A model generated the notes under the pieces. It did no database searches and was not told the origin of the DNA. It saw nothing but the letters and a program-made list of their open reading frames with translations. A stretch of DNA of 64,000 nt from positions 70,012,392 to 70,076,391 of the forward strand of contig CM059559.1 of NCBI GenBank assembly GCA_030386875.1, written 5' to 3'. Origin of the DNA: Morinoia aosen. Lineage: Eukaryota; Arthropoda; Malacostraca; Amphipoda; Talitridae. A program made the position numbers and the translations under genes. This document shows positions 1-64,000 of the stretch, one piece after another (position 1 is the first letter of the stretch; every line of letters begins with the position of its first letter).

Positions 1-628
1 TGTTTGCACAAATTAGATTCCTTAATTTTACCTAAAATTTCGTTTCCACTTGCTCTTATCCACTCTTTAAAATTTCCATGAGGGTAATGGAAGTACTTGA
101 TATCAGGTTGATCTCTAGAATTATTTTCACATTTTATGAAAGAACATTTTTTCGTTCTAATTGAAGACGCCATTCTTGCTGATAGCAACGCCGGCAAACT
201 GGCCGCGTTGTTGTTCATGTTGTCGTACAGGTGACTCGATTTTGTCACATTTTGTCGCCAGGTGGTGCTTCTCAGGTTGATCTATGTTGCAATTCGTTCT
301 GGACCCGTGACGTCACCGTCCCCAGGGCTCTTTTAAGAAAAGACTTGAATGCTGCTACCTTCTTATGTGTACCGTGGTATATGGTCTGTGGCGCCGCCGA
401 GGAAACGATGCGGCCATGATCAGTGGGAGACGCAATTACGCACAACCTCACTCAATCATTGCTTGCTGGACACTAGATCTCTGTGCTCCTCGCGTGCTGC
501 ATGGGACTATGCATCACGGATCCATCTCTGCCGGGTCGGTGTTTTGCTGCAGCAGCATGCTCCTTTGTGAGTACTTGTGATGCGTGATGCATCAATGAGT
601 CGCTTGTGCTGCATCGTCTAAAGAGGCC
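1..628. other. Unassigned flank
   Basis: No gene, repeat array or terminal inverted repeat is visible here. Short open frames exist but lack codon structure or family motifs. Positions 440-600 are less AT-rich than the surroundings, but I recognise nothing in them. Confidence 0.5.
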
Positions 629-1911
629 TTAAGGCTCATTTTGATAACGTTATAATTCCTGAACTACTGCACCCAAAAACTTGAAATAGGATTCATTTTA
701 AGCGTCAATTCATCCTCCAGAGATGAGTGTATATTATAACTCTCATAAGCTTGTTGGCGAGGCATGGATAGAAGTTTTTCTACGCTCTCAATAGCCGGCC
801 GATTTCCTCTATGAGGCTCATTTTGACAACGTTATAAATCCTAAACTATTGCACCTAAAAATTTGAAATTGGGTTCATTTTAAGCGTCAATTCATCCTCC
901 AAAGATGAATGTATAATAAAACTGTCATACGCTCCCTGGGGGATGACAGAGAGCAAGGTTTCTCCACCTTCTCCTAGCCTGGTAATCCGCGCTGCCGAAG
1001 GCCGCGCTCACCTAAGTTATGAAGTGCTGTTTGAATTCTGGTCCATAACCTTGTCGTTCCCCACTTCGAGGGTCTTCGAATCCCGGAGGTGACGATTTTT
1101 TTCCCAGTTGTAGAATAATCATTTTCGTGTGTCATACTCATGTGGACTTTTGTTAGACAATATTATAAGTAGGCTGTGCAATTGCATAACTTACATGTAT
1201 GCTCTCTTAAGAATGTTTTATGCATTGCTAAAAATTATCTTGTGCATGTGCAAAATCTCATATGCAATTAATTACGCATGTAAACTACAACAGATGTAAT
1301 ATGCAAAGTGCTTTAAACAAATGCACAATATCATTGAATATATCCTGTAAGGCGAGTGGTGTAATTTGATTGTCCTGTTTTCAAGGGAACACCATAAATT
1401 TGTTCCTTACTCCAGAAATTTTGAACAATTATGGGAACTCCCGCATACATACTCTCACTTGCAAGCAACATCACAAGTTTTACCTGGTGCACTGTCGTCA
1501 GTACCTGATCCCCAGGTTACCTTTTTGACCTGTTCTTCAGTTGTTAAATATGGTTCATCAATAAAATACAATAGAGGTGTCCGAAATGAATTTAATAAAG
1601 TTTGAAGTATTTCAGGATTGCATAGTGTGATAGTTTTTGTACATCTAGTGATAGTTTTCTTGTTCTCTTCTACACATAGGCCTACCTATCCTTACAAAAG
1701 TGTTCAAGTGAAAATACAACTGTGTAATTTGTATCAATTTCCGAAATGTATGCATTTAGTGAAGTAAAAATGAATACCTCTGTTTTGCTCTGCCTGTTCA
1801 TTAAAAAATGAGAAAAAACTTACCAAACCAACTTTCGGTGCTCGCATGACCAAGTTCCCTTCCGTGAAGGTGTCACGGGTTCAAATCCCATCGCTGCGCA
1901 TTACTTTTTGC
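629..1911 (+). repeat. Left arm of the near-palindrome
   Basis: The arm begins near AAGGCTCATTTTGA and ends at the TTTTTGC that follows a tRNA-like B box. It contains about 1.7 copies of the 182-bp unit (roughly 629-930), then a single-copy stretch shared with the right arm. Confidence 0.8.
1840..1900 (+). other. tRNA-like segment with Pol III B box (left arm)
   Basis: The sequence GGTTCAAATCC (1878-1888) matches the RNA polymerase III B-box consensus and is followed by bases that could pair as a T arm. No complete cloverleaf is evident, because the anticodon region seems missing or degenerate. It is best read as a tRNA-derived remnant, not a functional tRNA gene. Confidence 0.45.
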
Positions 1912-3170
1912 GCAGTACCCATGTCTGTCTGTTGTTTGTTAATGCGAATCCTGCGAGGATGAAGGAGTTATTGTTCAGAAACTGTAGCTTGATTTTCATA
2001 AAAATCCTGTTCGAAGATTAGCAATGAACTCATTTTCACGTTCACTAAGACATTAAAATTTATAACAAAATTATTTCTGTCGACTATTATGAGGAACAAA
2101 ACCGTGAGTTCGATATAGCATGGCAACGGTCATTTGCGTTATTGCGATTTTTATCCAATTTTCTTTGCTTGTGTTTTTATATATGATTTTTGGTCATGTT
2201 TCTGTTTCACATGACTGAAAAGAAAAGAATGAGCATAATGCAAGCTTAGCATACGTTTCTGGAAACAAATTTTATTGCCATCTATAAGATGAGCAAGCTG
2301 TGAAATTCATTGTGCAGGGTTAAGTGCGTACTTGTATCTTTATGTGCGCGTTGGGCAACGTTTAGTGTAACTCATTTTTGGTTAAGCTTGTTTCTAAGTA
2401 TTCTAATAGCGTTCTGTGACATAATTGTCGTAGAAATATTGCAGAATTTTTTAAAATACTGGCCCGTAATAAATATGGGGTAATTCGTCTCCAAACATGT
2501 TTACGTGCCAGGATCTGAGGAACCATAGAGATTTGCAACTTTCTATTCTTAAGCATGGAATGAATCTACTTTGTTTTTTACAATAAAGGCGCGGCCCAAA
2601 TTTTAGCCTCACTATTACGGCCAGCTGATTTGTGCAAGCTTGCCTATATAGTGGGGCTAGAAATAAAGCCTACTCACTACACGAGAAGAAAACTGGATTT
2701 TAAACAGTTACAACGACAAGCTTCGGAAAACGAGCGGCAGATATGAAAACGGACACGCGATCAACTCGTCTCGGATGTTGAAGGAAGGAAGAAATTATAA
2801 TTTCGTCGTCGATGACCCGTGCTATTTGAAGTTCGAAGGTTCAATAGTTTAGAAATTCCACTGAGCGGAAAATGAGACTTATTGGCCGACCTCCCTGCCT
2901 GCGTGCTGTACTCTCATTTATATGCAAGCAATATGCGACTGCTGAATGAAGGGCTTCAGTTAGTTTGAACTTGCGCGATATTTCAAATATTGAACCGTAA
3001 AGTAATTATTCTTCACGATAGTCTTCAATATTTAAAATATCATGCATTTGCTAATAACGAAGAAACAAGAAAATATTCAATGAAACATGAAAAAATTAGA
3101 AACATGGGAATATTCACTGAATTCCAAAGTAAAACAAGGCTTAACGTATGTGATAACGATGGATAGTCAT

Positions 3171-4640
3171 GCAAAAAGTCATGCGCAGCGATGGGATTTG
3201 AACCCGTGACACCTTCACGGAAGGGAACTTGGTCATGCGAGCACCGAATGTTGGTTTGGTAAGTTTTTTCTCATTTCTTAATGAACAGCCAGAGCAAAAA
3301 AGAGGTATTCATTTTTACTTCACTAAATGCATATATTTCGGAAATTGATACAAATTACACAGTTGTATTTTTACTTGAACACTTTTGTAAGTATAGGTAG
3401 GCCTATGTGTAGAAGAGAACAAGAAAACTATCACTAGATGTACAAAAACTATCACACTATGCAATCCTGAAATACTTCAAACTTCATTAAATTCAGTTCG
3501 GACACCTCTATTGTATTTTATTGATGAACCATATTTAACAACTGAAGAACAGGTCAAAAAGGTAACCTGGGGATCAGGTACTGACGACAGTGCACCAGGT
3601 AAAACTTGTGATATTGCTTGCAAGTGAGAGTATGTATGTGGGAGTTCCCATAATTGTATAAAATTTCTGAAGTAAGGAACAAATTTATGGTGTTCCCTTG
3701 AAAACAGGACAATCAAATTACACCACTCGCCTTACAGGATATATTCAATGATTTTGAGCATATGTTTAAAGCACTTTGCATATTACATCTGTTGTAGTTT
3801 ACATGCGTAATTAATTGCATATGAGATTTTGCACATGCACAAGATAATTTTTTGCAATGCAGAAAACATTCTTAAGAGAGCATACATGCAAGTTATGCAA
3901 TTGCACAGCTCTACTTATAATATTGTCTAACAAAAGTCTACATGAGTAAGACACACGAAAATGATTATTCTACAACTGAGAAAAAGAAATCGTCACCTCC
4001 GGGATTCGAAGACCCACGAAGTGGGAACGACAAGGCTATGGACCAGAATTCAAACAGCACTTCATAACTTAGGTGAGCGCGGCCTTCGGCAGCGCGGATT
4101 ACCAGGCTAGGAGAAGATGGAGAAACCTTGCTCTCTGTCATCCCCCAGGGAGCGTATGACAGTTTTATTATACACTCATCTTTGGAGGATGAATTGACGC
4201 TTAAAATGAACCCAATTTCAAATTTTTAGGTGCAATAGTTTAGGATTTATAACGTTGTCAAAATGAGCCTCATAGAGGAAATCGGCCGGCTATTGAGAGC
4301 GTAGAAAAACTTTTATCCATGCCTCGCCAATAAGCTTATGAGAGTTATAATATACACTCATCTCTGGAGGATGAATTGACGCTTAAAATGAACTCAATTT
4401 CAAATTTTTAGGTGCAATAGTTTAGGATTTATAACGTTGTCAAAATGAGCCTCATAGAGGAAATCGGCCGGCTATTGAGAGCGTAGAAAAACTTTTATCC
4501 ATGCCTCGCCAACAAGCTTATGAGAGTTATAATATACACTCATCTCTGGAGGATGAATTGACGCCTAAAATGAATCCAATTTCATGTTTTTAGGTGCAGT
4601 AGTTCAGGAATTATAACGTTGTCAAAATGAGCCTTATAGA
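3171..4640 (-). repeat. Right arm of the near-palindrome
   Basis: This is the reverse complement of the left arm. It holds about 2.7 copies of the 182-bp unit: the shared start CACTCATC occurs at 4173, 4355 and 4537, exactly 182 bp apart. The copies differ by a few substitutions, so the unit duplicated after or during formation of the arm. Confidence 0.8.
3184..3243 (-). other. tRNA-like segment with Pol III B box (right arm)
   Basis: This is the mirror copy of the tRNA-like segment of the left arm, at the inner end of the right arm. The B-box core is unchanged between the two copies. Confidence 0.45.
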
Positions 4641-5117
4641 GAAAATCGGCCGACCATTGACGGGCCACGAGAGGTCCTCTTCCTGCCCTATACAGGGGCT
4701 TAAAAAATTTTTTAATTACCTAAATATGTTGTACTCATCACGCCCATTAATTTGGTACTAATTTCAAGATTGTACGTCTTATAGTTTAGAAATTACCCTC
4801 TTTGTCACGGTAATTCGCGAAGGGTCTTAGATGGGTTCTCTAAAATGGCTAGCCGGTCACAATAGCCGGATCCTAAGGATCCTCTTTCAGCAAACAAAAA
4901 AAATTGATCATTAAGACAAAAATCGCTTAGATGACCCCTTAATTAAGGAATGCATATGAGGATGGGAGGGGCAACAACTTTCAAATTATAGTTGTAAGAT
5001 TTGGATAGCATGGTAGCTCACCGGCATTTTCACGACTGAGTGCTGTTTCCCAGTAATCAACGGTGTCGATTGTTCATCCAAGTAATGTTTTCGCCACTCT
5101 TCATCCAGCAATCTCGC
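4641..5117. other. Unassigned AT-rich stretch
   Basis: No coding sequence is visible. Positions 4750-4830 look like a very diverged relative of the 182-bp unit of the neighbouring arm (a similar order of TTTCAA, ATAGTTTAG and GTCA words), so the palindrome family may extend further in decayed form. Confidence 0.35.
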
Positions 5118-5142
5118 GAGAACCCCCCCATAGGGGGTTCTC
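5118..5142. other. Perfect 10-bp hairpin with C5/G5 stem
   Basis: The stem GAGAACCCCC pairs with GGGGGTTCTC around a 5-base loop and directly follows a CGCGAG palindrome. It sits where the sequence changes from the palindrome flank to the C-rich, G-poor DNA that continues to about 47 kb. Such hairpins occur near the 3' ends of rolling-circle elements, but I found no convincing CTRR terminus, so its role is open. Confidence 0.5.
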
Positions 5143-5394
5143 AAAATAAATCATCCCCATCGTAGTCGCCGCCACGACTACAACAAAAAATCACACAACA
5201 TTCACCCAAACATACACCACCACCCACCCTCGGCATCGTCCCAACTTCCGACTCGATCCCATTCAACAAACAAAATCAACACAACTTGCCAGTTGCTTAT
5301 ACTTGTCCCTCTCCTAATTTGGCCACACCTCCCCGAAAATCCCACTCTACCACACCAAATCTAACCTTGTCAAACTTTACCCCACTCATTCTAT

Positions 5395-5625
5395 ATCAAA
5401 CCAACCCAATTTTACCAATCCAAAACAATCTAACCCAATCTAACTCAATCTAACCCAATTTAAACCAATCAAACCCAATCTAAACCAATCCAACCCAATC
5501 TAACTTACTCTGACCCTTATAAACCAATCTAACATAATATAACCCAATCTAAACCAATCCAACATACTCTAACCCATCTAAATCAATATAACATAATCTA
5601 TAACTTAATCTACCCCAATCAAACA
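5395..5625. repeat. Degenerate ~10-bp tandem repeat (AATCTAACCC type)
   Basis: About twenty imperfect copies of a 10-bp word (variants of AATCTAACCC and CCAATCTAAA) follow each other. The copies differ by substitutions and small indels. The motif is not a plain insect telomere repeat, although CTAACC words recur. Confidence 0.75.
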
Positions 5626-7543
5626 AAACCTTGTGCAGCAAGCCGTTCAATAAATACTTTCTTCACCATGTGTAATATCTTTTCGCCTTATCCAACAGCA
5701 TCCGTAGATGCCGATGTTTGGTGTCGATGTTTCTTGTTCTACACATGCTAGTGTCATGGCCTATTCTAATAAACGGAGCGTATCTTCACTGACATGTAAA
5801 GCTCCATACTTTGGAATAAAATGTTGTAAAAACTTCAAAGTTCCCAAAGGTAATGAAACAAAGAAGCAACGGCAATATTTTATTCCAATTGTGCAGTCAC
5901 TCAACCTGAAACAATCAATTACATGAACCCAGAACATAAAATACCTGGAAACCTTCAAACGAAACATAAAAAAACGGAAATATGGGGGTCACATAAATAT
6001 TCCAATAGCCTTACTGAGAAACTATTTCATATCGACGAAAGAAACATTATTAGCTTCAAATACATAAAATTCTTCATGCTATAAAAAAATTCTTTCTAAT
6101 TACCTACGAATTTCTTATCCTCATGCAAAGCACAAAATTGTGGCTCTGGAAATGTTCATCGGCAACTGAAAACGTAAAACCACACCAAAACTTCGAAAGA
6201 TAGCCATCACGTAAGCCGTCACAAAGTTCCATCGTACATGAAATTACCTAAAGTCGAACCGGCAAACCACAAGCCTTAATAAACCAACCTCATTTGAACA
6301 AGTCATTCGCTATAACTGCAAATTATTTGAATTCCCTACTGCAGTACGAAACATTCTCGTTACATTGAACACGTTCCAACACTTCTAAGTCACTTCAAAT
6401 ACTTTCGTCTGCCAAACATAACTAAGCCACCAATTCAACTCTAAAACATTGTCCTAAAACATTACCCAATCGTGAAATGAGCAATATGCTTTCATACAAC
6501 TCACACGTTACGACGAAAAAACATTTCCTTATCTTTTAGTCTAAATACGCAGTATAACCAAAACATCGAGCCCTATCGCACACTCACGATATCTGCACGG
6601 CCACGCACAATGTTAAAACAAACAAATTCATTTCCCACTACACCCCGCTCCTAAACTCTCCAATGACCAATAATTGTTTCTTCCTCACGCAATAAATGAC
6701 AAAACGCATTTCTCCTAAATACACCATGTAAGCACAAAGCGCCCTTAAATCTCATGAAATCAAACCCCTTTCATTATATCACCATGTAACGTTCAAAGCG
6801 TTCGTATAAACTTTGGATAGATAGCGAAACTCACACACACATATAGTAATGGTTATGATACCCTCATAGAATGTCACATATTTCATCTTCCTACAGTTAT
6901 ACACTATTCACACAACTCTCAGTAAGATCCATTCCAGCAATTATTATATTGTTTCTCCAACTTGAATTATGCTTCAATGATCCAACCATCTTTTCCACCA
7001 CACATTTTGAAACAATCGCACAATTGAGAAACAATTTAGCCCTTTTAAACATAAAGATCATCATCTTCAACTGTCCGTGTTCACAAACTCAAATCGTACC
7101 TAGACAATCTTGCCACTTACTTACAGGTGCACTCCTACACATACTCCTTTCACTTTAATTATGTTTGCTCCGAAATACAGAATCGTGTATAAATACTTCC
7201 TAAATTGACTCTAACTGGCTTACTTGCGATCCATCGGGTCGCAATTTCACCATCTTACTTAACACCTTCACTCCAACTACTAGGAAAAATACCTCCTTTT
7301 TTGCTTTCGAATACATTGCGTTGACAAGTCATAATTCCTTGTGTTCAATGCTACCGGGTTGTTCCTCACCGCGTGTAAATGCATCTCAGGTTTTACTACA
7401 ACGCAAATCCGTTCATTTTTTAAATTCAAAATTTTACTTGTCGTTGTCACTCATTTCGTACTTCGCGTCGTCATAACCTTACGCTCAAAGCCGCTGCCCT
7501 TCCACTCCGTGTCCATATACTGAAGGGCAACCTTGTCTTCCAG
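5626..7543. other. Non-coding, C-rich and G-poor stretch
   Basis: I see no supported gene. Short open frames occur by chance in this stop-poor composition. A short (CA)n run lies near 6832-6842. Confidence 0.4.
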
Positions 7544-7701
7544 GTACACTGGTGAAGCCGTTACGGTGCCCTGGGCCAGCACCCCCCAAGGATTGAGCTC
7601 GCCTTCAGTGGGGACCACTCAACCACAAGTGCGCACACTACACACGAGCGTCACCACCCCCACACCTCCGTCTCCGGGTCCCTCGCCGCAGTCGAGTCGC
7701 G
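7544..7701 (+). other. Possible exon in a GC-rich island
   Basis: A GC-rich block stands out from AT-rich surroundings. It follows a plausible splice acceptor (pyrimidine-rich GTCTTCCAG ending at 7543) and has one frame open from 7545 to about 7770, rich in Pro, Ser and Thr. A possible donor GTGACT lies at 7702. The reading phase does not join cleanly to the candidate exon at 8346-8446, so I do not assign it to a gene. It may be a 5' exon of the multi-exon gene downstream. Confidence 0.3.
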
Positions 7702-8345
7702 GGTGACTCGGTTTGCGGTCGGACACCTGAGCCTATCAGATACCTGTGCTTTTGTAATTTTCGTTATCATTGACTACTTGTATTTCGTAAGACCTAAGTC
7801 AATTAAACTAGACTGTTCCCGACTTGTTGTCATTTCCCCCTCGTATATGCCTTTCGACTGCATTCCCATGCAGTGCTCCAATGTAATTATATACTCTTCC
7901 GAAAGCCCCAATGCATCATTTACAAAACACCTGAAGAGTATTGCACTATAAAAATAATAAACTTCTTCTTTAGAATATTCTATTGTCTTCCATTAACGAT
8001 CATTCCTTCCACATTAATAACGACTAATATGGCTGGTAATCCCATTCCCATTATTGCGTTCTCATTTTATGAATAGATTGACTGTCCTTCATTGGCAGTG
8101 CTCTCAACATTCTATTACATTCCAGTGTGATAAGCAGGCGTTGAAACTGAACGCAGAACTCGATTGAATTTGAACTTCATTCTCAGGAAGCCTATAATGA
8201 ATACGTTACCAACAAAAAAATTCCCACATTATTTAAACGACAAATAAAAAGTTTCTATTTCAATTTCAATTCTAACTACCTGTGTTAAAGCTCAATATAT
8301 TATCTAGTGATAATACTTCTCAATTACGATTGTTAACATGAGCAG

Positions 8346-8446
8346 TACAACTCAAACAAAGGCTAACACTTTATCGTCGATATTTCACTGTATAAATCCA
8401 TCAGCAGACACCGATTTATGGATAAACGGCCAGGCTAATGATAACG
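8346..8446 (+). other. Possible exon ending in a GTGAGT donor
   Basis: An open frame runs from an ATG at 8338 (or from an acceptor AG at 8344-8345) to a consensus donor GTGAGT at 8447. It would encode about 33-36 polar residues. It lies upstream of and on the same strand as the four-exon gene at 13.0-24.6 kb, but I could not find the exon that would connect them in phase. Confidence 0.3.
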
Positions 8447-9650
8447 GTGAGTTAATAACATTCTCCGATGAAACACACTGACACACGACGCTACTTCAAG
8501 TTGCAAATCCAGAACAAATGTTCGTTCAAAAGTTGACTCGAAAATCGAAACTCACTTGTTTTCAATTCGACTGAACACGTAGAATAATATTCTCGCTTTT
8601 CAACAGTGTTGTGAGAAATGACACTTTCGTTCTAGCTCGCAATCACCAATACCCTTTACTCACTCATGCCAAATACTTTCGCGAACAACTTCAATCTTCG
8701 TCAATATAATTCATTGCCAGATACAGTCCATTACAAAATATGGACTGCAAAAACATACTTTTACTTCGTTACATCCCCTCTACACTAGCTTCCCACATTC
8801 ATTACCCATGCATTGACATCTTTGTTCGGCGTTGGAATGTTGAACATTGCACACACCTTTGCGCACACATTCTTTTCTCAACATGTGCATGTATCACTGG
8901 TCTCAGACATTCCACAATCACTGCTCGATCATCAGCACTTTCCTTTACCTTCTGCATTCATGACACACAACTTCGTTGAGCACCTCTTGAAATATCGAAT
9001 ATAATACATCGAAAAACATGCAGCGCATCGAGCAATCGCCTAATTTTGCCATTAAATTTCAAATATCAACATTGCATCAATGAGAATTAACGCTCCCACC
9101 GGAGAATGTAAAGTCACTGCTTCACAATTGGGTACACTCTACTTTCTTTTGAAATAAAATACCTTCAATGCTTTCGAACAAACTATCGTTTCACGCTTAA
9201 ATACTATACTGTTTTTATACTCTTCAAATTTCTCTCTAACTTCAATCTTTCTCCATAATCTTTCCGCTCAATTCATTTTCTCTTCGCCGTGCGCAAAATT
9301 CCTACACGTGAACACATCTTCTTACCCTATGCATAGGTTTCCCGTTCTCTTAACCAAGTCCATGCTAAATGGTGCCTTCATCCTTCTTCCCTTTCAAAAC
9401 TCCTTGTGTAATAGACCTTCAACTTCCACATAATCCAACATCTCCATCATCGCATAGCAATGATATCAACTATACCGCCAATTTAATGAATGACGATGAC
9501 CATTGAAACTAAAAAAAAAATATTAGCAATACTTCATTGTTCTCATTTCTATTCTAAAACGGTCTAAACTGTCATAAAAGCGGCATTTTGTCCGTGTACA
9601 AAATCAAACGTCTTCCTCAAATACAATATTTTACATAAAGTGCAATACAT
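8447..9650. other. Non-coding, C-rich and G-poor stretch
   Basis: No gene or repeat is recognised. The composition is the same as at 5.6-7.5 kb. Confidence 0.4.
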
Positions 9651-9850
9651 TTGCCAGAGATGGAGTTTGTCATCGTACCCGAACGTTTAAAATCGCGCCC
9701 CACGCGGACGAATCACGGGTTCGAATCTCAGCGCTATACGCTGCAATTCTCCCCGTTGGGTAAAGGAACAACTCAACCCTACTCTACTCAAATATCGGAA
9801 ATGAGTACCGACCTGACCAAGCAATTACCGTCATGCCGTTCTGATGTTAG
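9651..9850 (+). mobile_element. tRNA-derived SINE copy
   Basis: The segment has a canonical Pol III B box (GGTTCGAATC near 9718), then a block containing TTCTCCCCGTTGGG and a block with GAAATGAGTACCGACCTGACC. The same order of blocks occurs on the minus strand at 51,481-51,660, so both are copies of one SINE family. The tRNA-like head here is truncated or degenerate at its A box. No target duplication was identified. Confidence 0.65.
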
Positions 9851-9854
9851 ATAA

Positions 9855-12800
9855 TCTAAAAACCAATGTAGAAAATAATACTTATAACGCTGGTTGCGTT
9901 AGACCAAAGCAACCTTCAAAAAGTTTTTCTCTCATCCGCCACAAGCAATTAAAAGTTCACTTTTTTTACCTGCACTCCGAACCTACTTTAAATTCAACAT
10001 GGTCACCTATTTATACACACCTGAATTCGCTACACTTTCGCTAAGCCCATATTACACCAACTATAAACACCTTCACACTCCAAATCTCCTCTCGCACCTG
10101 CATTCATACCTAGGCTTCACTCACACTAACTGCCTAAATTCGCCCTTCCTAAATACAAATGAAACACTTTCCTATTTCATTCCCTGCATTCATTTACAAC
10201 TCCCCGCTTAACATTATCACACCACTTTGTACTCTCTTTAATGTTCGTTTCACCTGTATCTTAGAATTAAAATTTGCAAATTCCAATTAAAATATTCACT
10301 AAAAATCATCCAACCCTCGTTTCAAACGTGACCAACCGTAACAAACCGCAATCAACCGTCAATTAAATGAGGTTCATCGTTATCCGCCATTTACCTGAGA
10401 AGCATACAAATCTTGGAAAAAATAATCCACAATCTTCATTGACCAACAACTTCACGATAAGACACTGAATACCACGATCATGCTTCTCTTTCCAGTCTTC
10501 TTCATAAAGACCTCGCCAACAACGCAGAACAACATTTCTTCACACGATAATCAGCAATTCAGGCTAACTGTTCCTTAAGCTGTGCGTCAAGTAAACACCA
10601 CCATCTTCTACAGCTTTCCTTCGACGTCGTTGCCGTTTCCGCTGTAAGTATCAATATTCGTGTGCAAAGTGTTATTTAACGTAACCACACTCTATACCAT
10701 TGACCAGTGAATTAAATTGAAATTCTTCTTCTTCTTCTTCTTCTTCTTCTTCTTCCGAAATTTACCGCTCATTCTAGCTTAAAACTCTTAGCTCAACGTT
10801 CTCTAGCAATGGAAATGTATGTCTTACTCTACTTATACCATGTGCCCTATCATATGGCTGATGGTCTTTCTAAGCTACTCCTGTGCTTCGCGTTTCAGTA
10901 ACTTGTCTGTATAGCTAAGTCGGTTTCCAATGATTACGGTAAATTGTTACGTACATCACACCGTGCTTATGTTCATACCTGAGTTTAACATTATACGTAA
11001 TTGACCTCAGTCAGATAAATAAAATGCATGTTTTCGTAAAAGTGAACGAATTGCCTACAATTGAATCTAAGAGATCATGTGTCTGCACAAACTTTTCTTT
11101 GTTGATCCATATTATATACTACCCGCATTCATGCGGCCCAACGACATGGAAAATGAAAAGAATGTCAATTTATTCTTCATGACAATCGTGCGATAATGAT
11201 GTTATCTAACCGCCACCCTCTAATTTCTTAAACGGTCCGCATAAAATAAGTAGCTAGATTGGCCCGCGGGCCAAATTTGGCGCCCCCCCTTCTATAAATA
11301 AGAACGTTAATTTTCATTCAAATGTTCCAACCGTCATGTTCATTCCCAATACATTCAATTAATAAATATTGCTATCCAAATCTCTCAGAAATAGCCCTAG
11401 TCTCAATTAATGTCGTGACGCCAGTGTCGCTGTTTGAACTACTGCACTCTAATATATTGAACTTGCTCCTTGTGACCATTAACATCAGATAGCCATTTAT
11501 CGAAGACTTTCACGTATTCACCATTTTCTGTACGATCGAACGCAAGGTGCGCTTAACACCCGAGTTCCCTGTTGAAATAAAAAAGCTCCTTCATAACTAG
11601 CTAAAATAGCAATGCTTAGCAGAATCATGTTTCTCAATGAATAAATGTTCAATCTCGTGAATAAATAATTTCCAATTTACAATTTATGAACGTCATCAAG
11701 CTCATATTAAATACCTCCTCACTGTAGCGTCTTGACAAGATTTTTTTTGTGTTCTTCCAGCTTGGTTTAATTTATTGCAATTTACCTTGCCGCAAAACCT
11801 CGCGTGCTGCCTTGTGTCATGTTCCTTAAATTGTCGTGTTCCAAAGTATTCCTCAGGTGTCGTAACAAATTTCCCTCGTCCAACTTTCTCCGACGCCAGA
11901 CGTCATCAACAAAGAGACGATGGCATTCTAATCAAACGACGAATAAACTAGAATTTCTCTACGGTAATGAAACGTCTTTTAGATACTTCCGAAAGACATG
12001 TGTTGAACAAAGTTACAAACCAACTGAAATTTTGAAATGCACATTTTACTAACGTAGAAGTTACCACAGAATTTGATCGGAAATTTTTGTAGACGAACCC
12101 TAATATCTTTCTATCTCAAGTAATCACGAACGATAAATTCCCGGAACGTCTTCAAACTTTTGAATATATTTTTTTTCAGCTTTAATGCTATTCGAACATG
12201 ATTTCTCGTCATGCATTTCTTTGGACTTTCATTCATGGAAACCATCGAACCGCGATAGTTTCCGAAATACCTTCCATCACTTGAAAATAATAAAACGGTG
12301 CTGCTTTCCTGTGATAATTAAATGAAATTCACGTACTGCTTCGTATCTTTCCTTGCTCGTCCAACTTCTTTTAGATTGTCTCACCGTTCCCATTAGCAAT
12401 CGCACTTCTCTCCTCTAATCTTGAATTCTGTTTTCCTGCGACTAACCTCAAATTCCTAAATTGAACTTCTTGTCACAGTTGAATATTCATGTTTAGCAGT
12501 TCATACGACTCAAATCCTACAATCCGGTAGTATTTAATTTTCGGTAACCTCGTCACGCATATTCACATTACTCCTAAACACCATCAATCGTGCGAAGTTC
12601 GACTGAAGTAACGAGAATTCAACGGTGTAATTCAACCATAACGAGACCATGTCTCAAATTCTCGAGAAAACCTGAAAATATCTCAATACCCACGCAATGA
12701 ACTACTACTCGCAGTCTTCGCAATGAACTCGATACGCACAAAATGATAATTACCGTCCTTCAAATTATTCTCAACGGGAACTAAATTAACGATATAAACA

Positions 12801-13036
12801 TTCTACCGGACGTTTGAATATGATCGCCTAAAATTTCCGCGAGCGCACTAACGCACTTTTCTTTCCTCCTCAAATTAACTGGATATCATTAGTAACTCCT
12901 GCTTGCTGCTATACTCCACATGCTATTCACATGCATAACATCAGAGCATGGTAAAAATTCTTCCATTAAAGTCTTTTCTCTGATTTCTTTCGTTAACCTC
13001 CAAACGTAACTTAACCATAACTCGTCCTTATTCCAG
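9855..13036. other. Mostly non-coding, probably intron or 5' region of the multi-exon gene
   Basis: No coding exon could be tied to the gene downstream. A donor-like GTAAGTAT at 10,644 after an acceptor-like TTCTACAG near 10,613 could bound a 30-base exon, but its phase does not fit the exon at 13,037. A (TTC)n microsatellite lies at 10,723-10,755. Confidence 0.35.
10723..10755 (+). repeat. (TTC)n microsatellite
   Basis: About eleven uninterrupted TTC triplets. Confidence 0.95.
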
Positions 13037-13266
13037 GCCATGCAGGACCATATCACCGCCGGGCGTATAGATGAAGCCCTGCAATTTCCATTCCAACCCC
13101 AAATAAGACAAGCTTCGGTACAGGACGTCACGACCGAAAAATATTACTACAATTACCGCCTTACAGCGATAATCGTATCGATCAAGCCGTACCAGGACAA
13201 AGGAAGAGGCTTGCGGTACTCCGGAAAGGAGGCTACAGTCCCTTACCACCGGTTGATCCTCTGCCG
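13037..13266 (+). CDS. Exon A of the multi-exon gene
   Basis: The exon follows a strong acceptor (CTTATTCCAG) and ends at the consensus donor GTAAGT at 13,267. It is 230 bases, leaving two bases of a split Arg codon. It encodes about 76 residues including a run of Tyr (EKYYYNYRLTAIIVSIKP) that looks like a beta strand region, then RLILC near the end. An internal Met codon at 13,040 could be a start only if this is the first coding exon. Upstream sequence has no obvious in-phase partner. Confidence 0.7.
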
Positions 13267-13631
13267 GTAAGTTAACCAATTCTGTCATCCAACATGCACT
13301 CATCCTGGCCTTATTGCAACGTAATTTATTTTAAATGTCGCGTTTCATTTGCCAACGTCATGAACACAACAAAAGAGCATCTGCACTTGGTACAAACCGT
13401 TAACCAAAGAACCAATGCCAAATGAATGCCATTTTTCCTAAAACTGGAAATTTTCCCGATACTCTAACTACGTCTAATACTAAATCGTTCTCAAAAAATC
13501 AACTGCATAACGACGTTAACCCGAAACTACCGCTAAACTCTCAAATCCGTATAAAGATGGAAAACTTTAAACTTGTCTTGCAATCCACCAAATTTGTCAC
13601 AAATTTACACCATGATTTTAATTGTTCGCAG

Positions 13632-14133
13632 GGAGGTCACGACGGGCAGCGACTTTTACCTCCTGACGAAGACCAAAACCGAGACTGAAAGACTGTTCCG
13701 ACTTCAACGTGATAGCCCCTTTCACGGACAGACAGTAGTACTCTTTGAGCCGACATATTCCCAGGACCACATACTAGACATCCCTGTACTATCGACTGAA
13801 GATCCCCTTGTCCTTTCCGATGCTTTGCCCGGAACATTCACGGTCGACAATGTCGTCATGGATGCCGGGCAAAACATCGTAAAGAGTTTTCTTATTACCT
13901 CCCCTACCATTAGATTTTTCACACCCCGACTTCGCGGATGTTGCCCCTTGTATTTCTGCAACGCACATCATGACGACGGTATGCTTTGCCCCGGGTTCAC
14001 AAAGCCCGGGGCAAATGCCAGGACACTCCGACGCGTTCTTACGTGCAAGCTGTCCGTCCCCGGCAAGATCGACCAGACCCCTTTCCGGAGTGCGTCAGCG
14101 AGCCTCTTCTTCACCCACGATGACGTGCTCACA
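13632..14133 (+). CDS. Exon B of the multi-exon gene
   Basis: The acceptor is TTGTTCGCAG at 13,622-13,631 and the donor is GTAAGA at 14,134. The first base completes the Arg codon of exon A, and the exon ends in phase 0. About 167 residues are encoded: an alternating hydrophobic/polar part (GQTVVLFEPTY, IPVLSTEDPLVL) consistent with an OB-like beta barrel, then a Cys/His-rich patch (CCPLYFCNAHHDDGMLC) that could bind zinc. An inverted repeat CCCCGGG..CCCGGGG (about 13,988-14,011) lies within the coding sequence. The function is not known to me. Confidence 0.7.
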
Positions 14134-14218
14134 GTAAGAACAAACTCGCATATCGATGACTTGAATAAACCTTTTAGTTTACCCTAATTTACTCCATACA
14201 AAAACTTGACGCATAGCT

Positions 14219-14222
14219 CCTG
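14219..14222 (+). repeat. Target-site duplication CCTG (left) of the LTR element
   Basis: CCTG occurs immediately before the 5' LTR and again at 23,847-23,850 immediately after the 3' LTR. A 4-bp duplication is within the range for Ty3/Gypsy integrases. Confidence 0.85.
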
Positions 14223-14403
14223 TGTACGGGCACGTTTCTGTCTGTATCTGGAGTCTGTATTAGCGTTAACCCGAGTCCATAAAAGCCGTAATTATCGAGG
14301 CTTAGGGGCTCATTCTCCGTTTGCTCTTCCTGCTGTCAACACCTACCAATAAATCCACCCAAGCCTACACTCTGAGTTTCCATCTACCTGCGTAGGCTGC
14401 ACA
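14223..14403 (+). repeat. 5' LTR (181 bp)
   Basis: It begins TGTACGGGCACG and ends CTGCACA, so it has the usual TG...CA ends. An ATAAAAG box near 14,279 could be the TATA element, and AATAAA at 14,347-14,352 is the likely polyadenylation signal. It is short for Ty3/Gypsy LTRs. Confidence 0.92.
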
Positions 14404-15766
14404 TAAGTGGTGGCGCAGTTGTGGTTACCTGAACTCACATTCGCATAAGTGTTAACTAAATAGCAAGTGTCCAATTACTGGCAGTTTGAACACTATTGAA
14501 TCCTGATGTGTACCGGCGGTAATAATCAACTGTGGCAGCCGCAAGAAACGAAGATCGTTTTTGGGATTAGAATACCGCTGGGAACGTTACAAGACGCATA
14601 CGCCCAGTTCACAATTTTCCTAAACCTTGATTCACTGTTGCGTACACGTATTTTGGTGTATGAAGCCGGAGACGATATCGAGCTCGTCTTCGAGGTCAAA
14701 ATCGCTGCATTCCCAGCAAACATCGAGTGAAGAAACAGTTCTACAGCTACAAGTGCTACGTCAGTGGAGTGACCAAAAACAATTTCATTGTGTTGAGATA
14801 AATTGCTACGATTGTGTCAAAAACAGTACGAGTGTAAATTGCATCATTAACTGTACCAGTGAAGTGACACGTACTTTCAGTTTAAAAGTGTAAATTCTTC
14901 AACGTGGTGCACAGTATCAACGGAGTATCATCTTGCTGTACCAGCCGACATCATTGCCGCAGCCTACCCCGTCATTGCCTGCAACCAACGTGAGCAGCCG
15001 TTGCCCTCTTTTTTCTCAGATAAGTCTTCCTGAAAAAGAATTATTTTTCTGTTTCTAGATGCAAGTGAGCTCGGACTCAAGCAGCTTATTTTTTTTTGTC
15101 GCACTTACTGCTGCGGATATTTTTTTTGTCCGTGCCCATTTCCTGTATAGCTCCGCAATCTGTAAGCATTCAGTCTCAGTCTGTGCATTGTGAGAGACAC
15201 TGCCGTGTCCGACGTATCTGGAATTATTTTACCACCAATTTACCTTCAATTATCGACGTAAGTTTCAGATTTTTATTGTAGTTGAATAGGAGTGTTAGTG
15301 GAAGAGTCTGAAACACTTTGATGCTAATTTTTGAAGCTTTAAATTGAAGTAAATTCACATTCCCTTGCTGTGAAGCAGCGATTTTTTTTAACGCCTTATC
15401 GAGAGCTTTATCGTGAGGTTCAGCAGTCATTGAGAGGTCAACAAGATTTGCTCTGATTGTGGTGTTTGAGAGTGCCACTATTTATTGAATTTAAATGGAA
15501 GTATTGGTTACGTAGTTTTATTATCGTTATTGATGCCTTGTGATTAGTGTTGGGATTAATACTATTTCATTTTCTGTGTATTTTGCCTGTATTAGATGTG
15601 CTTCATTAATTCTTAGCTAATATTTGTGATTGTTAATTCAGGTGGGATTATTAATTTTTCTGTGGATTGCTTGATTTTAGGCAAAATAATTTCTATTTTT
15701 GTTTTACGAAGTACGACATTAATTTTTGATTGATCTTTGATTAATTTGGAAATTTTGCCGCTAGTG
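14404..15766 (+). other. 5' leader of the LTR element
   Basis: This is a 1.36-kb leader before gag. It holds the primer-binding site, an upstream ORF (14,506-14,730, 74 codons, ATG start, no recognised domain) and a consensus splice donor GTAAGT at 15,258-15,263. The donor could supply a spliced transcript for the third ORF downstream of pol. A leader this long with an upstream ORF suggests either splicing or internal initiation before gag. Confidence 0.55.
14408..14425 (+). promoter_or_regulatory. Primer-binding site, tRNA-Ser-like
   Basis: TGGCGCAGTTG starts within a few bases of the 5' LTR end. TGGCGCAGT matches the complement of the tRNA 3' end used by the insect elements 17.6 and 297 (reported as tRNA-Ser). 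The match beyond the first nine or ten bases is poor, so the exact primer is uncertain. Confidence 0.6.
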
Positions 15767-16816
15767 ATGAATGCCGCTAGTGATGAACGTCGTAAAGAAT
15801 TCTTAGTACGTTCGGCTAACAAAAACGTAGGCGACTTCAATTCCGTAGTTACGAAACTAGTAAATGCTGATTTAAATTATTCATTTGACCAGGTTGTTCA
15901 AATCCTTGAGGACATTTACGTATCACGTGGAGAGAAGAGTATTCATGCATTAGCTTGCGACCTAAATGAGTTGAAATTAGTTAAAAATAATGCACTCGCT
16001 GCACAGATCGTGAATGCGTTTTCGAAAATAAGGAAGCTAACCGAGAGTATTCTTAATTCAAACTCACTAGGGTGGCAGCGCCACGCGTATTTTCAGAACT
16101 GCACGAATCAGGCTGAGTTAAAAAAATTTGTAGGCGACAGCATGTCGTACAGTTTGGCTTTAGCAATTTTAGGTCCCCTTTTCGATGAGTCGTTCGCGAG
16201 AAAAATATTTGAAACACAATTTTCCACTGCAGAGGAGCTATTAGCCAAGTTAATTTCCGCAGTGCGGAGTCAGAGCGAGTCCAAAAAGATTCTCGCGCAA
16301 AAGTATCATGTCAGAAAAGACAGTGAGAGTTACGTAGGTGAGGTGACTAGTGAATTCGAGGAAGTTTTGGAAGAGCCAGATCAAATCCAGGAGAACGAGG
16401 TGTACTACGGAAGTGTCGGAAATTACCGTAGGAATTTTCGATCAGGCGTACGTAGGATTGTTCCTAGGCCCTGGCTCGCACGGAATCCTCGCACGAGAGG
16501 ACGAGAGTTGAACAGTTATGTAGGTGATAGAGGAAATGGATCCTTAGAATGCAACATGATTAAATCAGATAGCGGTAGTTCTGGTTTTGTAGGAAATTCA
16601 GGAGGTAATTTAGGAAACTTTGAGTACAGATTTCAGAGAGGACAATTTCCGAGAGGATGTTTTGCGTGCGGCGGAACGCATATTGTAAAAAACTGTAGAG
16701 CGTCAGGTGCAGAGATTAGGAGTTATAAAGCGTATCTACGCGGTAGAGGTAGTTCTAATCGTGGAAGGAGTGAAGTCCATTGGGCAGAGAGTGAGTCAAG
16801 TAGTTTTTTAAACTAG
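15767..16816 (+). CDS. gag: Gag polyprotein
   Basis: The frame encodes 349 residues from the first in-frame ATG at 15,767. The N-terminal two thirds is helical-looking capsid-type sequence. A Gly/Arg/Asn-rich region follows, then a zinc knuckle CFACGGTHIVKNC near the C-terminus, spaced CX2CX3HX4C (one residue shorter than the usual CX4H) and flanked by basic and Gly-rich segments suited to RNA binding. Gag should assemble cytoplasmic particles and package the element's RNA. The stop codon TAG at 16,814 lies directly after a -1 slippery heptamer, so a fraction of ribosomes should continue into pol. No internal stops are present. Confidence 0.9.
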   Translation: MNAASDERRKEFLVRSANKNVGDFNSVVTKLVNADLNYSFDQVVQILEDIYVSRGEKSIHALACDLNELKLVKNNALAAQIVNAFSKIRKLTESILNSNSLGWQRHAYFQNCTNQAELKKFVGDSMSYSLALAILGPLFDESFARKIFETQFSTAEELLAKLISAVRSQSESKKILAQKYHVRKDSESYVGEVTSEFEEVLEEPDQIQENEVYYGSVGNYRRNFRSGVRRIVPRPWLARNPRTRGRELNSYVGDRGNGSLECNMIKSDSGSSGFVGNSGGNLGNFEYRFQRGQFPRGCFACGGTHIVKNCRASGAEIRSYKAYLRGRGSSNRGRSEVHWAESESSSFLN

Positions 16817-19800
16817 GTGAAGGTAGTAAGGGAGAGTTGAACCAGATTGAGCCCGAGGTATATAGCGGTACCAATCTCGTAAAACTGGAGACCGTGGCAA
16901 AAATCCCAGATACCACCGAGATAACCAAATCGTACGTTGACCCCGTGTTTAAATGCAGAAATAGATATAAATTGCTGCAAGAAGAAGAACTAGGAAATGA
17001 TCATGATCAGAGTAAGACTGTCGAATCTTATTTCTCTGTGAGCGTTGTAAAAAATGTTAATAAAAATGCTGGTTTAGTGTCATTTAAAGAGTGCAACAAA
17101 CCGACCATCATTATAAAAAATAACGATCAGTATTTAAATGCTCTAATAGATAGCGGGTCGGAGAAGGGTCTTGTCAGTTACAGGCAGATTAAAAATTTGA
17201 GCGAAGAAGTCAAACCAAGTCATTTGAGAGTAAAAGGAATTAACGGCAAGAGTGACGTCACCGGTGAAGTAGAATTATCCATTAAAATTCCCGGCACAAA
17301 TAAAGTAATTGAAACAAGCGCACTCATAGTGAAAGAAGCTAAATTCAACTACGACCTGATACTAGGTCGCGACGTCTTGAAGAACGCAGTGATTAATTTC
17401 AGAGATAAAAAACTTCTTTGGGATAATATTCCAATCCCTTTTCAAGATTTAAATGTGGCACCATTGTTAAGTAGAGAAGTAGTAATGAGAAAGATAGTTA
17501 ATAGTGACTGTCTGTTGTCAGAGATTGCTGTTGCGAGGAAGAGCAACAGGAGATTAAAAAATAATGCCTGCGAGGAAAAAAGAGAGAGCTCAGCAGTGGC
17601 TGAGCCAGCACAGTCAGAGAGTACGAAGCAGTCAAGAGTGCACTGTAAACAGTCAGCGAGTAGGAAGCAATTAATCGTTCATTGCAATCAGGCTGAAGTA
17701 CCTGGTAATTCACTTAATGTTCTTTATGGGTTCCTTAGGAAACCAACGCCAGGAGAGTATATAATTAAGAAAAGATGTCTCGAAAATGGTGCTATGATAG
17801 CCGATTCAATTGTTCAAGTAGACGACGATGGTGTGGTACCAGTCATGATGTTGAATTCAAGTGATGAGACACTATATTTATCAGAGAATGCAATGATGTG
17901 TAATGTGGAATTAATCGATACTGATGAAATCGAGAGCGAAGTGTATTTAACAAGTGTTGACACAGCACTAAGAGATGCTAGTGAGATTGAATTAAATTCT
18001 GTCGCGGAGTCAGGTACGACTAAAGTTGTTTCGCCAGGTGGCGGAATTAATGCCATTGTCGATAGTAAACTTGCGTTGCACGCTGATACTCGTGGCGGAG
18101 GTGGAATTCTTGTTGATGACAAGGAGTTAGGATTTAATGCAGAAGTAAATGCAGTTTTAATAAGTGGAGAACGTGGAGAAAAGGAGTTAAGACGTGACTT
18201 GACAGACAAAGACGTTTCATGTAATGAAAAAGACATTCAATTACCCTTAGTTAATTTGTTAAATAAATTTAGAGATGTAGTGACCTTAGAAGGCGAAAAA
18301 ATAGGAGTCACTAATATTTTGAAGCATCAAATTCAGTTGAAGCCAGATGCTCCAGTATTAAATTTAGCTCCCTATCGTATACCTCACAAGTACCAAGAAG
18401 AGGTAATGAAGATAACTAATGATATGTCAGATCAAGGTATTATAGAAAAGTCAAACTCTGACTTTAATTTTCCCGTCATTGTAGTTAAGAAAAAATCAGG
18501 AGATTTACGGCCTGTAATAGATTTCCGTTCCTTGAATAAAGTTTTAGTTAAACATTCATATCCCATTCCCCGCATTGACGATATTTTAGCGACTTTAGGA
18601 GGTAACGCGTGGTTCTCTAATCTTGATTTGCGCAGTGCATTCCATCAAATTGAATTGGAAAAAGAGAGTAGAAAGTACACGGCATTTAGCGTAAATTATC
18701 GTAAATACCAATTTTCCCGTGTACCCTTTGGTCTTTCTACTTCTCCTGGAATATTTCAAAAAGCAATAATCTCAGCGCTTACTCCCATTTTGGGAAAGCT
18801 CGCATTTGTTTTCCTCGATGACATTCTAGTATTTTCTATAAACAAAATTCAACATTTATCGGATATAGAAAGCGTTCTTAAAATGCTTAGATCCGGAAAT
18901 TTATCATTGAAGCTTGAGAAATGTAACTTTTTCAAGCAGGAGATCGAATATCTGGGCCATATCATTGCCGCCGATGGAATTAAATGTAAATACTCACAAA
19001 AATTGCAAGAATGCCGAGCGCCAACCAATGTTAAAGAATTACAACAGTTTTTAGGTTTAGCCAACTATTTCCGCAACTTTCTACCAAATTTCGCTGAGAT
19101 AGCAAGTCCCTTGTATAATCTGTTGAGAAAAAATGTAGTTTATACTTGGACTGTCGAATGTCAAAAAAGTTTTGATTTCATGAAATCGTTGTTGACGTCT
19201 GAGACAGTTCTGAGACATCCCGACTATAACAAAGACTTTCATGTGTTCACAGATGCTTCCAAGTCAGGAATTGGTGCTGTGTTAATGCAAGCGGATGATT
19301 CAAGCGACAAAATTCTAAGACCTATAGCTTATTATAGTAAAAATTTAAATTCCAGCCAGCGAAGATATTCGACTACCAAAAAAGAGTTCTACGCGATACA
19401 CGCTGCTTTAAAACATTTTGAATACTTAATTACAGGATATACGGTTCGTGTCTATACCGACCACCGTCCTCTTGCACCACTGTTTAATAAAAAATTACTC
19501 GACGGTACCAGTATGTCCCGCTGGTGCATCGATGTACATTCCTTTGACCCAGTTGTTAAATACCTTCCTGGGAAAGAAAATGTTGTGGCTGATTATTTGA
19601 GCAGATTACCTATTAATAACGAGAAACTAAATCTTAAAGAACTAAATTCTTGTGATGATTTGGAAGTCGCATTTGAATCAGAAGTTTGTGTGGTGGAGAC
19701 TCGAGCACGACATAAACGCGCGACAGGAAGCGAGGTAGTTGACCTGGCCCCGACTCGAGACAATGCTGACAGTGCAGCAGACCCAGGCGCAAGACCAGCG

Positions 19801-21075
19801 CTGATAGACTACATACCGACAGAGTCTGAGATATCTTGGACGATTAAGGAATTTATCGACGAACAAAACAACGACGCATTTTGTATAGAAGTTAAGAATG
19901 CTTTATTGCATGACAGTGTTTCGACTATTCCTGACTTAGATAAGTTTCTAATGTTAAATAATATTCTTTATAGGCGTAGAGAAATTGATAATCGACCGAG
20001 TACAATTTTGACAGCGGTCGTACCTAATTCTTTAATGTGTAAAGCTGTTTTAGCGATACATAGTTTATACCATGTAGACTACAAGCATACTTTGTTCAAA
20101 TTTAAGTTAAAATATTGGAATCAGCTAGAAAAAACAATTGTGCGCAAATTTGTTCAGCATTGCGAGGTGTGTAAAATTATTAAAGCAAGACCTTCAGTTC
20201 CAATTAAAATTTTGACAGCTCCGATTGCTAATGAACCATTCGAAGTGGTTTCAATCGATCTTCTTGGTCCACTTAAAGTAACCGATAACGGTAATAAATA
20301 TATATTAATTGTGATTGACTTGTTCTCACGGTTTTGTCGTTTATATGCAATTTCAAATCGAAATACAGAAACAGTGATTTCTTGCTTAAGCAATTGCTTC
20401 TCACTACTGGGTTTTCCGAAGACGTTGATATCAGATAATGCCCTTGAGTTTAAGTCAGTGGCACTCAAACAGTTTGCAAAATTACATGCTATTGCTAAGA
20501 GAGAAGTTTTGGCTTACAGTCCTCATTCGAATGCTATTGTGGAGCGCAACAATAAAAAAATTACAAATTTATTGAAATTGTATTTAAACACAATTGATAA
20601 TAGCGAGTGGGACCAATTATTGGAAGTAGTAGAAAATGCATTGAATAATTCCTTAAATTCTACTATTGGCGAAACACCAAGCTATGTAATGTTCAATCGC
20701 GATACATGTGCATACTATCCGTCTGACAGGTTCGATTCAGTTATTTACAGTTTTGATGAAGAATTAGATTTAGTGAATATTAGAGCTAGAGAAGCCGTTC
20801 GAACAGTAGAAAATATACGAAATTTAATTATTAACAACACAACAGAGCGAAATCTCTATAGAAACCTTAAGCGGCACAATAAGGATATTCACGTTGGTGA
20901 TAGAGTACTTTTAAGGAATCATAACAAGACCCATAAACTTGAATTAACTTGGATTGGTCCAGCAGTAGTCCAAAAGGTTAAACGTAATTACGCTGATATT
21001 AAAATTGGACCTAAAATTATTAGAAGCAATCTTAATCATTTATTACCACTCAAAAAGGTAAAATCTGTGAGTTAA
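16804..21075 (+). CDS. pol: Pol polyprotein: protease, reverse transcriptase, RNase H, integrase
   Basis: The frame is open from 16,804 to a stop at 21,073-21,075 (about 1,423 codons) and is entered from gag by a -1 shift. Numbered from 16,837: an aspartic protease with DSG near residue 105 and LGRD near 175; a reverse transcriptase with PVIDFRSLN and the active-site box FLDD near 660; RNase H with FTDASKSGIG near 805; an integrase zinc finger with HX3H and CEVC near 1,070-1,112; and a DD35E core with D near 1,140, D near 1,200 and E near 1,235. A GPY/F-type C-terminal module includes WIGPAVV. All catalytic residues are present, so activity is plausible. The domain order (RT before integrase) marks it as Ty3/Gypsy, not Ty1/Copia. 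Confidence 0.95.
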   Translation, partial: FFKLGEGSKGELNQIEPEVYSGTNLVKLETVAKIPDTTEITKSYVDPVFKCRNRYKLLQEEELGNDHDQSKTVESYFSVSVVKNVNKNAGLVSFKECNKPTIIIKNNDQYLNALIDSGSEKGLVSYRQIKNLSEEVKPSHLRVKGINGKSDVTGEVELSIKIPGTNKVIETSALIVKEAKFNYDLILGRDVLKNAVINFRDKKLLWDNIPIPFQDLNVAPLLSREVVMRKIVNSDCLLSEIAVARKSNRRLKNNACEEKRESSAVAEPAQSESTKQSRVHCKQSASRKQLIVHCNQAEVPGNSLNVLYGFLRKPTPGEYIIKKRCLENGAMIADSIVQVDDDGVVPVMMLNSSDETLYLSENAMMCNVELIDTDEIESEVYLTSVDTALRDASEIELNSVAESGTTKVVSPGGGINAIVDSKLALHADTRGGGGILVDDKELGFNAEVNAVLISGERGEKELRRDLTDKDVSCNEKDIQLPLVNLLNKFRDVVTLEGEKIGVTNILKHQIQLKPDAPVLNLAPYRIPHKYQEEVMKITNDMSDQGIIEKSNSDFNFPVIVVKKKSGDLRPVIDFRSLNKVLVKHSYPIPRIDDILATLGGNAWFSNLDLRSAFHQIELEKESRKYTAFSVNYRKYQFSRVPFGLSTSPGIFQKAIISALTPILGKLAFVFLDDILVFSINKIQHLSDIESVLKMLRSGNLSLKLEKCNFFKQEIEYLGHIIAADGIKCKYSQKLQECRAPTNVKELQQFLGLANYFRNFLPNFAEIASPLYNLLRKNVVYTWTVECQKSFDFMKSLLTSETVLRHPDYNKDFHVFTDASKSGIGAVLMQADDSSDKILRPIAYYSKNLNSSQRRYSTTKKEFYAIHAALKHFEYLITGYTVRVYTDHRPLAPLFNKKLLDGTSMSRWCIDVHSFDPVVKYLPGKENVVADYLSRLPINNEKLNLKELNSCDDLEVAFESEVCVVETRARHKRATGSEVVDLAPTRDNADSAADPGARPALIDYIPTESEISWTIKEFIDEQNNDAFCIEVKNALLHDSVSTIPDLDKFLMLNNILYRRREIDNRPSTILTAVVPNSLMCKAVLAIHSLYHVDYKHTLFKFKLKYWNQLEKTIVRKFVQHCEVCKIIKARPSVPIKILTAPIANEPFEVVSIDLLGPLKVTDNGNKYILIVIDLFSRFCRLYAISNRNTETVISCLSNCFSLLGFPKTLISDNALEFKSVALKQFAKLHAIAKREVLAYSPHSNAIVERNNKKITNLLKLYLNTIDNSEWDQLLEVVENALNNSLNSTIGETPSYVMFNRDTCAYYPSDRFDSVIYSFDEELDLVNIRAREAVRTVENIRNLIINNTTERNLYRNLKRHNKDIHVGDRVLLRNHNKTHKLELTWIGPAVVQKVKRNYADIKIGPKIIRSNLNHLLPLKKVKSVS
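16807..16813 (+). promoter_or_regulatory. -1 programmed ribosomal frameshift site (TTTAAAC)
   Basis: The heptamer T TTA AAC is in the correct phase: the gag codons are TTA AAC and the gag stop TAG follows at once. Slipping back one base gives TTT AAA and then CTA, which enters the pol frame that is open from 16,804. This heptamer is among the most efficient known -1 sites in eukaryotic viruses and retroelements. I did not fold the downstream RNA, so a stimulatory stem or pseudoknot is unproven. Confidence 0.88.
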
Positions 21076-21777
21076 AAAGGCGATTCATTGGCCTGTATGA
21101 CGTTCTAACTAATCGACGAGTAACGAGTTACCCTTTTATCGTTGTTTTACCGTTTGTTATCAATAATGTTAAGGAATATAATCATAATTTTAGAAGACTT
21201 TTAACGCTATATGCAATATGCTTTGCGTTCATATTAATCTCAGTAATCAATGCGATGTATTTTTTATGTTAATCTTACTGTTGTGTTATGCTCAAGTTAT
21301 TAGATGAATGTTTAAGTTTTTACCCCGGAGGAATTTGTACTGTCTCGTTTAGCTGTCGCTAAGACGTTTCATTAATTTTTTTGCTCGAATTCACTCAGAC
21401 ATTCGCATTGCTGAATTGACAATTTAATTCGTAAACGTTTGAGCAGGCTGAGAAAAGAAATGGCTGAGCTTGCAAATCATAAGGCGAGATGCGCCAGAGC
21501 AGTCTCTAGCCGAGCTATTTTTATCTGTCTAGACTGTCGATGATCCAGAATGTTCGACGATCAGCAAGAATTTAAATTAAATTCATAAGACAGGTGTCTT
21601 GTCACCGGATATACATTTTTTTTCGATACGTTCAGCGTTTATTTTTTTTATGCGACACTATCGTGGTTGTTAGATGACTATTGTCAGACAACCGAGAGTG
21701 ATACCAAATTGTATGTTGTATTTAATTTTAATGTATGTAACGGCCATGCTAATAGTTTCTGTATCTGTTCCTTGCAG
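21076..21777 (+). other. Pol to ORF3 spacer
   Basis: No long ORF is present. It ends with a strong splice acceptor (TATCTGTTCCTTGCAG, AG at 21,776-21,777), which implies that ORF3 is read from a spliced RNA. Confidence 0.5.
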
Positions 21778-21784
21778 GGGCTGT

Positions 21785-22102
21785 ATGGAAAGGTTCCATA
21801 TGGGCAATCAGGTGTCAGTCATCGACGTGGAGAAGTTGTCTTCAGCTATTGCGAAGAACCATGGGCCAAGTGACGAGCTTTTCAAAGAATTGCTTAAGAC
21901 CAAATCCCGGGTGGACTACCTACCGGATACGGTGACGGACATAGTGACAATGATACTAGTCGTCACGACGATGATTTTAGGTGCGATGGTTTATTATACC
22001 AAACGTGCTCAGGAGTCGTTGGTTGATCGGGCCGATAGGCTTGAAGACTATCAGCTGCGCCGACTGCCCCGTGGGGGGCCCAGGGGGGAGCAGAACGTTT
22101 GA
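21785..22102 (+). CDS. Small third ORF with a transmembrane segment
   Basis: A 105-codon frame starts at the ATG just after a splice acceptor at 21,777; a second ATG at 21,800 begins MGNQVS. That fits the N-myristoylation pattern MGxxxS if translation starts there. The middle is amphipathic (VEKLSSAIAK, DELFKELLKTK). One strong hydrophobic segment (IVTMILVVTTMILGAMVYY) near residues 60-78 is followed by a basic and Pro/Arg-rich tail. In insect Ty3/Gypsy elements a spliced ORF after pol is often envelope-like. This one is far too short for an envelope and has no fusion-protein features, so I call it an accessory membrane protein of unknown role. The frame is also open upstream to 21,674. Confidence 0.5.
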   Translation: MERFHMGNQVSVIDVEKLSSAIAKNHGPSDELFKELLKTKSRVDYLPDTVTDIVTMILVVTTMILGAMVYYTKRAQESLVDRADRLEDYQLRRLPRGGPRGEQNV

Positions 22103-23650
22103 GAACAAATTTTACTTGAAAATGTTGGATGAATAAACAAAATTTAAGGAAGTGAGGCAATTGATTAAAGAAAAAATGAATAAAAATAGAGTGGTTGAAA
22201 ATTACCACAATGGTAAAAATTGGCGCGCAGTTAAATGAAATACAAATCGCATGAAACACGCGATAAAAAATGCGCGCAGTGTTCGATAACATTAAGGATG
22301 TAATCTTAATTTTAAAATTGCCGTGTTTTAATATTGACGCGTTAAACTCTTAAGATATTCATTAAAAAATTTGTTTGCATTATTAATTATTGCGTTAGAA
22401 ATTTACTGGAACGTTCTAATTTAAAAAATGTTTTGCTTCGAATTGAATATTTTTTGATGGTATTATTCCCAATTTATTGCGAAAAAGTTCTTGCGAAAAT
22501 TTTGAAATGTTTTGTCATGTGTTTGATTTACGATCGTCGAGAGTTTTGTGGTAATTCATATATTTAACGCGTTAATTGGTGAAATTGATTTAAGTTGAAT
22601 TGACGTTTTATGGATAAGATGGCGTTTTATGGCGTTTTGCTATTATCCTTTCTCATCGTTCAACGTGGCAGTCATCGTGCAGTAAATTAATTTTTGATGC
22701 ACGGTAAGTCAGTTGCTTTGCTTTTTGCGTGTTTCCTTGCTTTCGCCTGTATGCTTTTTAGTTATTAAGTTCTTATGCTCCTTAAATTTTGCGTTGAGAA
22801 CATGGTAAACCTTGTTTGTGTTTTTTCTTAACAGTTGTTGGAGGTTATAAGTTACGAATTTAAATGATTGGAAAAAGGTTTTAACATTTTGGTCGAATGC
22901 GGTTTTCCTAAGTGTTGATTTTTTTCTGCGGTCTGCGGTGTAGTAATTTTATTTTTATTGTTCTACAAAATTTGGTTTAATCCTTATGCGATTTTTTTGC
23001 GTTTTATTTCATTTAGCATGTGAATAACCTAGCTGATTCGGCAGGGGCTAAATTGGTAAAAAGCATTTTTTAGCATGCGTTTTACTCTGTTCTAGTGTTG
23101 GAGTTTAGTTTAGAGTTTTTTCTAGCCTTTGCGTTCTATTATCAATGAGTTAGTTGCGTCAGCTACGGTTGTTTCTGGTAATGTAACCGGTTCTTGCTTG
23201 ACGTTTTAGCGTTGCGTTTTGTTCAAGTTAAAAGTATTAACCTTAGTACTTAAGTGTTTTAGTTAAAACTGGTATGCGTATATTGTTCGCTGGAAGCTAC
23301 CTTGTTTTGCTTATTTCTTTTGCGAAAAACTATAGCAAGGTTGGCTGGTGCGATTTATCATTTGATTCATATTAATTTTTTTTTACGATTGTGGATGTTG
23401 TCACAGTTAACGTAATTTGTTTCCGAATACTTACGAAGAACGTTTTGTTAACGATGCTTGATGGCATATTTTCCCTTAAAAATTGCCATTTAACTTTGTT
23501 GTTTTTTCAATAAATTAATTGCCATCTTTGTTAGTTTTGGCCAGAACATGTGATTATTTTGGTTTGAAAGCGTTTTAATTTGGGCAATTAGTTCAATTAA
23601 TTTTGCGTCTTAGTAAGTTTTACTTTTGGAAGTGTAGCCTCTAGCTTATT
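22103..23650 (+). other. 3' untranslated region of the LTR element
   Basis: A 1.55-kb non-coding, T- and G-rich segment with many GCGTTT words. It holds a consensus donor GGTAAGTC near 22,703 and an acceptor-like TTTTTCTTAACAG near 22,833, so a small intron here is possible. Confidence 0.45.
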
Positions 23651-23665
23651 GAAGGGGGGGTGTTA
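23651..23665 (+). promoter_or_regulatory. Polypurine tract
   Basis: GAAGGGGGGG followed by TGTTA lies directly before the 3' LTR, where plus-strand DNA synthesis should start. The five non-purine-tract bases between the G run and the LTR are unusual. Confidence 0.8.
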
Positions 23666-23846
23666 TGTACGGGCACGTTTCTGTCTGTATCTGGAGTCTG
23701 TATTAGCGTTAACCCGAGTCCATAAAAGCCGTAATTATCGAGGCTTAGGGGCTCATTCTCCGTTTGCTCTTCCTGCTGTCAACACCTATCAATAAATCCA
23801 CCCAAGCCTACACTCTGAGTTTCCATCTACCTGCGTAGGCTGCACA
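23666..23846 (+). repeat. 3' LTR (181 bp)
   Basis: It matches the 5' LTR except for one visible difference. The polypurine tract precedes it and CCTG follows it. Confidence 0.92.
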
Positions 23847-23850
23847 CCTG

Positions 23851-23897
23851 CAACTCCTTCAAAGTCTTGAAATTATAACAGAATTTTTCTGTTCCAG
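23851..23897 (+). other. Remaining 3' part of the host intron
   Basis: Intron sequence between the LTR element and exon C. Together with 14,134-14,222 it makes up the original short intron. Confidence 0.6.
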
Positions 23898-24184
23898 GCC
23901 AAAAACGCAGAGACCGACAACTTCACCGAATGCCTATACAGAGTAGTTGACTTTTACGAAGCTAGTGGCGTTTCTTGGATCATTGCCGGCTGGTACAAAC
24001 GTTCAGCCGACGATGACACAAGGAAGGTTCACGTAACCTTCCTAAAACCAACTACTCTGTTACCAGAGGCCCCAATATTTCAACTCGCTCTCCGACAAAG
24101 GTCCCCACCACCATTCACACAAGGGCCAACAGCGCGCCGACTCCGTAGTGGCCACACCGTTGATGAGGACGTGCGGCTCAACAC
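23898..24184 (+). CDS. Exon C of the multi-exon gene
   Basis: The acceptor is TTCTGTTCCAG at 23,887-23,897, only about 50 bp beyond the LTR element. The exon begins in phase 0 as exon B requires. It encodes about 95 residues, including the aromatic stretch VSWIIAGWYKRSADDD and then VTFLKPTTLL. The exon can end at the consensus donor GTAAGT (24,185-24,190). If it is not spliced there, a TAA stop follows one codon later, so a shorter isoform without the basic tail is possible. Confidence 0.7.
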
Positions 24185-24439
24185 GTAAGTTCCAAATTCA
24201 GCCGTAGATTTCTTTCTTTGCATATATCATCGGAAATTTCTGATCGAAAAACCTATTAACCACAGTGTTCACGCTCTGAAAAATATTTTGAACCTATGCA
24301 ATGAACAATTCGTCTTTGATATTTATGTAGTTAGCTCATATAAAATTACCAGTACCCCTATTGGACATTAGAACAATATGACTAAAAAGACAGTCGGGCC
24401 CTCTTCCACCAACGTTATTTTTATAACTAAAACTTCCAG

Positions 24440-24626
24440 CCGTTCAGCCTCTGGGTCGGGCGGCCCATCAGCCTCTGGGTCGGGCGGCCCATCAGCCTCT
24501 GGGTCGGGCGGCCCATCAGCCTCTGGGTCGGGCGGCCCATCAGCCTCTGGGGAGGAAACATCAGACCCCAATTCCAGGAATACGGGTGGAAAAGGGGGCC
24601 CATTCAAAAAATCCAAACGCCGATAG
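24440..24626 (+). CDS. Exon D: Gly/Ser/Pro repeat and basic C-terminus
   Basis: The acceptor is AAAACTTCCAG at 24,429-24,439. One base completes the split codon from exon C, and the frame then runs to a TAG at 24,624-24,626. It encodes four copies of an eight-residue unit (ASGSGGPS) from a 24-bp DNA repeat, then an acidic/polar linker and a Lys/Arg-rich end (KKSKRR) that resembles a nuclear localisation signal. The repeat copies are identical at the DNA level, so they arose recently. The 30-bp minisatellite starts within about 20 bases of the stop codon. Confidence 0.6.
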
Positions 24627-24640
24627 TAAAAGTTTTCAAT

Positions 24641-26010
24641 GTCTCGATACACTGTGTGTACGTCAATGTGTCGATACACTGTGTGTACGTCAATGTGTCG
24701 ATACACTGTGTGTACGTCAATGTGTCGATACACTGTGTGTACGTCAATGTGTCGATACACTACTGTGTGTACGTCAATGTGTCGATACACTACTACTGTG
24801 TGTACGTCAATGTGTCGATACACTACTGTGTGTACGTCAGTGTGTCGATACACTACTGTGTGTACGTCAGTGTGTCGATACACTACTGTGTGTACGTCAG
24901 TGTGTCGATACACTACTGTGTGTACGTCAGTGTGTCGATACACTACTGTGTGTACGTCAGTGTGTCGATACACTACTGTGTGTACGTCAGTGTGTCGATA
25001 CACTACTGTGTGTACGTCAGTGTGTCGATACACTACTGTGTGTACGTCAGTGTGTCGATACACTACTGTGTGTACGTCAGTGTGTCGATACACTACTGTG
25101 TGTACGTCAGTGTGTCGATACACTACTGTGTGTACGTCAGTGTGTCGATACACTACTGTGTGTACGTCAGTGTGTCGATACACTACTGTGTGTACGTCAG
25201 TGTGTCGATACACTACTGTGTGTACGTCAGTGTGTCGATACACTACTGTGTGTACGTCAGTGTGTCGATACACTACTGTGTGTACGTCAGTGTGTCGATA
25301 CACTACTGTGTGTACGTCAGTGTGTCGATACACTACTGTGTGTACGTCAGTGTGTCGATACACTACTGTGTGTACGTCAGTGTGTCGATACACTACTGTG
25401 TGTACGTCAGTGTGTCGATACACTACTGTGTGTACGTCAGTGTGTCGATACACTACTGTGTGTACGTCAGTGTGTCGATACACTACTGTGTGTACGTCAG
25501 TGTGTCGATACACTACTGTGTGTACGTCAGTGTGTCGATACACTACTGTGTGTACGTCAGTGTGTCGATACACTACTGTGTGTACGTCAGTGTGTCGATA
25601 CACTACTGTGTGTACGTCAGTGTGTCGATACACTACTGTGTGTACGTCAGTGTGTCGATACACTACTGTGTGTACGTCAGTGTGTCGATACACTACTGTG
25701 TGTACGTCAGTGTGTCGATACACTACTGTGTGTACGTCAGTGTGTCGATACACTACTGTGTGTACGTCAGTGTGTCGATACACTACTGTGTGTACGTCAG
25801 TGTGTCGATACACTACTGTGTGTACGTCAGTGTGTCGATACACTACTGTGTGTACGTCAGTGTGTCGATACACTACTGTGTGTACGTCAGTGTGTCGATA
25901 CACTACTGTGTGTACGTCAGTGTGTCGATACACTACTGTGTGTACGTCAATGTGTCGATACACTGTGTGTACGTCAATGTGTCCATACACTGTGTGTACG
26001 TCAATGTCTG
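24641..26010. repeat. 30-bp minisatellite with homogenised core
   Basis: The unit contains TGTGTCGATACACTACTGTG followed by TGTACGTCAG. At least 36 consecutive copies (24,841-25,920) look identical. Both edges carry 27-bp units that lack one ACT and end in CAA instead of CAG, and one copy near 24,780-24,812 has an extra ACT (33 bp). Because 30 is divisible by 3, several frames stay open for over 450 codons on both strands. These are consequences of the repeat and not genes. The array lies in what would be the 3' UTR of the multi-exon gene. Confidence 0.97.
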
Positions 26011-26344
26011 GAAATGTCAATACACTCTGTGTACTTGTTGTATATCCAATAAATGGCTACATGTACTTCTTGTGTATTCCTAATAACTCGAGTAAATTTC
26101 ATCTATACCTCCATTTTACCTTAACTTACGTATTTTTTATGGAAAAAACTAACTCCTGACGCAAAAATATTCCCTCTCCCTGCTTCACAATTACTGAAAA
26201 CTTAACCCTACTCCAAATGGGTTACACGAAACTACTACAAAACCGAACCTTTCATCGATGCCTTGTCAACATACTATCGTTGAGAAAAGTTCACAGTGGG
26301 CATACGTTATTTATACTTCTCAAGAAGCAGTTTCGCATAAACTG
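26011..26344. other. Unassigned AT-rich stretch after the minisatellite
   Basis: No gene or repeat is recognised. An AATAAA near 26,048 could be a polyadenylation signal for the multi-exon gene, which would place the whole minisatellite inside its mRNA. Confidence 0.35.
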
Positions 26345-26628
26345 CACCTCCCTATACTCAACAAATGAGTTCCGGAAAAAGCGCCACCTACTATGTAGTT
26401 CGGGAAACGCGGAGTCTGTGCAGAAAGGGCACAGGAACAGTAAAATGACAAGTTCATGAAACTAAACTGGAATTCGATAGAAAAGCAGTATTTGGCTAAA
26501 ATACAAGTCACCCGAAACCAGATGGTCCGAAACTGAAGGAAAGCCCAAATTAACGAAAATTTAGGCACACCTAAGCTGTAACTCCGGCCCTCGCATTGGC
26601 GCCCCGGGAGTGCTAATTCTATCATAGC
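26345..26628 (-). repeat. Diverged copy of the 364-bp dispersed repeat
   Basis: It shares, in order, CAACAAATGAG, GGGAAACGCGGAGTCTGTGCAGAAAGG-like words, AAGTTCATGAAAC, GATGGTCCG and GGCCCTCGCAT with the better-preserved copies at 42,032 and 46,733. The whole repeat is marked minus because its AT-rich tail side lies at the lower coordinate. Confidence 0.6.
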
Positions 26629-28127
26629 TTCGCAATTAACGCCTGCAAAACAGAACCTGCGATGTATCCAAATAACACGCCCACTGCGTACCAGCAACTG
26701 TCGCTTTCTTGAATTGAACTAACAGTACAAGCATGGCAAAATCGGTTTTCCACCTTGAACAAATTTTTATTCGCAACGAAAACAAACAATACAACTACAC
26801 GATAACAGTTAACTTCGCATAATAATTTTCGAAACAAATGAAATATCGTGCATTTATACCTCTTCGTGTAAATGTTGCCCAATACGCATTGAGCATGCCG
26901 AATATTTTCCGTTTTTGTTTCCTTCTCGTGAACCATTGAACTGAAATTTCTCGATAAATTCACACATATTTATACTTCTCAAATTTGATAGATTCACACA
27001 TTGGATGATACTTGAAATACACCTCATCCATGACTTTCTTTTCGACATTTTCATCACGTTCAATGTAAATCCCATATTCTCATATGGATCTAGTTTATTA
27101 ATGTTTTCACTATTGTCATTTCAGATTGTTTAGCTGAAAATGGGTCTAGGCCCGAAACGTTCTAATTTTTGACATACAGTTTTTCAAAAATGATATGTCG
27201 ACTGGTTATTGCCCTTTCGTTTTTGTTAAAATTGCGTTGCACGCGGAACTTACCGATAACTCTTGTACATTAGTCCGTATGCACAAAGACAGCGAAAGAC
27301 TACATTTAATAAATAAAATTCACTACCATTTTTGAGCACATCGACATAGCAACCGCCAACTTTCCAAATGTAACCACTATCTAATATAAATTTGTAGTTC
27401 TCGCAATAAATTCATTTTCTAGAAATGCTGCACTTCTCAGATTGACCATCAACGAACGGCTATTACGTATTAGTCCCTATATGTCTCATAGAATCTAACA
27501 AAACTTGAAGAAAGTGGCCATGCCTCCGCGACTACACGCTTCAATATTTTCATTGCATACATTTCACCTCGTATTACCAAACAGAGGCCTCCTATTACCA
27601 AAAACACTCGATTCATCCATACCACACTTACTCTTAAGGGAATAAAAGAATATTTACAGTACAACTTTATTCAGCAATTACAAACTACAAATCCTAATAA
27701 TATAATCCCCAAACCTTTCTTTTCCTATCCTCAGTGGCTTCTAGTAATGCACAACGGTCCAAAATCTACAAATATTTATCTTAAATCTAACTATCTTGAC
27801 AACATTTCATCAGGCAACTCCGGAAAACAATAATTTAACTTGCGATCTATCGCTGCAAGAACGGACTAAATGGCGAACCGCGGCGAGTTCTGCAAAGTAT
27901 TGAACTTCGAAGCTGTGCGACGAACTCCCAAGTCCGGCTACGCAGGCATGAATGCTAACCGTGGCGCGTACACCCGCATGTGTGCCTGAACGACACCGGA
28001 CCTGCAAAGCAAATCACCCTCATTACTTTTATTTCTACCATTTTTAACATGAAATATTACACAAACTAAAGCAACCCACACTCGACCCCACCATTTTTAT
28101 TAATATTATTTTTAAGATCCTTCGAGC
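26629..28127. other. AT-rich non-coding stretch
   Basis: No supported gene is visible. A hammerhead-like motif lies at 27,134-27,160. Confidence 0.4.
27134..27160 (+). ncRNA. Hammerhead-like motif, probably a Penelope-like remnant
   Basis: CTGAAAATGGGTC then TAGGCCCGAAACGTT resembles the CUGANGA / stem II / GAAA order of hammerhead ribozymes, with one core mismatch (A for G). The upstream words (TTTTCA..ATTGTCATTTCAGA) resemble the terminal arm of the Penelope-like element near 60,260. It is likely a decayed terminal repeat of a related element. Confidence 0.3.
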
Positions 28128-28445
28128 CTCCCTTTAACCATGACAAATATGTCCCAAGAGAGTAAAAAGGAAGGCACCATTTAGTATGGATTCGAATAAA
28201 GTAGAATCTATGCACAAATGCATAGAAACAATAAGCTAAGAAAGAAGCTCATGAAACAAGAAAAAGTTAAAAAAATTTGGTAATGAAAAACAAAACAATG
28301 AACCGAACTAATGATCCGTAACAAAACGAAAACCTTTTCTACCTCAACAAAAACGAAACCTACCTAACCTTTAGCTCGAGCCCTCACATAGTCCCCCTGG
28401 GAGCACAAATTCCCATAGATACAACAGTTCGATCCCCCTCAAAAT
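28128..28445 (-). repeat. Copy of the 364-bp dispersed repeat
   Basis: It begins GAGCCTCCCTTTAACC and ends CCATAGATACAACAGTTCGATCC-like. It matches the other copies over its length with scattered substitutions and small deletions. Confidence 0.75.
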
Positions 28446-29564
28446 GAACTCCAAAATTTCAAATTTTTTCTCAAATTATAATGATTATTGTTCCTTTTAA
28501 ATCATTTATTTCTAAAATACAGCAAGTAACAATTTCTCCGTAACTATCTTCGTTCCCCAACTTGCAACTAACACTACCTCGTCTCCCCACATCAGTTCAA
28601 TTTTCAAAGACCATCCACATCTTGCATTAAACGCTCTTCTCGCCAACAAACAACGTCACACACTCCTACAAAAAAGCTAACCCTCGTCCTGGCGGACGAG
28701 AACAGTAACTCGGCAAAGAAAATGTTAGTGCCGGGGGCCGTGCGGCCCCTCTGGAGGAGGGCCCGCACGGCCTAAATTTTAGAATCGTTAACGAACTAAA
28801 TACAATCCACAAGCACAACACAAATGAACTAAATTTTAAAAATTCAAAAAATGTACCTCAAACAACGTATACAAATTTCTGTAAAATGGAATGCGAGTTA
28901 CGCTACTCCTTCAACTCCCCAACTCCCGATGTCATAAGCTCTATCACTGTTAAACACGTATCACACACACCCCGATGTCAAAACTCCTCTTACCTGCAAC
29001 AGCGGCAGCAGAATCACCGGGACTCTGCCCTAGAGCCAATGGTGGTAACGATAGATTCACGCCATCTCCAACGAGTCGTCCAACTTCTCTTGACGAAACC
29101 GTCTCCAACTGCTCTCGTTCACAACGCTGCACATATAAACAAATATTAAAGCATCTCGTTAATCATCAGTCCTTCACTCCTATTCATAAAATGCATTAAT
29201 CATAAGAACACTTCTCAAATAACACGCGCCTCACAAACATTCCTCTTTTAGATCCAAATTTTTCGAAGTCCAAACGAAGATTATCTCACCCTAGAACGAT
29301 TATAAATTCAATTTCAATATTTTTTCTCAGCTGACATGTTCACTTTCAAAATTAGCTATCAATTCGACCAAACTCAATTCAGCTCCTCAAATGCCCTTTT
29401 TCAACACAATATGTTCTCAAAACAATGCAACTCATTACGCCCAAACAGCTTCGTCAGCTCAAACAACAACCATTTGCATACACGAACAATTCGACCCACA
29501 CAACACTACAAACTAAATTCAAAGTTAGTTCATCCGTCCCTTACTGCAAACAAGACGTTAAAAA
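28446..29564. other. AT-rich stretch with a structured GC island
   Basis: No supported gene is visible. The only marked feature is the pair of hairpins at 28,683-28,772. Confidence 0.4.
28683..28772. other. Two strong hairpins in an AT-rich region
   Basis: The first is CTCGTCC/GGACGAG (7-bp stem, 28,683-28,700). The second pairs GGCCGTGCGG with CCGCACGGCC (10 bp) and continues inward with a CCCCTC/GAGGG stem, ending near 28,772. Both stand out in composition. They may mark the end of a transposon or form a stable RNA structure. I see no matching gene. Confidence 0.55.
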
Positions 29565-29812
29565 AAAAAGGAACACACAATTACTTTAGAACTAAAAAAA
29601 CAGAATCTATGCTCAACACACATAAAGACAATGGTGCAAAAAAAATTCAAGCAACAAATTAAAAGTTCAACAAAGGACTCAATGCTGTAAAACAGGATAA
29701 AATAAATCGAAAAATAATACCGAAACAAATTAACTATATATTCAATTCCCATAAACACACCTCTCTATACATCAGCTCGCAACCTCACATATTGCCCCTG
29801 AAAACCCTATTT
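29565..29812 (-). repeat. Strongly diverged copy of the 364-bp dispersed repeat
   Basis: Shared words include AACAGAATCTATGCTCA, GTAAAACAGGA, CAGCTCGCAACCTCACATATTGCCCCTG. The mariner element begins about 40 bp beyond it. Confidence 0.5.
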
Positions 29813-29852
29813 CTCATCAACACAATACTTGTATCAACGAAAAATAACACAA

Positions 29853-29854
29853 TA
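29853..29854 (+). repeat. TA target duplication (left) of the mariner element
   Basis: TA borders the left inverted repeat. The right TA is at 31,164-31,165. Confidence 0.8.
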
Positions 29855-29888
29855 AAGGGTGGGGCAGAAAAACCTATCCGATTTCAAA
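29855..29888 (+). repeat. Left terminal inverted repeat of mariner
   Basis: It reads AAGGGTGGGGCAG onward. It matches the reverse complement of the right end over 33 consecutive bases after the first base. Confidence 0.93.
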
Positions 29889-29975
29889 TCCCTTTTTCTC
29901 AGAAGAGGGAGCAGGTAGAGTAGTGAGGTAAAAACCGTTAGAAAGCCAGTTTTATGCCATTTGTCAGTAGTCAAC

Positions 29976-31049
29976 ATGCCTTGGTCTGGTGAACATCGTG
30001 CTTTTGTTATTGAGCGGTTTATCGAATGCGGCGGTTCGATAATTGCTACACAACGTGCTTTTCGAATTCATTTCGGACTCGGGCTTCATGATCCTGTTCC
30101 ACATCACGCTACGATTAAAGTGTGGGTGTCAAATTTTAGACAGACGAGTTCAGCATTGAAAAAGAAGTCGCCTGGACGTCCCAGGACAGCAACAGGATCT
30201 GAAAACGTGGCCAATGTGAGAGCCGCGATTGAACGTTCCCCGCGTCGTTCGGCGCGAAAACATTCGCTCGCTTTGGCGATTTCCAACCGCAGTATTCGGC
30301 GCATTTTGCACCGGGACGTCAAAATGCATCCCTACAAAATGGTTGTTGCACAGGAGTTAAGTGAAAGGGATTTTGAAACCCGTACGAACCTGTGTCGCGA
30401 TCTCCGAGAACTCCCAAACGACGATGTTGTGCTCTTCGCGGACGAAGCCCATTTTCACCTTTGTGGTGCCGTTAACAGGCAGAATTTTCGATATTGGAGT
30501 GACGAAAATCCTCGAGAAATCCATCAGGAACCCCTCCATAGCCCAAAAGTGACTGTGTGGTGTGCTCTTTCCCGCCTAGGCGTCTGGGGGCCTTACTTTT
30601 TTGAAGAAAATGGGCAAACCGTAACGGTCAACAGCGAGCGCTATTGTTTCATGCTGGAAAATTTTCTTAGACCCAAAATGGAAGAAAATGGCGTGGAAAA
30701 TGTGTGGTTTCAACAGGATGGTGCAACCGCCCACACATCGCGACGATCAATGGACATTTTCAGGGAACTGTTTCCCGGTCGCCTCATTTCCCTGAGAGGT
30801 GATCTTGGCTGGCCGCCGCGCTCACCGGATCTCACTCCATGTGACTTCTTCCTTTGGGGTTACCTCAAATCGAAGGTTTACCAGCATCGACCAAGGACCC
30901 TTCTTGCTTTACGAAGGGAAATTGCTCGGGCAATTGAAGAAATTCCTGTGGAAATGACGGTGAAAGTCATGGAAAGCTATCGCGAGCGCCTAAATCAGTG
31001 TATCCGCTCCCATGGACGACATTTGAGTGATGTGCTTTTCAAAACTTAA
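29976..31049 (+). CDS. Mariner-type transposase (DD41D)
   Basis: The protein has 357 residues from the ATG at 29,976; the upstream in-frame TTG is not needed. The N-terminal half contains paired helix-turn-helix-type DNA-binding sequence joined by a basic linker with GRPR at residues 67-70. The catalytic core has D156 (FADEAHFHL), D248 (QQDGATAHTS) and D290 (LTPCDFFLWG). The last two are separated by 41 residues, which defines the DD41D (rosa-like) group of Tc1/mariner. The enzyme binds the terminal inverted repeats in the nucleus and moves the element by cut and paste into TA sites. Length and motifs are complete, so it could be active. A natural stop follows at 31,047-31,049. Confidence 0.95.
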   Translation: MPWSGEHRAFVIERFIECGGSIIATQRAFRIHFGLGLHDPVPHHATIKVWVSNFRQTSSALKKKSPGRPRTATGSENVANVRAAIERSPRRSARKHSLALAISNRSIRRILHRDVKMHPYKMVVAQELSERDFETRTNLCRDLRELPNDDVVLFADEAHFHLCGAVNRQNFRYWSDENPREIHQEPLHSPKVTVWCALSRLGVWGPYFFEENGQTVTVNSERYCFMLENFLRPKMEENGVENVWFQQDGATAHTSRRSMDIFRELFPGRLISLRGDLGWPPRSPDLTPCDFFLWGYLKSKVYQHRPRTLLALRREIARAIEEIPVEMTVKVMESYRERLNQCIRSHGRHLSDVLFKT

Positions 31050-31130
31050 ATTTAAAAATGGCATAAAATTTGCGATATGCTAATAAAAAATTTTTTTTGA
31101 CAAGTTGAGTGGTTTTAATTTTATAACGTT

Positions 31131-31163
31131 TTGAAATCGGATAGGTTTTTCTGCCCCACCCTG
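31131..31163 (-). repeat. Right terminal inverted repeat of mariner
   Basis: It ends CTGCCCCACCCTG next to TA. It is the reverse complement of the left end. Confidence 0.93.
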
Positions 31164-31165
31164 TA

Positions 31166-33366
31166 CTACTACCTAGACATTTCAACCAAATCCTCAACAA
31201 AAGCGACTCCCATATGACAAATACACTATTCAACGCATTTGCAAAACGACAACTTCCTCATAATCAACAAAACAAATTCGCCCTAAAACTCATACCATAC
31301 ACAAGCACCTACTTTTTCACAATCTTAGTCCTTTCAATATATCATATCTCGATTTCAATACTGATAAACTCTTACGCATAAAACATACAACGCTACCTGG
31401 AATGTCAGCAAAAGTCTACTTTTCTGAAAAAGATAATACACATAAACCCATGATGCTGAATAACAAAATGACACTGACGCATCATCCTTTTCAATCCATC
31501 GAAATAATAATCTCCCTAAATTGTAGCACCATTTGAAAAAGAAATAAATTAAACACATGCAATATTGAACTTCAAATAACAACAACCCGTTACAAATATC
31601 CCATCGTGCAACTACAAAATAAATTAATAAAAAAATCCATAAACAACAAACGCGTTTCATGTAACCCACGCTACTTCAGAATTAAATACTGTGCGCTGCT
31701 CTGACATTATGCACATCAATAGCATCGGGATTGGATTAGATGTTAGTTTAAGCCTTCCTACCGCTGAAAGAAAAAAATAAGTTAAAAAAATGAATAAAAA
31801 AAAACACAAAACATTCAACCAAAATCATCACTTTCCCCCTAAAACTGCTACTTTTCATGAATACAATATTTCTATCCCTATGACAAAACTTGTTCATTCA
31901 TCGATGACCATCATATACATTCTAGCAATAAAAAACTTGATATTAATCAATTCACTCATTACATACTCCAACGTCTCCAACTTTCCACGTGCAGAAAACG
32001 TTCGGTTTTTAGCAATTATGTATAATAAAATTTAACAAGCAAATATCAATAAAAATTATATTAACATTTACACAATGCAACCATGCCAATGGCTAAAATT
32101 AAAAATACATTTCACACTATCAATGCAATAAAGAATTGTATTCAACGTAAAATACTTACAACTCCGCGTCACCTGATGATCGCCTAATAAACAAAAACAT
32201 TAACATGCACCCACGTCGAAAATATAAAACCGTTCCGCGGATCCCCTCACAATTTATCCAAATGTCATTATAAATACCACCTACATACATGCACCCAATT
32301 CATTTATATAAGATATCGACAAAATGTCGACCAACACGAACAAAATTTCCCAAAAATAAATGTTATTTACCAAATACTTCGTCTGCAGTCGCCTTCAACC
32401 CTCGCTCATGATGCAAAGTTACAACTGCAACCTCCTCCTCCTCTCGTCCATTTGATGATGTTTGTTAAGTTTAATTTGTTACTCTTTTTCATATTATACG
32501 AACGTTTTATCGGTGCCTGGTAAAGACCAAGACACTCCGGCAATATTCCCTTCTACACTAATTATAATTATTACCTTCCACTAACTAATCATTCTTCAAC
32601 AGAAACAGTTTTGCAACTAACTGTCATCATTGCAAGCCCCCAGTCGCTGCCAATTGAACATACGACGTAACTAAACCAACTACACACAACTCCTTCATTC
32701 AATTCTCCTTTCTGTCCATTTTTTCCACGAAGTAGTTCGTAATTCTCTAGATTCCTAAAATATAGTCGGAAAAGTTTTGCCAATCACTCTAGAAAAGGCT
32801 TTTATCAACTCCAAATACTTTACGAATATATACAACTACTATACAATTACCTACACATACTATACAATTACGTAATAGTAATTATATTAGCATTGATTTG
32901 CTACGGCTTCACAAATTACTACTATATCGCGCCGTAGATCTCACAATTCAAAACAGCAAATTTACATCGTTAAACAAAAACACACCATATAATTATTGTT
33001 CAAAATCGCCACAATCACCATTATGGAAACATAGCAGCAGCCATCACAATAACCGCTTTAATTGCCACCCACACTATTGTCATTTTAAAAGAATCTCAGT
33101 TGATCTTTGACGAGATCATCCACAAAGGCACGCACAATCCGCAAGCACAAAACAGCCAAAAACCCCGTAAAGAATTTCAGCTCCTCACCCATTTATAGCC
33201 GAAACCCTTACTCATGCTGAAATCCCGAGGCATTTACGCAACGCGCTCAACCATACATAATTTAATGAACAACATCTCAAACGCGAAATAGTTCTTCTCG
33301 CTTAAGCTGTTCTTTTCTGGTTAAATTTCATACATCAAATTCCACTTCTCTAGGAACATCTTAAAG
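31166..33366. other. AT-rich non-coding stretch
   Basis: No supported gene is visible. A short piece of the 364-bp dispersed repeat tail lies at 31,726-31,771 (TTAGATGTTAGTTTAAGCC). Confidence 0.4.
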
Positions 33367-33550
33367 CACTGCACAATTACATACACATACTATACAGTTA
33401 CATCAGATACTGTACAGTTACACACAGAAACTATACAATTACATACAAATACTATACAGTTACATCAGATACTGTACAGTTACATACAGACACTATTCAA
33501 TTACATACACATAGTACAGTTACATACACATAGCATACAGTTACTTACAG
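33367..33550. repeat. Imperfect ~22-bp tandem repeat
   Basis: Repeats of the type TTACATACACATACTATACAG, with variants ATCAGATACTGTACAG, follow one another. Two related copies lie further upstream near 32,834-32,875. Confidence 0.8.
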
Positions 33551-33599
33551 TACACGATGTGCAACACACGGCACACACGGTGGAAACGACACACGCCAC

Positions 33600-34760
33600 A
33601 AACGGTAGAAACGGCAAACGCCCGAACGGCAGCCGCCAGACACACGGTAGCCGCCAAACACGCGGAAGCCGCCAAACACGCGGAAGCCGCCAAACACGCA
33701 GAGTCAGCCAGACACGCGGAAGCCGCCAGACACGCAAAAGCCGCCACACACGCAAAAGCCGCCAGACACGCGGAAGCCGCCAGACACGCGGAAGCCGCCA
33801 AACACGCGGAAGCCGCCAAACACGCGGAAGCCGCCAAACACGCAGAGTCAGCCAGACACGCGGAAGCCGCCAGACACGCAAAAGCCGCCAGACACGCAAA
33901 AGCCGCCAGACACGCGGAAGCCGCCAGACACGCGGAAGCCGCCAGACACGCGGAAGCCGCCAGACACGCGGAAGCCGCCAGACACGCAAAAGCCGCCAGA
34001 CACGCGGAAGCCGCCAGACACGCAAAAGCCGCCAGACACGCGGAAGCCGCCAGACACGCGGAAGCCGCCTAACACGCAAAAGCCGCCAAACACACAATAG
34101 CCGCCAAACACACGGTAGCCGCCAAACACACAATAGCCGCCAAACACGCGGTAGCGGCCAGACACGCGGAAACCGCCAGACACGCGAAAACCGCCAAACA
34201 CGCGGAAGCCGCCAAACACGCGGAAGCCGCCAAACACGCGGAAGCCGCCAGACACGCGGAAGCCGCCAAACACGCGGAAGCCGCCAAACACGCAAAAGCC
34301 GCCAGACACGCGGTAGCCGCCAAACACGCGGTAGCCGCTAAACACGTAAAAGCCGCCAGACACGCGGAATCCGCCAAACACGCGAAAGCCGCCGAACACG
34401 CGAAAGCCGCCAAACACGCGAAAGCCGCCAAACACGTGAAAGCCGCCAAACACGCGAAAGCCGCCAAACACACGGTAGCCGCCAAACCCACGGTTACCGC
34501 CAAACACACGGTTGCCGCCAAACACACGGTAGCCGCCAGACACGCGGAATCCGCCAAACACTCGGTAGCCGCCAAACACACGGTAGCCGCCAAACACACG
34601 GTAGCCGCCAAACACACGGTAGCTGCCAAACACACGGTAGCCGCCAAACACACGGTAACCGCCACAAAGACGGTAGCCCCCACACACAATTAACGCGGAC
34701 ACGCCACACACAATAGCCGCCACAAACGGTAAACGAGGACAAGCCACACACGATAGCCGC
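33600..34760. repeat. 18-bp minisatellite (GCCGCCAGACACGCGGAA type)
   Basis: Roughly sixty copies of an 18-bp unit with recurring variants: AAACAC for AGACAC, and GCAAAA, ACGGTA or GCGAAA endings. Variants cluster, with the ACGGTA type mostly at the right end, so the array grew in blocks. The length is a multiple of three, which leaves several frames open on both strands for up to about 300 codons. These are not genes. The array lies about 250 bp beyond the stop codon of the Rep-helicase gene. More degenerate copies continue to about 34,900. Confidence 0.95.
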
Positions 34761-35007
34761 TACAAACGAAAAGCGCGAACACGCCACACACAATAGCCAC
34801 CTCACAGGTTAAACGCGACACACACGCCAGCGCGACACACCCAGTAGCCGCAACACAAGATAGGCGCGACTCATCGTAAGCTCAACACGGCACAATAGGT
34901 ACAGTTCTCAAAAAGTATTCCACACAAAACAAACGTCTCCCGACGTGCACAACAAAGGCCATACTCAAGCCACCACACCTAGGAAAAAAGCCGTCAATCG
35001 GATCGAG

Positions 35008-35366
35008 TTACACATCATCGGCCACATTGGCGGTGCCAGGTGCATTAGCAACAACGGCTGGGGCTCGGCTCACGAGCTCACAACAATGCTTGAGCACCAC
35101 CTCGGTATAATCTCGACTAGCAATAAACCGCTCATGCTCCCTCGCCATATCAGCGAGTCTAGTGCGAGTCGTCCCTCTAACGCCCCCAGCGAGAGCCACC
35201 CAATCTTCGAAATAGCGTCTCCGCTCTATCGAGTTCAGGTGATCGTCACCAGTGCCAGCAAACCCTGTGGCAAATGCAAGACACACCCATGGCATTCCCG
35301 CTCTAAGCTCAGGATCACCTATGCTGCTGTTGATGTTGTACAACTCTTGACGGATGGCCTGCATTG
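35008..35366 (-). CDS. C-terminal GIY-YIG-like nuclease segment
   Basis: The end of the helicase frame contains GGFVYLFVSS and FRAGQ, which look like the GIY and YIG (here RAG) strands. The natural continuation is in another frame: MQAIRQELYNINSSIGDPEL, with the conserved helix Arg, then about 45 residues later SIERRRYFEDW with a candidate catalytic Glu. The segment ends at a stop at 35,008. GIY-YIG domains are single-strand-nicking or double-strand-cutting nucleases. The Tyr of YIG appears replaced and the junction is broken by a frameshift, so activity is doubtful. As a fusion to Rep-helicase this is unusual. Confidence 0.55.
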
Positions 35367-38300
35367 TCCAGCCCGAAACTTGCTGGGAAAAGTAGAGCTC
35401 ACAAACAAATACACGAAACCACCGTCAAGGGAGGGAACTTCGCATGCCAGTGGATTCATAAATGGCACATCAGCTGAGATAACCCTGGGTGACTCGTGTA
35501 GCACATCCAATTGTGACAAAATGTGCTCGACGTGTTCAGCACAGACGTCGGTTCCCCTCAACAGCCCCCTCATCGCTACCACAGTGTCCTCTACGGAACC
35601 AACAAAGGTTATATGGCCCAGTTCTTCCACACGCGATAGGAGAGTGAGGAGTTGCTCTCGCTGCCACAACGCATACTTTCGGTTCACTGAACTCACTTGG
35701 GTAGCAAGGCACGACAAGGTGTCCCCTAGGACCTTGTGTATCGTACAACACACATAATGTCGCAGCGGCCATTGCTCCCTCCTTGCTTTAGTCATGCCAC
35801 CTCCAACAACAACTGTGTTGGATACGTGACGACTCAATGATACCCGTTCCCAATTTTCTGGAATGCGCGCCACGTCCATCAATCGTTGCCCTGGGGGCAG
35901 TAGCCGACCTCTCACTCGCTGTTGGGAAAGCGGTACGCTGCTGTCCGGCAGACCTGTCACAACGACCAACTGTCCTTGGGAAAACCTCGGCATTTCTCGC
36001 CGGACGTGAACATTGTTGTACGTTACCCGCATGACGGCTCCAACAAACAACACCAACTCGCGAGCTTCGGCTAATTGATGGTCCAACTGACGCGACACGC
36101 ATCCTTCAGCGACAGCCCAATTGCTTCCCGAGCTTTCAACGGTGTCAACTGACACGTGCGTTTCATGCAGCAAGCCTGGGGTGTTCATCTTCGCGGTCAA
36201 ATAGCGTTCTATTGCTTCACGTTCGGCTACGCGCTTGCTAACTACGCGGAGGATGCCGTCAGGTACTTGCTCCCAAGTCGGTACAAACTGCTGCTCAGCT
36301 ATGACCCCTAGCACTTCCTCCACCTCGTCAACGCTCAGGACGGACTGTCTCATGAGAGCAAGAACTCGCTGCAAGCGAGCGTCACGTCGACTGCGGACGT
36401 AATGGTGGAGGTCAAGTACACAAAAAACTGTCATAAGCTGAGCAGACAGCCAGATACCAGCACCCTCAACGGGAGGCAATTGGCGCGGGTCACCAGACGC
36501 AATCATGAGAACACCGCCAAATGGGACGGGATTGCCGCGCACGCGTCTCAGTACCACATCCAGAACAACTAAGAGGTTTACAGACAATATGCCGATCTCC
36601 TCAAAAATGAGCACATCCAAGCGCTTGAGGAGAGCAAGTCGCACAGTCTTTCGACACAAGTTCAGCAAACATTTCTTGGTGGTGATATTGGGCGTCTCAA
36701 GAACACACTTCGCTACTTGGATGCCGAAAAGCAAATGGATGTGCTCGCCTCCCAACATACGAGCTCTTTCAGATGTGACAGCTATCACGTATGTCTTCAA
36801 GCCTTTCGCCATTGCGTAAGCGCACCCGGTCATCAGGATATGCGTCTTGCCAGCACCAGGAGGACCCAACAGCAGCGGGAAGCGGACAAAGGCATCTCTT
36901 GGATAAACGAAAGCATCTATTGCAGCCTTTACGTGATCTAGTGCGCTTTCCTGCTCTGCGAATGATTCGTCGCTTTGGTTTTCAACGCGCGCCAGCCTCG
37001 GATTGTACGCCACCGGCCTTCCATCTCGCAGCGCTTCATCATCAGGCAATTGCGGCAAATCCATAGCTGAGAGCGCGTCGACCACATTGTTGCGCATCAA
37101 CCTCTCCACGCCTGCCAACTTCTCCTCAGCACGCTCCTTTATGGCACGGTAGGTCCCGAGCGGCATCGACTCGTACGGCACGACTCGACGAGCCATCAAC
37201 TCTTTGCACTTCTCCAGGCACACTGCAACCAAGCGCTTAAAAGTGCGCGCACCAATCGAATAGTAAAGAAGTTGTTCGTGCACGAACTTACGGACGAGAG
37301 ACACAGCATCTGCCTCGGTTGGATTGTTGGCGTCAGGGATCAGTCCTACAAGCTCCAGCGAGTGCAAAAGACTGGGACACGAGTACACTTCCAGCTCCGT
37401 GTCAAATGTTCCCATGGACAAAAGGACGTGAACGATCCAGCGCTCAAAGCGCTCAGGACTTACGGGGGAGAACACAACGATGCATTCCTTCTCGTGCTCC
37501 AGTGAGACAAAGCGTCGAAGAAAAGCAGAAGGCACCGCAGCACCCACTTCGCGTTCCAAATCGCGAAGGAGTCCAGCCATCTCAAGTGCTGACGGCGCCC
37601 ATTCCTCACCAAGACCTTCAAAATACTCCCTCACCTCCGACAAGTACCGCACTCTCACACGCACCAGCTTGCACCGGCCATCGATCCAAGGGCTCTCAGC
37701 CAGAACTGGCGAAACATGAAACTGCTTGCAAAATTCAAACACAAACCACTTGAAATAGGTCTCTAGTTTCTGAATTGCACGCAACTCGGGAGGTCGCACA
37801 CTGAATGACGTCGTGCGGTCGACGTGATAAAACGAGTTCAAACTGTCTCGCATCATCACCTGTTGATTGTGGTTCCACATACGCCAAGCAGGGAACCCGT
37901 AACGACTTCTAACGCACTGCAGCGACCCATCCTCGTGCACGAACTTTCGCAAAGCAACCCTTCCCTGCTTGTAAACCGCGCGCCGGAACTCAGGTGGCTC
38001 TGTGGAGACCTCCACGAACTCCATGTTAGTCAAAATGTAGGGCAATTCTAGCGAGAACCAAACCATTTCACACAGTGAAATTTCTCGCGCAATCGGTTCA
38101 AGGTCACCGGCACGTACTTTTCGCTCGGCTATTGCAGCCCCAGGGATTTTGGCATTGTACAGCGGCCTCGTTTCGACCTGCACCACACCAGGAGCACTGT
38201 CCTTCGAAGTGATTATGACGTCACGCTTTTCATCAACTCCACTAATGTACTTGCACATGAACGAATTGGTCATTCGTCGGTCGAAAACTTGTACATTGAT

Positions 38301-41300
38301 TACGGACCGACAAATGACCCACAACGCAGGCACCACAGGAACGCTCGAAACGCCTAACATAGCTGGGTACCGCCATCGACCAGCTATGAGCTCTTCCGCT
38401 AGGCGCAGGATGTTGTCATCGTCTCTGTACGCCAAACCGATCTCTTCGAACATCAAACAATCCTCGTCATCGTACAACATGTAGTTAGGCGCAGGATCAA
38501 AAGAAGGCTCGTGAGCAACAGGATGCCGAGGAACGCGGCACACAAAAGTGCCGTCCCGAGTCCGCTTCCGACAACGAAACTTAGCATTGAAACAGTCGTG
38601 TTGCGTCAGCATCTCGCAAAGGTCACCAAGCTCCCATAACTCCTCCATGTCTTCAACTAACCCTTTCCTCAACAAGGTGTCATAATCGGTGCCATATTGC
38701 TCAGAAAACATAAGGGGGCAGATGTTACAAATTCGGTCCAATTTTGTAGGCAAATCAGCCCCGGGCTGGAGGGAAATACCAGCGTGCACATGCGGCCTGT
38801 TGCCCAGAGCACCCTTGTCTTGGAACTCGAAACGAGCCCAGTAAGAGCGAACGTCGCCTAGAGGCTTCTCGGGGCTATGCAGAATGACATCAAAAAACTT
38901 CTCGACCCACCGTGCCCAGACACGAGACATTAGCACAACCATGTTCTGCAACAAGTTTTCGAATTCCTCACTGTCCTCGGGATGGATTGCTTCCGCAGCC
39001 GCACGGATCACTCGAACGCCTACTGTGTCTTTCTCATTAAGCGTCAGGGTTACGAAATAATCCCATGGAGCTTTGCGGACCAACGCTGCCAATCTTTTCA
39101 ACTCTCGACGTGAATCGATGTGGTCATTCATGCTATCAGACCTCCTGTTCTCCACATGCACACCAGGACGAGACACATGCTCGAGCCCCTTCTTCACAGC
39201 CACAGAACATGTGTTCTGGCGCATGCAACGGTTCAAACTCGTGTCGAAAGTGAAGCCAAGATAGCAATGATCGCGGGACGTTAAACTCAAGCTATCACGC
39301 AGTCGAATCCGCAAATGGTCATCGAGGCTGGCTACTTCTCCAATTACACTCTTCTTAACAGGCTCAAAATACATGGCCGCAGGTATTGCCCCCACTACGG
39401 AACCCTTGATTGATATGAAGAAAATGGTGGGAAATAAATCGCCTTCTGGATATATTAAAGGCAAATGACGATCGGGCACAGTCGAGTACAAAAACTGCAT
39501 TATACGCTGATGACAAACAGGAGGTTTCCGATCAAAGGACACGCGCTCAAAGCTACGGAGGAAATCTTTCATCAAGTAATGTGATGAAACGCTGCCCGTG
39601 CTGACATCATACGTAGGTGGCAAACGGCGGGCTGCTGTAGGGACAAAAGGATCAAAATCTTCGATATTCACCAGCATGTCATCGTGCTCCACCAGTGCAT
39701 CTTCAGCACCGTCTACTGCCTCTGCATCCTCAAGGAAGTCGTCGAATGCGTCAATCGCACCGACAACTTCTTCCACCTGTTCAGCTCGCTCTGCGACAGC
39801 AGCACCTGTCACAGAACTAGGGACTCGTCTCTCCGCAAGAGGCCGTTGCTCCACAAAAGTAATCGTTGGCAACTGTAGAAGCTCTCTGCCATGTGCCAGG
39901 CAAACGCCAACATTGCAGACTGCACAGCTTCCATAGCAGTTGCAACAACGCCACCGTATGGGCTTCAAACAATCACCGTGACAACAGCGAAAATAACTCC
40001 CTTTGTACTCCTTCAACAGGTAACAATGCCGGTGCACCGAACACCGCATGCGTGTCTGGCCCCCTGCCAAGTTGATGAACTCGTCTTTGTTCAAACAGAC
40101 ATTGGCATTCGGAGTCACGTACACGAGCACATGCCACGGCCCAAGTCCAGGAACATTCTGTACCGACTCTCGCCTTGCTCTTCGTGTAAGCCATGCGTTT
40201 CGTTCACGCCATCGAAAGGTGAAATTTACGCAGTACCGATTCTCCTCTAAGACTACTTCTCCAGCCAACATTAGAAAATGACTGCCATTAGACGTCTCTG
40301 TCAAAATGTCCCTTCTGAGAGGATCTTCATGCGCATCCACCAAGACAATAGGAGCGTCAGTGTTCCTCACAGCCACGTCGAGCTGAGCACGAGAGTGGAT
40401 TGCAACCACAGAAACGTTGCAACAATGCCGCAAAGCCTGAACTGCGACAATACTACAATTCAATTGCACAGGAACTGGATTCTCCACCTGGAGTTCATTG
40501 AGCAGTCGCTCTTCACACTGCAGCACTCTGCGAGACAAGTGCGTCTTCTTCGAACCAGTTACTATCGATTTGATGCAAGCGTTCAAGTTGCGGTGCAGCA
40601 CACAGTTTATTTGGCTCCACATTCGCTCTAAAAAGCTTCGATGCAATGGCTGACAATGGATGAGGCTAACTAACACAAAATGCACTACGCATCCTGATGC
40701 CGCATTATCTCTTTGACGATATTCAGGGACTTGAATGGATTCCGCTTTACTCTCATCACCAGGATGAACTATCTGAACACAATCAAGATGAAGTCGACGT
40801 TCTACAGCACGTACACGATGATCTTCCCCCTGTTCACCTTGCATTCGGCGAATAAAGGTTTTGAACTGGTGTGTAACTTGACCAATGTCTAAAAAAGTTC
40901 CAGTGTCAATGGCAGCCCAAACACTCTCGCGTAAATTTTGGTAATCTTCCCGAGTACCTTCAATCATATCCCAAGCCCAGTAATCGTCCATTGTTATGTC
41001 CTCGATAAAACTCGCCAATATCTCTGGCCGATTTCGTAGGGTGACACCATAAGCATCGTTCAACTTTGGATTTCGGCACTGCATATCCACGACAGGCCGA
41101 GGCGACAACTTGAAAGTGGCTAATCCAAAATTGCCCTGTTGCTTTAAGACAGCATACGAGGTATTCTTCATATGAGTGTGACCGTGTTTCATAAGATTGG
41201 GAGTCAACACGACCGGCGCCAATACGTCAGGTACTTGCGGAGACAGATTCTCAAAAACAGGATGTCGAGGCACGTGCAAAAACCTACAACGACCATCTCC

Positions 41301-41765
41301 ATGAATGGCAGGGCCACACATAACGATGCACAGACCCTTCTGCCGGTCAACATGGACGGACGGCGACACTAACCATTTCTCAAATTCCCGAAACTGGTAC
41401 GGCCACTCAGGACGTGCTCCCGCAAAGTACGATTTGTCTGCTCCAAAAGAGACAAAATTCGAACACAATAAAGCCAAGTAATGGCTGGCCGGTAACAACT
41501 TCATCTTCTCTCCCATCTTGTCATCAAGGAATAACGTGCAACCCATCATGCAAACAATCGAGGGCACAGGCGCCTCTTCACGTGCGAGGAAAGTTTTGTG
41601 CAACAGATACTCGCTAAACGTCTCCAAAAGACGGCGCCTATCTCCAGTAATGTCCACGAAAAGCGGATCTGTGTGCCAAAATCTTCGAATGCGGGGCGAT
41701 AACTCAACAAGAGCGTACATTTCTCTGATTGGTATCGGTAAAAATTGTACACATCCCCACTTCAA
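35319..41765 (-). CDS. Rep (HUH) and Pif1-like helicase segment
   Basis: This is an open segment of 2,148 codons. Using 41,765 as codon 1: a Cys/His cluster near 572-625 (many CXXC pairs); a Rep-like region with DYFVTLTLNE near 900; a His-hydrophobic-His site in RPHVHAGISL near 992; a Cys/His stretch ending CRVPRHPV near 1,070; and candidate active tyrosines in YGTDY near 1,025 or NYMLY near 1,092. The helicase part has Walker A LLGPPGAGKT near 1,635, the Walker B-like VLIFEEIG near 1,717, GDPRQLPPV near 1,758, and late motifs including YVCCTIHKVLGD. This order, Rep then superfamily 1B (Pif1-like) helicase, is that of Helitron transposases, which nick and unwind donor DNA during rolling-circle transposition in the nucleus. 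The Rep tyrosines are not certain. Confidence 0.75.
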   Translation of the reverse strand: MKWGCVQFLPIPIREMYALVELSPRIRRFWHTDPLFVDITGDRRRLLETFSEYLLHKTFLAREEAPVPSIVCMMGCTLFLDDKMGEKMKLLPASHYLALLCSNFVSFGADKSYFAGARPEWPYQFREFEKWLVSPSVHVDRQKGLCIVMCGPAIHGDGRCRFLHVPRHPVFENLSPQVPDVLAPVVLTPNLMKHGHTHMKNTSYAVLKQQGNFGLATFKLSPRPVVDMQCRNPKLNDAYGVTLRNRPEILASFIEDITMDDYWAWDMIEGTREDYQNLRESVWAAIDTGTFLDIGQVTHQFKTFIRRMQGEQGEDHRVRAVERRLHLDCVQIVHPGDESKAESIQVPEYRQRDNAASGCVVHFVLVSLIHCQPLHRSFLERMWSQINCVLHRNLNACIKSIVTGSKKTHLSRRVLQCEERLLNELQVENPVPVQLNCSIVAVQALRHCCNVSVVAIHSRAQLDVAVRNTDAPIVLVDAHEDPLRRDILTETSNGSHFLMLAGEVVLEENRYCVNFTFRWRERNAWLTRRARRESVQNVPGLGPWHVLVYVTPNANVCLNKDEFINLAGGQTRMRCSVHRHCYLLKEYKGSYFRCCHGDCLKPIRWRCCNCYGSCAVCNVGVCLAHGRELLQLPTITFVEQRPLAERRVPSSVTGAAVAERAEQVEEVVGAIDAFDDFLEDAEAVDGAEDALVEHDDMLVNIEDFDPFVPTAARRLPPTYDVSTGSVSSHYLMKDFLRSFERVSFDRKPPVCHQRIMQFLYSTVPDRHLPLIYPEGDLFPTIFFISIKGSVVGAIPAAMYFEPVKKSVIGEVASLDDHLRIRLRDSLSLTSRDHCYLGFTFDTSLNRCMRQNTCSVAVKKGLEHVSRPGVHVENRRSDSMNDHIDSRRELKRLAALVRKAPWDYFVTLTLNEKDTVGVRVIRAAAEAIHPEDSEEFENLLQNMVVLMSRVWARWVEKFFDVILHSPEKPLGDVRSYWARFEFQDKGALGNRPHVHAGISLQPGADLPTKLDRICNICPLMFSEQYGTDYDTLLRKGLVEDMEELWELGDLCEMLTQHDCFNAKFRCRKRTRDGTFVCRVPRHPVAHEPSFDPAPNYMLYDDEDCLMFEEIGLAYRDDDNILRLAEELIAGRWRYPAMLGVSSVPVVPALWVICRSVINVQVFDRRMTNSFMCKYISGVDEKRDVIITSKDSAPGVVQVETRPLYNAKIPGAAIAERKVRAGDLEPIAREISLCEMVWFSLELPYILTNMEFVEVSTEPPEFRRAVYKQGRVALRKFVHEDGSLQCVRSRYGFPAWRMWNHNQQVMMRDSLNSFYHVDRTTSFSVRPPELRAIQKLETYFKWFVFEFCKQFHVSPVLAESPWIDGRCKLVRVRVRYLSEVREYFEGLGEEWAPSALEMAGLLRDLEREVGAAVPSAFLRRFVSLEHEKECIVVFSPVSPERFERWIVHVLLSMGTFDTELEVYSCPSLLHSLELVGLIPDANNPTEADAVSLVRKFVHEQLLYYSIGARTFKRLVAVCLEKCKELMARRVVPYESMPLGTYRAIKERAEEKLAGVERLMRNNVVDALSAMDLPQLPDDEALRDGRPVAYNPRLARVENQSDESFAEQESALDHVKAAIDAFVYPRDAFVRFPLLLGPPGAGKTHILMTGCAYAMAKGLKTYVIAVTSERARMLGGEHIHLLFGIQVAKCVLETPNITTKKCLLNLCRKTVRLALLKRLDVLIFEEIGILSVNLLVVLDVVLRRVRGNPVPFGGVLMIASGDPRQLPPVEGAGIWLSAQLMTVFCVLDLHHYVRSRRDARLQRVLALMRQSVLSVDEVEEVLGVIAEQQFVPTWEQVPDGILRVVSKRVAEREAIERYLTAKMNTPGLLHETHVSVDTVESSGSNWAVAEGCVSRQLDHQLAEARELVLFVGAVMRVTYNNVHVRREMPRFSQGQLVVVTGLPDSSVPLSQQRVRGRLLPPGQRLMDVARIPENWERVSLSRHVSNTVVVGGGMTKARREQWPLRHYVCCTIHKVLGDTLSCLATQVSSVNRKYALWQREQLLTLLSRVEELGHITFVGSVEDTVVAMRGLLRGTDVCAEHVEHILSQLDVLHESPRVISADVPFMNPLACEVPSLDGGFVYLFVSSTFPSKFRAGQCRPSVKSCTTSTAA

Positions 41766-42030
41766 TAACGAAACGGCGAGAGGTAAGGAACGAATATATT
41801 ACGGCCGGCCATGCGTGAGACCACTTAGGACGCCTATTCCCACTAACATACGAGTGGCAATGCCAACACACTCCGTCGCCCTCACGCAGATCTGTAGTGT
41901 CACCGTAATGTCTTCGAACAAAATTCACAGGCACAGGCCGCAGAACAATATGATAATCATCCACAGAAATTCGGTGACAACAGGCGCACCTCTCGATATC
42001 GTCTTCCATAGGTTCTTCTGAAATCACAGA
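41704..42030 (-). CDS. Cys-rich linker segment of the Rep-helicase gene
   Basis: This open segment continues the frame of the zinc-knuckle region once the retroposon is disregarded: both sides share the duplicated codons TCT GTG ATT TCA. It encodes two CXXC pairs (CACC and CWHC) about 38 residues apart, which could form a zinc finger, with an ATG at 42,012 as a possible new start. After FLTSRRFVI (about 41,770) the frame shifts by one base, and the good coding sequence continues in the frame of the large downstream segment. Confidence 0.6.
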   Translation of the reverse strand, partial: SVISEEPMEDDIERCACCHRISVDDYHIVLRPVPVNFVRRHYGDTTDLREGDGVCWHCHSYVSGNRRPKWSHAWPAVIYSFLTSRRFVIEVGMCTIFTDTNQRNVRSC

Positions 42031-42031
42031 T
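42017..42031 (+). repeat. 15-bp target duplication (left copy)
   Basis: TCTGAAATCACAGAT; the second copy is at 42,396-42,410. Both copies lie in the same reading frame of the split gene. Confidence 0.9.
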
Positions 42032-42395
42032 TAGATTATTAGATTATAAGATAGTTTAAGCCTTCCTAACCGCTGCAAAAATAGAGCGTATCGAAGAGAG
42101 GAAGGAGGAAGGCACCATTCGGTATGGAGATAAGAAAATGAGGAATCTATGCAGAAAGGGCATTGAAACAGTAAGATGGGAAAGAAGTTCATGAAATAAG
42201 ATAAAAGTTGAAGAAGAGAGTCAGAGGTGCTGAAAAACAGGACAGTAGTGAACCGAAAAAAGGTGGTCCTTAACATAACAAAAACATTTTATTTCAACAA
42301 AAAGAAGGCCTACCTAACTCTCAGCTCGGGCCCTCACATTTTTCCCCTGGGAGCGCTAATTCCCATAGATACAATAGTTGTATCCCCCTGAGGGG
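42032..42395 (-). mobile_element. SINE-like retroposon (364 bp) inserted in the Rep-helicase gene
   Basis: The insert is bounded on both sides by TCTGAAATCACAGAT, a perfect 15-bp target duplication. Its sense strand (minus) starts with a small palindrome CCCCTCAGGGG, then GATACAACTATTGTATC, and ends in an AT-rich tail with repeated ATCTAATC words, the layout of a LINE-mobilised SINE. No Pol III A/B boxes were clear. Similar copies occur at 26,345, 28,128, 29,565, 46,304, 46,733, 52,255 and 62,687. The insertion ends the zinc-knuckle frame with about twelve foreign codons. Confidence 0.85.
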
Positions 42396-45007
42396 TCTGA
42401 AATCACAGATGCTGGAGCCTGAGGCACATCAGTGACTGGAGACTGCAACGCACCAGATGGTGACGCTTGCAATGCAGGAGACTGCGCAAGCGACCGAGCA
42501 GCAAATAGCTGAGGTGACGCAAACGCATCATGCTCACGAGGCTCCCGCGACGGTGACGCAACTGGCGACCTAGACACGTCTCCCGTAACTTGCCCCACAC
42601 CCACAGGACATGTTGGCCGCTTGTGTCCCTCTTGATTACAAATAGAGCAAATCTGAACCCTCCCCTGCTTCTGGGGCACATCAACTGGTAAAGGCTGCGT
42701 CACATCAGGAACTGGAGGCTGCAACGCACCAGATGATGACGCTTGCGACGCGGGAGACTGCGCAGCCGAAGGAACAGCAAAAAACTCAGGTGACGCGAAC
42801 GCACCACGCTCCGGTGACGCAACCGGCGACCTCGGCACGTCTCCCGCAACTTGCCCCAGCCTCACAGGACAGGTGGGCCGCTTGTGTCCCGGCTGATTGC
42901 AAAACGAGAAAATGTGAACGATCGCCCGCTTTTGTGGCACATCTGAAGGATGCGGCACATCAACTACTGGGGGCTGTGGCACATCTGCTTGGGGCTGGTG
43001 AACATCAAGTACTATAGACTGCGCCACATCAAGGACTGAAGGCTGCAAAGCACCTGATGGTGACGCTTGCGATGCAGGGGACTGCGCAGGCGACCGAACG
43101 GCAAGTAACTGAGGTGAAATGGACACTCTACGCTCAGGGCGCTCCCGCAGCGGTGACGCAACCGGCGACCAAGCAGCAGGTAACTGAGGTGAAACAAACG
43201 AACCACGCTCACGGCGCTCCCGCAACGGTGACGCAACCGGCGACCTTGGCACGTCTCCCGAAACTTGCCCCAGCCTCACAGGACATGTGGGCCGCTTGTG
43301 TCCCGGCTGATGGCAAAATGTGCAAGTGTGAACCCTCGCACGCTTCTGGGCCACATCAAATACTGGGGACTGCGACACAAGTGATAAAGGCTGCGACGCA
43401 CCAGATGTTGACGCTTGCAACGCGGAAGACTGCACAGGCGACCGAGCTGCAGGTGGCTGAGGTGACGCGAACACACCACGCTCACGTAACTCCCGCAACG
43501 GTGACGCAGCCGGCGACCTCGACACGTCTCCCGCTAATTGCCCCAGCCTCACAGGACAAGTGGGCCGCTTGTGTCCCGGCTGATGGCAAAATGTGCAAGT
43601 GTGAACCCTCGTTCGCTTCTGTGGAACATCAAATAGTGGGGACTGCAGCACAACAGGTGATGGAGGCTGCGACGCACCAGATGTTGACGCTTGCGATGCG
43701 GGAGACTGCAGAGGTGACCGAACAACAGGTGGCTGAGGTGACGCGAACACACCACTCTCACGCAACGGTGACGCAACCGGCGACCTTGGCACGTCTTCCG
43801 CAACTTGCCCCAGCCTCAAAAGACAAGTCGACCGCTTGTGCCCCGGTTGCTTGCAAAAGGAGCAAATCTGAACCCTCGCCCGCTTCTGTGGCACATCAAA
43901 TACTGGGGACTGCGACACAACAAGTGATGGAGGCTGCGACGCACCAGATGTTGACGCTTGCGACGCGGAAGACTGCAGAGGTGACCGAACAACAGGTGGC
44001 TGAGGTGACGCAAACACACTACGCTCACGTAACTCCCGCAACGGTGACGCAGCCGGCGACCTCGACACGTCTCCCGCTAATTGCCCCAGCCTCACAGGAC
44101 AAGTGGGCCGCTTGTGTCCCAGTTGATTGCAAAAAGAGCAAATGTGAACGCTCGCCAGCTTCTGGGGAACATCTAAAGGCTGCACCACATCAATTGCTGG
44201 AGGCTGCGGCACACTATGCAATGGCGCCCGAATTACACCTGGCGATGGAGGCTGCAACGCACCAGATGGTGAAGCCTCAGCCCCAATCGGCGAACGCACA
44301 GCTGCAACGAGTGGTGAAGCAGACGCAACCAATTGCTGAGGTGCAGGTGACGCACGCGCTGCAGGCGACTGCGCAGGCGATCGAACGGCAGGTTGCTGAG
44401 GTGACGCGAACGCACCACGCACAGGACGCTCTCGCAACGGTGATGCAGCCGGCGACCTTGGCACGTCTCCCGCAACTTGCCCCAACCTCACAGGAAATTT
44501 TGGCCGCTTGTGGCCCGGCTGTTTGCAAAAGGAGCACGTCTGGATTCTCGCCATTTTCTGGAGAGGTTCTGCGCCCGCAGCTGAACAAACGTCCCTACTA
44601 TGCTCCCCACTACCGCATCCATCGCACGCCGCGGATGACGTTCCCACTTTCCCAATGACAGAACCCACACCACCGACAGCGCCAACAGAACCTACGCTAA
44701 CGACAGCGCCAACGGAACCCACACCACCGACAGCGCCAACAGAACCTACGCTACCGACAGCGCCAACGGAACCCACACCACCGACAGCGCCAACAGAACA
44801 TACGCTACCGACGGCGCCGACGGAACCCACGCCACCAACAGCGCTTACGGAACCCACTCTACCACTACCTGTTCCCACGCTACCGCTAACGGAAGCCGCG
44901 CTACTGCTGACACTCTCTACATCAGAAGAATCAGCGTGATAATTTGGGCAAGTTCTCTTATTATGGCCTTTTTGGCCACAACATGAACAGATTTTGCGTT
45001 TTCGCAT
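42356..45007 (-). CDS. N-terminal segment: repeated CCHC zinc knuckles and Pro/Ser linkers
   Basis: The segment has 883 codons from the ATG at 45,007, which follows a splice-acceptor-like TATTATTTTTTTTCAG, so a 5' non-coding exon is likely. Eight zinc-knuckle units of the form CX2CX4HX4C occur (CSCCGQKGHNKRTC first); two are damaged (one lacks its last Cys, one its first). Each knuckle is followed by a similar stretch (VRLGQVAGDV, then SPVASPLRE), so the region grew by duplication of a module of about 80-130 residues. A Gly/Ser/Val repeat (GAVGSVGSV type, 44,650-44,880) lies after the first knuckle. CCHC knuckles bind single-stranded nucleic acid. The last dozen codons and the stop derive from an inserted retroposon, so the natural continuation is lost. 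Confidence 0.7.
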   Translation of the reverse strand: MRKRKICSCCGQKGHNKRTCPNYHADSSDVESVSSSAASVSGSVGTGSGRVGSVSAVGGVGSVGAVGSVCSVGAVGGVGSVGAVGSVGSVGAVGGVGSVGAVVSVGSVGAVGGVGSVIGKVGTSSAACDGCGSGEHSRDVCSAAGAEPLQKMARIQTCSFCKQPGHKRPKFPVRLGQVAGDVPRSPAASPLRERPVRGAFASPQQPAVRSPAQSPAARASPAPQQLVASASPLVAAVRSPIGAEASPSGALQPPSPGVIRAPLHSVPQPPAIDVVQPLDVPQKLASVHICSFCNQLGHKRPTCPVRLGQLAGDVSRSPAASPLRELRERSVFASPQPPVVRSPLQSSASQASTSGASQPPSLVVSQSPVFDVPQKRARVQICSFCKQPGHKRSTCLLRLGQVAEDVPRSPVASPLRESGVFASPQPPVVRSPLQSPASQASTSGASQPPSPVVLQSPLFDVPQKRTRVHTCTFCHQPGHKRPTCPVRLGQLAGDVSRSPAASPLRELRERGVFASPQPPAARSPVQSSALQASTSGASQPLSLVSQSPVFDVAQKRARVHTCTFCHQPGHKRPTCPVRLGQVSGDVPRSPVASPLRERRERGSFVSPQLPAAWSPVASPLRERPERRVSISPQLLAVRSPAQSPASQASPSGALQPSVLDVAQSIVLDVHQPQADVPQPPVVDVPHPSDVPQKRAIVHIFSFCNQPGHKRPTCPVRLGQVAGDVPRSPVASPERGAFASPEFFAVPSAAQSPASQASSSGALQPPVPDVTQPLPVDVPQKQGRVQICSICNQEGHKRPTCPVGVGQVTGDVSRSPVASPSREPREHDAFASPQLFAARSLAQSPALQASPSGALQSPVTDVPQAPASVISDPSGGYNYCIYGN
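44650..44880 (-). repeat. 27/54-bp coding tandem repeat in the zinc-knuckle segment
   Basis: Units alternating ACACCACCGACAGCGCCAAC and related 27-bp blocks encode the Gly/Ser/Val-rich GAVGGVGSV pattern on the minus strand. Confidence 0.85.
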
Positions 45008-45223
45008 ATCTGAAAAAAAATAATAACAATTATAATACACATTAAATTGCAAGTAAATTATTGCCATACACTACCAAATAAAATAAAAAATAGAACGCTA
45101 AATCGAAAAAAATGACAACCGAACACGCAACGAAACAACGCACAATAAAAAACAACAACATTACAAGCTGTTTATATATTCACAGTTCATTAAAAAATGT
45201 AAACGCGCGACGATCAACAAAAT

Positions 45224-45760
45224 GTATGCGCGCGACGATTATAACAAAATATAAGCGCGCGACGATTATAACAAAATATAAGCGCGCGACGATTATAACA
45301 AAATATAAGCGCGCGACGATTATAACAAAATGTAAGCGCGCGACGATTATAACAAAATATAAGCGCGCGACGATTATAACAAAATATAAGCGCGCGACGA
45401 TTATAACAAAATATAAGCGCGCGACGATTATAACAAAATATAAGCGCGCGACGATTACAACAAAATATAAGCGCGCGACGATTATAACAAAATATAAGCG
45501 CGCGACGATTATAACAAAATATAAGCGCGCGACGATTATAACAAAATATAAGCGCGCGACGATTATAACAAAATATAAGCGCGCGACGATTATATCAAAA
45601 TATAAGCGCGCGACGATTATAACAAAATATAAGCGCGCGACGATTATAACAAAATATAAGCGCGCGACGATTATAACAAAATATAAGCGCGCGACGATTA
45701 TAACAAAATATAAGCGCGCGACGATTATAACAAAATATAAACGCGCGACGATTAAAAATC
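45224..45760. repeat. 27-bp minisatellite upstream of the giant gene
   Basis: About twenty copies of a 27-bp unit containing GCGCGCGACGATTATAACAA then AATATAA. Copies are nearly identical (variants: ACA for ATA, ATC for AAC). Each unit couples a CpG-rich palindromic half (GCGCGC) with a TATA-like half. It lies 220-750 bp upstream of the first ATG of the giant minus-strand gene, so it could act as a repeated promoter or enhancer. The + strand frame across it (from 45,112 to 46,014) is open only because the unit is a multiple of three. Confidence 0.95.
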
Positions 45761-45785
45761 ATAAATACACGTCACGTCACACTGG

Positions 45786-45895
45786 CCGTTGCAGTCTCCA
45801 GTCACACACACAGACACCGTTGCAATCTCAAGTCACACACAACACACACACACACACACACACACCGTTGCAGTCTCTAGTCACAGACACTCACA
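45786..45895. repeat. Short tandem of CCGTTGCAGTCTC units with (CA)n
   Basis: Three imperfect copies of GTTGCAGTCTCCAGTCACAC separated by CA-rich spacers; a (CA)n run lies at 45,842-45,864. Confidence 0.8.
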
Positions 45896-46267
45896 CGGTG
45901 TCCAACTTTGCATTTCTATTCAATAAATATCAACACCCACTCAATCACTTCCATATATCAATGTATTCCATTAAAAAATATAAGTACGCAGCCCAAATTG
46001 TCAACATACCATAAATAGTAGAAACAGATATACTCCATCATCCACGCAAAATGTCAAACGACGATGCTAATAAATTACTCCTAGCAGCCTTCACCACAAA
46101 AGTGCTGAAATAAAGTAACAGCAAAGACCCAACTCAATATATAGTTGAAAGAACGCAAAATCCGGTACACGCGGAACCAAAAATGAACAAAAAAACATTT
46201 TATATAAACTAAAATTAAAATAAAATTTCGTGCGATCTTTCAGTTTCAAACAGTGAAATAAATTATT

Positions 46268-46268
46268 A

Positions 46269-46300
<32 letters not shown>
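46268..46300 (+). repeat. (ATT)n microsatellite
   Basis: About eleven TAT/ATT triplets directly beside the tail side of a dispersed-repeat copy, as expected if the microsatellite grew from the retroposon's AT-rich tail. Confidence 0.9.
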
Positions 46301-46303
<3 letters not shown>

Positions 46304-46650
46304 ATATAAGAAAGTTTTAACCTCCCTTAACCACGACACAGGTGTTCCAAGAGAGGAAGGAGGAAGGCACCATTTATTATGGAGTTGATGGAACTCGGAA
46401 TCTATGCACAATGTGCACAGAAATAGTAAGCTAAGAAAGAAGTTCATGAAACAAGAAAAAGTTGAAGAAGAAAGTAGTAGGAGCTGAAAAACAAGGCAGC
46501 AGTGAATTTAAGAAAAATGGTCCACAACAAAACAAAACCTATTCCATTTCAACAAGAAGGAAGCCTACCTAAAGTTTAGCTCGGGCCCTCACATAGTCCC
46601 CCTAGGAGCGTTAATTCCCACAGATACAATAGTTGTACCCCCTGAGGGGC
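46304..46650 (-). repeat. Copy of the 364-bp dispersed repeat
   Basis: Full-length or nearly so, from AAGAAAGTTTTAACCTCCC to CCCCCTGAGGGGC. It preserves both the terminal small palindrome and the tail side. Confidence 0.85.
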
Positions 46651-46732
46651 ATACCAGTAAATTAGGAAGTATTAAATAAAAAAAATGAACTGTTAAAATC
46701 AAAAAGGAAAAAATGTAGCATAATAGACTACA

Positions 46733-47036
46733 GATTAGATTATTAGTTAGTTTAAGCCTCCATATCCTCAACAAATGAGATCCAAAGGGAGGAAGGAAGA
46801 AGGTACCATTTAGTATGGAATTAAGGGAACGCGGAATCTATGCAGAAAGGGCATAGAAACAGTAAGATGAGAAAGAAGTTCATGAAACAAGATCAAAGTT
46901 GAAGAAGAAAGTAGTAGGTGCTGAAAAAACAGGACAGCAGTGAACCAAAAAAAGATGGTCCGTAACAAAACAAAAACCTATGTTATTTTGGCAAAAAGAA
47001 AGCCTATCTAACCTTTAGCTTGGGCCCTCACATTGA
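46733..47036 (-). repeat. Copy of the 364-bp dispersed repeat, 5'-truncated
   Basis: It starts at the tail side (AGATTAGATTATTAGTTAG) and stops after GGGCCCTCACATTG, so it lacks the terminal palindrome. 5' truncation is typical of target-primed retroposition. Confidence 0.85.
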
Positions 47037-48545
47037 TAATGGACTATAAAGATAAACATTAGAAAGACCAGTTCACGTCAAACTTACCATTTGGGTACCG
47101 GTTCTTCTAGCTCAGTGTGAGTGGGAAGCCTACGACGCATCTTTCACCAACTATTGGATGCATGCTCCAAATCAATCATTCAAAACGGTAAAATAGTTCT
47201 TACACACAATTGTATGATCATCAAAAAGCAGAAGTAAATTAATCGGCACGCTCAGAAGCAAACTGCGTTGTTTGATAACAAGACAACACTCCAGATAAAT
47301 TTTTAAAAATTACGTTAACTTTGTAGAGACTGCCGGGAAGTGTACCTATTCCAACATAAGCCGTAGAATGCAAAAACTTGAAAGGCAAGCATAACTCTAG
47401 CTACGTGTGTATTTTCACAGCCAGTCTAAAGCTTATCAAATAATTCATTTAAAAACCCAAACAATGAATATATCATAAGAATGCAAAGGTTTCAATGAGT
47501 ACATCCAATTTTTTTTGCCGAGTTCCAATTGCGAGAAGAAAACAAGGATAACAAATGTGTAGCGCGTAGATAGTAATGCTTATTTATAACGCTTGACCCT
47601 AGCAATGAACCGAAACAAATCAACAAATTTACCTTGCACTACCATCCATTAATGTGTTTTAAGCGAGAACAGATGAACGACATAATAGTTCACAGCCTTA
47701 AATTATAAACAGACAAAGAAAAAAGGTTTATCACACGCTTGATACAATATAACACTTCATAGCCTTAAATTCATCTGACACTAACAAAATAAGGCTTGCA
47801 CAAGTCGAAAACTAAATGGTTGTTCATTAAGAGTCATTGGGAGTTTAATTAACGACACTTACTGAGCTGAGAGCGAGCAATGCGCAGATATTTGTACAAA
47901 TATCCCAGTTAAAAATTCATGCCGTTTTTAGGTCGACAGGTAGCAGAACACAGTGAAAGATGGCCGCTGAAGGTCAGAACGCTCCTCTGTCGGCCGCTCT
48001 CGACCAAAATTTCCCGTTCGACGGCTATCCGCTAGTCTCATTTAGACGGAAACAAGTCGGAAAAATCAAGCCCTTGCCCGAAGGCGGATTCAAGAGGAGA
48101 ATGTCGGCTTGCGTTCGACCTATTTGATTAACAGTCGAGCAACGGTTTTCTGGAAACTACAGAAATTTCTTTAGAATATCTTAAGTGCAACTTTAGATTT
48201 TAGTCTACCACTCATAACTTTTGAAATAATTCGCCTGTCGAGTTCAAATTACTCTCAAATGGAAGATAAAAACATTCTTAAGGGAAAATCTTACCTACGA
48301 ACATTCTTGACCACTCTCAGACAGCAAAATTCATTTGCCATTAAAATTACAGTCGGTAGCTGCCGAGGAAAACTTTCTAGTTGAAGCTGTCAACTAAAAA
48401 ATGGTACAGTTACCTAAAACTTTACCTTGCGGATTGTTATAATGTTCTATGGTATTTAAATGTCAATTTAATCATTTTGTATAGTGTACATTAAATAATA
48501 CTATATATCCTGTTCATCTGAGCCAAATTTTTATTTCCATTCGAG
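47037..48545. other. Unassigned stretch
   Basis: No supported gene is visible. The C-rich, G-poor bias fades here. Positions 47,930-48,130 are somewhat GC-richer without a convincing frame. Confidence 0.4.
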
Positions 48546-48568
48546 TTAAGGCCCGTCTACACTATCAA
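48546..48568 (+). repeat. Left TTA duplication and terminal inverted repeat of Harbinger
   Basis: TTA at 48,546-48,548, then AGGCCCGTCTACACTATCAA. Further inward both ends share CGAACAC-rich subterminal words. Confidence 0.9.
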
Positions 48569-49770
48569 ACTCTTCGTCAATCACGAACACACCAAAACGC
48601 GAACAAAAACACAAACTTTTCCGAATCGTGTCCAGACGTCCAGACTATACGCTTTCGGCGGACAGAAGTTGTTCGCGAGCAACATGTAAACAAACAATAC
48701 TGCTTCCCAAGTAAGTTGTAGTTAATTGATGCATATATTTGGTAAATTTAATTTGATGAGAGTTAATAACCATAATTTATCTGTGTGGGCATGTGTGAAC
48801 AGAAAATATTAAGAATCGCTGATGTATTATGAGAATATTTCGAATACCATCAGTGTTACAGTGGTAAGATGGGATCAGCTGATGTCCTCGATCTTTTTCA
48901 ATGCTCTTCATTAAGTTTATATTTTAGACTTGAGCTTAAAACTTTAAAATATGCTCTTACTCAGCCTATAGAATGTTTTTTTTTTTTTATTTTTTGTGAC
49001 CTAAATTTTCTGTAAGAGGTGAAAAAAATGCTCATATTTTTCATTTGTCATAAAATATTCCTACAATATTGGAATTAATTTACCGAAGTTATTTAATATT
49101 ATTCTGTTTAATTGAGCCAAAAATTTATTTCAAAAATTTAAAGTTTAGCTTATATATTTTATTAGTGTCTTAAACTATATGCAGTATCCATACTTTCTGT
49201 GCACATTTTTGAAGCCTCCATTACTCAGTAAAGCTTACCAGAATGTATTTTTACTATTGCACAAAAAATTTTTGAGTGCTTTTCTGTGAACATTGTAAAC
49301 ACCTAGATCTCTTATAACTACTAAACATATATGAGAAATAGTTCTAAGGGAAGAATTTGAGAACTCAAAGCTGAATGTCAAGCAGGCCATCTTTATATTG
49401 AATTTTTTTTGCTTGTTAAGGACCAAATTTTTTTAATTCATAATCATTTATGTCAGCACCTGCTCACTTATATATTTCATGAAAAGTGTGACAGTGGAAT
49501 GTAAGTTATCCATGTATATAATTTTGTGTATAAATTCTGTGTATAAAAATATAATCCGTGTATGATAATATATAATGAAATATAATGCGTAAATAAAAAA
49601 CAAAAGTATAATAGGTAATTATTCTGAATTATTGTTAAGACATCTCATATTGATTATTAAAAATTTGCTCCTATTCAGGACCTCATGACAATTATATTCC
49701 ACAAATTTTGATGCTAGGTAGTACATAATCATTATAATGTGTTCCTTATGTATGGATTATATTTTTACAG

Positions 49771-49897
49771 GTGGCTGCTACGAGGTGATTCATGCACTTC
49801 TCTACAGAATTTGACAAGAATATCAAAGCAGTTGCTCTCTATCATATCTGAAACTTGTGAGGCCATCTATACTCTACTTAAGGATGAAAACATGAAG
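49771..49897 (+). pseudogene. HARBI1-like transposase exon
   Basis: The exon lies between an acceptor (ATTTTTACAG) and a donor (GTATGC). It encodes 42 residues including RGDSCTSLQNLTRISKQ and SETCEAIYTLLKDENMK, which match the conserved region of Harbinger transposases (typically GDS..SLQ..FR.S...IS and CEAI...L...). This is the DNA-binding-proximal part and lies before the DDE core. No stop is inside this exon, but the rest of the gene is missing or broken. Confidence 0.8.
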
Positions 49898-50455
49898 GTA
49901 TGCATCCCATTGCAGTGTTGGGTTCATATATTACTTTGCAATGAATATTGTAATGTTGCTCAAATAGAAAAAAAATTTTTCTGGAATATTGAAACCATTA
50001 AGAAATTTGCAGTAAGTTGAACTCCCTTGAAATATGGTAATGAAACGAGTCAAGTGACCCACATATCATCATAAATACGGTATTGACTTGGTACAATAGC
50101 AGAGCTGAACACTATGTTTTTGCAACACTGTCTGGTCTTGGGGTGCTACTTGAATTGATGAACTCTCTCACAAAAAAGTAGTGGTGTGCAAAGTATATTT
50201 ATATATTTCAGTTGTTCTCGTAGTTGATTGTAACCTACTACAATTAGGATTACTTTGAAACCAAACTAGTTCAATTATTTGTGAACTTTCAGGGTCATGA
50301 GCAAAATGTATATTGTGATTTCTAGGGGAATCTATATAACCACTGTTTTCTTCCAGTAATATTGTTCACATCTCATGAAACAATAATGCATAAACCATCA
50401 AAAAATTTTGCGGTGGACTTCCATCTGTAATTCCCTTCGTTGTACTCATTTACAG

Positions 50456-50512
50456 ACTCCACAATCGCAAGCAGAGTCGGAATCTGCAGCCAGTGATTTC
50501 TACCTGAAGTGA
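50456..50512 (+). pseudogene. Harbinger transposase, next exon with premature stop
   Basis: After the acceptor TCATTTACAG the frame reads TPQSQAESESAASDFYLK and then stops. In active relatives this position continues into a WNFP-type motif and the catalytic region. A TGG-to-TGA change and further shifts have destroyed it. I could not follow the DDE domain downstream. Confidence 0.65.
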
Positions 50513-51480
50513 AGTTTCCCATAAAACATCTTGAATTTCATGAACTCTTCTCTAGAGATTGCATGCCACTTTAGCATCACTATGATGAAGTGAGAAGAGA
50601 GAGCTCCTTGAGCTGGCGGCAGCGGTGGACGCTGCAACTGTGCTGCTCCGCGATGTGGTGCTGCCGTGCCGCTTTCATCCGTGGAGGCAAAACTGCTGCT
50701 GCGTCCTAGAGCTATTATGAACTATGGACCGCCTCGACTACCTACATTGGCATTGCACAAATAACGTCCCCGTGAACTTCCTGTGGACGACTGCAGCGGT
50801 ACCAGAGACTTCAGAACGAGTTTGCTTTTGAGGTGGGTCGAAGTGACATGTAGCGCTTGGTTCGGTTGACTTTTTTTTTGAGAATTTCCCATCAAAAATG
50901 TTAATCCTCCATTCCATCCCTTTCCATAATTTCTATGTTGGTTGGATTGGAGTTTGAGGTCTTCAATGATGAGAAGGGATTAGGTTTTATGTACACATGC
51001 TAGTATGCCAAGAATTATCATTTTAAACATTTTCTGGTATTCAAACTACTCTAATTATCGTAATAATCTTTTGATTTAGTGAAGGTATGGTTAAATCGAA
51101 AAGGTATTTTGCAAAGTTCCCATAATACCGCCAATGTTTTAATTTATGAAAAGCTAAAATATTGCATTTCTTGAATTATAAACTGAACTCTCTCCGCTTG
51201 AAGCAATTCATTTCCTTGGGACCTTGTTTGACGTTAATGTTTGTTCACAGCCCGAGCTCGACCCTCCTAATCGTTTGTGCTCGTGGGCCAGCCGTGGTCC
51301 TGTCCTGCGCTGCCAAACCTTCCTGGTTTGGTTTTCCACGACTGGAGAGGAGCATTTGCACTACTGGTGTAAATGATTCATGACTTTACAATACTATCAT
51401 ATTATAATGCACTGGTGTCTTAATACTTTCCTTACCCGCCATCATATCTTCACGCACATTGGTTTTTCAAATGCTTTATA

Positions 51481-51660
51481 ACTGACATCAGGATACAATG
51501 ACGGTTACCCGGTCAAGTCTGTACCCATTTCCGACACCTGGGTAGGGTGTATCTGAGTTCTCTCCTTTCCCAACGGGGAGAAATCACTGCATGCCGCTGG
51601 GATTCAAAAAACCGACACCTACCCCATAAAGGGTGCATTCTTAACCACTTAATTTTGAAA
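51481..51660 (-). mobile_element. tRNA-derived SINE copy
   Basis: On the minus strand the order is an A-box-like AAGTGGTTAAGAATG, a damaged B box (GGTTTTTTGAATCCC), then TTTCTCCCCGTTGGG and GAAATGGGTACAGACTTGACC. These blocks match the copy at 9,651-9,850. It lies inside the Harbinger element. Confidence 0.7.
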
Positions 51661-52254
51661 AAATCATGTAGTCCTGTATTCAAGCAAGGGAAAAAACAGT
51701 TGAATATTTTTGTGTATGATCCCAAATGTGAAGGACATCGATCAGTTACCAAGAAGATGATAAACCTGTTCTGAATACAATTTTGTAGGTCAATTACCTA
51801 CAACCATGTTGAAGAATGCATTTTCATGAAACTGAGTAACATAAGGACAACAGTGAACCCAGAACAGGTGTTCTCAAAGAGTAAGTGTGTGAATTCATTT
51901 TATTCAATATTCACAATGAAAATAACTGCATGGATAAAAACAGTAAGTCAAAGGTTAAAGGCACCAGAAACAAGTCATAAAGATACCTTGAAAGGTAAAA
52001 ATTTGCAAAGGTGACTTGTTGTATGCACAGATATCTAAAAACTGAATATCTAATCATCCATTGACAAAAACTATGATTAAACCAAATTGCAGTGCTATGT
52101 AAAATTAATACACCAATAAAGATTTAATTTCTAAACTATTTCAAATGTTTCTCATAAGTTGTTAATTGTTTCTTTCAGCTTAAATTGCAAGTTTGTTGTT
52201 CCCCATACATTGCACTATTGTTATTACCAATGAAGAGAACATACATGTTACTTT

Positions 52255-52625
52255 GAGCCTCCTTAAGGGAATCAAACGATTTTTCTTGTAAATTCTTTGA
52301 AAAATAATAAAAAAATGCGTCTGTAGGGAAATAAGCTCTCGGATATTCGCAGCATGGTTATAACATTCGAATAGACAGTTGTAGTCCAAAATTTGTTAAA
52401 ATTTACCCATACCCATACCCACATCCACATCACATAGGGCTCTGAACGTCCATTCAAATGTTCCAAACATGTTGTGAATACCTGCAAGCTTATTTCGCTT
52501 TTGACGCTATTGAAATATTTTATATTAAATTTTTAGGTTTTATACCAAAAAATCGTTTGATTCCCTTAACCACAACAAGGGTGTTCCAAAGAGAGGTATA
52601 AAGTAGGGATCATTGAGTATCAAAC
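52255..52625 (-). repeat. Fragment of the 364-bp dispersed repeat split by a MITE
   Basis: GAGCCTCC before and CCACAACAAGGGTGTTCCAA after the MITE together restore the repeat's tail-side sequence. The MITE entered at the repeat's own TTAA. Confidence 0.7.
52267..52565. mobile_element. TTAA-flanked MITE (299 bp)
   Basis: It begins GGGAATCAAACGATTTTT and ends with the exact reverse complement, with TTAA at 52,263-52,266 and 52,566-52,569. TTAA duplication points to piggyBac-type mobilisation. No coding capacity. Confidence 0.9.
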
Positions 52626-53347
52626 ATGTACACAGGGTTTGTGCAATGTTTAAAAATCCGCTTACAATAATAACATATTTCTGTAATAAGAAGTCAACCG
52701 CAAGCCATCTAATTCTGACATGAAACTGATGAAAAGTATATTGCAAATAAATATTTCTTATGAAAATCATCACTACACAACCTAATTGGCATTCTGGTAA
52801 ACATTTGGTGAACATTTAGCTCAATGAAAAAATACTTCATAGAATTATAGCATTCATATTCTACATATCTAATACAGATAATTTGTCTTTATGACTAATA
52901 TAAAAAGTATATTGAAGCACAGTTTAAATACCCTCTGGTATTGTAATGTTAAATAATCATAACTAGCATTTAATGTAGCATAACAAACAGATGAGTACAT
53001 TTGTAATTACTGGTCAAGCACATCATTACCAATATACAAAAAGACTAGAATTTGATCAATCAAGCACTTTACTCATTTCATGATCTCAACATTATTTTTT
53101 GCATTGCAGGAACTTTGTTTTTAATACTTCATACACAATTGATTAACATCTGTACTACCAAAGTAAATACATACATTTTGTTTCAGCACATCAAGATGCT
53201 AATGGCAACAAAATTGTTTACTATATGATTGGCTGATGTTGATCAGTGGAAAAATTTCCTCTGTGGAATTATAATCAACAAAAAATTAAACAACAGCCAA
53301 ATCATTATGCCACAATGAAGAAAGAGCATCCTGCTTCATTCTTTTAA

Positions 53348-53613
53348 CACGTTCCCTGCGTATTGGGCCACATGTGTACCAACAGGTTAATTGCCCATTT
53401 AAGTGCAGGTATAAATGTACGACATCTGATGTTTCCCGAAATTTTAAAAAATAATTGAAAACATACGAGGTAAAATGTTATCGTGCAATTGTAATTTTCA
53501 TAATCATTAGGAAAAATTAAAATAGAGTGTATATTCAAGCCGGAAAATTGATTTACCTGTTCTGCTACTTATAAGCTAACCAAACCAACAGTCATGGAAA
53601 CGCAGGGAAAGTG
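53348..53613. mobile_element. TTAA-flanked MITE, piggyBac-like ends (266 bp)
   Basis: The ends are CACGTTCCCTGCGT and ACGCAGGGAAAGTG (one mismatch), flanked by TTAA at 53,344-53,347 and 53,614-53,617. The left end is nearly identical to the element end at 62,779, so it is probably an internally deleted relative of that element. Confidence 0.9.
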
Positions 53614-53751
53614 TTAAAAAAATTTAGCCTTCACTTTTCAATTTATGTAGAGTCTAATCAAAACTTACCCAACACAAGTCTGTTTAGAGACTTATGTTGG
53701 GAGAAGAGGACTACCAACAAAAAGGACCACGGTGATGGTGGTAGGGATTCA

Positions 53752-53904
53752 TCAGAGATGCTTGAACTTGAAGGCAGGGTCTTTGTAACGACCTGTAATG
53801 ATGGTAACCCATTCGAGGAAGGCCCGTGAATAGTCTTCAATGATTTCAATTGCTTCTCGGGTGGCAATGGACTGAAGGACTTGGGTGGCAATGGGCTTCT
53901 CAAC
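53752..53904 (-). pseudogene. Possible captured exon (with 54,461-54,512)
   Basis: On the minus strand, the acceptor TTCTCTTCCATCAG precedes an open frame of 50 codons reading VEKPIATQVLQS and later EDYSRAFLEW, ending at a TGA. The frame joins in phase 0 to an exon at 54,461-54,512 with a consensus donor. The amphipathic sequence looks like a real protein but I do not recognise it. It may be a host gene fragment carried by the Harbinger element, or part of the element's own second gene. Confidence 0.35.
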
Positions 53905-54460
53905 CTGATGGAAGAGAAGAAAATAATTTGCCTATTAACCATAGGTGGCTCTCTAAAAATGATAGAAACTCTTGAATAATTATGAATGACTTGGTACATT
54001 GGAATTATATGCTGGAGCAAATCAAAGTTTAATTTTGTAAAATTTCAATCAAACATAGATGAAGTTCATCAAAGTCGTTTTTGTAGAGAGATGTGAAAAA
54101 GCCAGAATTTTGCCAAAGCTAAAGCGCTGGAAGTGGCACCTGATGTTAAAAGTTGAAAATCATTTCCAATAGTATTTGTAACAAATAATATTGATTAAGA
54201 AAAAATGTATCCAATTTACAACCTGCATAACAGGCTGGTTTGTAAGAGAATCAAAATTTTGGATCACAAATAAATGAAAAAATCTATTCTAATTCACACT
54301 TCTGCATTTATTTTTCATTGTTTGGCCTATTTGCCATGAAAATTCATTACTTAAGGACCATATTTTTTAAACAAAGCTTTCATACATACTAATCTTACTG
54401 ACTTCAATAGTCATGAATGAAGTTAGGTAGAAAAATTGAACAATTCACTGAACTACTTAC

Positions 54461-54512
54461 CATTGTTGGAAGATTCTGAAGACCCAGCTCTACAGTTCCA
54501 TAGGAGAGACAC
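54461..54512 (-). pseudogene. Possible captured exon, upstream partner
   Basis: On the minus strand the segment CLSYGTVELGLQNLPTM ends at the donor GTAAGT (54,455-54,460). An acceptor-like CATTAG precedes it. It reads in phase into the exon at 53,752-53,904. The product is unknown. Confidence 0.3.
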
Positions 54513-55849
54513 CTAATGACATTGAGTCATCACTGCTCAATAACAACTTTGAAGTACTACAGAGGCAACCTAAGGCAACTGCCTTAGTTTTTATTTAAAA
54601 TAGCCAATTGTTTGAAAACTTTCTGAAAAATACACAAAAAGGGGTAAAGCATTTGGTTTAATTTTACTGACTGCGCCTATGACACACGACAGTTAAGAAA
54701 CAGCCCTAAATGATAATTATCACTGTTACAGCAAAGTCTACACAAACATACATCAATTCAATGCAATGATAATTGATGCTTCTACTACAGCACACACTTT
54801 ACCATGTAGAATGACATGTTGGATGAATTTATTTTCCTAGATATATAGCGGATATATTTTGAATTAAGTTTCAGACATAATAGTTTAGAACAGATGATTT
54901 ATCCCACTTCCAATAGGGCGACATTAATGATATAACAAGTTAAAACAATACATTACCCAAAGCAGAAGATTTTAAGACATATTTAAATAGGATTAGCTGT
55001 TACCAAAATTGAAGGAAAAGCTTAATTTACAGCAATCCACTTTTGGATCCACAAGCAAAAGTTGAAATTTTCATAAGCCTAACAAGTCCCATAAAGCAGT
55101 TTCTAAAATGCAAAAAGAGACCTAGATAATAAGAGTTTCCCAATGCTTTTCTATAAACAAAAATATTCAAATTCTGAACAAATATGTAAATGACTACAAA
55201 CAGCTCATGCTTTTTTCCAAATCAATGGTTCAACAGTGCAGGTCCATTTTTAAAATTGGTGGTAATTATGCTTTTTAAACTACGAATTATAAGTTAGCAA
55301 GAGAGTATATATATCTCCCGGATGATTTTTTTATAGTACAATTTCTAATCTAGGGACTTGATTCTAATATCAGTATCAGGCTAGCCTATAAGGGAAATAA
55401 AGTATTCTATTTTAACAAAAAATTTTTAAAAAGAAATACAATATATAATAGCAACAGATTTTGCAAATTAATTTTTGTGCCAGTTTTATCAGCAGCAAAT
55501 TAGTAGCTACCACTCTTGGCTAATACTGGAAAATATCCAAAATTATATTTAGATGTCAAAATAAGTAAACTTTGATAATTTTATGCATATTCAGCTTCAG
55601 TTTCAGCGATTTTTATTTAATTACATTCACATCAATCAAATCCAAACCTACTTACATATTCAGCCATATCTGAATAAAATGAAATAACATCGTTACGTGG
55701 TTCATTTTGGTAAATAAATGTCCGTGCCACCTCACAATCAACATAATTTGCACCAAAAACATAAATAAATCGATGAAATAGGAAAAAAGACATAGAAACC
55801 AAGTAATTCACTCGCAAAACCACCTTCCACAATACATAAACAAAACAAG
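54513..55849. other. AT-rich interior of the Harbinger element
   Basis: No supported coding sequence is seen. The minus-strand frame at 55,632-56,039 runs across the terminal inverted repeat and has no recognised domain. Confidence 0.4.
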
Positions 55850-55984
55850 TGTTCGCTGTTTGACCGAAAGTTCGTGTTCGTGTTTTCCAACACGTTCGAA
55901 AACACAAACACACCGAAATCTGCGAACTTTTCACCTGTGTTCGTGTTCGCGGACTGCCGAAAAACACGAACTTCGGGCGAAAGA

Positions 55985-56007
55985 TTGATAGTGTGGACGG
56001 GCCTTTA
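55985..56007 (-). repeat. Right terminal inverted repeat and TTA duplication of Harbinger
   Basis: TTGATAGTGTGGACGGGCCT followed by TTA at 56,005-56,007. The subterminal region (55,850-55,980) carries several GTTCGTGTT words, mirrored on the left as AACACAAAC and CGAACAAAA words. Confidence 0.9.
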
Positions 56008-57413
56008 GACATGGCAACACTGCTCGCACATTTGGACAAGTCTGATCACTCAAGCTTTTTCGCGGCAGTTATTTGAAGGGTGTCGTGCGTCACAGGTGTA
56101 GTGCTGGTTCCTCATTTATTCAATAAGGTTTTTCACGCAATGTCAGAATTTATTTCAGTGCGAGTGTGTAGTACGTTGAAGTGTCTCTTATTTCTGAAAA
56201 AATTTCTGCTCTAAAAAGGTATGAGGTGTTCGATCTCACGTAAGTTTCTTATTCCATTGAAGACGTTAATTAAGCCGGTATGGCATGTTGTCAAGTGCCT
56301 GATGAGGTATTGACCTTGTCGTCTCAATAATTTTTTAGTGTGAATAAATAGTAGTATACATATATTAATGAGAAGGAACAATTACGCACTTAAGGTCAAT
56401 CAGGAATCAGGATTGCACTACTGTGCGGCCAATGTTGATTTCATATTTGGTAGTGCACAATTGTATATGCTTCAAAATTTAAACCGTAGTTTAACGAAGC
56501 AATAGAAGCAAAATATAATAGTGTGTGTTCATTCACTATTAATTCTATTCTTATTTTACATTAAGTGTTAACACAATTTAGCGTCAAACTTTTAAGTTGC
56601 AGCATAATTCCACTTGAGAAACCTTTGACAAGCAACAATATGCAATGTTTTCAATTTAGATGTACGGATAGTATCGGTATCGGCCTTTTTCTATTATCAG
56701 TACATCACTAGTTTTCAATTTTTTATTAAGAAAAGTAAACTTCAGAAATATCTGACGAGCTGCATTTTAAAATTAAGGAATAACAATGATGAAAGAAGAA
56801 TAGGTCGATATTTACTTAAATTCGTTCGCGGAAATTAAGAATTCTGTGTCAAAAAATCTCTAAAGGAACACATTTACGAACGTTTCAGATGAATGACATT
56901 TTGCTCGCTGATGCGTAATTTTTGAGTTATTAACCTGTAAAGTTATAGGAACTTAGTATATAAAAATGGAGAAACGGACGCGTAAATATGATGTAATACG
57001 GCATAACGTGATGCTAGGTTAAATTAGGTTAGGTAACGTTAGATTAGCTGAATAAACTAAACTAAAATAACTCAACTTAGCCGTACTGACACTGATGGTT
57101 ACCGCCAAAATACTGGGCGTGTTTCAAGAATGCAGGTACGATGTAGACGATTATATAACGTTAATTTTACCTGAACGTAATTCATGTTATAGCTCGAAAA
57201 TTACGTATCAGCGAGCAAAATGTCATTCGTGCTCATTTAGTGATTCTTTAAAACAGAGGTCGTGATTTCCGTGAACACATTAAAGTAAATACTGACCGAA
57301 GAAAAATCCTTAATCACATGATGAACATCAGCATTATCGACGAGTTAGGGTTGAATTATACTTTAAATTGAGGAGCGTCCTACCAGCAAACGTTGCGTGA
57401 TCGTAGGCTAGTG
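56008..57413. other. Unassigned stretch with a hAT-like end at 56,655-56,712
   Basis: No gene is visible. The reverse complement of 56,655-56,712 (CTAGTGATGTACTGATA, then CCGATACCGATA) resembles the outer arms at 57,414 and 60,857, so a third copy of that terminus is present. A run of TTAGGTT-like words lies at 57,010-57,045. Confidence 0.45.
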
Positions 57414-57830
57414 ATGTACAGATATATCGGTAGCGGCAAAATCTGGCCGATATATCATCGATACTTTCCAATAATACGTATTTTATCGTGAAAATGACGG
57501 TGATAATTCATGAAAGTAAAATTAAATAAAGAACCTATTCATTCATAGTAAATTAGTTAGCTAACTGTTGAATTACAGCGTTTAATGTGGCTCGCTAAGT
57601 GAATCTACTACGTTGATTTCCCGATGTCACGGACGGTCTGTAAGTGAAAGCTTTGTAGCATAAATAGTTAAACTAACACAGTGGGGACGTAAAATTATTA
57701 TACTTTTACAACTGAAACCTATATAGTTTGACCCAATTTCCATTTCTTAAAGTATGTGACAGGCTAACAAAAATCAAACCAATTAAACATAGTTGAAGGT
57801 GCATTTTAAAGTTTTTATAAATTTGACATA
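57414..57830 (+). repeat. Left long terminal inverted repeat
   Basis: It shares AGTATCGGCC-type, AATAATACGTATTTTATC and TTAGTTAGCTAAC words with the right arm in inverted order. Indels and substitutions show that it is old. Confidence 0.65.
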
Positions 57831-57960
57831 GAAATACCTGAAAATTCTATTTTCATTAAGCTTTTAGATCGTAAAATATTACAAAGCTAATTATTTTATT
57901 TTAACTTAGCATGTAAATCGCCGTTCATTACGAATCTAGCATTTTTCTTCATTTTAATAT

Positions 57961-58164
57961 GTTTGAAAAATTCATGAACAATCTTATAATTGGTTGCGTG
58001 TTTGCGCATCTTTCCGGTTTCGGAGCCTATCGAATTTTAATGTTTTCTTTTCGTCAAAGTATGTATTTAGGTGTGAAAAACATGATAATGATAACTATTT
58101 TGAGGAGAAATTATTGTTTTGGTTCATGAACAATCTAATAAGATTGTTCGTGAATTTTTCAAAC
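57961..58164. mobile_element. Short MITE (204 bp)
   Basis: The terminal inverted repeats are GTTTGAAAAATTCATGAAC at the left and GTTCGTGAATTTTTCAAAC at the right (one mismatch), each continuing into AATCTTAT. The right end also forms a subterminal hairpin (TTCATGAACAATCT with AGATTGTTCGTGAA). The target duplication is unclear. Confidence 0.75.
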
Positions 58165-58293
58165 ATCTTGAAATAGAAGAAAAATGCGATATTCCTAGTG
58201 TACGGTGATTCACATGCTGAATTAAAAAAAAATTATTAGCTATGTAGTATTTGAAGATTTACGAAAAATTAACACTCCTAAGTCGGACTATCA

Positions 58294-58696
58294 TTAAAAA
58301 TTTAAAGACGAAGAATATAGCACGGATAGGTATCATATTTAATACAATTTAACGAAGCTAAATTTAAAATGTGAATTAGTCAGTTTTAAACGTTTCGGAG
58401 ACCAGCTCCATCTTCAGTAAGTCTGGAAACATAAAAACCAAAATTGGTTAGTTCATGACAACAATGAGAAAAGTGACAAAGTGATCGGTAAGAAAAAAAA
58501 ATCAATACCAAAATTTCTAACGGATATGAACTATTAGCATTATTTAAAGGTTGCTTCTCTTTTGCAATGTGAAGGGATTCTAAAATGCGCTAATCTAACT
58601 CGTTAGGTGCAGAGCATAAAATAGAAAAATTGTCCTCGGAAACACGGCTGCTACACTGTTCGGTATGAAGGCGGATTGATGAATGAGGAGGTTGAG
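58294..58696 (-). repeat. Inverted 5' arm of the Penelope-like element
   Basis: Reverse complement of 60,016-60,417 at well over 90% identity by eye. It includes the antisense of the last codons of the endonuclease. Confidence 0.9.
58391..58417 (-). ncRNA. Hammerhead ribozyme-like motif (5' inverted arm)
   Basis: This is the inverted copy of the motif at 60,295-60,320 with the same core boxes and stem II. The bases after GAAAC differ slightly (GTTTAAAAC), which allows a better stem III but a poorer cleavage triplet. Confidence 0.45.
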
Positions 58697-58764
58697 CCAC
58701 AGAACATTTACATAATCTGAAGGTTTTCTCTCCTGAACTGTACTCGAAGTTGTATCTGTCAGAC

Positions 58765-59620
58765 TGTCAGGTTCACGTCCGGGTGTCCTGTATGGTTTGC
58801 CGAAAATCCATAAGTTAGACTTTCCATCTAAATTTCAATTTCGTCCTATTTTTGCTGCAGTGAATACGCCTAATTTTAACCTTGGTAACTCAACTCAATT
58901 TGTTAACGAGATAACATCGTGTCGAAATGCTGATAAAGTAAATATGGCTTCGTTTGATATTGAAAGTTTATTCACAAATATTCCACTTGCAGAAACCATC
59001 GAAATAATTATATATTCCTTGTTTGCTTTGCCTACTGATACAGTTTTAGGCCTAGGCAAATCTTATTTTAAGACGCTTCTCGAACTGTCTGTTATGAACT
59101 CTATATTTGTGCTTGCTGGCAATTTTTATAAACAAATCGAAGGCCTGAGGTCTTCGATGGCATGGGTCTTCCGTTATGACCCACATTTGCAAAAATTTTC
59201 ATGTGTCACTGGGAATAAAAATGGCTGGCCGATTGCCCAGTGGAATTTAAACCAGAATTTTATTGCCGTTACATTGATGACACGTTTTTGTTGTTTCGTG
59301 ATCCAAATCATGCTCAAATGTTCAGGGACTATTTAAATGAGAAACATTCATCAATAAAATTTACAATCGAAATTGAGAATAATGGCCCGTTATCTTTTTT
59401 GGACTCAAAAATTACTCGAGTAGGTAAAGCTTTCACTTCTTCAGTTTTTCGTAAGGCTACTTTTACTGGATTGGGCAAAAGTTTCTACAGTAACTTTAGT
59501 AGCTATAGATTTAAAATTAATGCGATTAAAACCATATTGAATCGTGCCTACAACATTTGTTCTAGTTTTGTGGATCTGCATGCTGAATTTAATTTTTTAG
59601 TCTCATTTTTTTTGTAAAAA
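58765..59620 (+). pseudogene. Penelope-type reverse transcriptase, frameshifted
   Basis: The frame enters near 58,765 with GVLYGLPKIHK, a Penelope hallmark. Then come ASFDIESLFTNIPL (motif A with its Asp) and a damaged region near 59,190-59,260, where the frame changes. Next are YIDDTFLLF (motif C, catalytic Asp pair) and PLSFLDSKI. A second frameshift occurs near 59,610, after which GFPSSIVHARIKKFL continues. The N-terminal part of the protein is absent, so the copy is 5'-truncated as well as broken. Confidence 0.9.
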
Positions 59621-59639
59621 CGGATTTCCTTCCTCAATT

Positions 59640-60100
59640 GTTCATGCTCGTATAAAAAAATTTTTAGCCAAGAAATATGCAGGTATTAACGATGTTGCCG
59701 ATTCGGTGCAACAGCTCTACTGTGTATTTTCATATTTTGGTGATTTTACGCGCAAGATATCCCGGGATATTGAAAACCTTTTTAAACACCACTTTCATGC
59801 GGTAAAATTGAATGTAATTACTGTGAATCTGCTGCGAGTTGGTTCTTTCTTTCGGTACAAAGATAGGATTCCTAAGCAAATGCGGGCATCGGCCTGGTAT
59901 ATAAATTTAGTTGCGTACAGTGTACGTCTGGCTACGTCGGCATGACGACGCTGCCTTTTTACGTCAGGATCGCCCATGGCACCGCGGAGTAAGCTTTCGA
60001 ACCGGGAGACCTTTAGCTCAACCTCCTCATTCATCAATCCGCCTTCATACCGAACAGTGTAGCAGCCGTATTTCCGGGGACAATTTTTTATTTAAGGCTC
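59640..60100 (+). pseudogene. Penelope GIY-YIG endonuclease region, frameshifted
   Basis: In one frame VVYKFSCVQC then SGYVGMTT (59,899-59,950) gives the GIY and YIG elements (VVY and YVG) with the CXXC typical of Penelope nucleases. After a break near 59,975 another frame gives HRGVSFRTGRPL and PPHSSIRLH, the conserved C-terminal part. The nuclease makes the nick that primes reverse transcription in intact elements. This copy cannot express it in one piece. Confidence 0.8.
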
Positions 60101-60417
60101 TGCACCTAACGAGTTAGATTTGCGCATTTTAGAATCCCTTCACATTGCAAAAGAGAAGCAACCTTTAAATAATGCTAATAGTTCATATCCGTTAGAAATT
60201 TTGGTATAGATTTTTTTTTCTTACCGATCACTTTGTCACTTTTCTCATTGTTGTCATGAACTATCCAATTTTGGTTTTTATGTTTTCAGACTTACTGAAG
60301 ATGGAGCTGGTCTCCGAAACGTTTAAAATTGACTACTTCACATGTTTTAAATTTAGCTTCGTTAAACTGTATTAAATATGATACCTATCCGTGCTGTATT
60401 CTTCGTCTTTAAATTTT
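60016..60417 (+). repeat. 3' arm of the Penelope-like element
   Basis: It contains the end of the endonuclease frame and the 3' untranslated region, with the hammerhead-like motif at 60,295-60,320. Confidence 0.9.
60295..60320 (+). ncRNA. Hammerhead ribozyme-like motif (3' arm)
   Basis: CTGAAGA (60,295-60,301) fits the CUGANGA core box, GGAG/CTCC around CTGGT forms a short stem II, and GAAAC follows at 60,316-60,320. A GTTT/AAA pair after it could be a minimal stem III, with ATT as an NUH cleavage triplet. Penelope-like elements are known to carry such ribozymes in their terminal repeats. Stem I was not verified. Confidence 0.5.
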
Positions 60418-60519
60418 ATTGAAGATTTACTACCTAGATAAATTAAAATCTAATTTCCATCTTTTTCTATAATAAATTTCAAAAACTTCAATATACACCA
60501 TCAACTTTATTCACATAAT

Positions 60520-60857
60520 TGGTAGGATTTTTGTTAGCCTGTTTAGTTTTAAAAGTATAATAATTTTATGTCGCCTCTGTTTTCAACTATTCATGTTACA
60601 TAGCTTTCACTTACTAACGTACGTGCCTCATCGGGAAGTCAAAGTATTAAATTCAGTTAGCGGGCCTGATTAAACTCTGTAATTCAACTGTTAGCTAACT
60701 AATTTGCTAGGTATGAATAGCCTCTTTATTTCATCATGCTTTTACTCTCATGATTTATGACCTTCATTTATATGATAAAATACGTATTATTGGAAAGTAT
60801 CGGCCGGATTTTTACCAATGCCAGTAAAATGACCGATACCGATACATCGGTGCATCA
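60520..60857 (-). repeat. Right long terminal inverted repeat
   Basis: This is the inverted partner of 57,414-57,830. It is directly adjacent to the Penelope-like element's 3' flank. Confidence 0.65.
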
Positions 60858-61379
60858 ATAATTTTATGACAGGATTTTATAAATATTTTTTAACGTTTCG
60901 ATCTGAATTTCAAATAAAAAAGAAAACCATTTACATTTTTGTGCAACGGCCAAAAAAAAAAAAGACTGTTGGCTGCATTGGCTACTCTGGCTGAAGCTTC
61001 ATAAGAAAATGACGCTGAAACTCACAATGAGTCGCTTTCTTCTATTTCGCATGTAGTTGAGTTTGGACCCGTAACTTCTGGTGAAGATGGAGATTCTTCA
61101 GAAGAAACAAGAGATGAAAAAGATGTAGAATGCTGGTCTGCAGAGGCACTATTTCAAGAGAAAGGGCCCAACTATTAGCTTCACCACATCGGTCAATTGA
61201 TATTTATCACGATTTATCTTTGTGGTGGGGCTGGTAGTGACGGCAATATGAGCAACGTAAACACAACAAAATGTGGAAACCAAGCCTGAATTTTCCCTCG
61301 TCAATCTTCAGCAACCTCTGAATTGAAGGACGTCCTTGAAGGTGATCAACGACGTGTTCAGATGCATATTTGTGTGCGT
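60858..61379. other. Unassigned stretch
   Basis: Positions 61,010-61,150 contain an acidic, partly open + strand frame (GEDGDSSEETRDEKD). It is too short and interrupted to name. Confidence 0.35.
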
Positions 61380-61395
61380 GTGTGAGGGCGGGTGT

Positions 61396-61426
<31 letters not shown>

Positions 61427-61492
61427 GGGGGTTATGGGTGGGTGGGTGCGGGGAGAGGGGTGTGTGTGTGGGGGGGGGGTGAGGGAGTGTGT
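61380..61492. repeat. (TG)n and poly-G low-complexity tract
   Basis: GT-rich runs flank an uninterrupted run of over twenty G (about 61,409-61,430) and a second G run near 61,471-61,480. The + strand could form G-quadruplexes. It is also prone to assembly error. Confidence 0.9.
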
Positions 61493-62686
61493 ATATGAAT
61501 AGCCAGTGTAACTAAGTTCGGGCAAGGTCGATCTGCTGCCGCGGGAGGCCGGTACAAAGTCGAGTAAGGTCGGCAGAGAGTCGATACATAGAATGGAGAA
61601 GCCGCGGAAGGTCGATTTCGGGCCGCGGAAAGTCGAAATGTAGTCGATAAAGGTGGGAATTTCCGAACAGCTGCAAAGGGAATTCAATGGTTTTGTAGCC
61701 GTTTTTTCCTGCCATAAAAAGAGGACATGGCGACCAAAAAACGGCTGCTTTTCCAAATAAAACACGGCTAGAAGTCTTGCCTACCGCGGCACATAATCGA
61801 CTTGAAAACGTCTTTTTTTTTTAACTGGGTTAAATGTGTAGTTTTGGGGTTAAAATCATGCTCTTCAGTTAACATGCTAAAAATGTCCTCAAATAGCATA
61901 CCAACCCGGTACATGTATCCCCCTGAGAGACTCGATTTCTTCTTCACTCACTCTGCCTCATCTGTTCACCATTAAATAATCAAGTGAACCTCGCTCAGCT
62001 AATTATTTTAGTCCTCTTGATCTTGCACTGAACATGGTACTTGTTTTTCGCACAAAACTTGTTTTTAACTTGTTTTTCGCACAAAAAGGTACCAATCTGT
62101 GAAGCATCGCAGGCTAAATAGAGGACTAATTTATGTCTTCCGACGTCACCGGGAAGAAGTGCGGAAGGCCGGCAGGGTCGCCCCTACAACAAGCGTATGT
62201 AGAATCTGAAATACCAACGTTAATCTAATCACGCCAATTATTAATTGCCTCAAGGGACCAAACACTTCCACTCAAAATTTTCTCAAAACTCTCCGTACAA
62301 CCCAACAATTGCGTTGCAGCTGGCAATGTGTTGCAACGAGTTATAAGCATTATAAGCATCATGTTCAGAAGATATAATATAACCGACTTCTCACTGCATC
62401 TCTGGAATAGTCAAGTCAATTTACTGATATCATTTCCCCTGAGAAAAGGTTGTAATTCAAATTACATGCTTATGAAAGAAATCCTCAAAATATTCATCAG
62501 TTCAGGGATTTGCGGAGAATGGAATTCCTTCGTACGATTTTTTTGAGAAAGGTCAAAGAAAATAGTGTAAGAGCAACTGAAATGAGCGGAATAATGTTCT
62601 GAAGTAGCACAGTAGGTAGTTTACGGCTCCCTTTTCATTGAAAAGATGTTGTCATAAAGGAAAAAGTAGGAGCCCTCAAGTATCGA
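61493..62686. other. Unassigned stretch
   Basis: Positions 61,510-61,640 repeat AAGGTCGA/AAAGTCGA words irregularly (about eight times). A GTTTTTCGCACAAAA word is repeated at 62,043-62,085. No gene is recognised. Confidence 0.4.
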
Positions 62687-62778
62687 CTATAGGAGTTAGA
62701 TTAAATGTTAATTTAAGCAACCCTAACAGCAACAAAAATGTTTTTATGAGAGGAAGGCACCATTTAGTATGAACTTAA
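62687..62778 (-). repeat. Tail-side fragment of the 364-bp dispersed repeat
   Basis: GAGTTAGATTAAATGTTAATTTAAGC to GGCACCATTTAGTATGAAC-like sequence matches other copies. It is interrupted at the family's own TTAA (62,775-62,778). Confidence 0.75.
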
Positions 62779-64000
62779 CACGTTCCCCGCGTATTGGGCC
62801 ATATGTGTACCAATCGGTAAATTTCCCATTTCTTGTTTTTCCAATTTACGAGGTTTTTCGTATTTACCGACAGATTTGTCTGAAAATTGAATATTGTTTG
62901 CAAAACGTGATTCTGAGACTAATTTGCTTATGATTTTTTTCTCGAAAATTATGATATTTCGGAAGCTACTTCAGAATTTTGAGTTCATTTGGGGGAATTT
63001 AGATTCGCATTATTTTTTCAAAAGTCATTGTTAGATTTTTTTCCATTTTGATTTAAAACATTCAGAATACAAATACAAACAATTCTACTCAGCCACTTTT
63101 TCCTATTTCGTTTTAGTTGAAAATATATTCGAATTTCGTAACTTTTCTCCACTTCAGGACAATTAAAAAAGTGAGCTACAAGAAAAAGAAAAAAAGAAAG
63201 AAAAATGTGTATTTCCAAGTTGTCATATGAGATACATGCCAACATATTGGCTTTTAAAAGTTTCTTAATATAGGACATCCTAAAACAAATGTTCCATACG
63301 AGGAGTACTAATTGACAAACCATCCGAGGAGTACAAGTAGATAAGCCATACGAGGCATAATAATGGACAAACTATACGAGGTGTACTAATAGACAAGCTA
63401 TCAGAGGTGTACAAATAGATAGACCATACGAGGCATATTAATAGACAAAATATACGAGGCGTACTAATAGACAAACCATACGCGGCGTGCCAATAGTCTA
63501 TCTCTGTCAAAGGTAGTTGAATGAGAAATGAAAAATATGCCCTAAAAATATGCAAAGCCCTATCACCACCAAAAACATACTTCATGTCTTCTCGATATTC
63601 ACCACAACATCATGCGGACATGGGTACATGGGATAAAATAGAGATGCACTGTAAGCCGGTTACCACTCATGATTGACAAATATCTACAAAATATTGGTGG
63701 AAATGGGTAAACAAACATATACTCAATATCAAAATTCATAGCTTGTACAACATACGGACAGAAAGATAATTTTACTACGATTCATATGCTCAAATTGCAC
63801 TTATTTCATTAATTAGATTTGACATTAATCCGATTTACAGAAACGCCCTCTGGGGAAGTGATACATCTATTTTTGAATCATTTCGCTAGTGCAGTAAAAT
63901 TTATTAACCGGATGGTTTTTGCGTAAAGAAATGAAATAGAAACATGTATATCTATTTATGTAGATACATATATATACATACACACGTACACACACGTATT
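62779..64000. mobile_element. End of a piggyBac-like element, right end beyond the window
   Basis: CACGTTCCCCGCGTATTGGG directly follows TTAA and matches the left end of the MITE at 53,348. The opposite end and the rest of the split repeat are not seen before 64,000, so the element is over 1.2 kb or truncated. No transposase is recognised in the visible part. The end coordinate is simply the window limit. Confidence 0.55.
63296..63490. repeat. Imperfect ~26-bp tandem repeat
   Basis: About seven diverged copies of ACGAGGCGTACTAATAGACA then AACCAT. It lies inside the piggyBac-like segment, where subterminal repeats could bind transposase, though that is a guess. Confidence 0.75.

Follow-up and report, generated by a model that had tools for sequence, protein, structure and literature searches.

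The window analyzed here is a stretch of 64,000 nucleotides from the amphipod Morinoia aosen. Between positions 35008 and 45067, on the minus strand, its list of open reading frames (ORFs) gives four successive open pieces of 903, 107, 2148, and 118 aa. These pieces are a zinc-knuckle ORF of 903 aa (42356-45067), a 107-aa N-terminal piece that we call the Cys box piece (41704-42027), a main ORF of 2148 aa (35319-41765, delimited by the ORF list and by alignment to relatives), and a C-terminal piece of 118 aa that carries the second part of a GIY-YIG domain in a different frame from the main ORF (35008-35364). The final codons of the knuckle ORF fall within an inserted repeat (42017-42410): a 379-bp insert separates this ORF from the 107-aa piece, its flanks are a 15-bp duplication (42396-42410 and 42017-42031), and the reading frame is unchanged across that duplication. 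Because diverged copies are present elsewhere in the window (46734-47034 at 83%, 46295-46649 at 80%, and 28156-28439 at 77%), we read the 379-bp segment as an inserted interspersed repeat rather than an intron. The reading frame changes at two further places, one between the 107-aa piece and the main ORF and the other inside the GIY-YIG domain. A preliminary description of this DNA had proposed one minus-strand coding region of about 3,200 codons; the long minus-strand open segments are there, but they are split by the insert and the two frame changes.

The gene block differs in composition from its surroundings, with a G+C content of 44 to 60% compared to 33 to 40% in the 2.5 kb located 5' of the block (500-bp steps). 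Tandem arrays lie beside the 3' end of the gene (33627-34821), and a 27-bp tandem array lies beside its 5' end (45194-45754); either may belong to the element. A scan of the flanks for element ends detected no exact inverted repeat of length 10 or more common to both, no direct repeats shared at the lengths tried, and no hairpin whose stem pairs perfectly over at least 8 positions. Termini and insertion site are among the traits that define the Helitron superfamily; for Helentrons, these traits are insertion in T runs, subterminal inverted repeats, and a 3' palindrome. Several other repeats and mobile elements occupy the window. A retroelement, which we take to be of the Ty3 type, spans 15737-22102 on the plus strand; its pol ORF (16837-21075) has Pfam matches to protease, reverse transcriptase, RNase H, and integrase, and a gag-like ORF that precedes pol and a small ORF at 21674-22102 are without a Pfam match. 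There is also an inverted repeat pair at 632-1911 and 3171-4452 (1.28 kb, 97% identity), a plus-strand transposase-like ORF with a DUF4817 helix-turn-helix domain at 29961-31049 (presumably mariner-like), and a 30-bp satellite of approximately 45 copies at 24651-26007, with several open frames on both strands. Two overlapping plus-strand ORFs at 58797-59617 have no convincing Pfam match; we assume a resemblance to Penelope-type reverse transcriptase.

The N-terminal part of the gene is rich in Cys motifs. The minus strand of 42608-44989 encodes nine units of the CX2CX4HX4C type, which corrects an earlier count of eight CCHC knuckles; seven of them are complete, and in each of the other two a single Cys has been replaced. 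When seven of the nine units were compared with one another, pooled pN/pS was 0.65 across 44 codons, and it was 0.48 across the 24 codons that surround the knuckle. These values hint mildly that the units may once have been constrained at the protein level. The 107-aa Cys box piece matches 7 of 11 relatives compared, the best being P0005 (45% identity, E 1e-21). By the pattern used, a knuckle is absent in 17 of the 18 relatives described below; the exception is P0005, in which a single CCHC knuckle precedes the Cys box within one protein. Together, the P0005 knuckle and the matches to the 107-aa piece support a single long protein. Farther downstream, alignment columns define a conserved Cys/His-rich module (39882-40049, minus strand) that is probably zinc binding.

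The main ORF continues on the minus strand with a Rep (HUH nuclease) region, modeled over 38016-39218, and a Pif1-type helicase core at 36462-36872. The preliminary description had recognized both from sequence, and both hold up. The HUH motif RPHVHAGISL is present at 38769-38798, its HxH is kept in all 18 relatives, and the window copy scores 29.2 bits against Helitron_like_N, just above the Pfam cut-off of 28.9; the helicase matches Pfam PIF1 with an E value of 7.2e-12. Two Rep tyrosines are a feature of the Helitron superfamily. The tyrosine site (YxxxY) lies at 38247-38261, and all 18 relatives retain its two Tyr; the window copy reads FMCKY, with the first Tyr replaced by Phe, so the family has the two-Tyr feature and the window copy lacks it. 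Two other superfamily features are present, namely an HUH Rep of the Helitron type and a Pif1-type helicase located C-terminal to it in the same protein. A Foldseek search with the Rep model returned no significant match (nothing below E 0.7), and Helraiser turned up for this model in a second look with VIA-align.

Upstream of Rep, at about 40059-40748 on the minus strand, structure prediction gives a domain that was absent from the preliminary description. A Pfam search alone found no domain there, and comparison of the structure model matched the folds of USP and PAN2. With the Cys-box and His-box columns assigned from the general positions of these boxes in USPs, the box Cys occurs in 4 of 11 aligned rows (the window, P0004, P0005, and P0010) and a His in the column taken as the His box in four others (P0001, P0002, P0008, and P0009), none of which has the box Cys. 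The catalytic Cys and His therefore occur together in none of the 11 rows: the domain has the USP fold without the USP catalytic pair, and we refer to it as a USP-fold pseudo-deubiquitinase-like domain. We considered a VTD deubiquitinase instead, given a Cys and an Asp-x-His motif in the window copy, which reads DAH at this position. This assignment was rejected because the relatives do not keep the motif in the alignment and the model matches USPs, in a fold comparison that did not single out VTD structures.

The C-terminal nuclease is degraded in the window copy. Its first part (GGFVYLF...FRAGQC) lies at 35361-35423 on the minus strand, as located by a family profile and alignment, and the second part lies in the C-terminal piece. 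The earlier reading of a C-terminal GIY-YIG-like nuclease finds no backing in Pfam, where GIY-YIG has no match in the window copy, not even when the two pieces are read through and E values up to 10 are admitted. It is borne out by a family profile built from nine domains; 14 proteins carry such a domain. This profile scored 36.4 bits on the read-through of both pieces, with X at the frame change (best of 1,000 shuffles, 7.4), and 20.5 bits on the C-terminal piece alone (best of 1,000 shuffles, 5.1). Among 661 six-frame pieces of the window of at least 40 aa, the top two places went to the two domain pieces (20.2 and 7.2 bits), the lower of them barely exceeding an unrelated piece (6.5 bits). 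In a comparison against 11 proteins with composition correction off, the 118-aa piece was also 37% identical to P0010 (E 5e-5).

Catalysis by GIY-YIG nucleases relies on conserved Tyr, Tyr, Arg, His, and Glu residues. In the alignment of the nine domains, Y11, Y23, R33, H37, N38, and E80 are invariant; exceptions in relatives are P0013, where Lys stands at the position of the second Tyr, and P0014, without an aligned Glu. The window site retains the first Tyr, Arg, and Glu, and its YIG has become RAG and its HN has become IN, so the full set of residues is not present. Against the PDB, the nine-domain profile matched SLX1 (E 6.5e-12) and, more weakly, bacterial UPF0213 proteins. Weak matches in other collections were to group I intron endonucleases in 4 of 9 nuclease members (NCBIfam, best E 0.0045), to a GIY-YIG homing endonuclease in 1 of 9 (PHROGs, E 0.03), and to unnamed PHROGs with E values down to 4e-5. 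The suggestion of a Penelope-type nuclease is not supported by this comparison with solved structures, in which the nearest relatives are SLX1.

Protein searches yielded at least 18 distinct relatives (P0001 to P0018, 1295 to 2583 aa, known from protein predictions only), a lower bound since one search scored only the 7,989 candidates sharing most words with the query. The main ORF is 34 to 36% identical to seven of them over 2107 to 2185 columns and 27 to 36% identical to P0004, P0006, and P0011 over shorter stretches; P0007, which comes from another amphipod, Hyalella azteca, is 64% identical over 424 aa. PIF1 was detected in 16 of 18 relatives at the Pfam cut-off, and Helitron_like_N in 6 (15 when listed at E up to 0.1). 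GIY-YIG passed the cut-off in 11 of 18 (P0002, P0003, P0004, P0008, P0009, P0010, P0011, P0012, P0013, P0015, and P0016) and was listed below the cut-off of 22.6 bits in P0001 (19.8), P0014 (17.0), and P0017 (22.1). The remaining four are without a normal GIY-YIG: the nuclease of P0006 is degenerate, P0005 and P0018 end upstream of the domain, and the model of P0007 diverges there. Pfam listed no AP endonuclease for the 18 relatives (E up to 0.1) or for the pieces of the window copy (E up to 1). Pattern scans of viral contigs matched 2, 41, 1, and 2 stretches, none of which encodes a relative, and the 27 pattern matches in prokaryote genome contigs included no relative. P0011 has an OTU-like stretch after its GIY-YIG (residues approximately 2335 to 2375, 17.8 bits compared to a cut-off of 23.3), and its Rep motif reads PHGH.

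Distances between nuclease domains followed those between Rep-helicase regions (Mantel test, r = 0.61, 14 proteins, 0 of 5,000 permutations as high; r = 0.53 and 1 of 5,000 when thinned to 10 proteins), permutation counts that are not strict probabilities because the proteins are related and the test treats them as exchangeable. In a maximum-likelihood tree with long end branches and moderate support, P0007 was sister to the window protein (100/100), a placement that would suggest a crustacean source for the window, and these two formed a group with P0006 and P0005 (93/95). P0012, P0015, P0016, and P0017, which have GIY-YIG, clustered together (100/99) as distant members of the family; P0017 represents 380 member sequences and so may be common in some environment. 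Both rows in which the nuclease is degenerate fall in the window group, as do two of the three that lack it; the absence in P0005 and P0007 may stem from protein prediction. In both the window copy and P0006, the YIG Tyr is replaced by a basic residue and the His by Ile, the latter change occurring in no other of the 16 aligned rows. P0013, outside the group, has Lys at the YIG Tyr; this change therefore arose more than once, and the state shared by the window copy and P0006 is weaker proof of a single loss. The likeliest reading is that the nuclease site would have been lost in the common ancestor of the window group, the domain being kept for another purpose or slowly decaying.

Among known systems, the closest in plan are Helentrons, which combine Rep and a Pif1-type helicase with a C-terminal AP endonuclease and N-terminal zinc-finger-like motifs (PMC4067079). 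The window family likewise has a Rep-helicase with a fused C-terminal nuclease and N-terminal zinc motifs, but its nuclease is a GIY-YIG nearest SLX1. A nuclease at the C-terminus of a Rep-helicase transposon is known from Helentrons; a GIY-YIG in that place appears to be new. By definition the window family is not a Helentron, because it lacks the AP endonuclease, although it may function in a similar way. Helraiser, a canonical Helitron, is not known to carry GIY-YIG, and the window copy also differs in its tyrosine site, FMCKY. SLX1 is a small host repair protein and a structure-specific endonuclease; the solved structures closest to the family's nuclease are of this protein, whereas the family's domain is the tail of a transposase. 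Penelope-like elements are transposable elements with a GIY-YIG nuclease (PMC6431247) and share this trait with the window family, but they are retroelements; Pfam found no reverse transcriptase family in the window pieces (E up to 1) or in the 18 relatives (E up to 0.1). Published VTD- and OTU-bearing Helentrons place a deubiquitinase-type domain on the Rep-helicase protein (PMC9741609), as does the window family, whose fold instead matches USP/PAN2, with the box Cys in 4 of 11 rows. A Helitron with a fused GIY-YIG was not found in the open-access papers searched and may be reported elsewhere, for example in Repbase.

We interpret the locus as, with high probability, the defective remnant of a rolling-circle transposon related to Helitrons, with a very long transposase that combined knuckles, a USP-fold pseudo-deubiquitinase, an HUH Rep, Pif1, and a C-terminal SLX1-like GIY-YIG. 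Membership in the Helitron superfamily follows from the presence of Rep and helicase; the identity, order, and co-occurrence of the domains are observed directly, as is the damage. One might instead see an ordinary member of Helentron/Helitron2 in which the endonuclease was lost or swapped in one local lineage and GIY-YIG is a functionless chance capture. The degenerate or missing nuclease in the window group would fit, as would the C-terminal nuclease and N-terminal zinc motifs that Helentrons also have (PMC4067079). We nevertheless consider this improbable: the 14 relatives (of 18) for which GIY-YIG is listed are spread over a tree drawn without known Helentrons, its distances agree with those of Rep-helicase, and AP endonuclease occurs in 0 of 18 relatives at E up to 0.1. 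It is also rather improbable that the knuckle and Rep-helicase blocks were once two genes, like Helentrons with extra ORFs. Seventeen of 18 relative proteins do lack a knuckle by the pattern used, but P0005 carries one upstream of the Cys box in a single protein, and the reading frame carries on unchanged from one side of the insert to the other across the duplication of 15 bp.

The state of the copy itself allows two further explanations. The frame changes could be assembly errors in a copy that is intact save for the inserted repeat, and the pieces flanking each change do align to relatives nearly free of gaps. The inserted repeat and the losses of the Rep Tyr, the YIG Tyr, and the His are independent of the frame changes, which makes an otherwise intact copy unlikely. 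With the insert, the lost Rep Tyr, and the lost nuclease residues, the window copy is dead however the frame changes arose, and its transposase gene is unable to yield one protein. That the locus is a domesticated host gene and not a transposon copy would agree with a 2148-aa main ORF that remains open; with an inserted repeat and two frame changes interrupting the gene, and with the Rep Tyr and nuclease residues lost, we regard domestication as extremely improbable.

For the rolling-circle transposon that we favor, the mechanism would build on that of Helitrons, in which Rep nicks one strand and stays attached to it, the helicase unwinds that strand, and a circle forms and then inserts. In working relatives, Rep would nick one strand at the element end and retain it via a tyrosine, the helicase would strip the nicked strand away, and Rep would close the circle and then insert it; we infer each of these catalytic steps from the domains. 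The knuckles may bind single-stranded DNA, and the pseudo-deubiquitinase may bind protein. Because its nearest solved relatives are SLX1, we propose that GIY-YIG would cut the flaps or branches of strand transfer, that is, the branched DNA remaining at the target or donor. This would be the role proposed for the Helentron AP endonuclease, which Thomas et al. suggested nicks a single strand in a T run of the target (PMC4067079). We give roughly even chances to a broader history, in which the family would be an old, widespread, separate rolling-circle lineage that acquired an SLX1-like GIY-YIG once, in the slot of the Helentron AP endonuclease, and in which the nuclease was later silenced but kept in the window lineage.

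To our knowledge, how Helitrons cut the second strand and complete insertion is an open question. Under the broader history just outlined, fusion of a branched-DNA nuclease to Rep-Pif1 would offer another route for completing rolling-circle integration. A family in which a nuclease resembling a structure-specific repair enzyme takes the place of the Helentron endonuclease makes the completion of insertion testable in vitro. More generally, our results suggest that the recruitment of an extra nuclease may have happened repeatedly among rolling-circle transposons, which may also carry deubiquitinase folds time and again, with OTU and VTD already published and USP described here.
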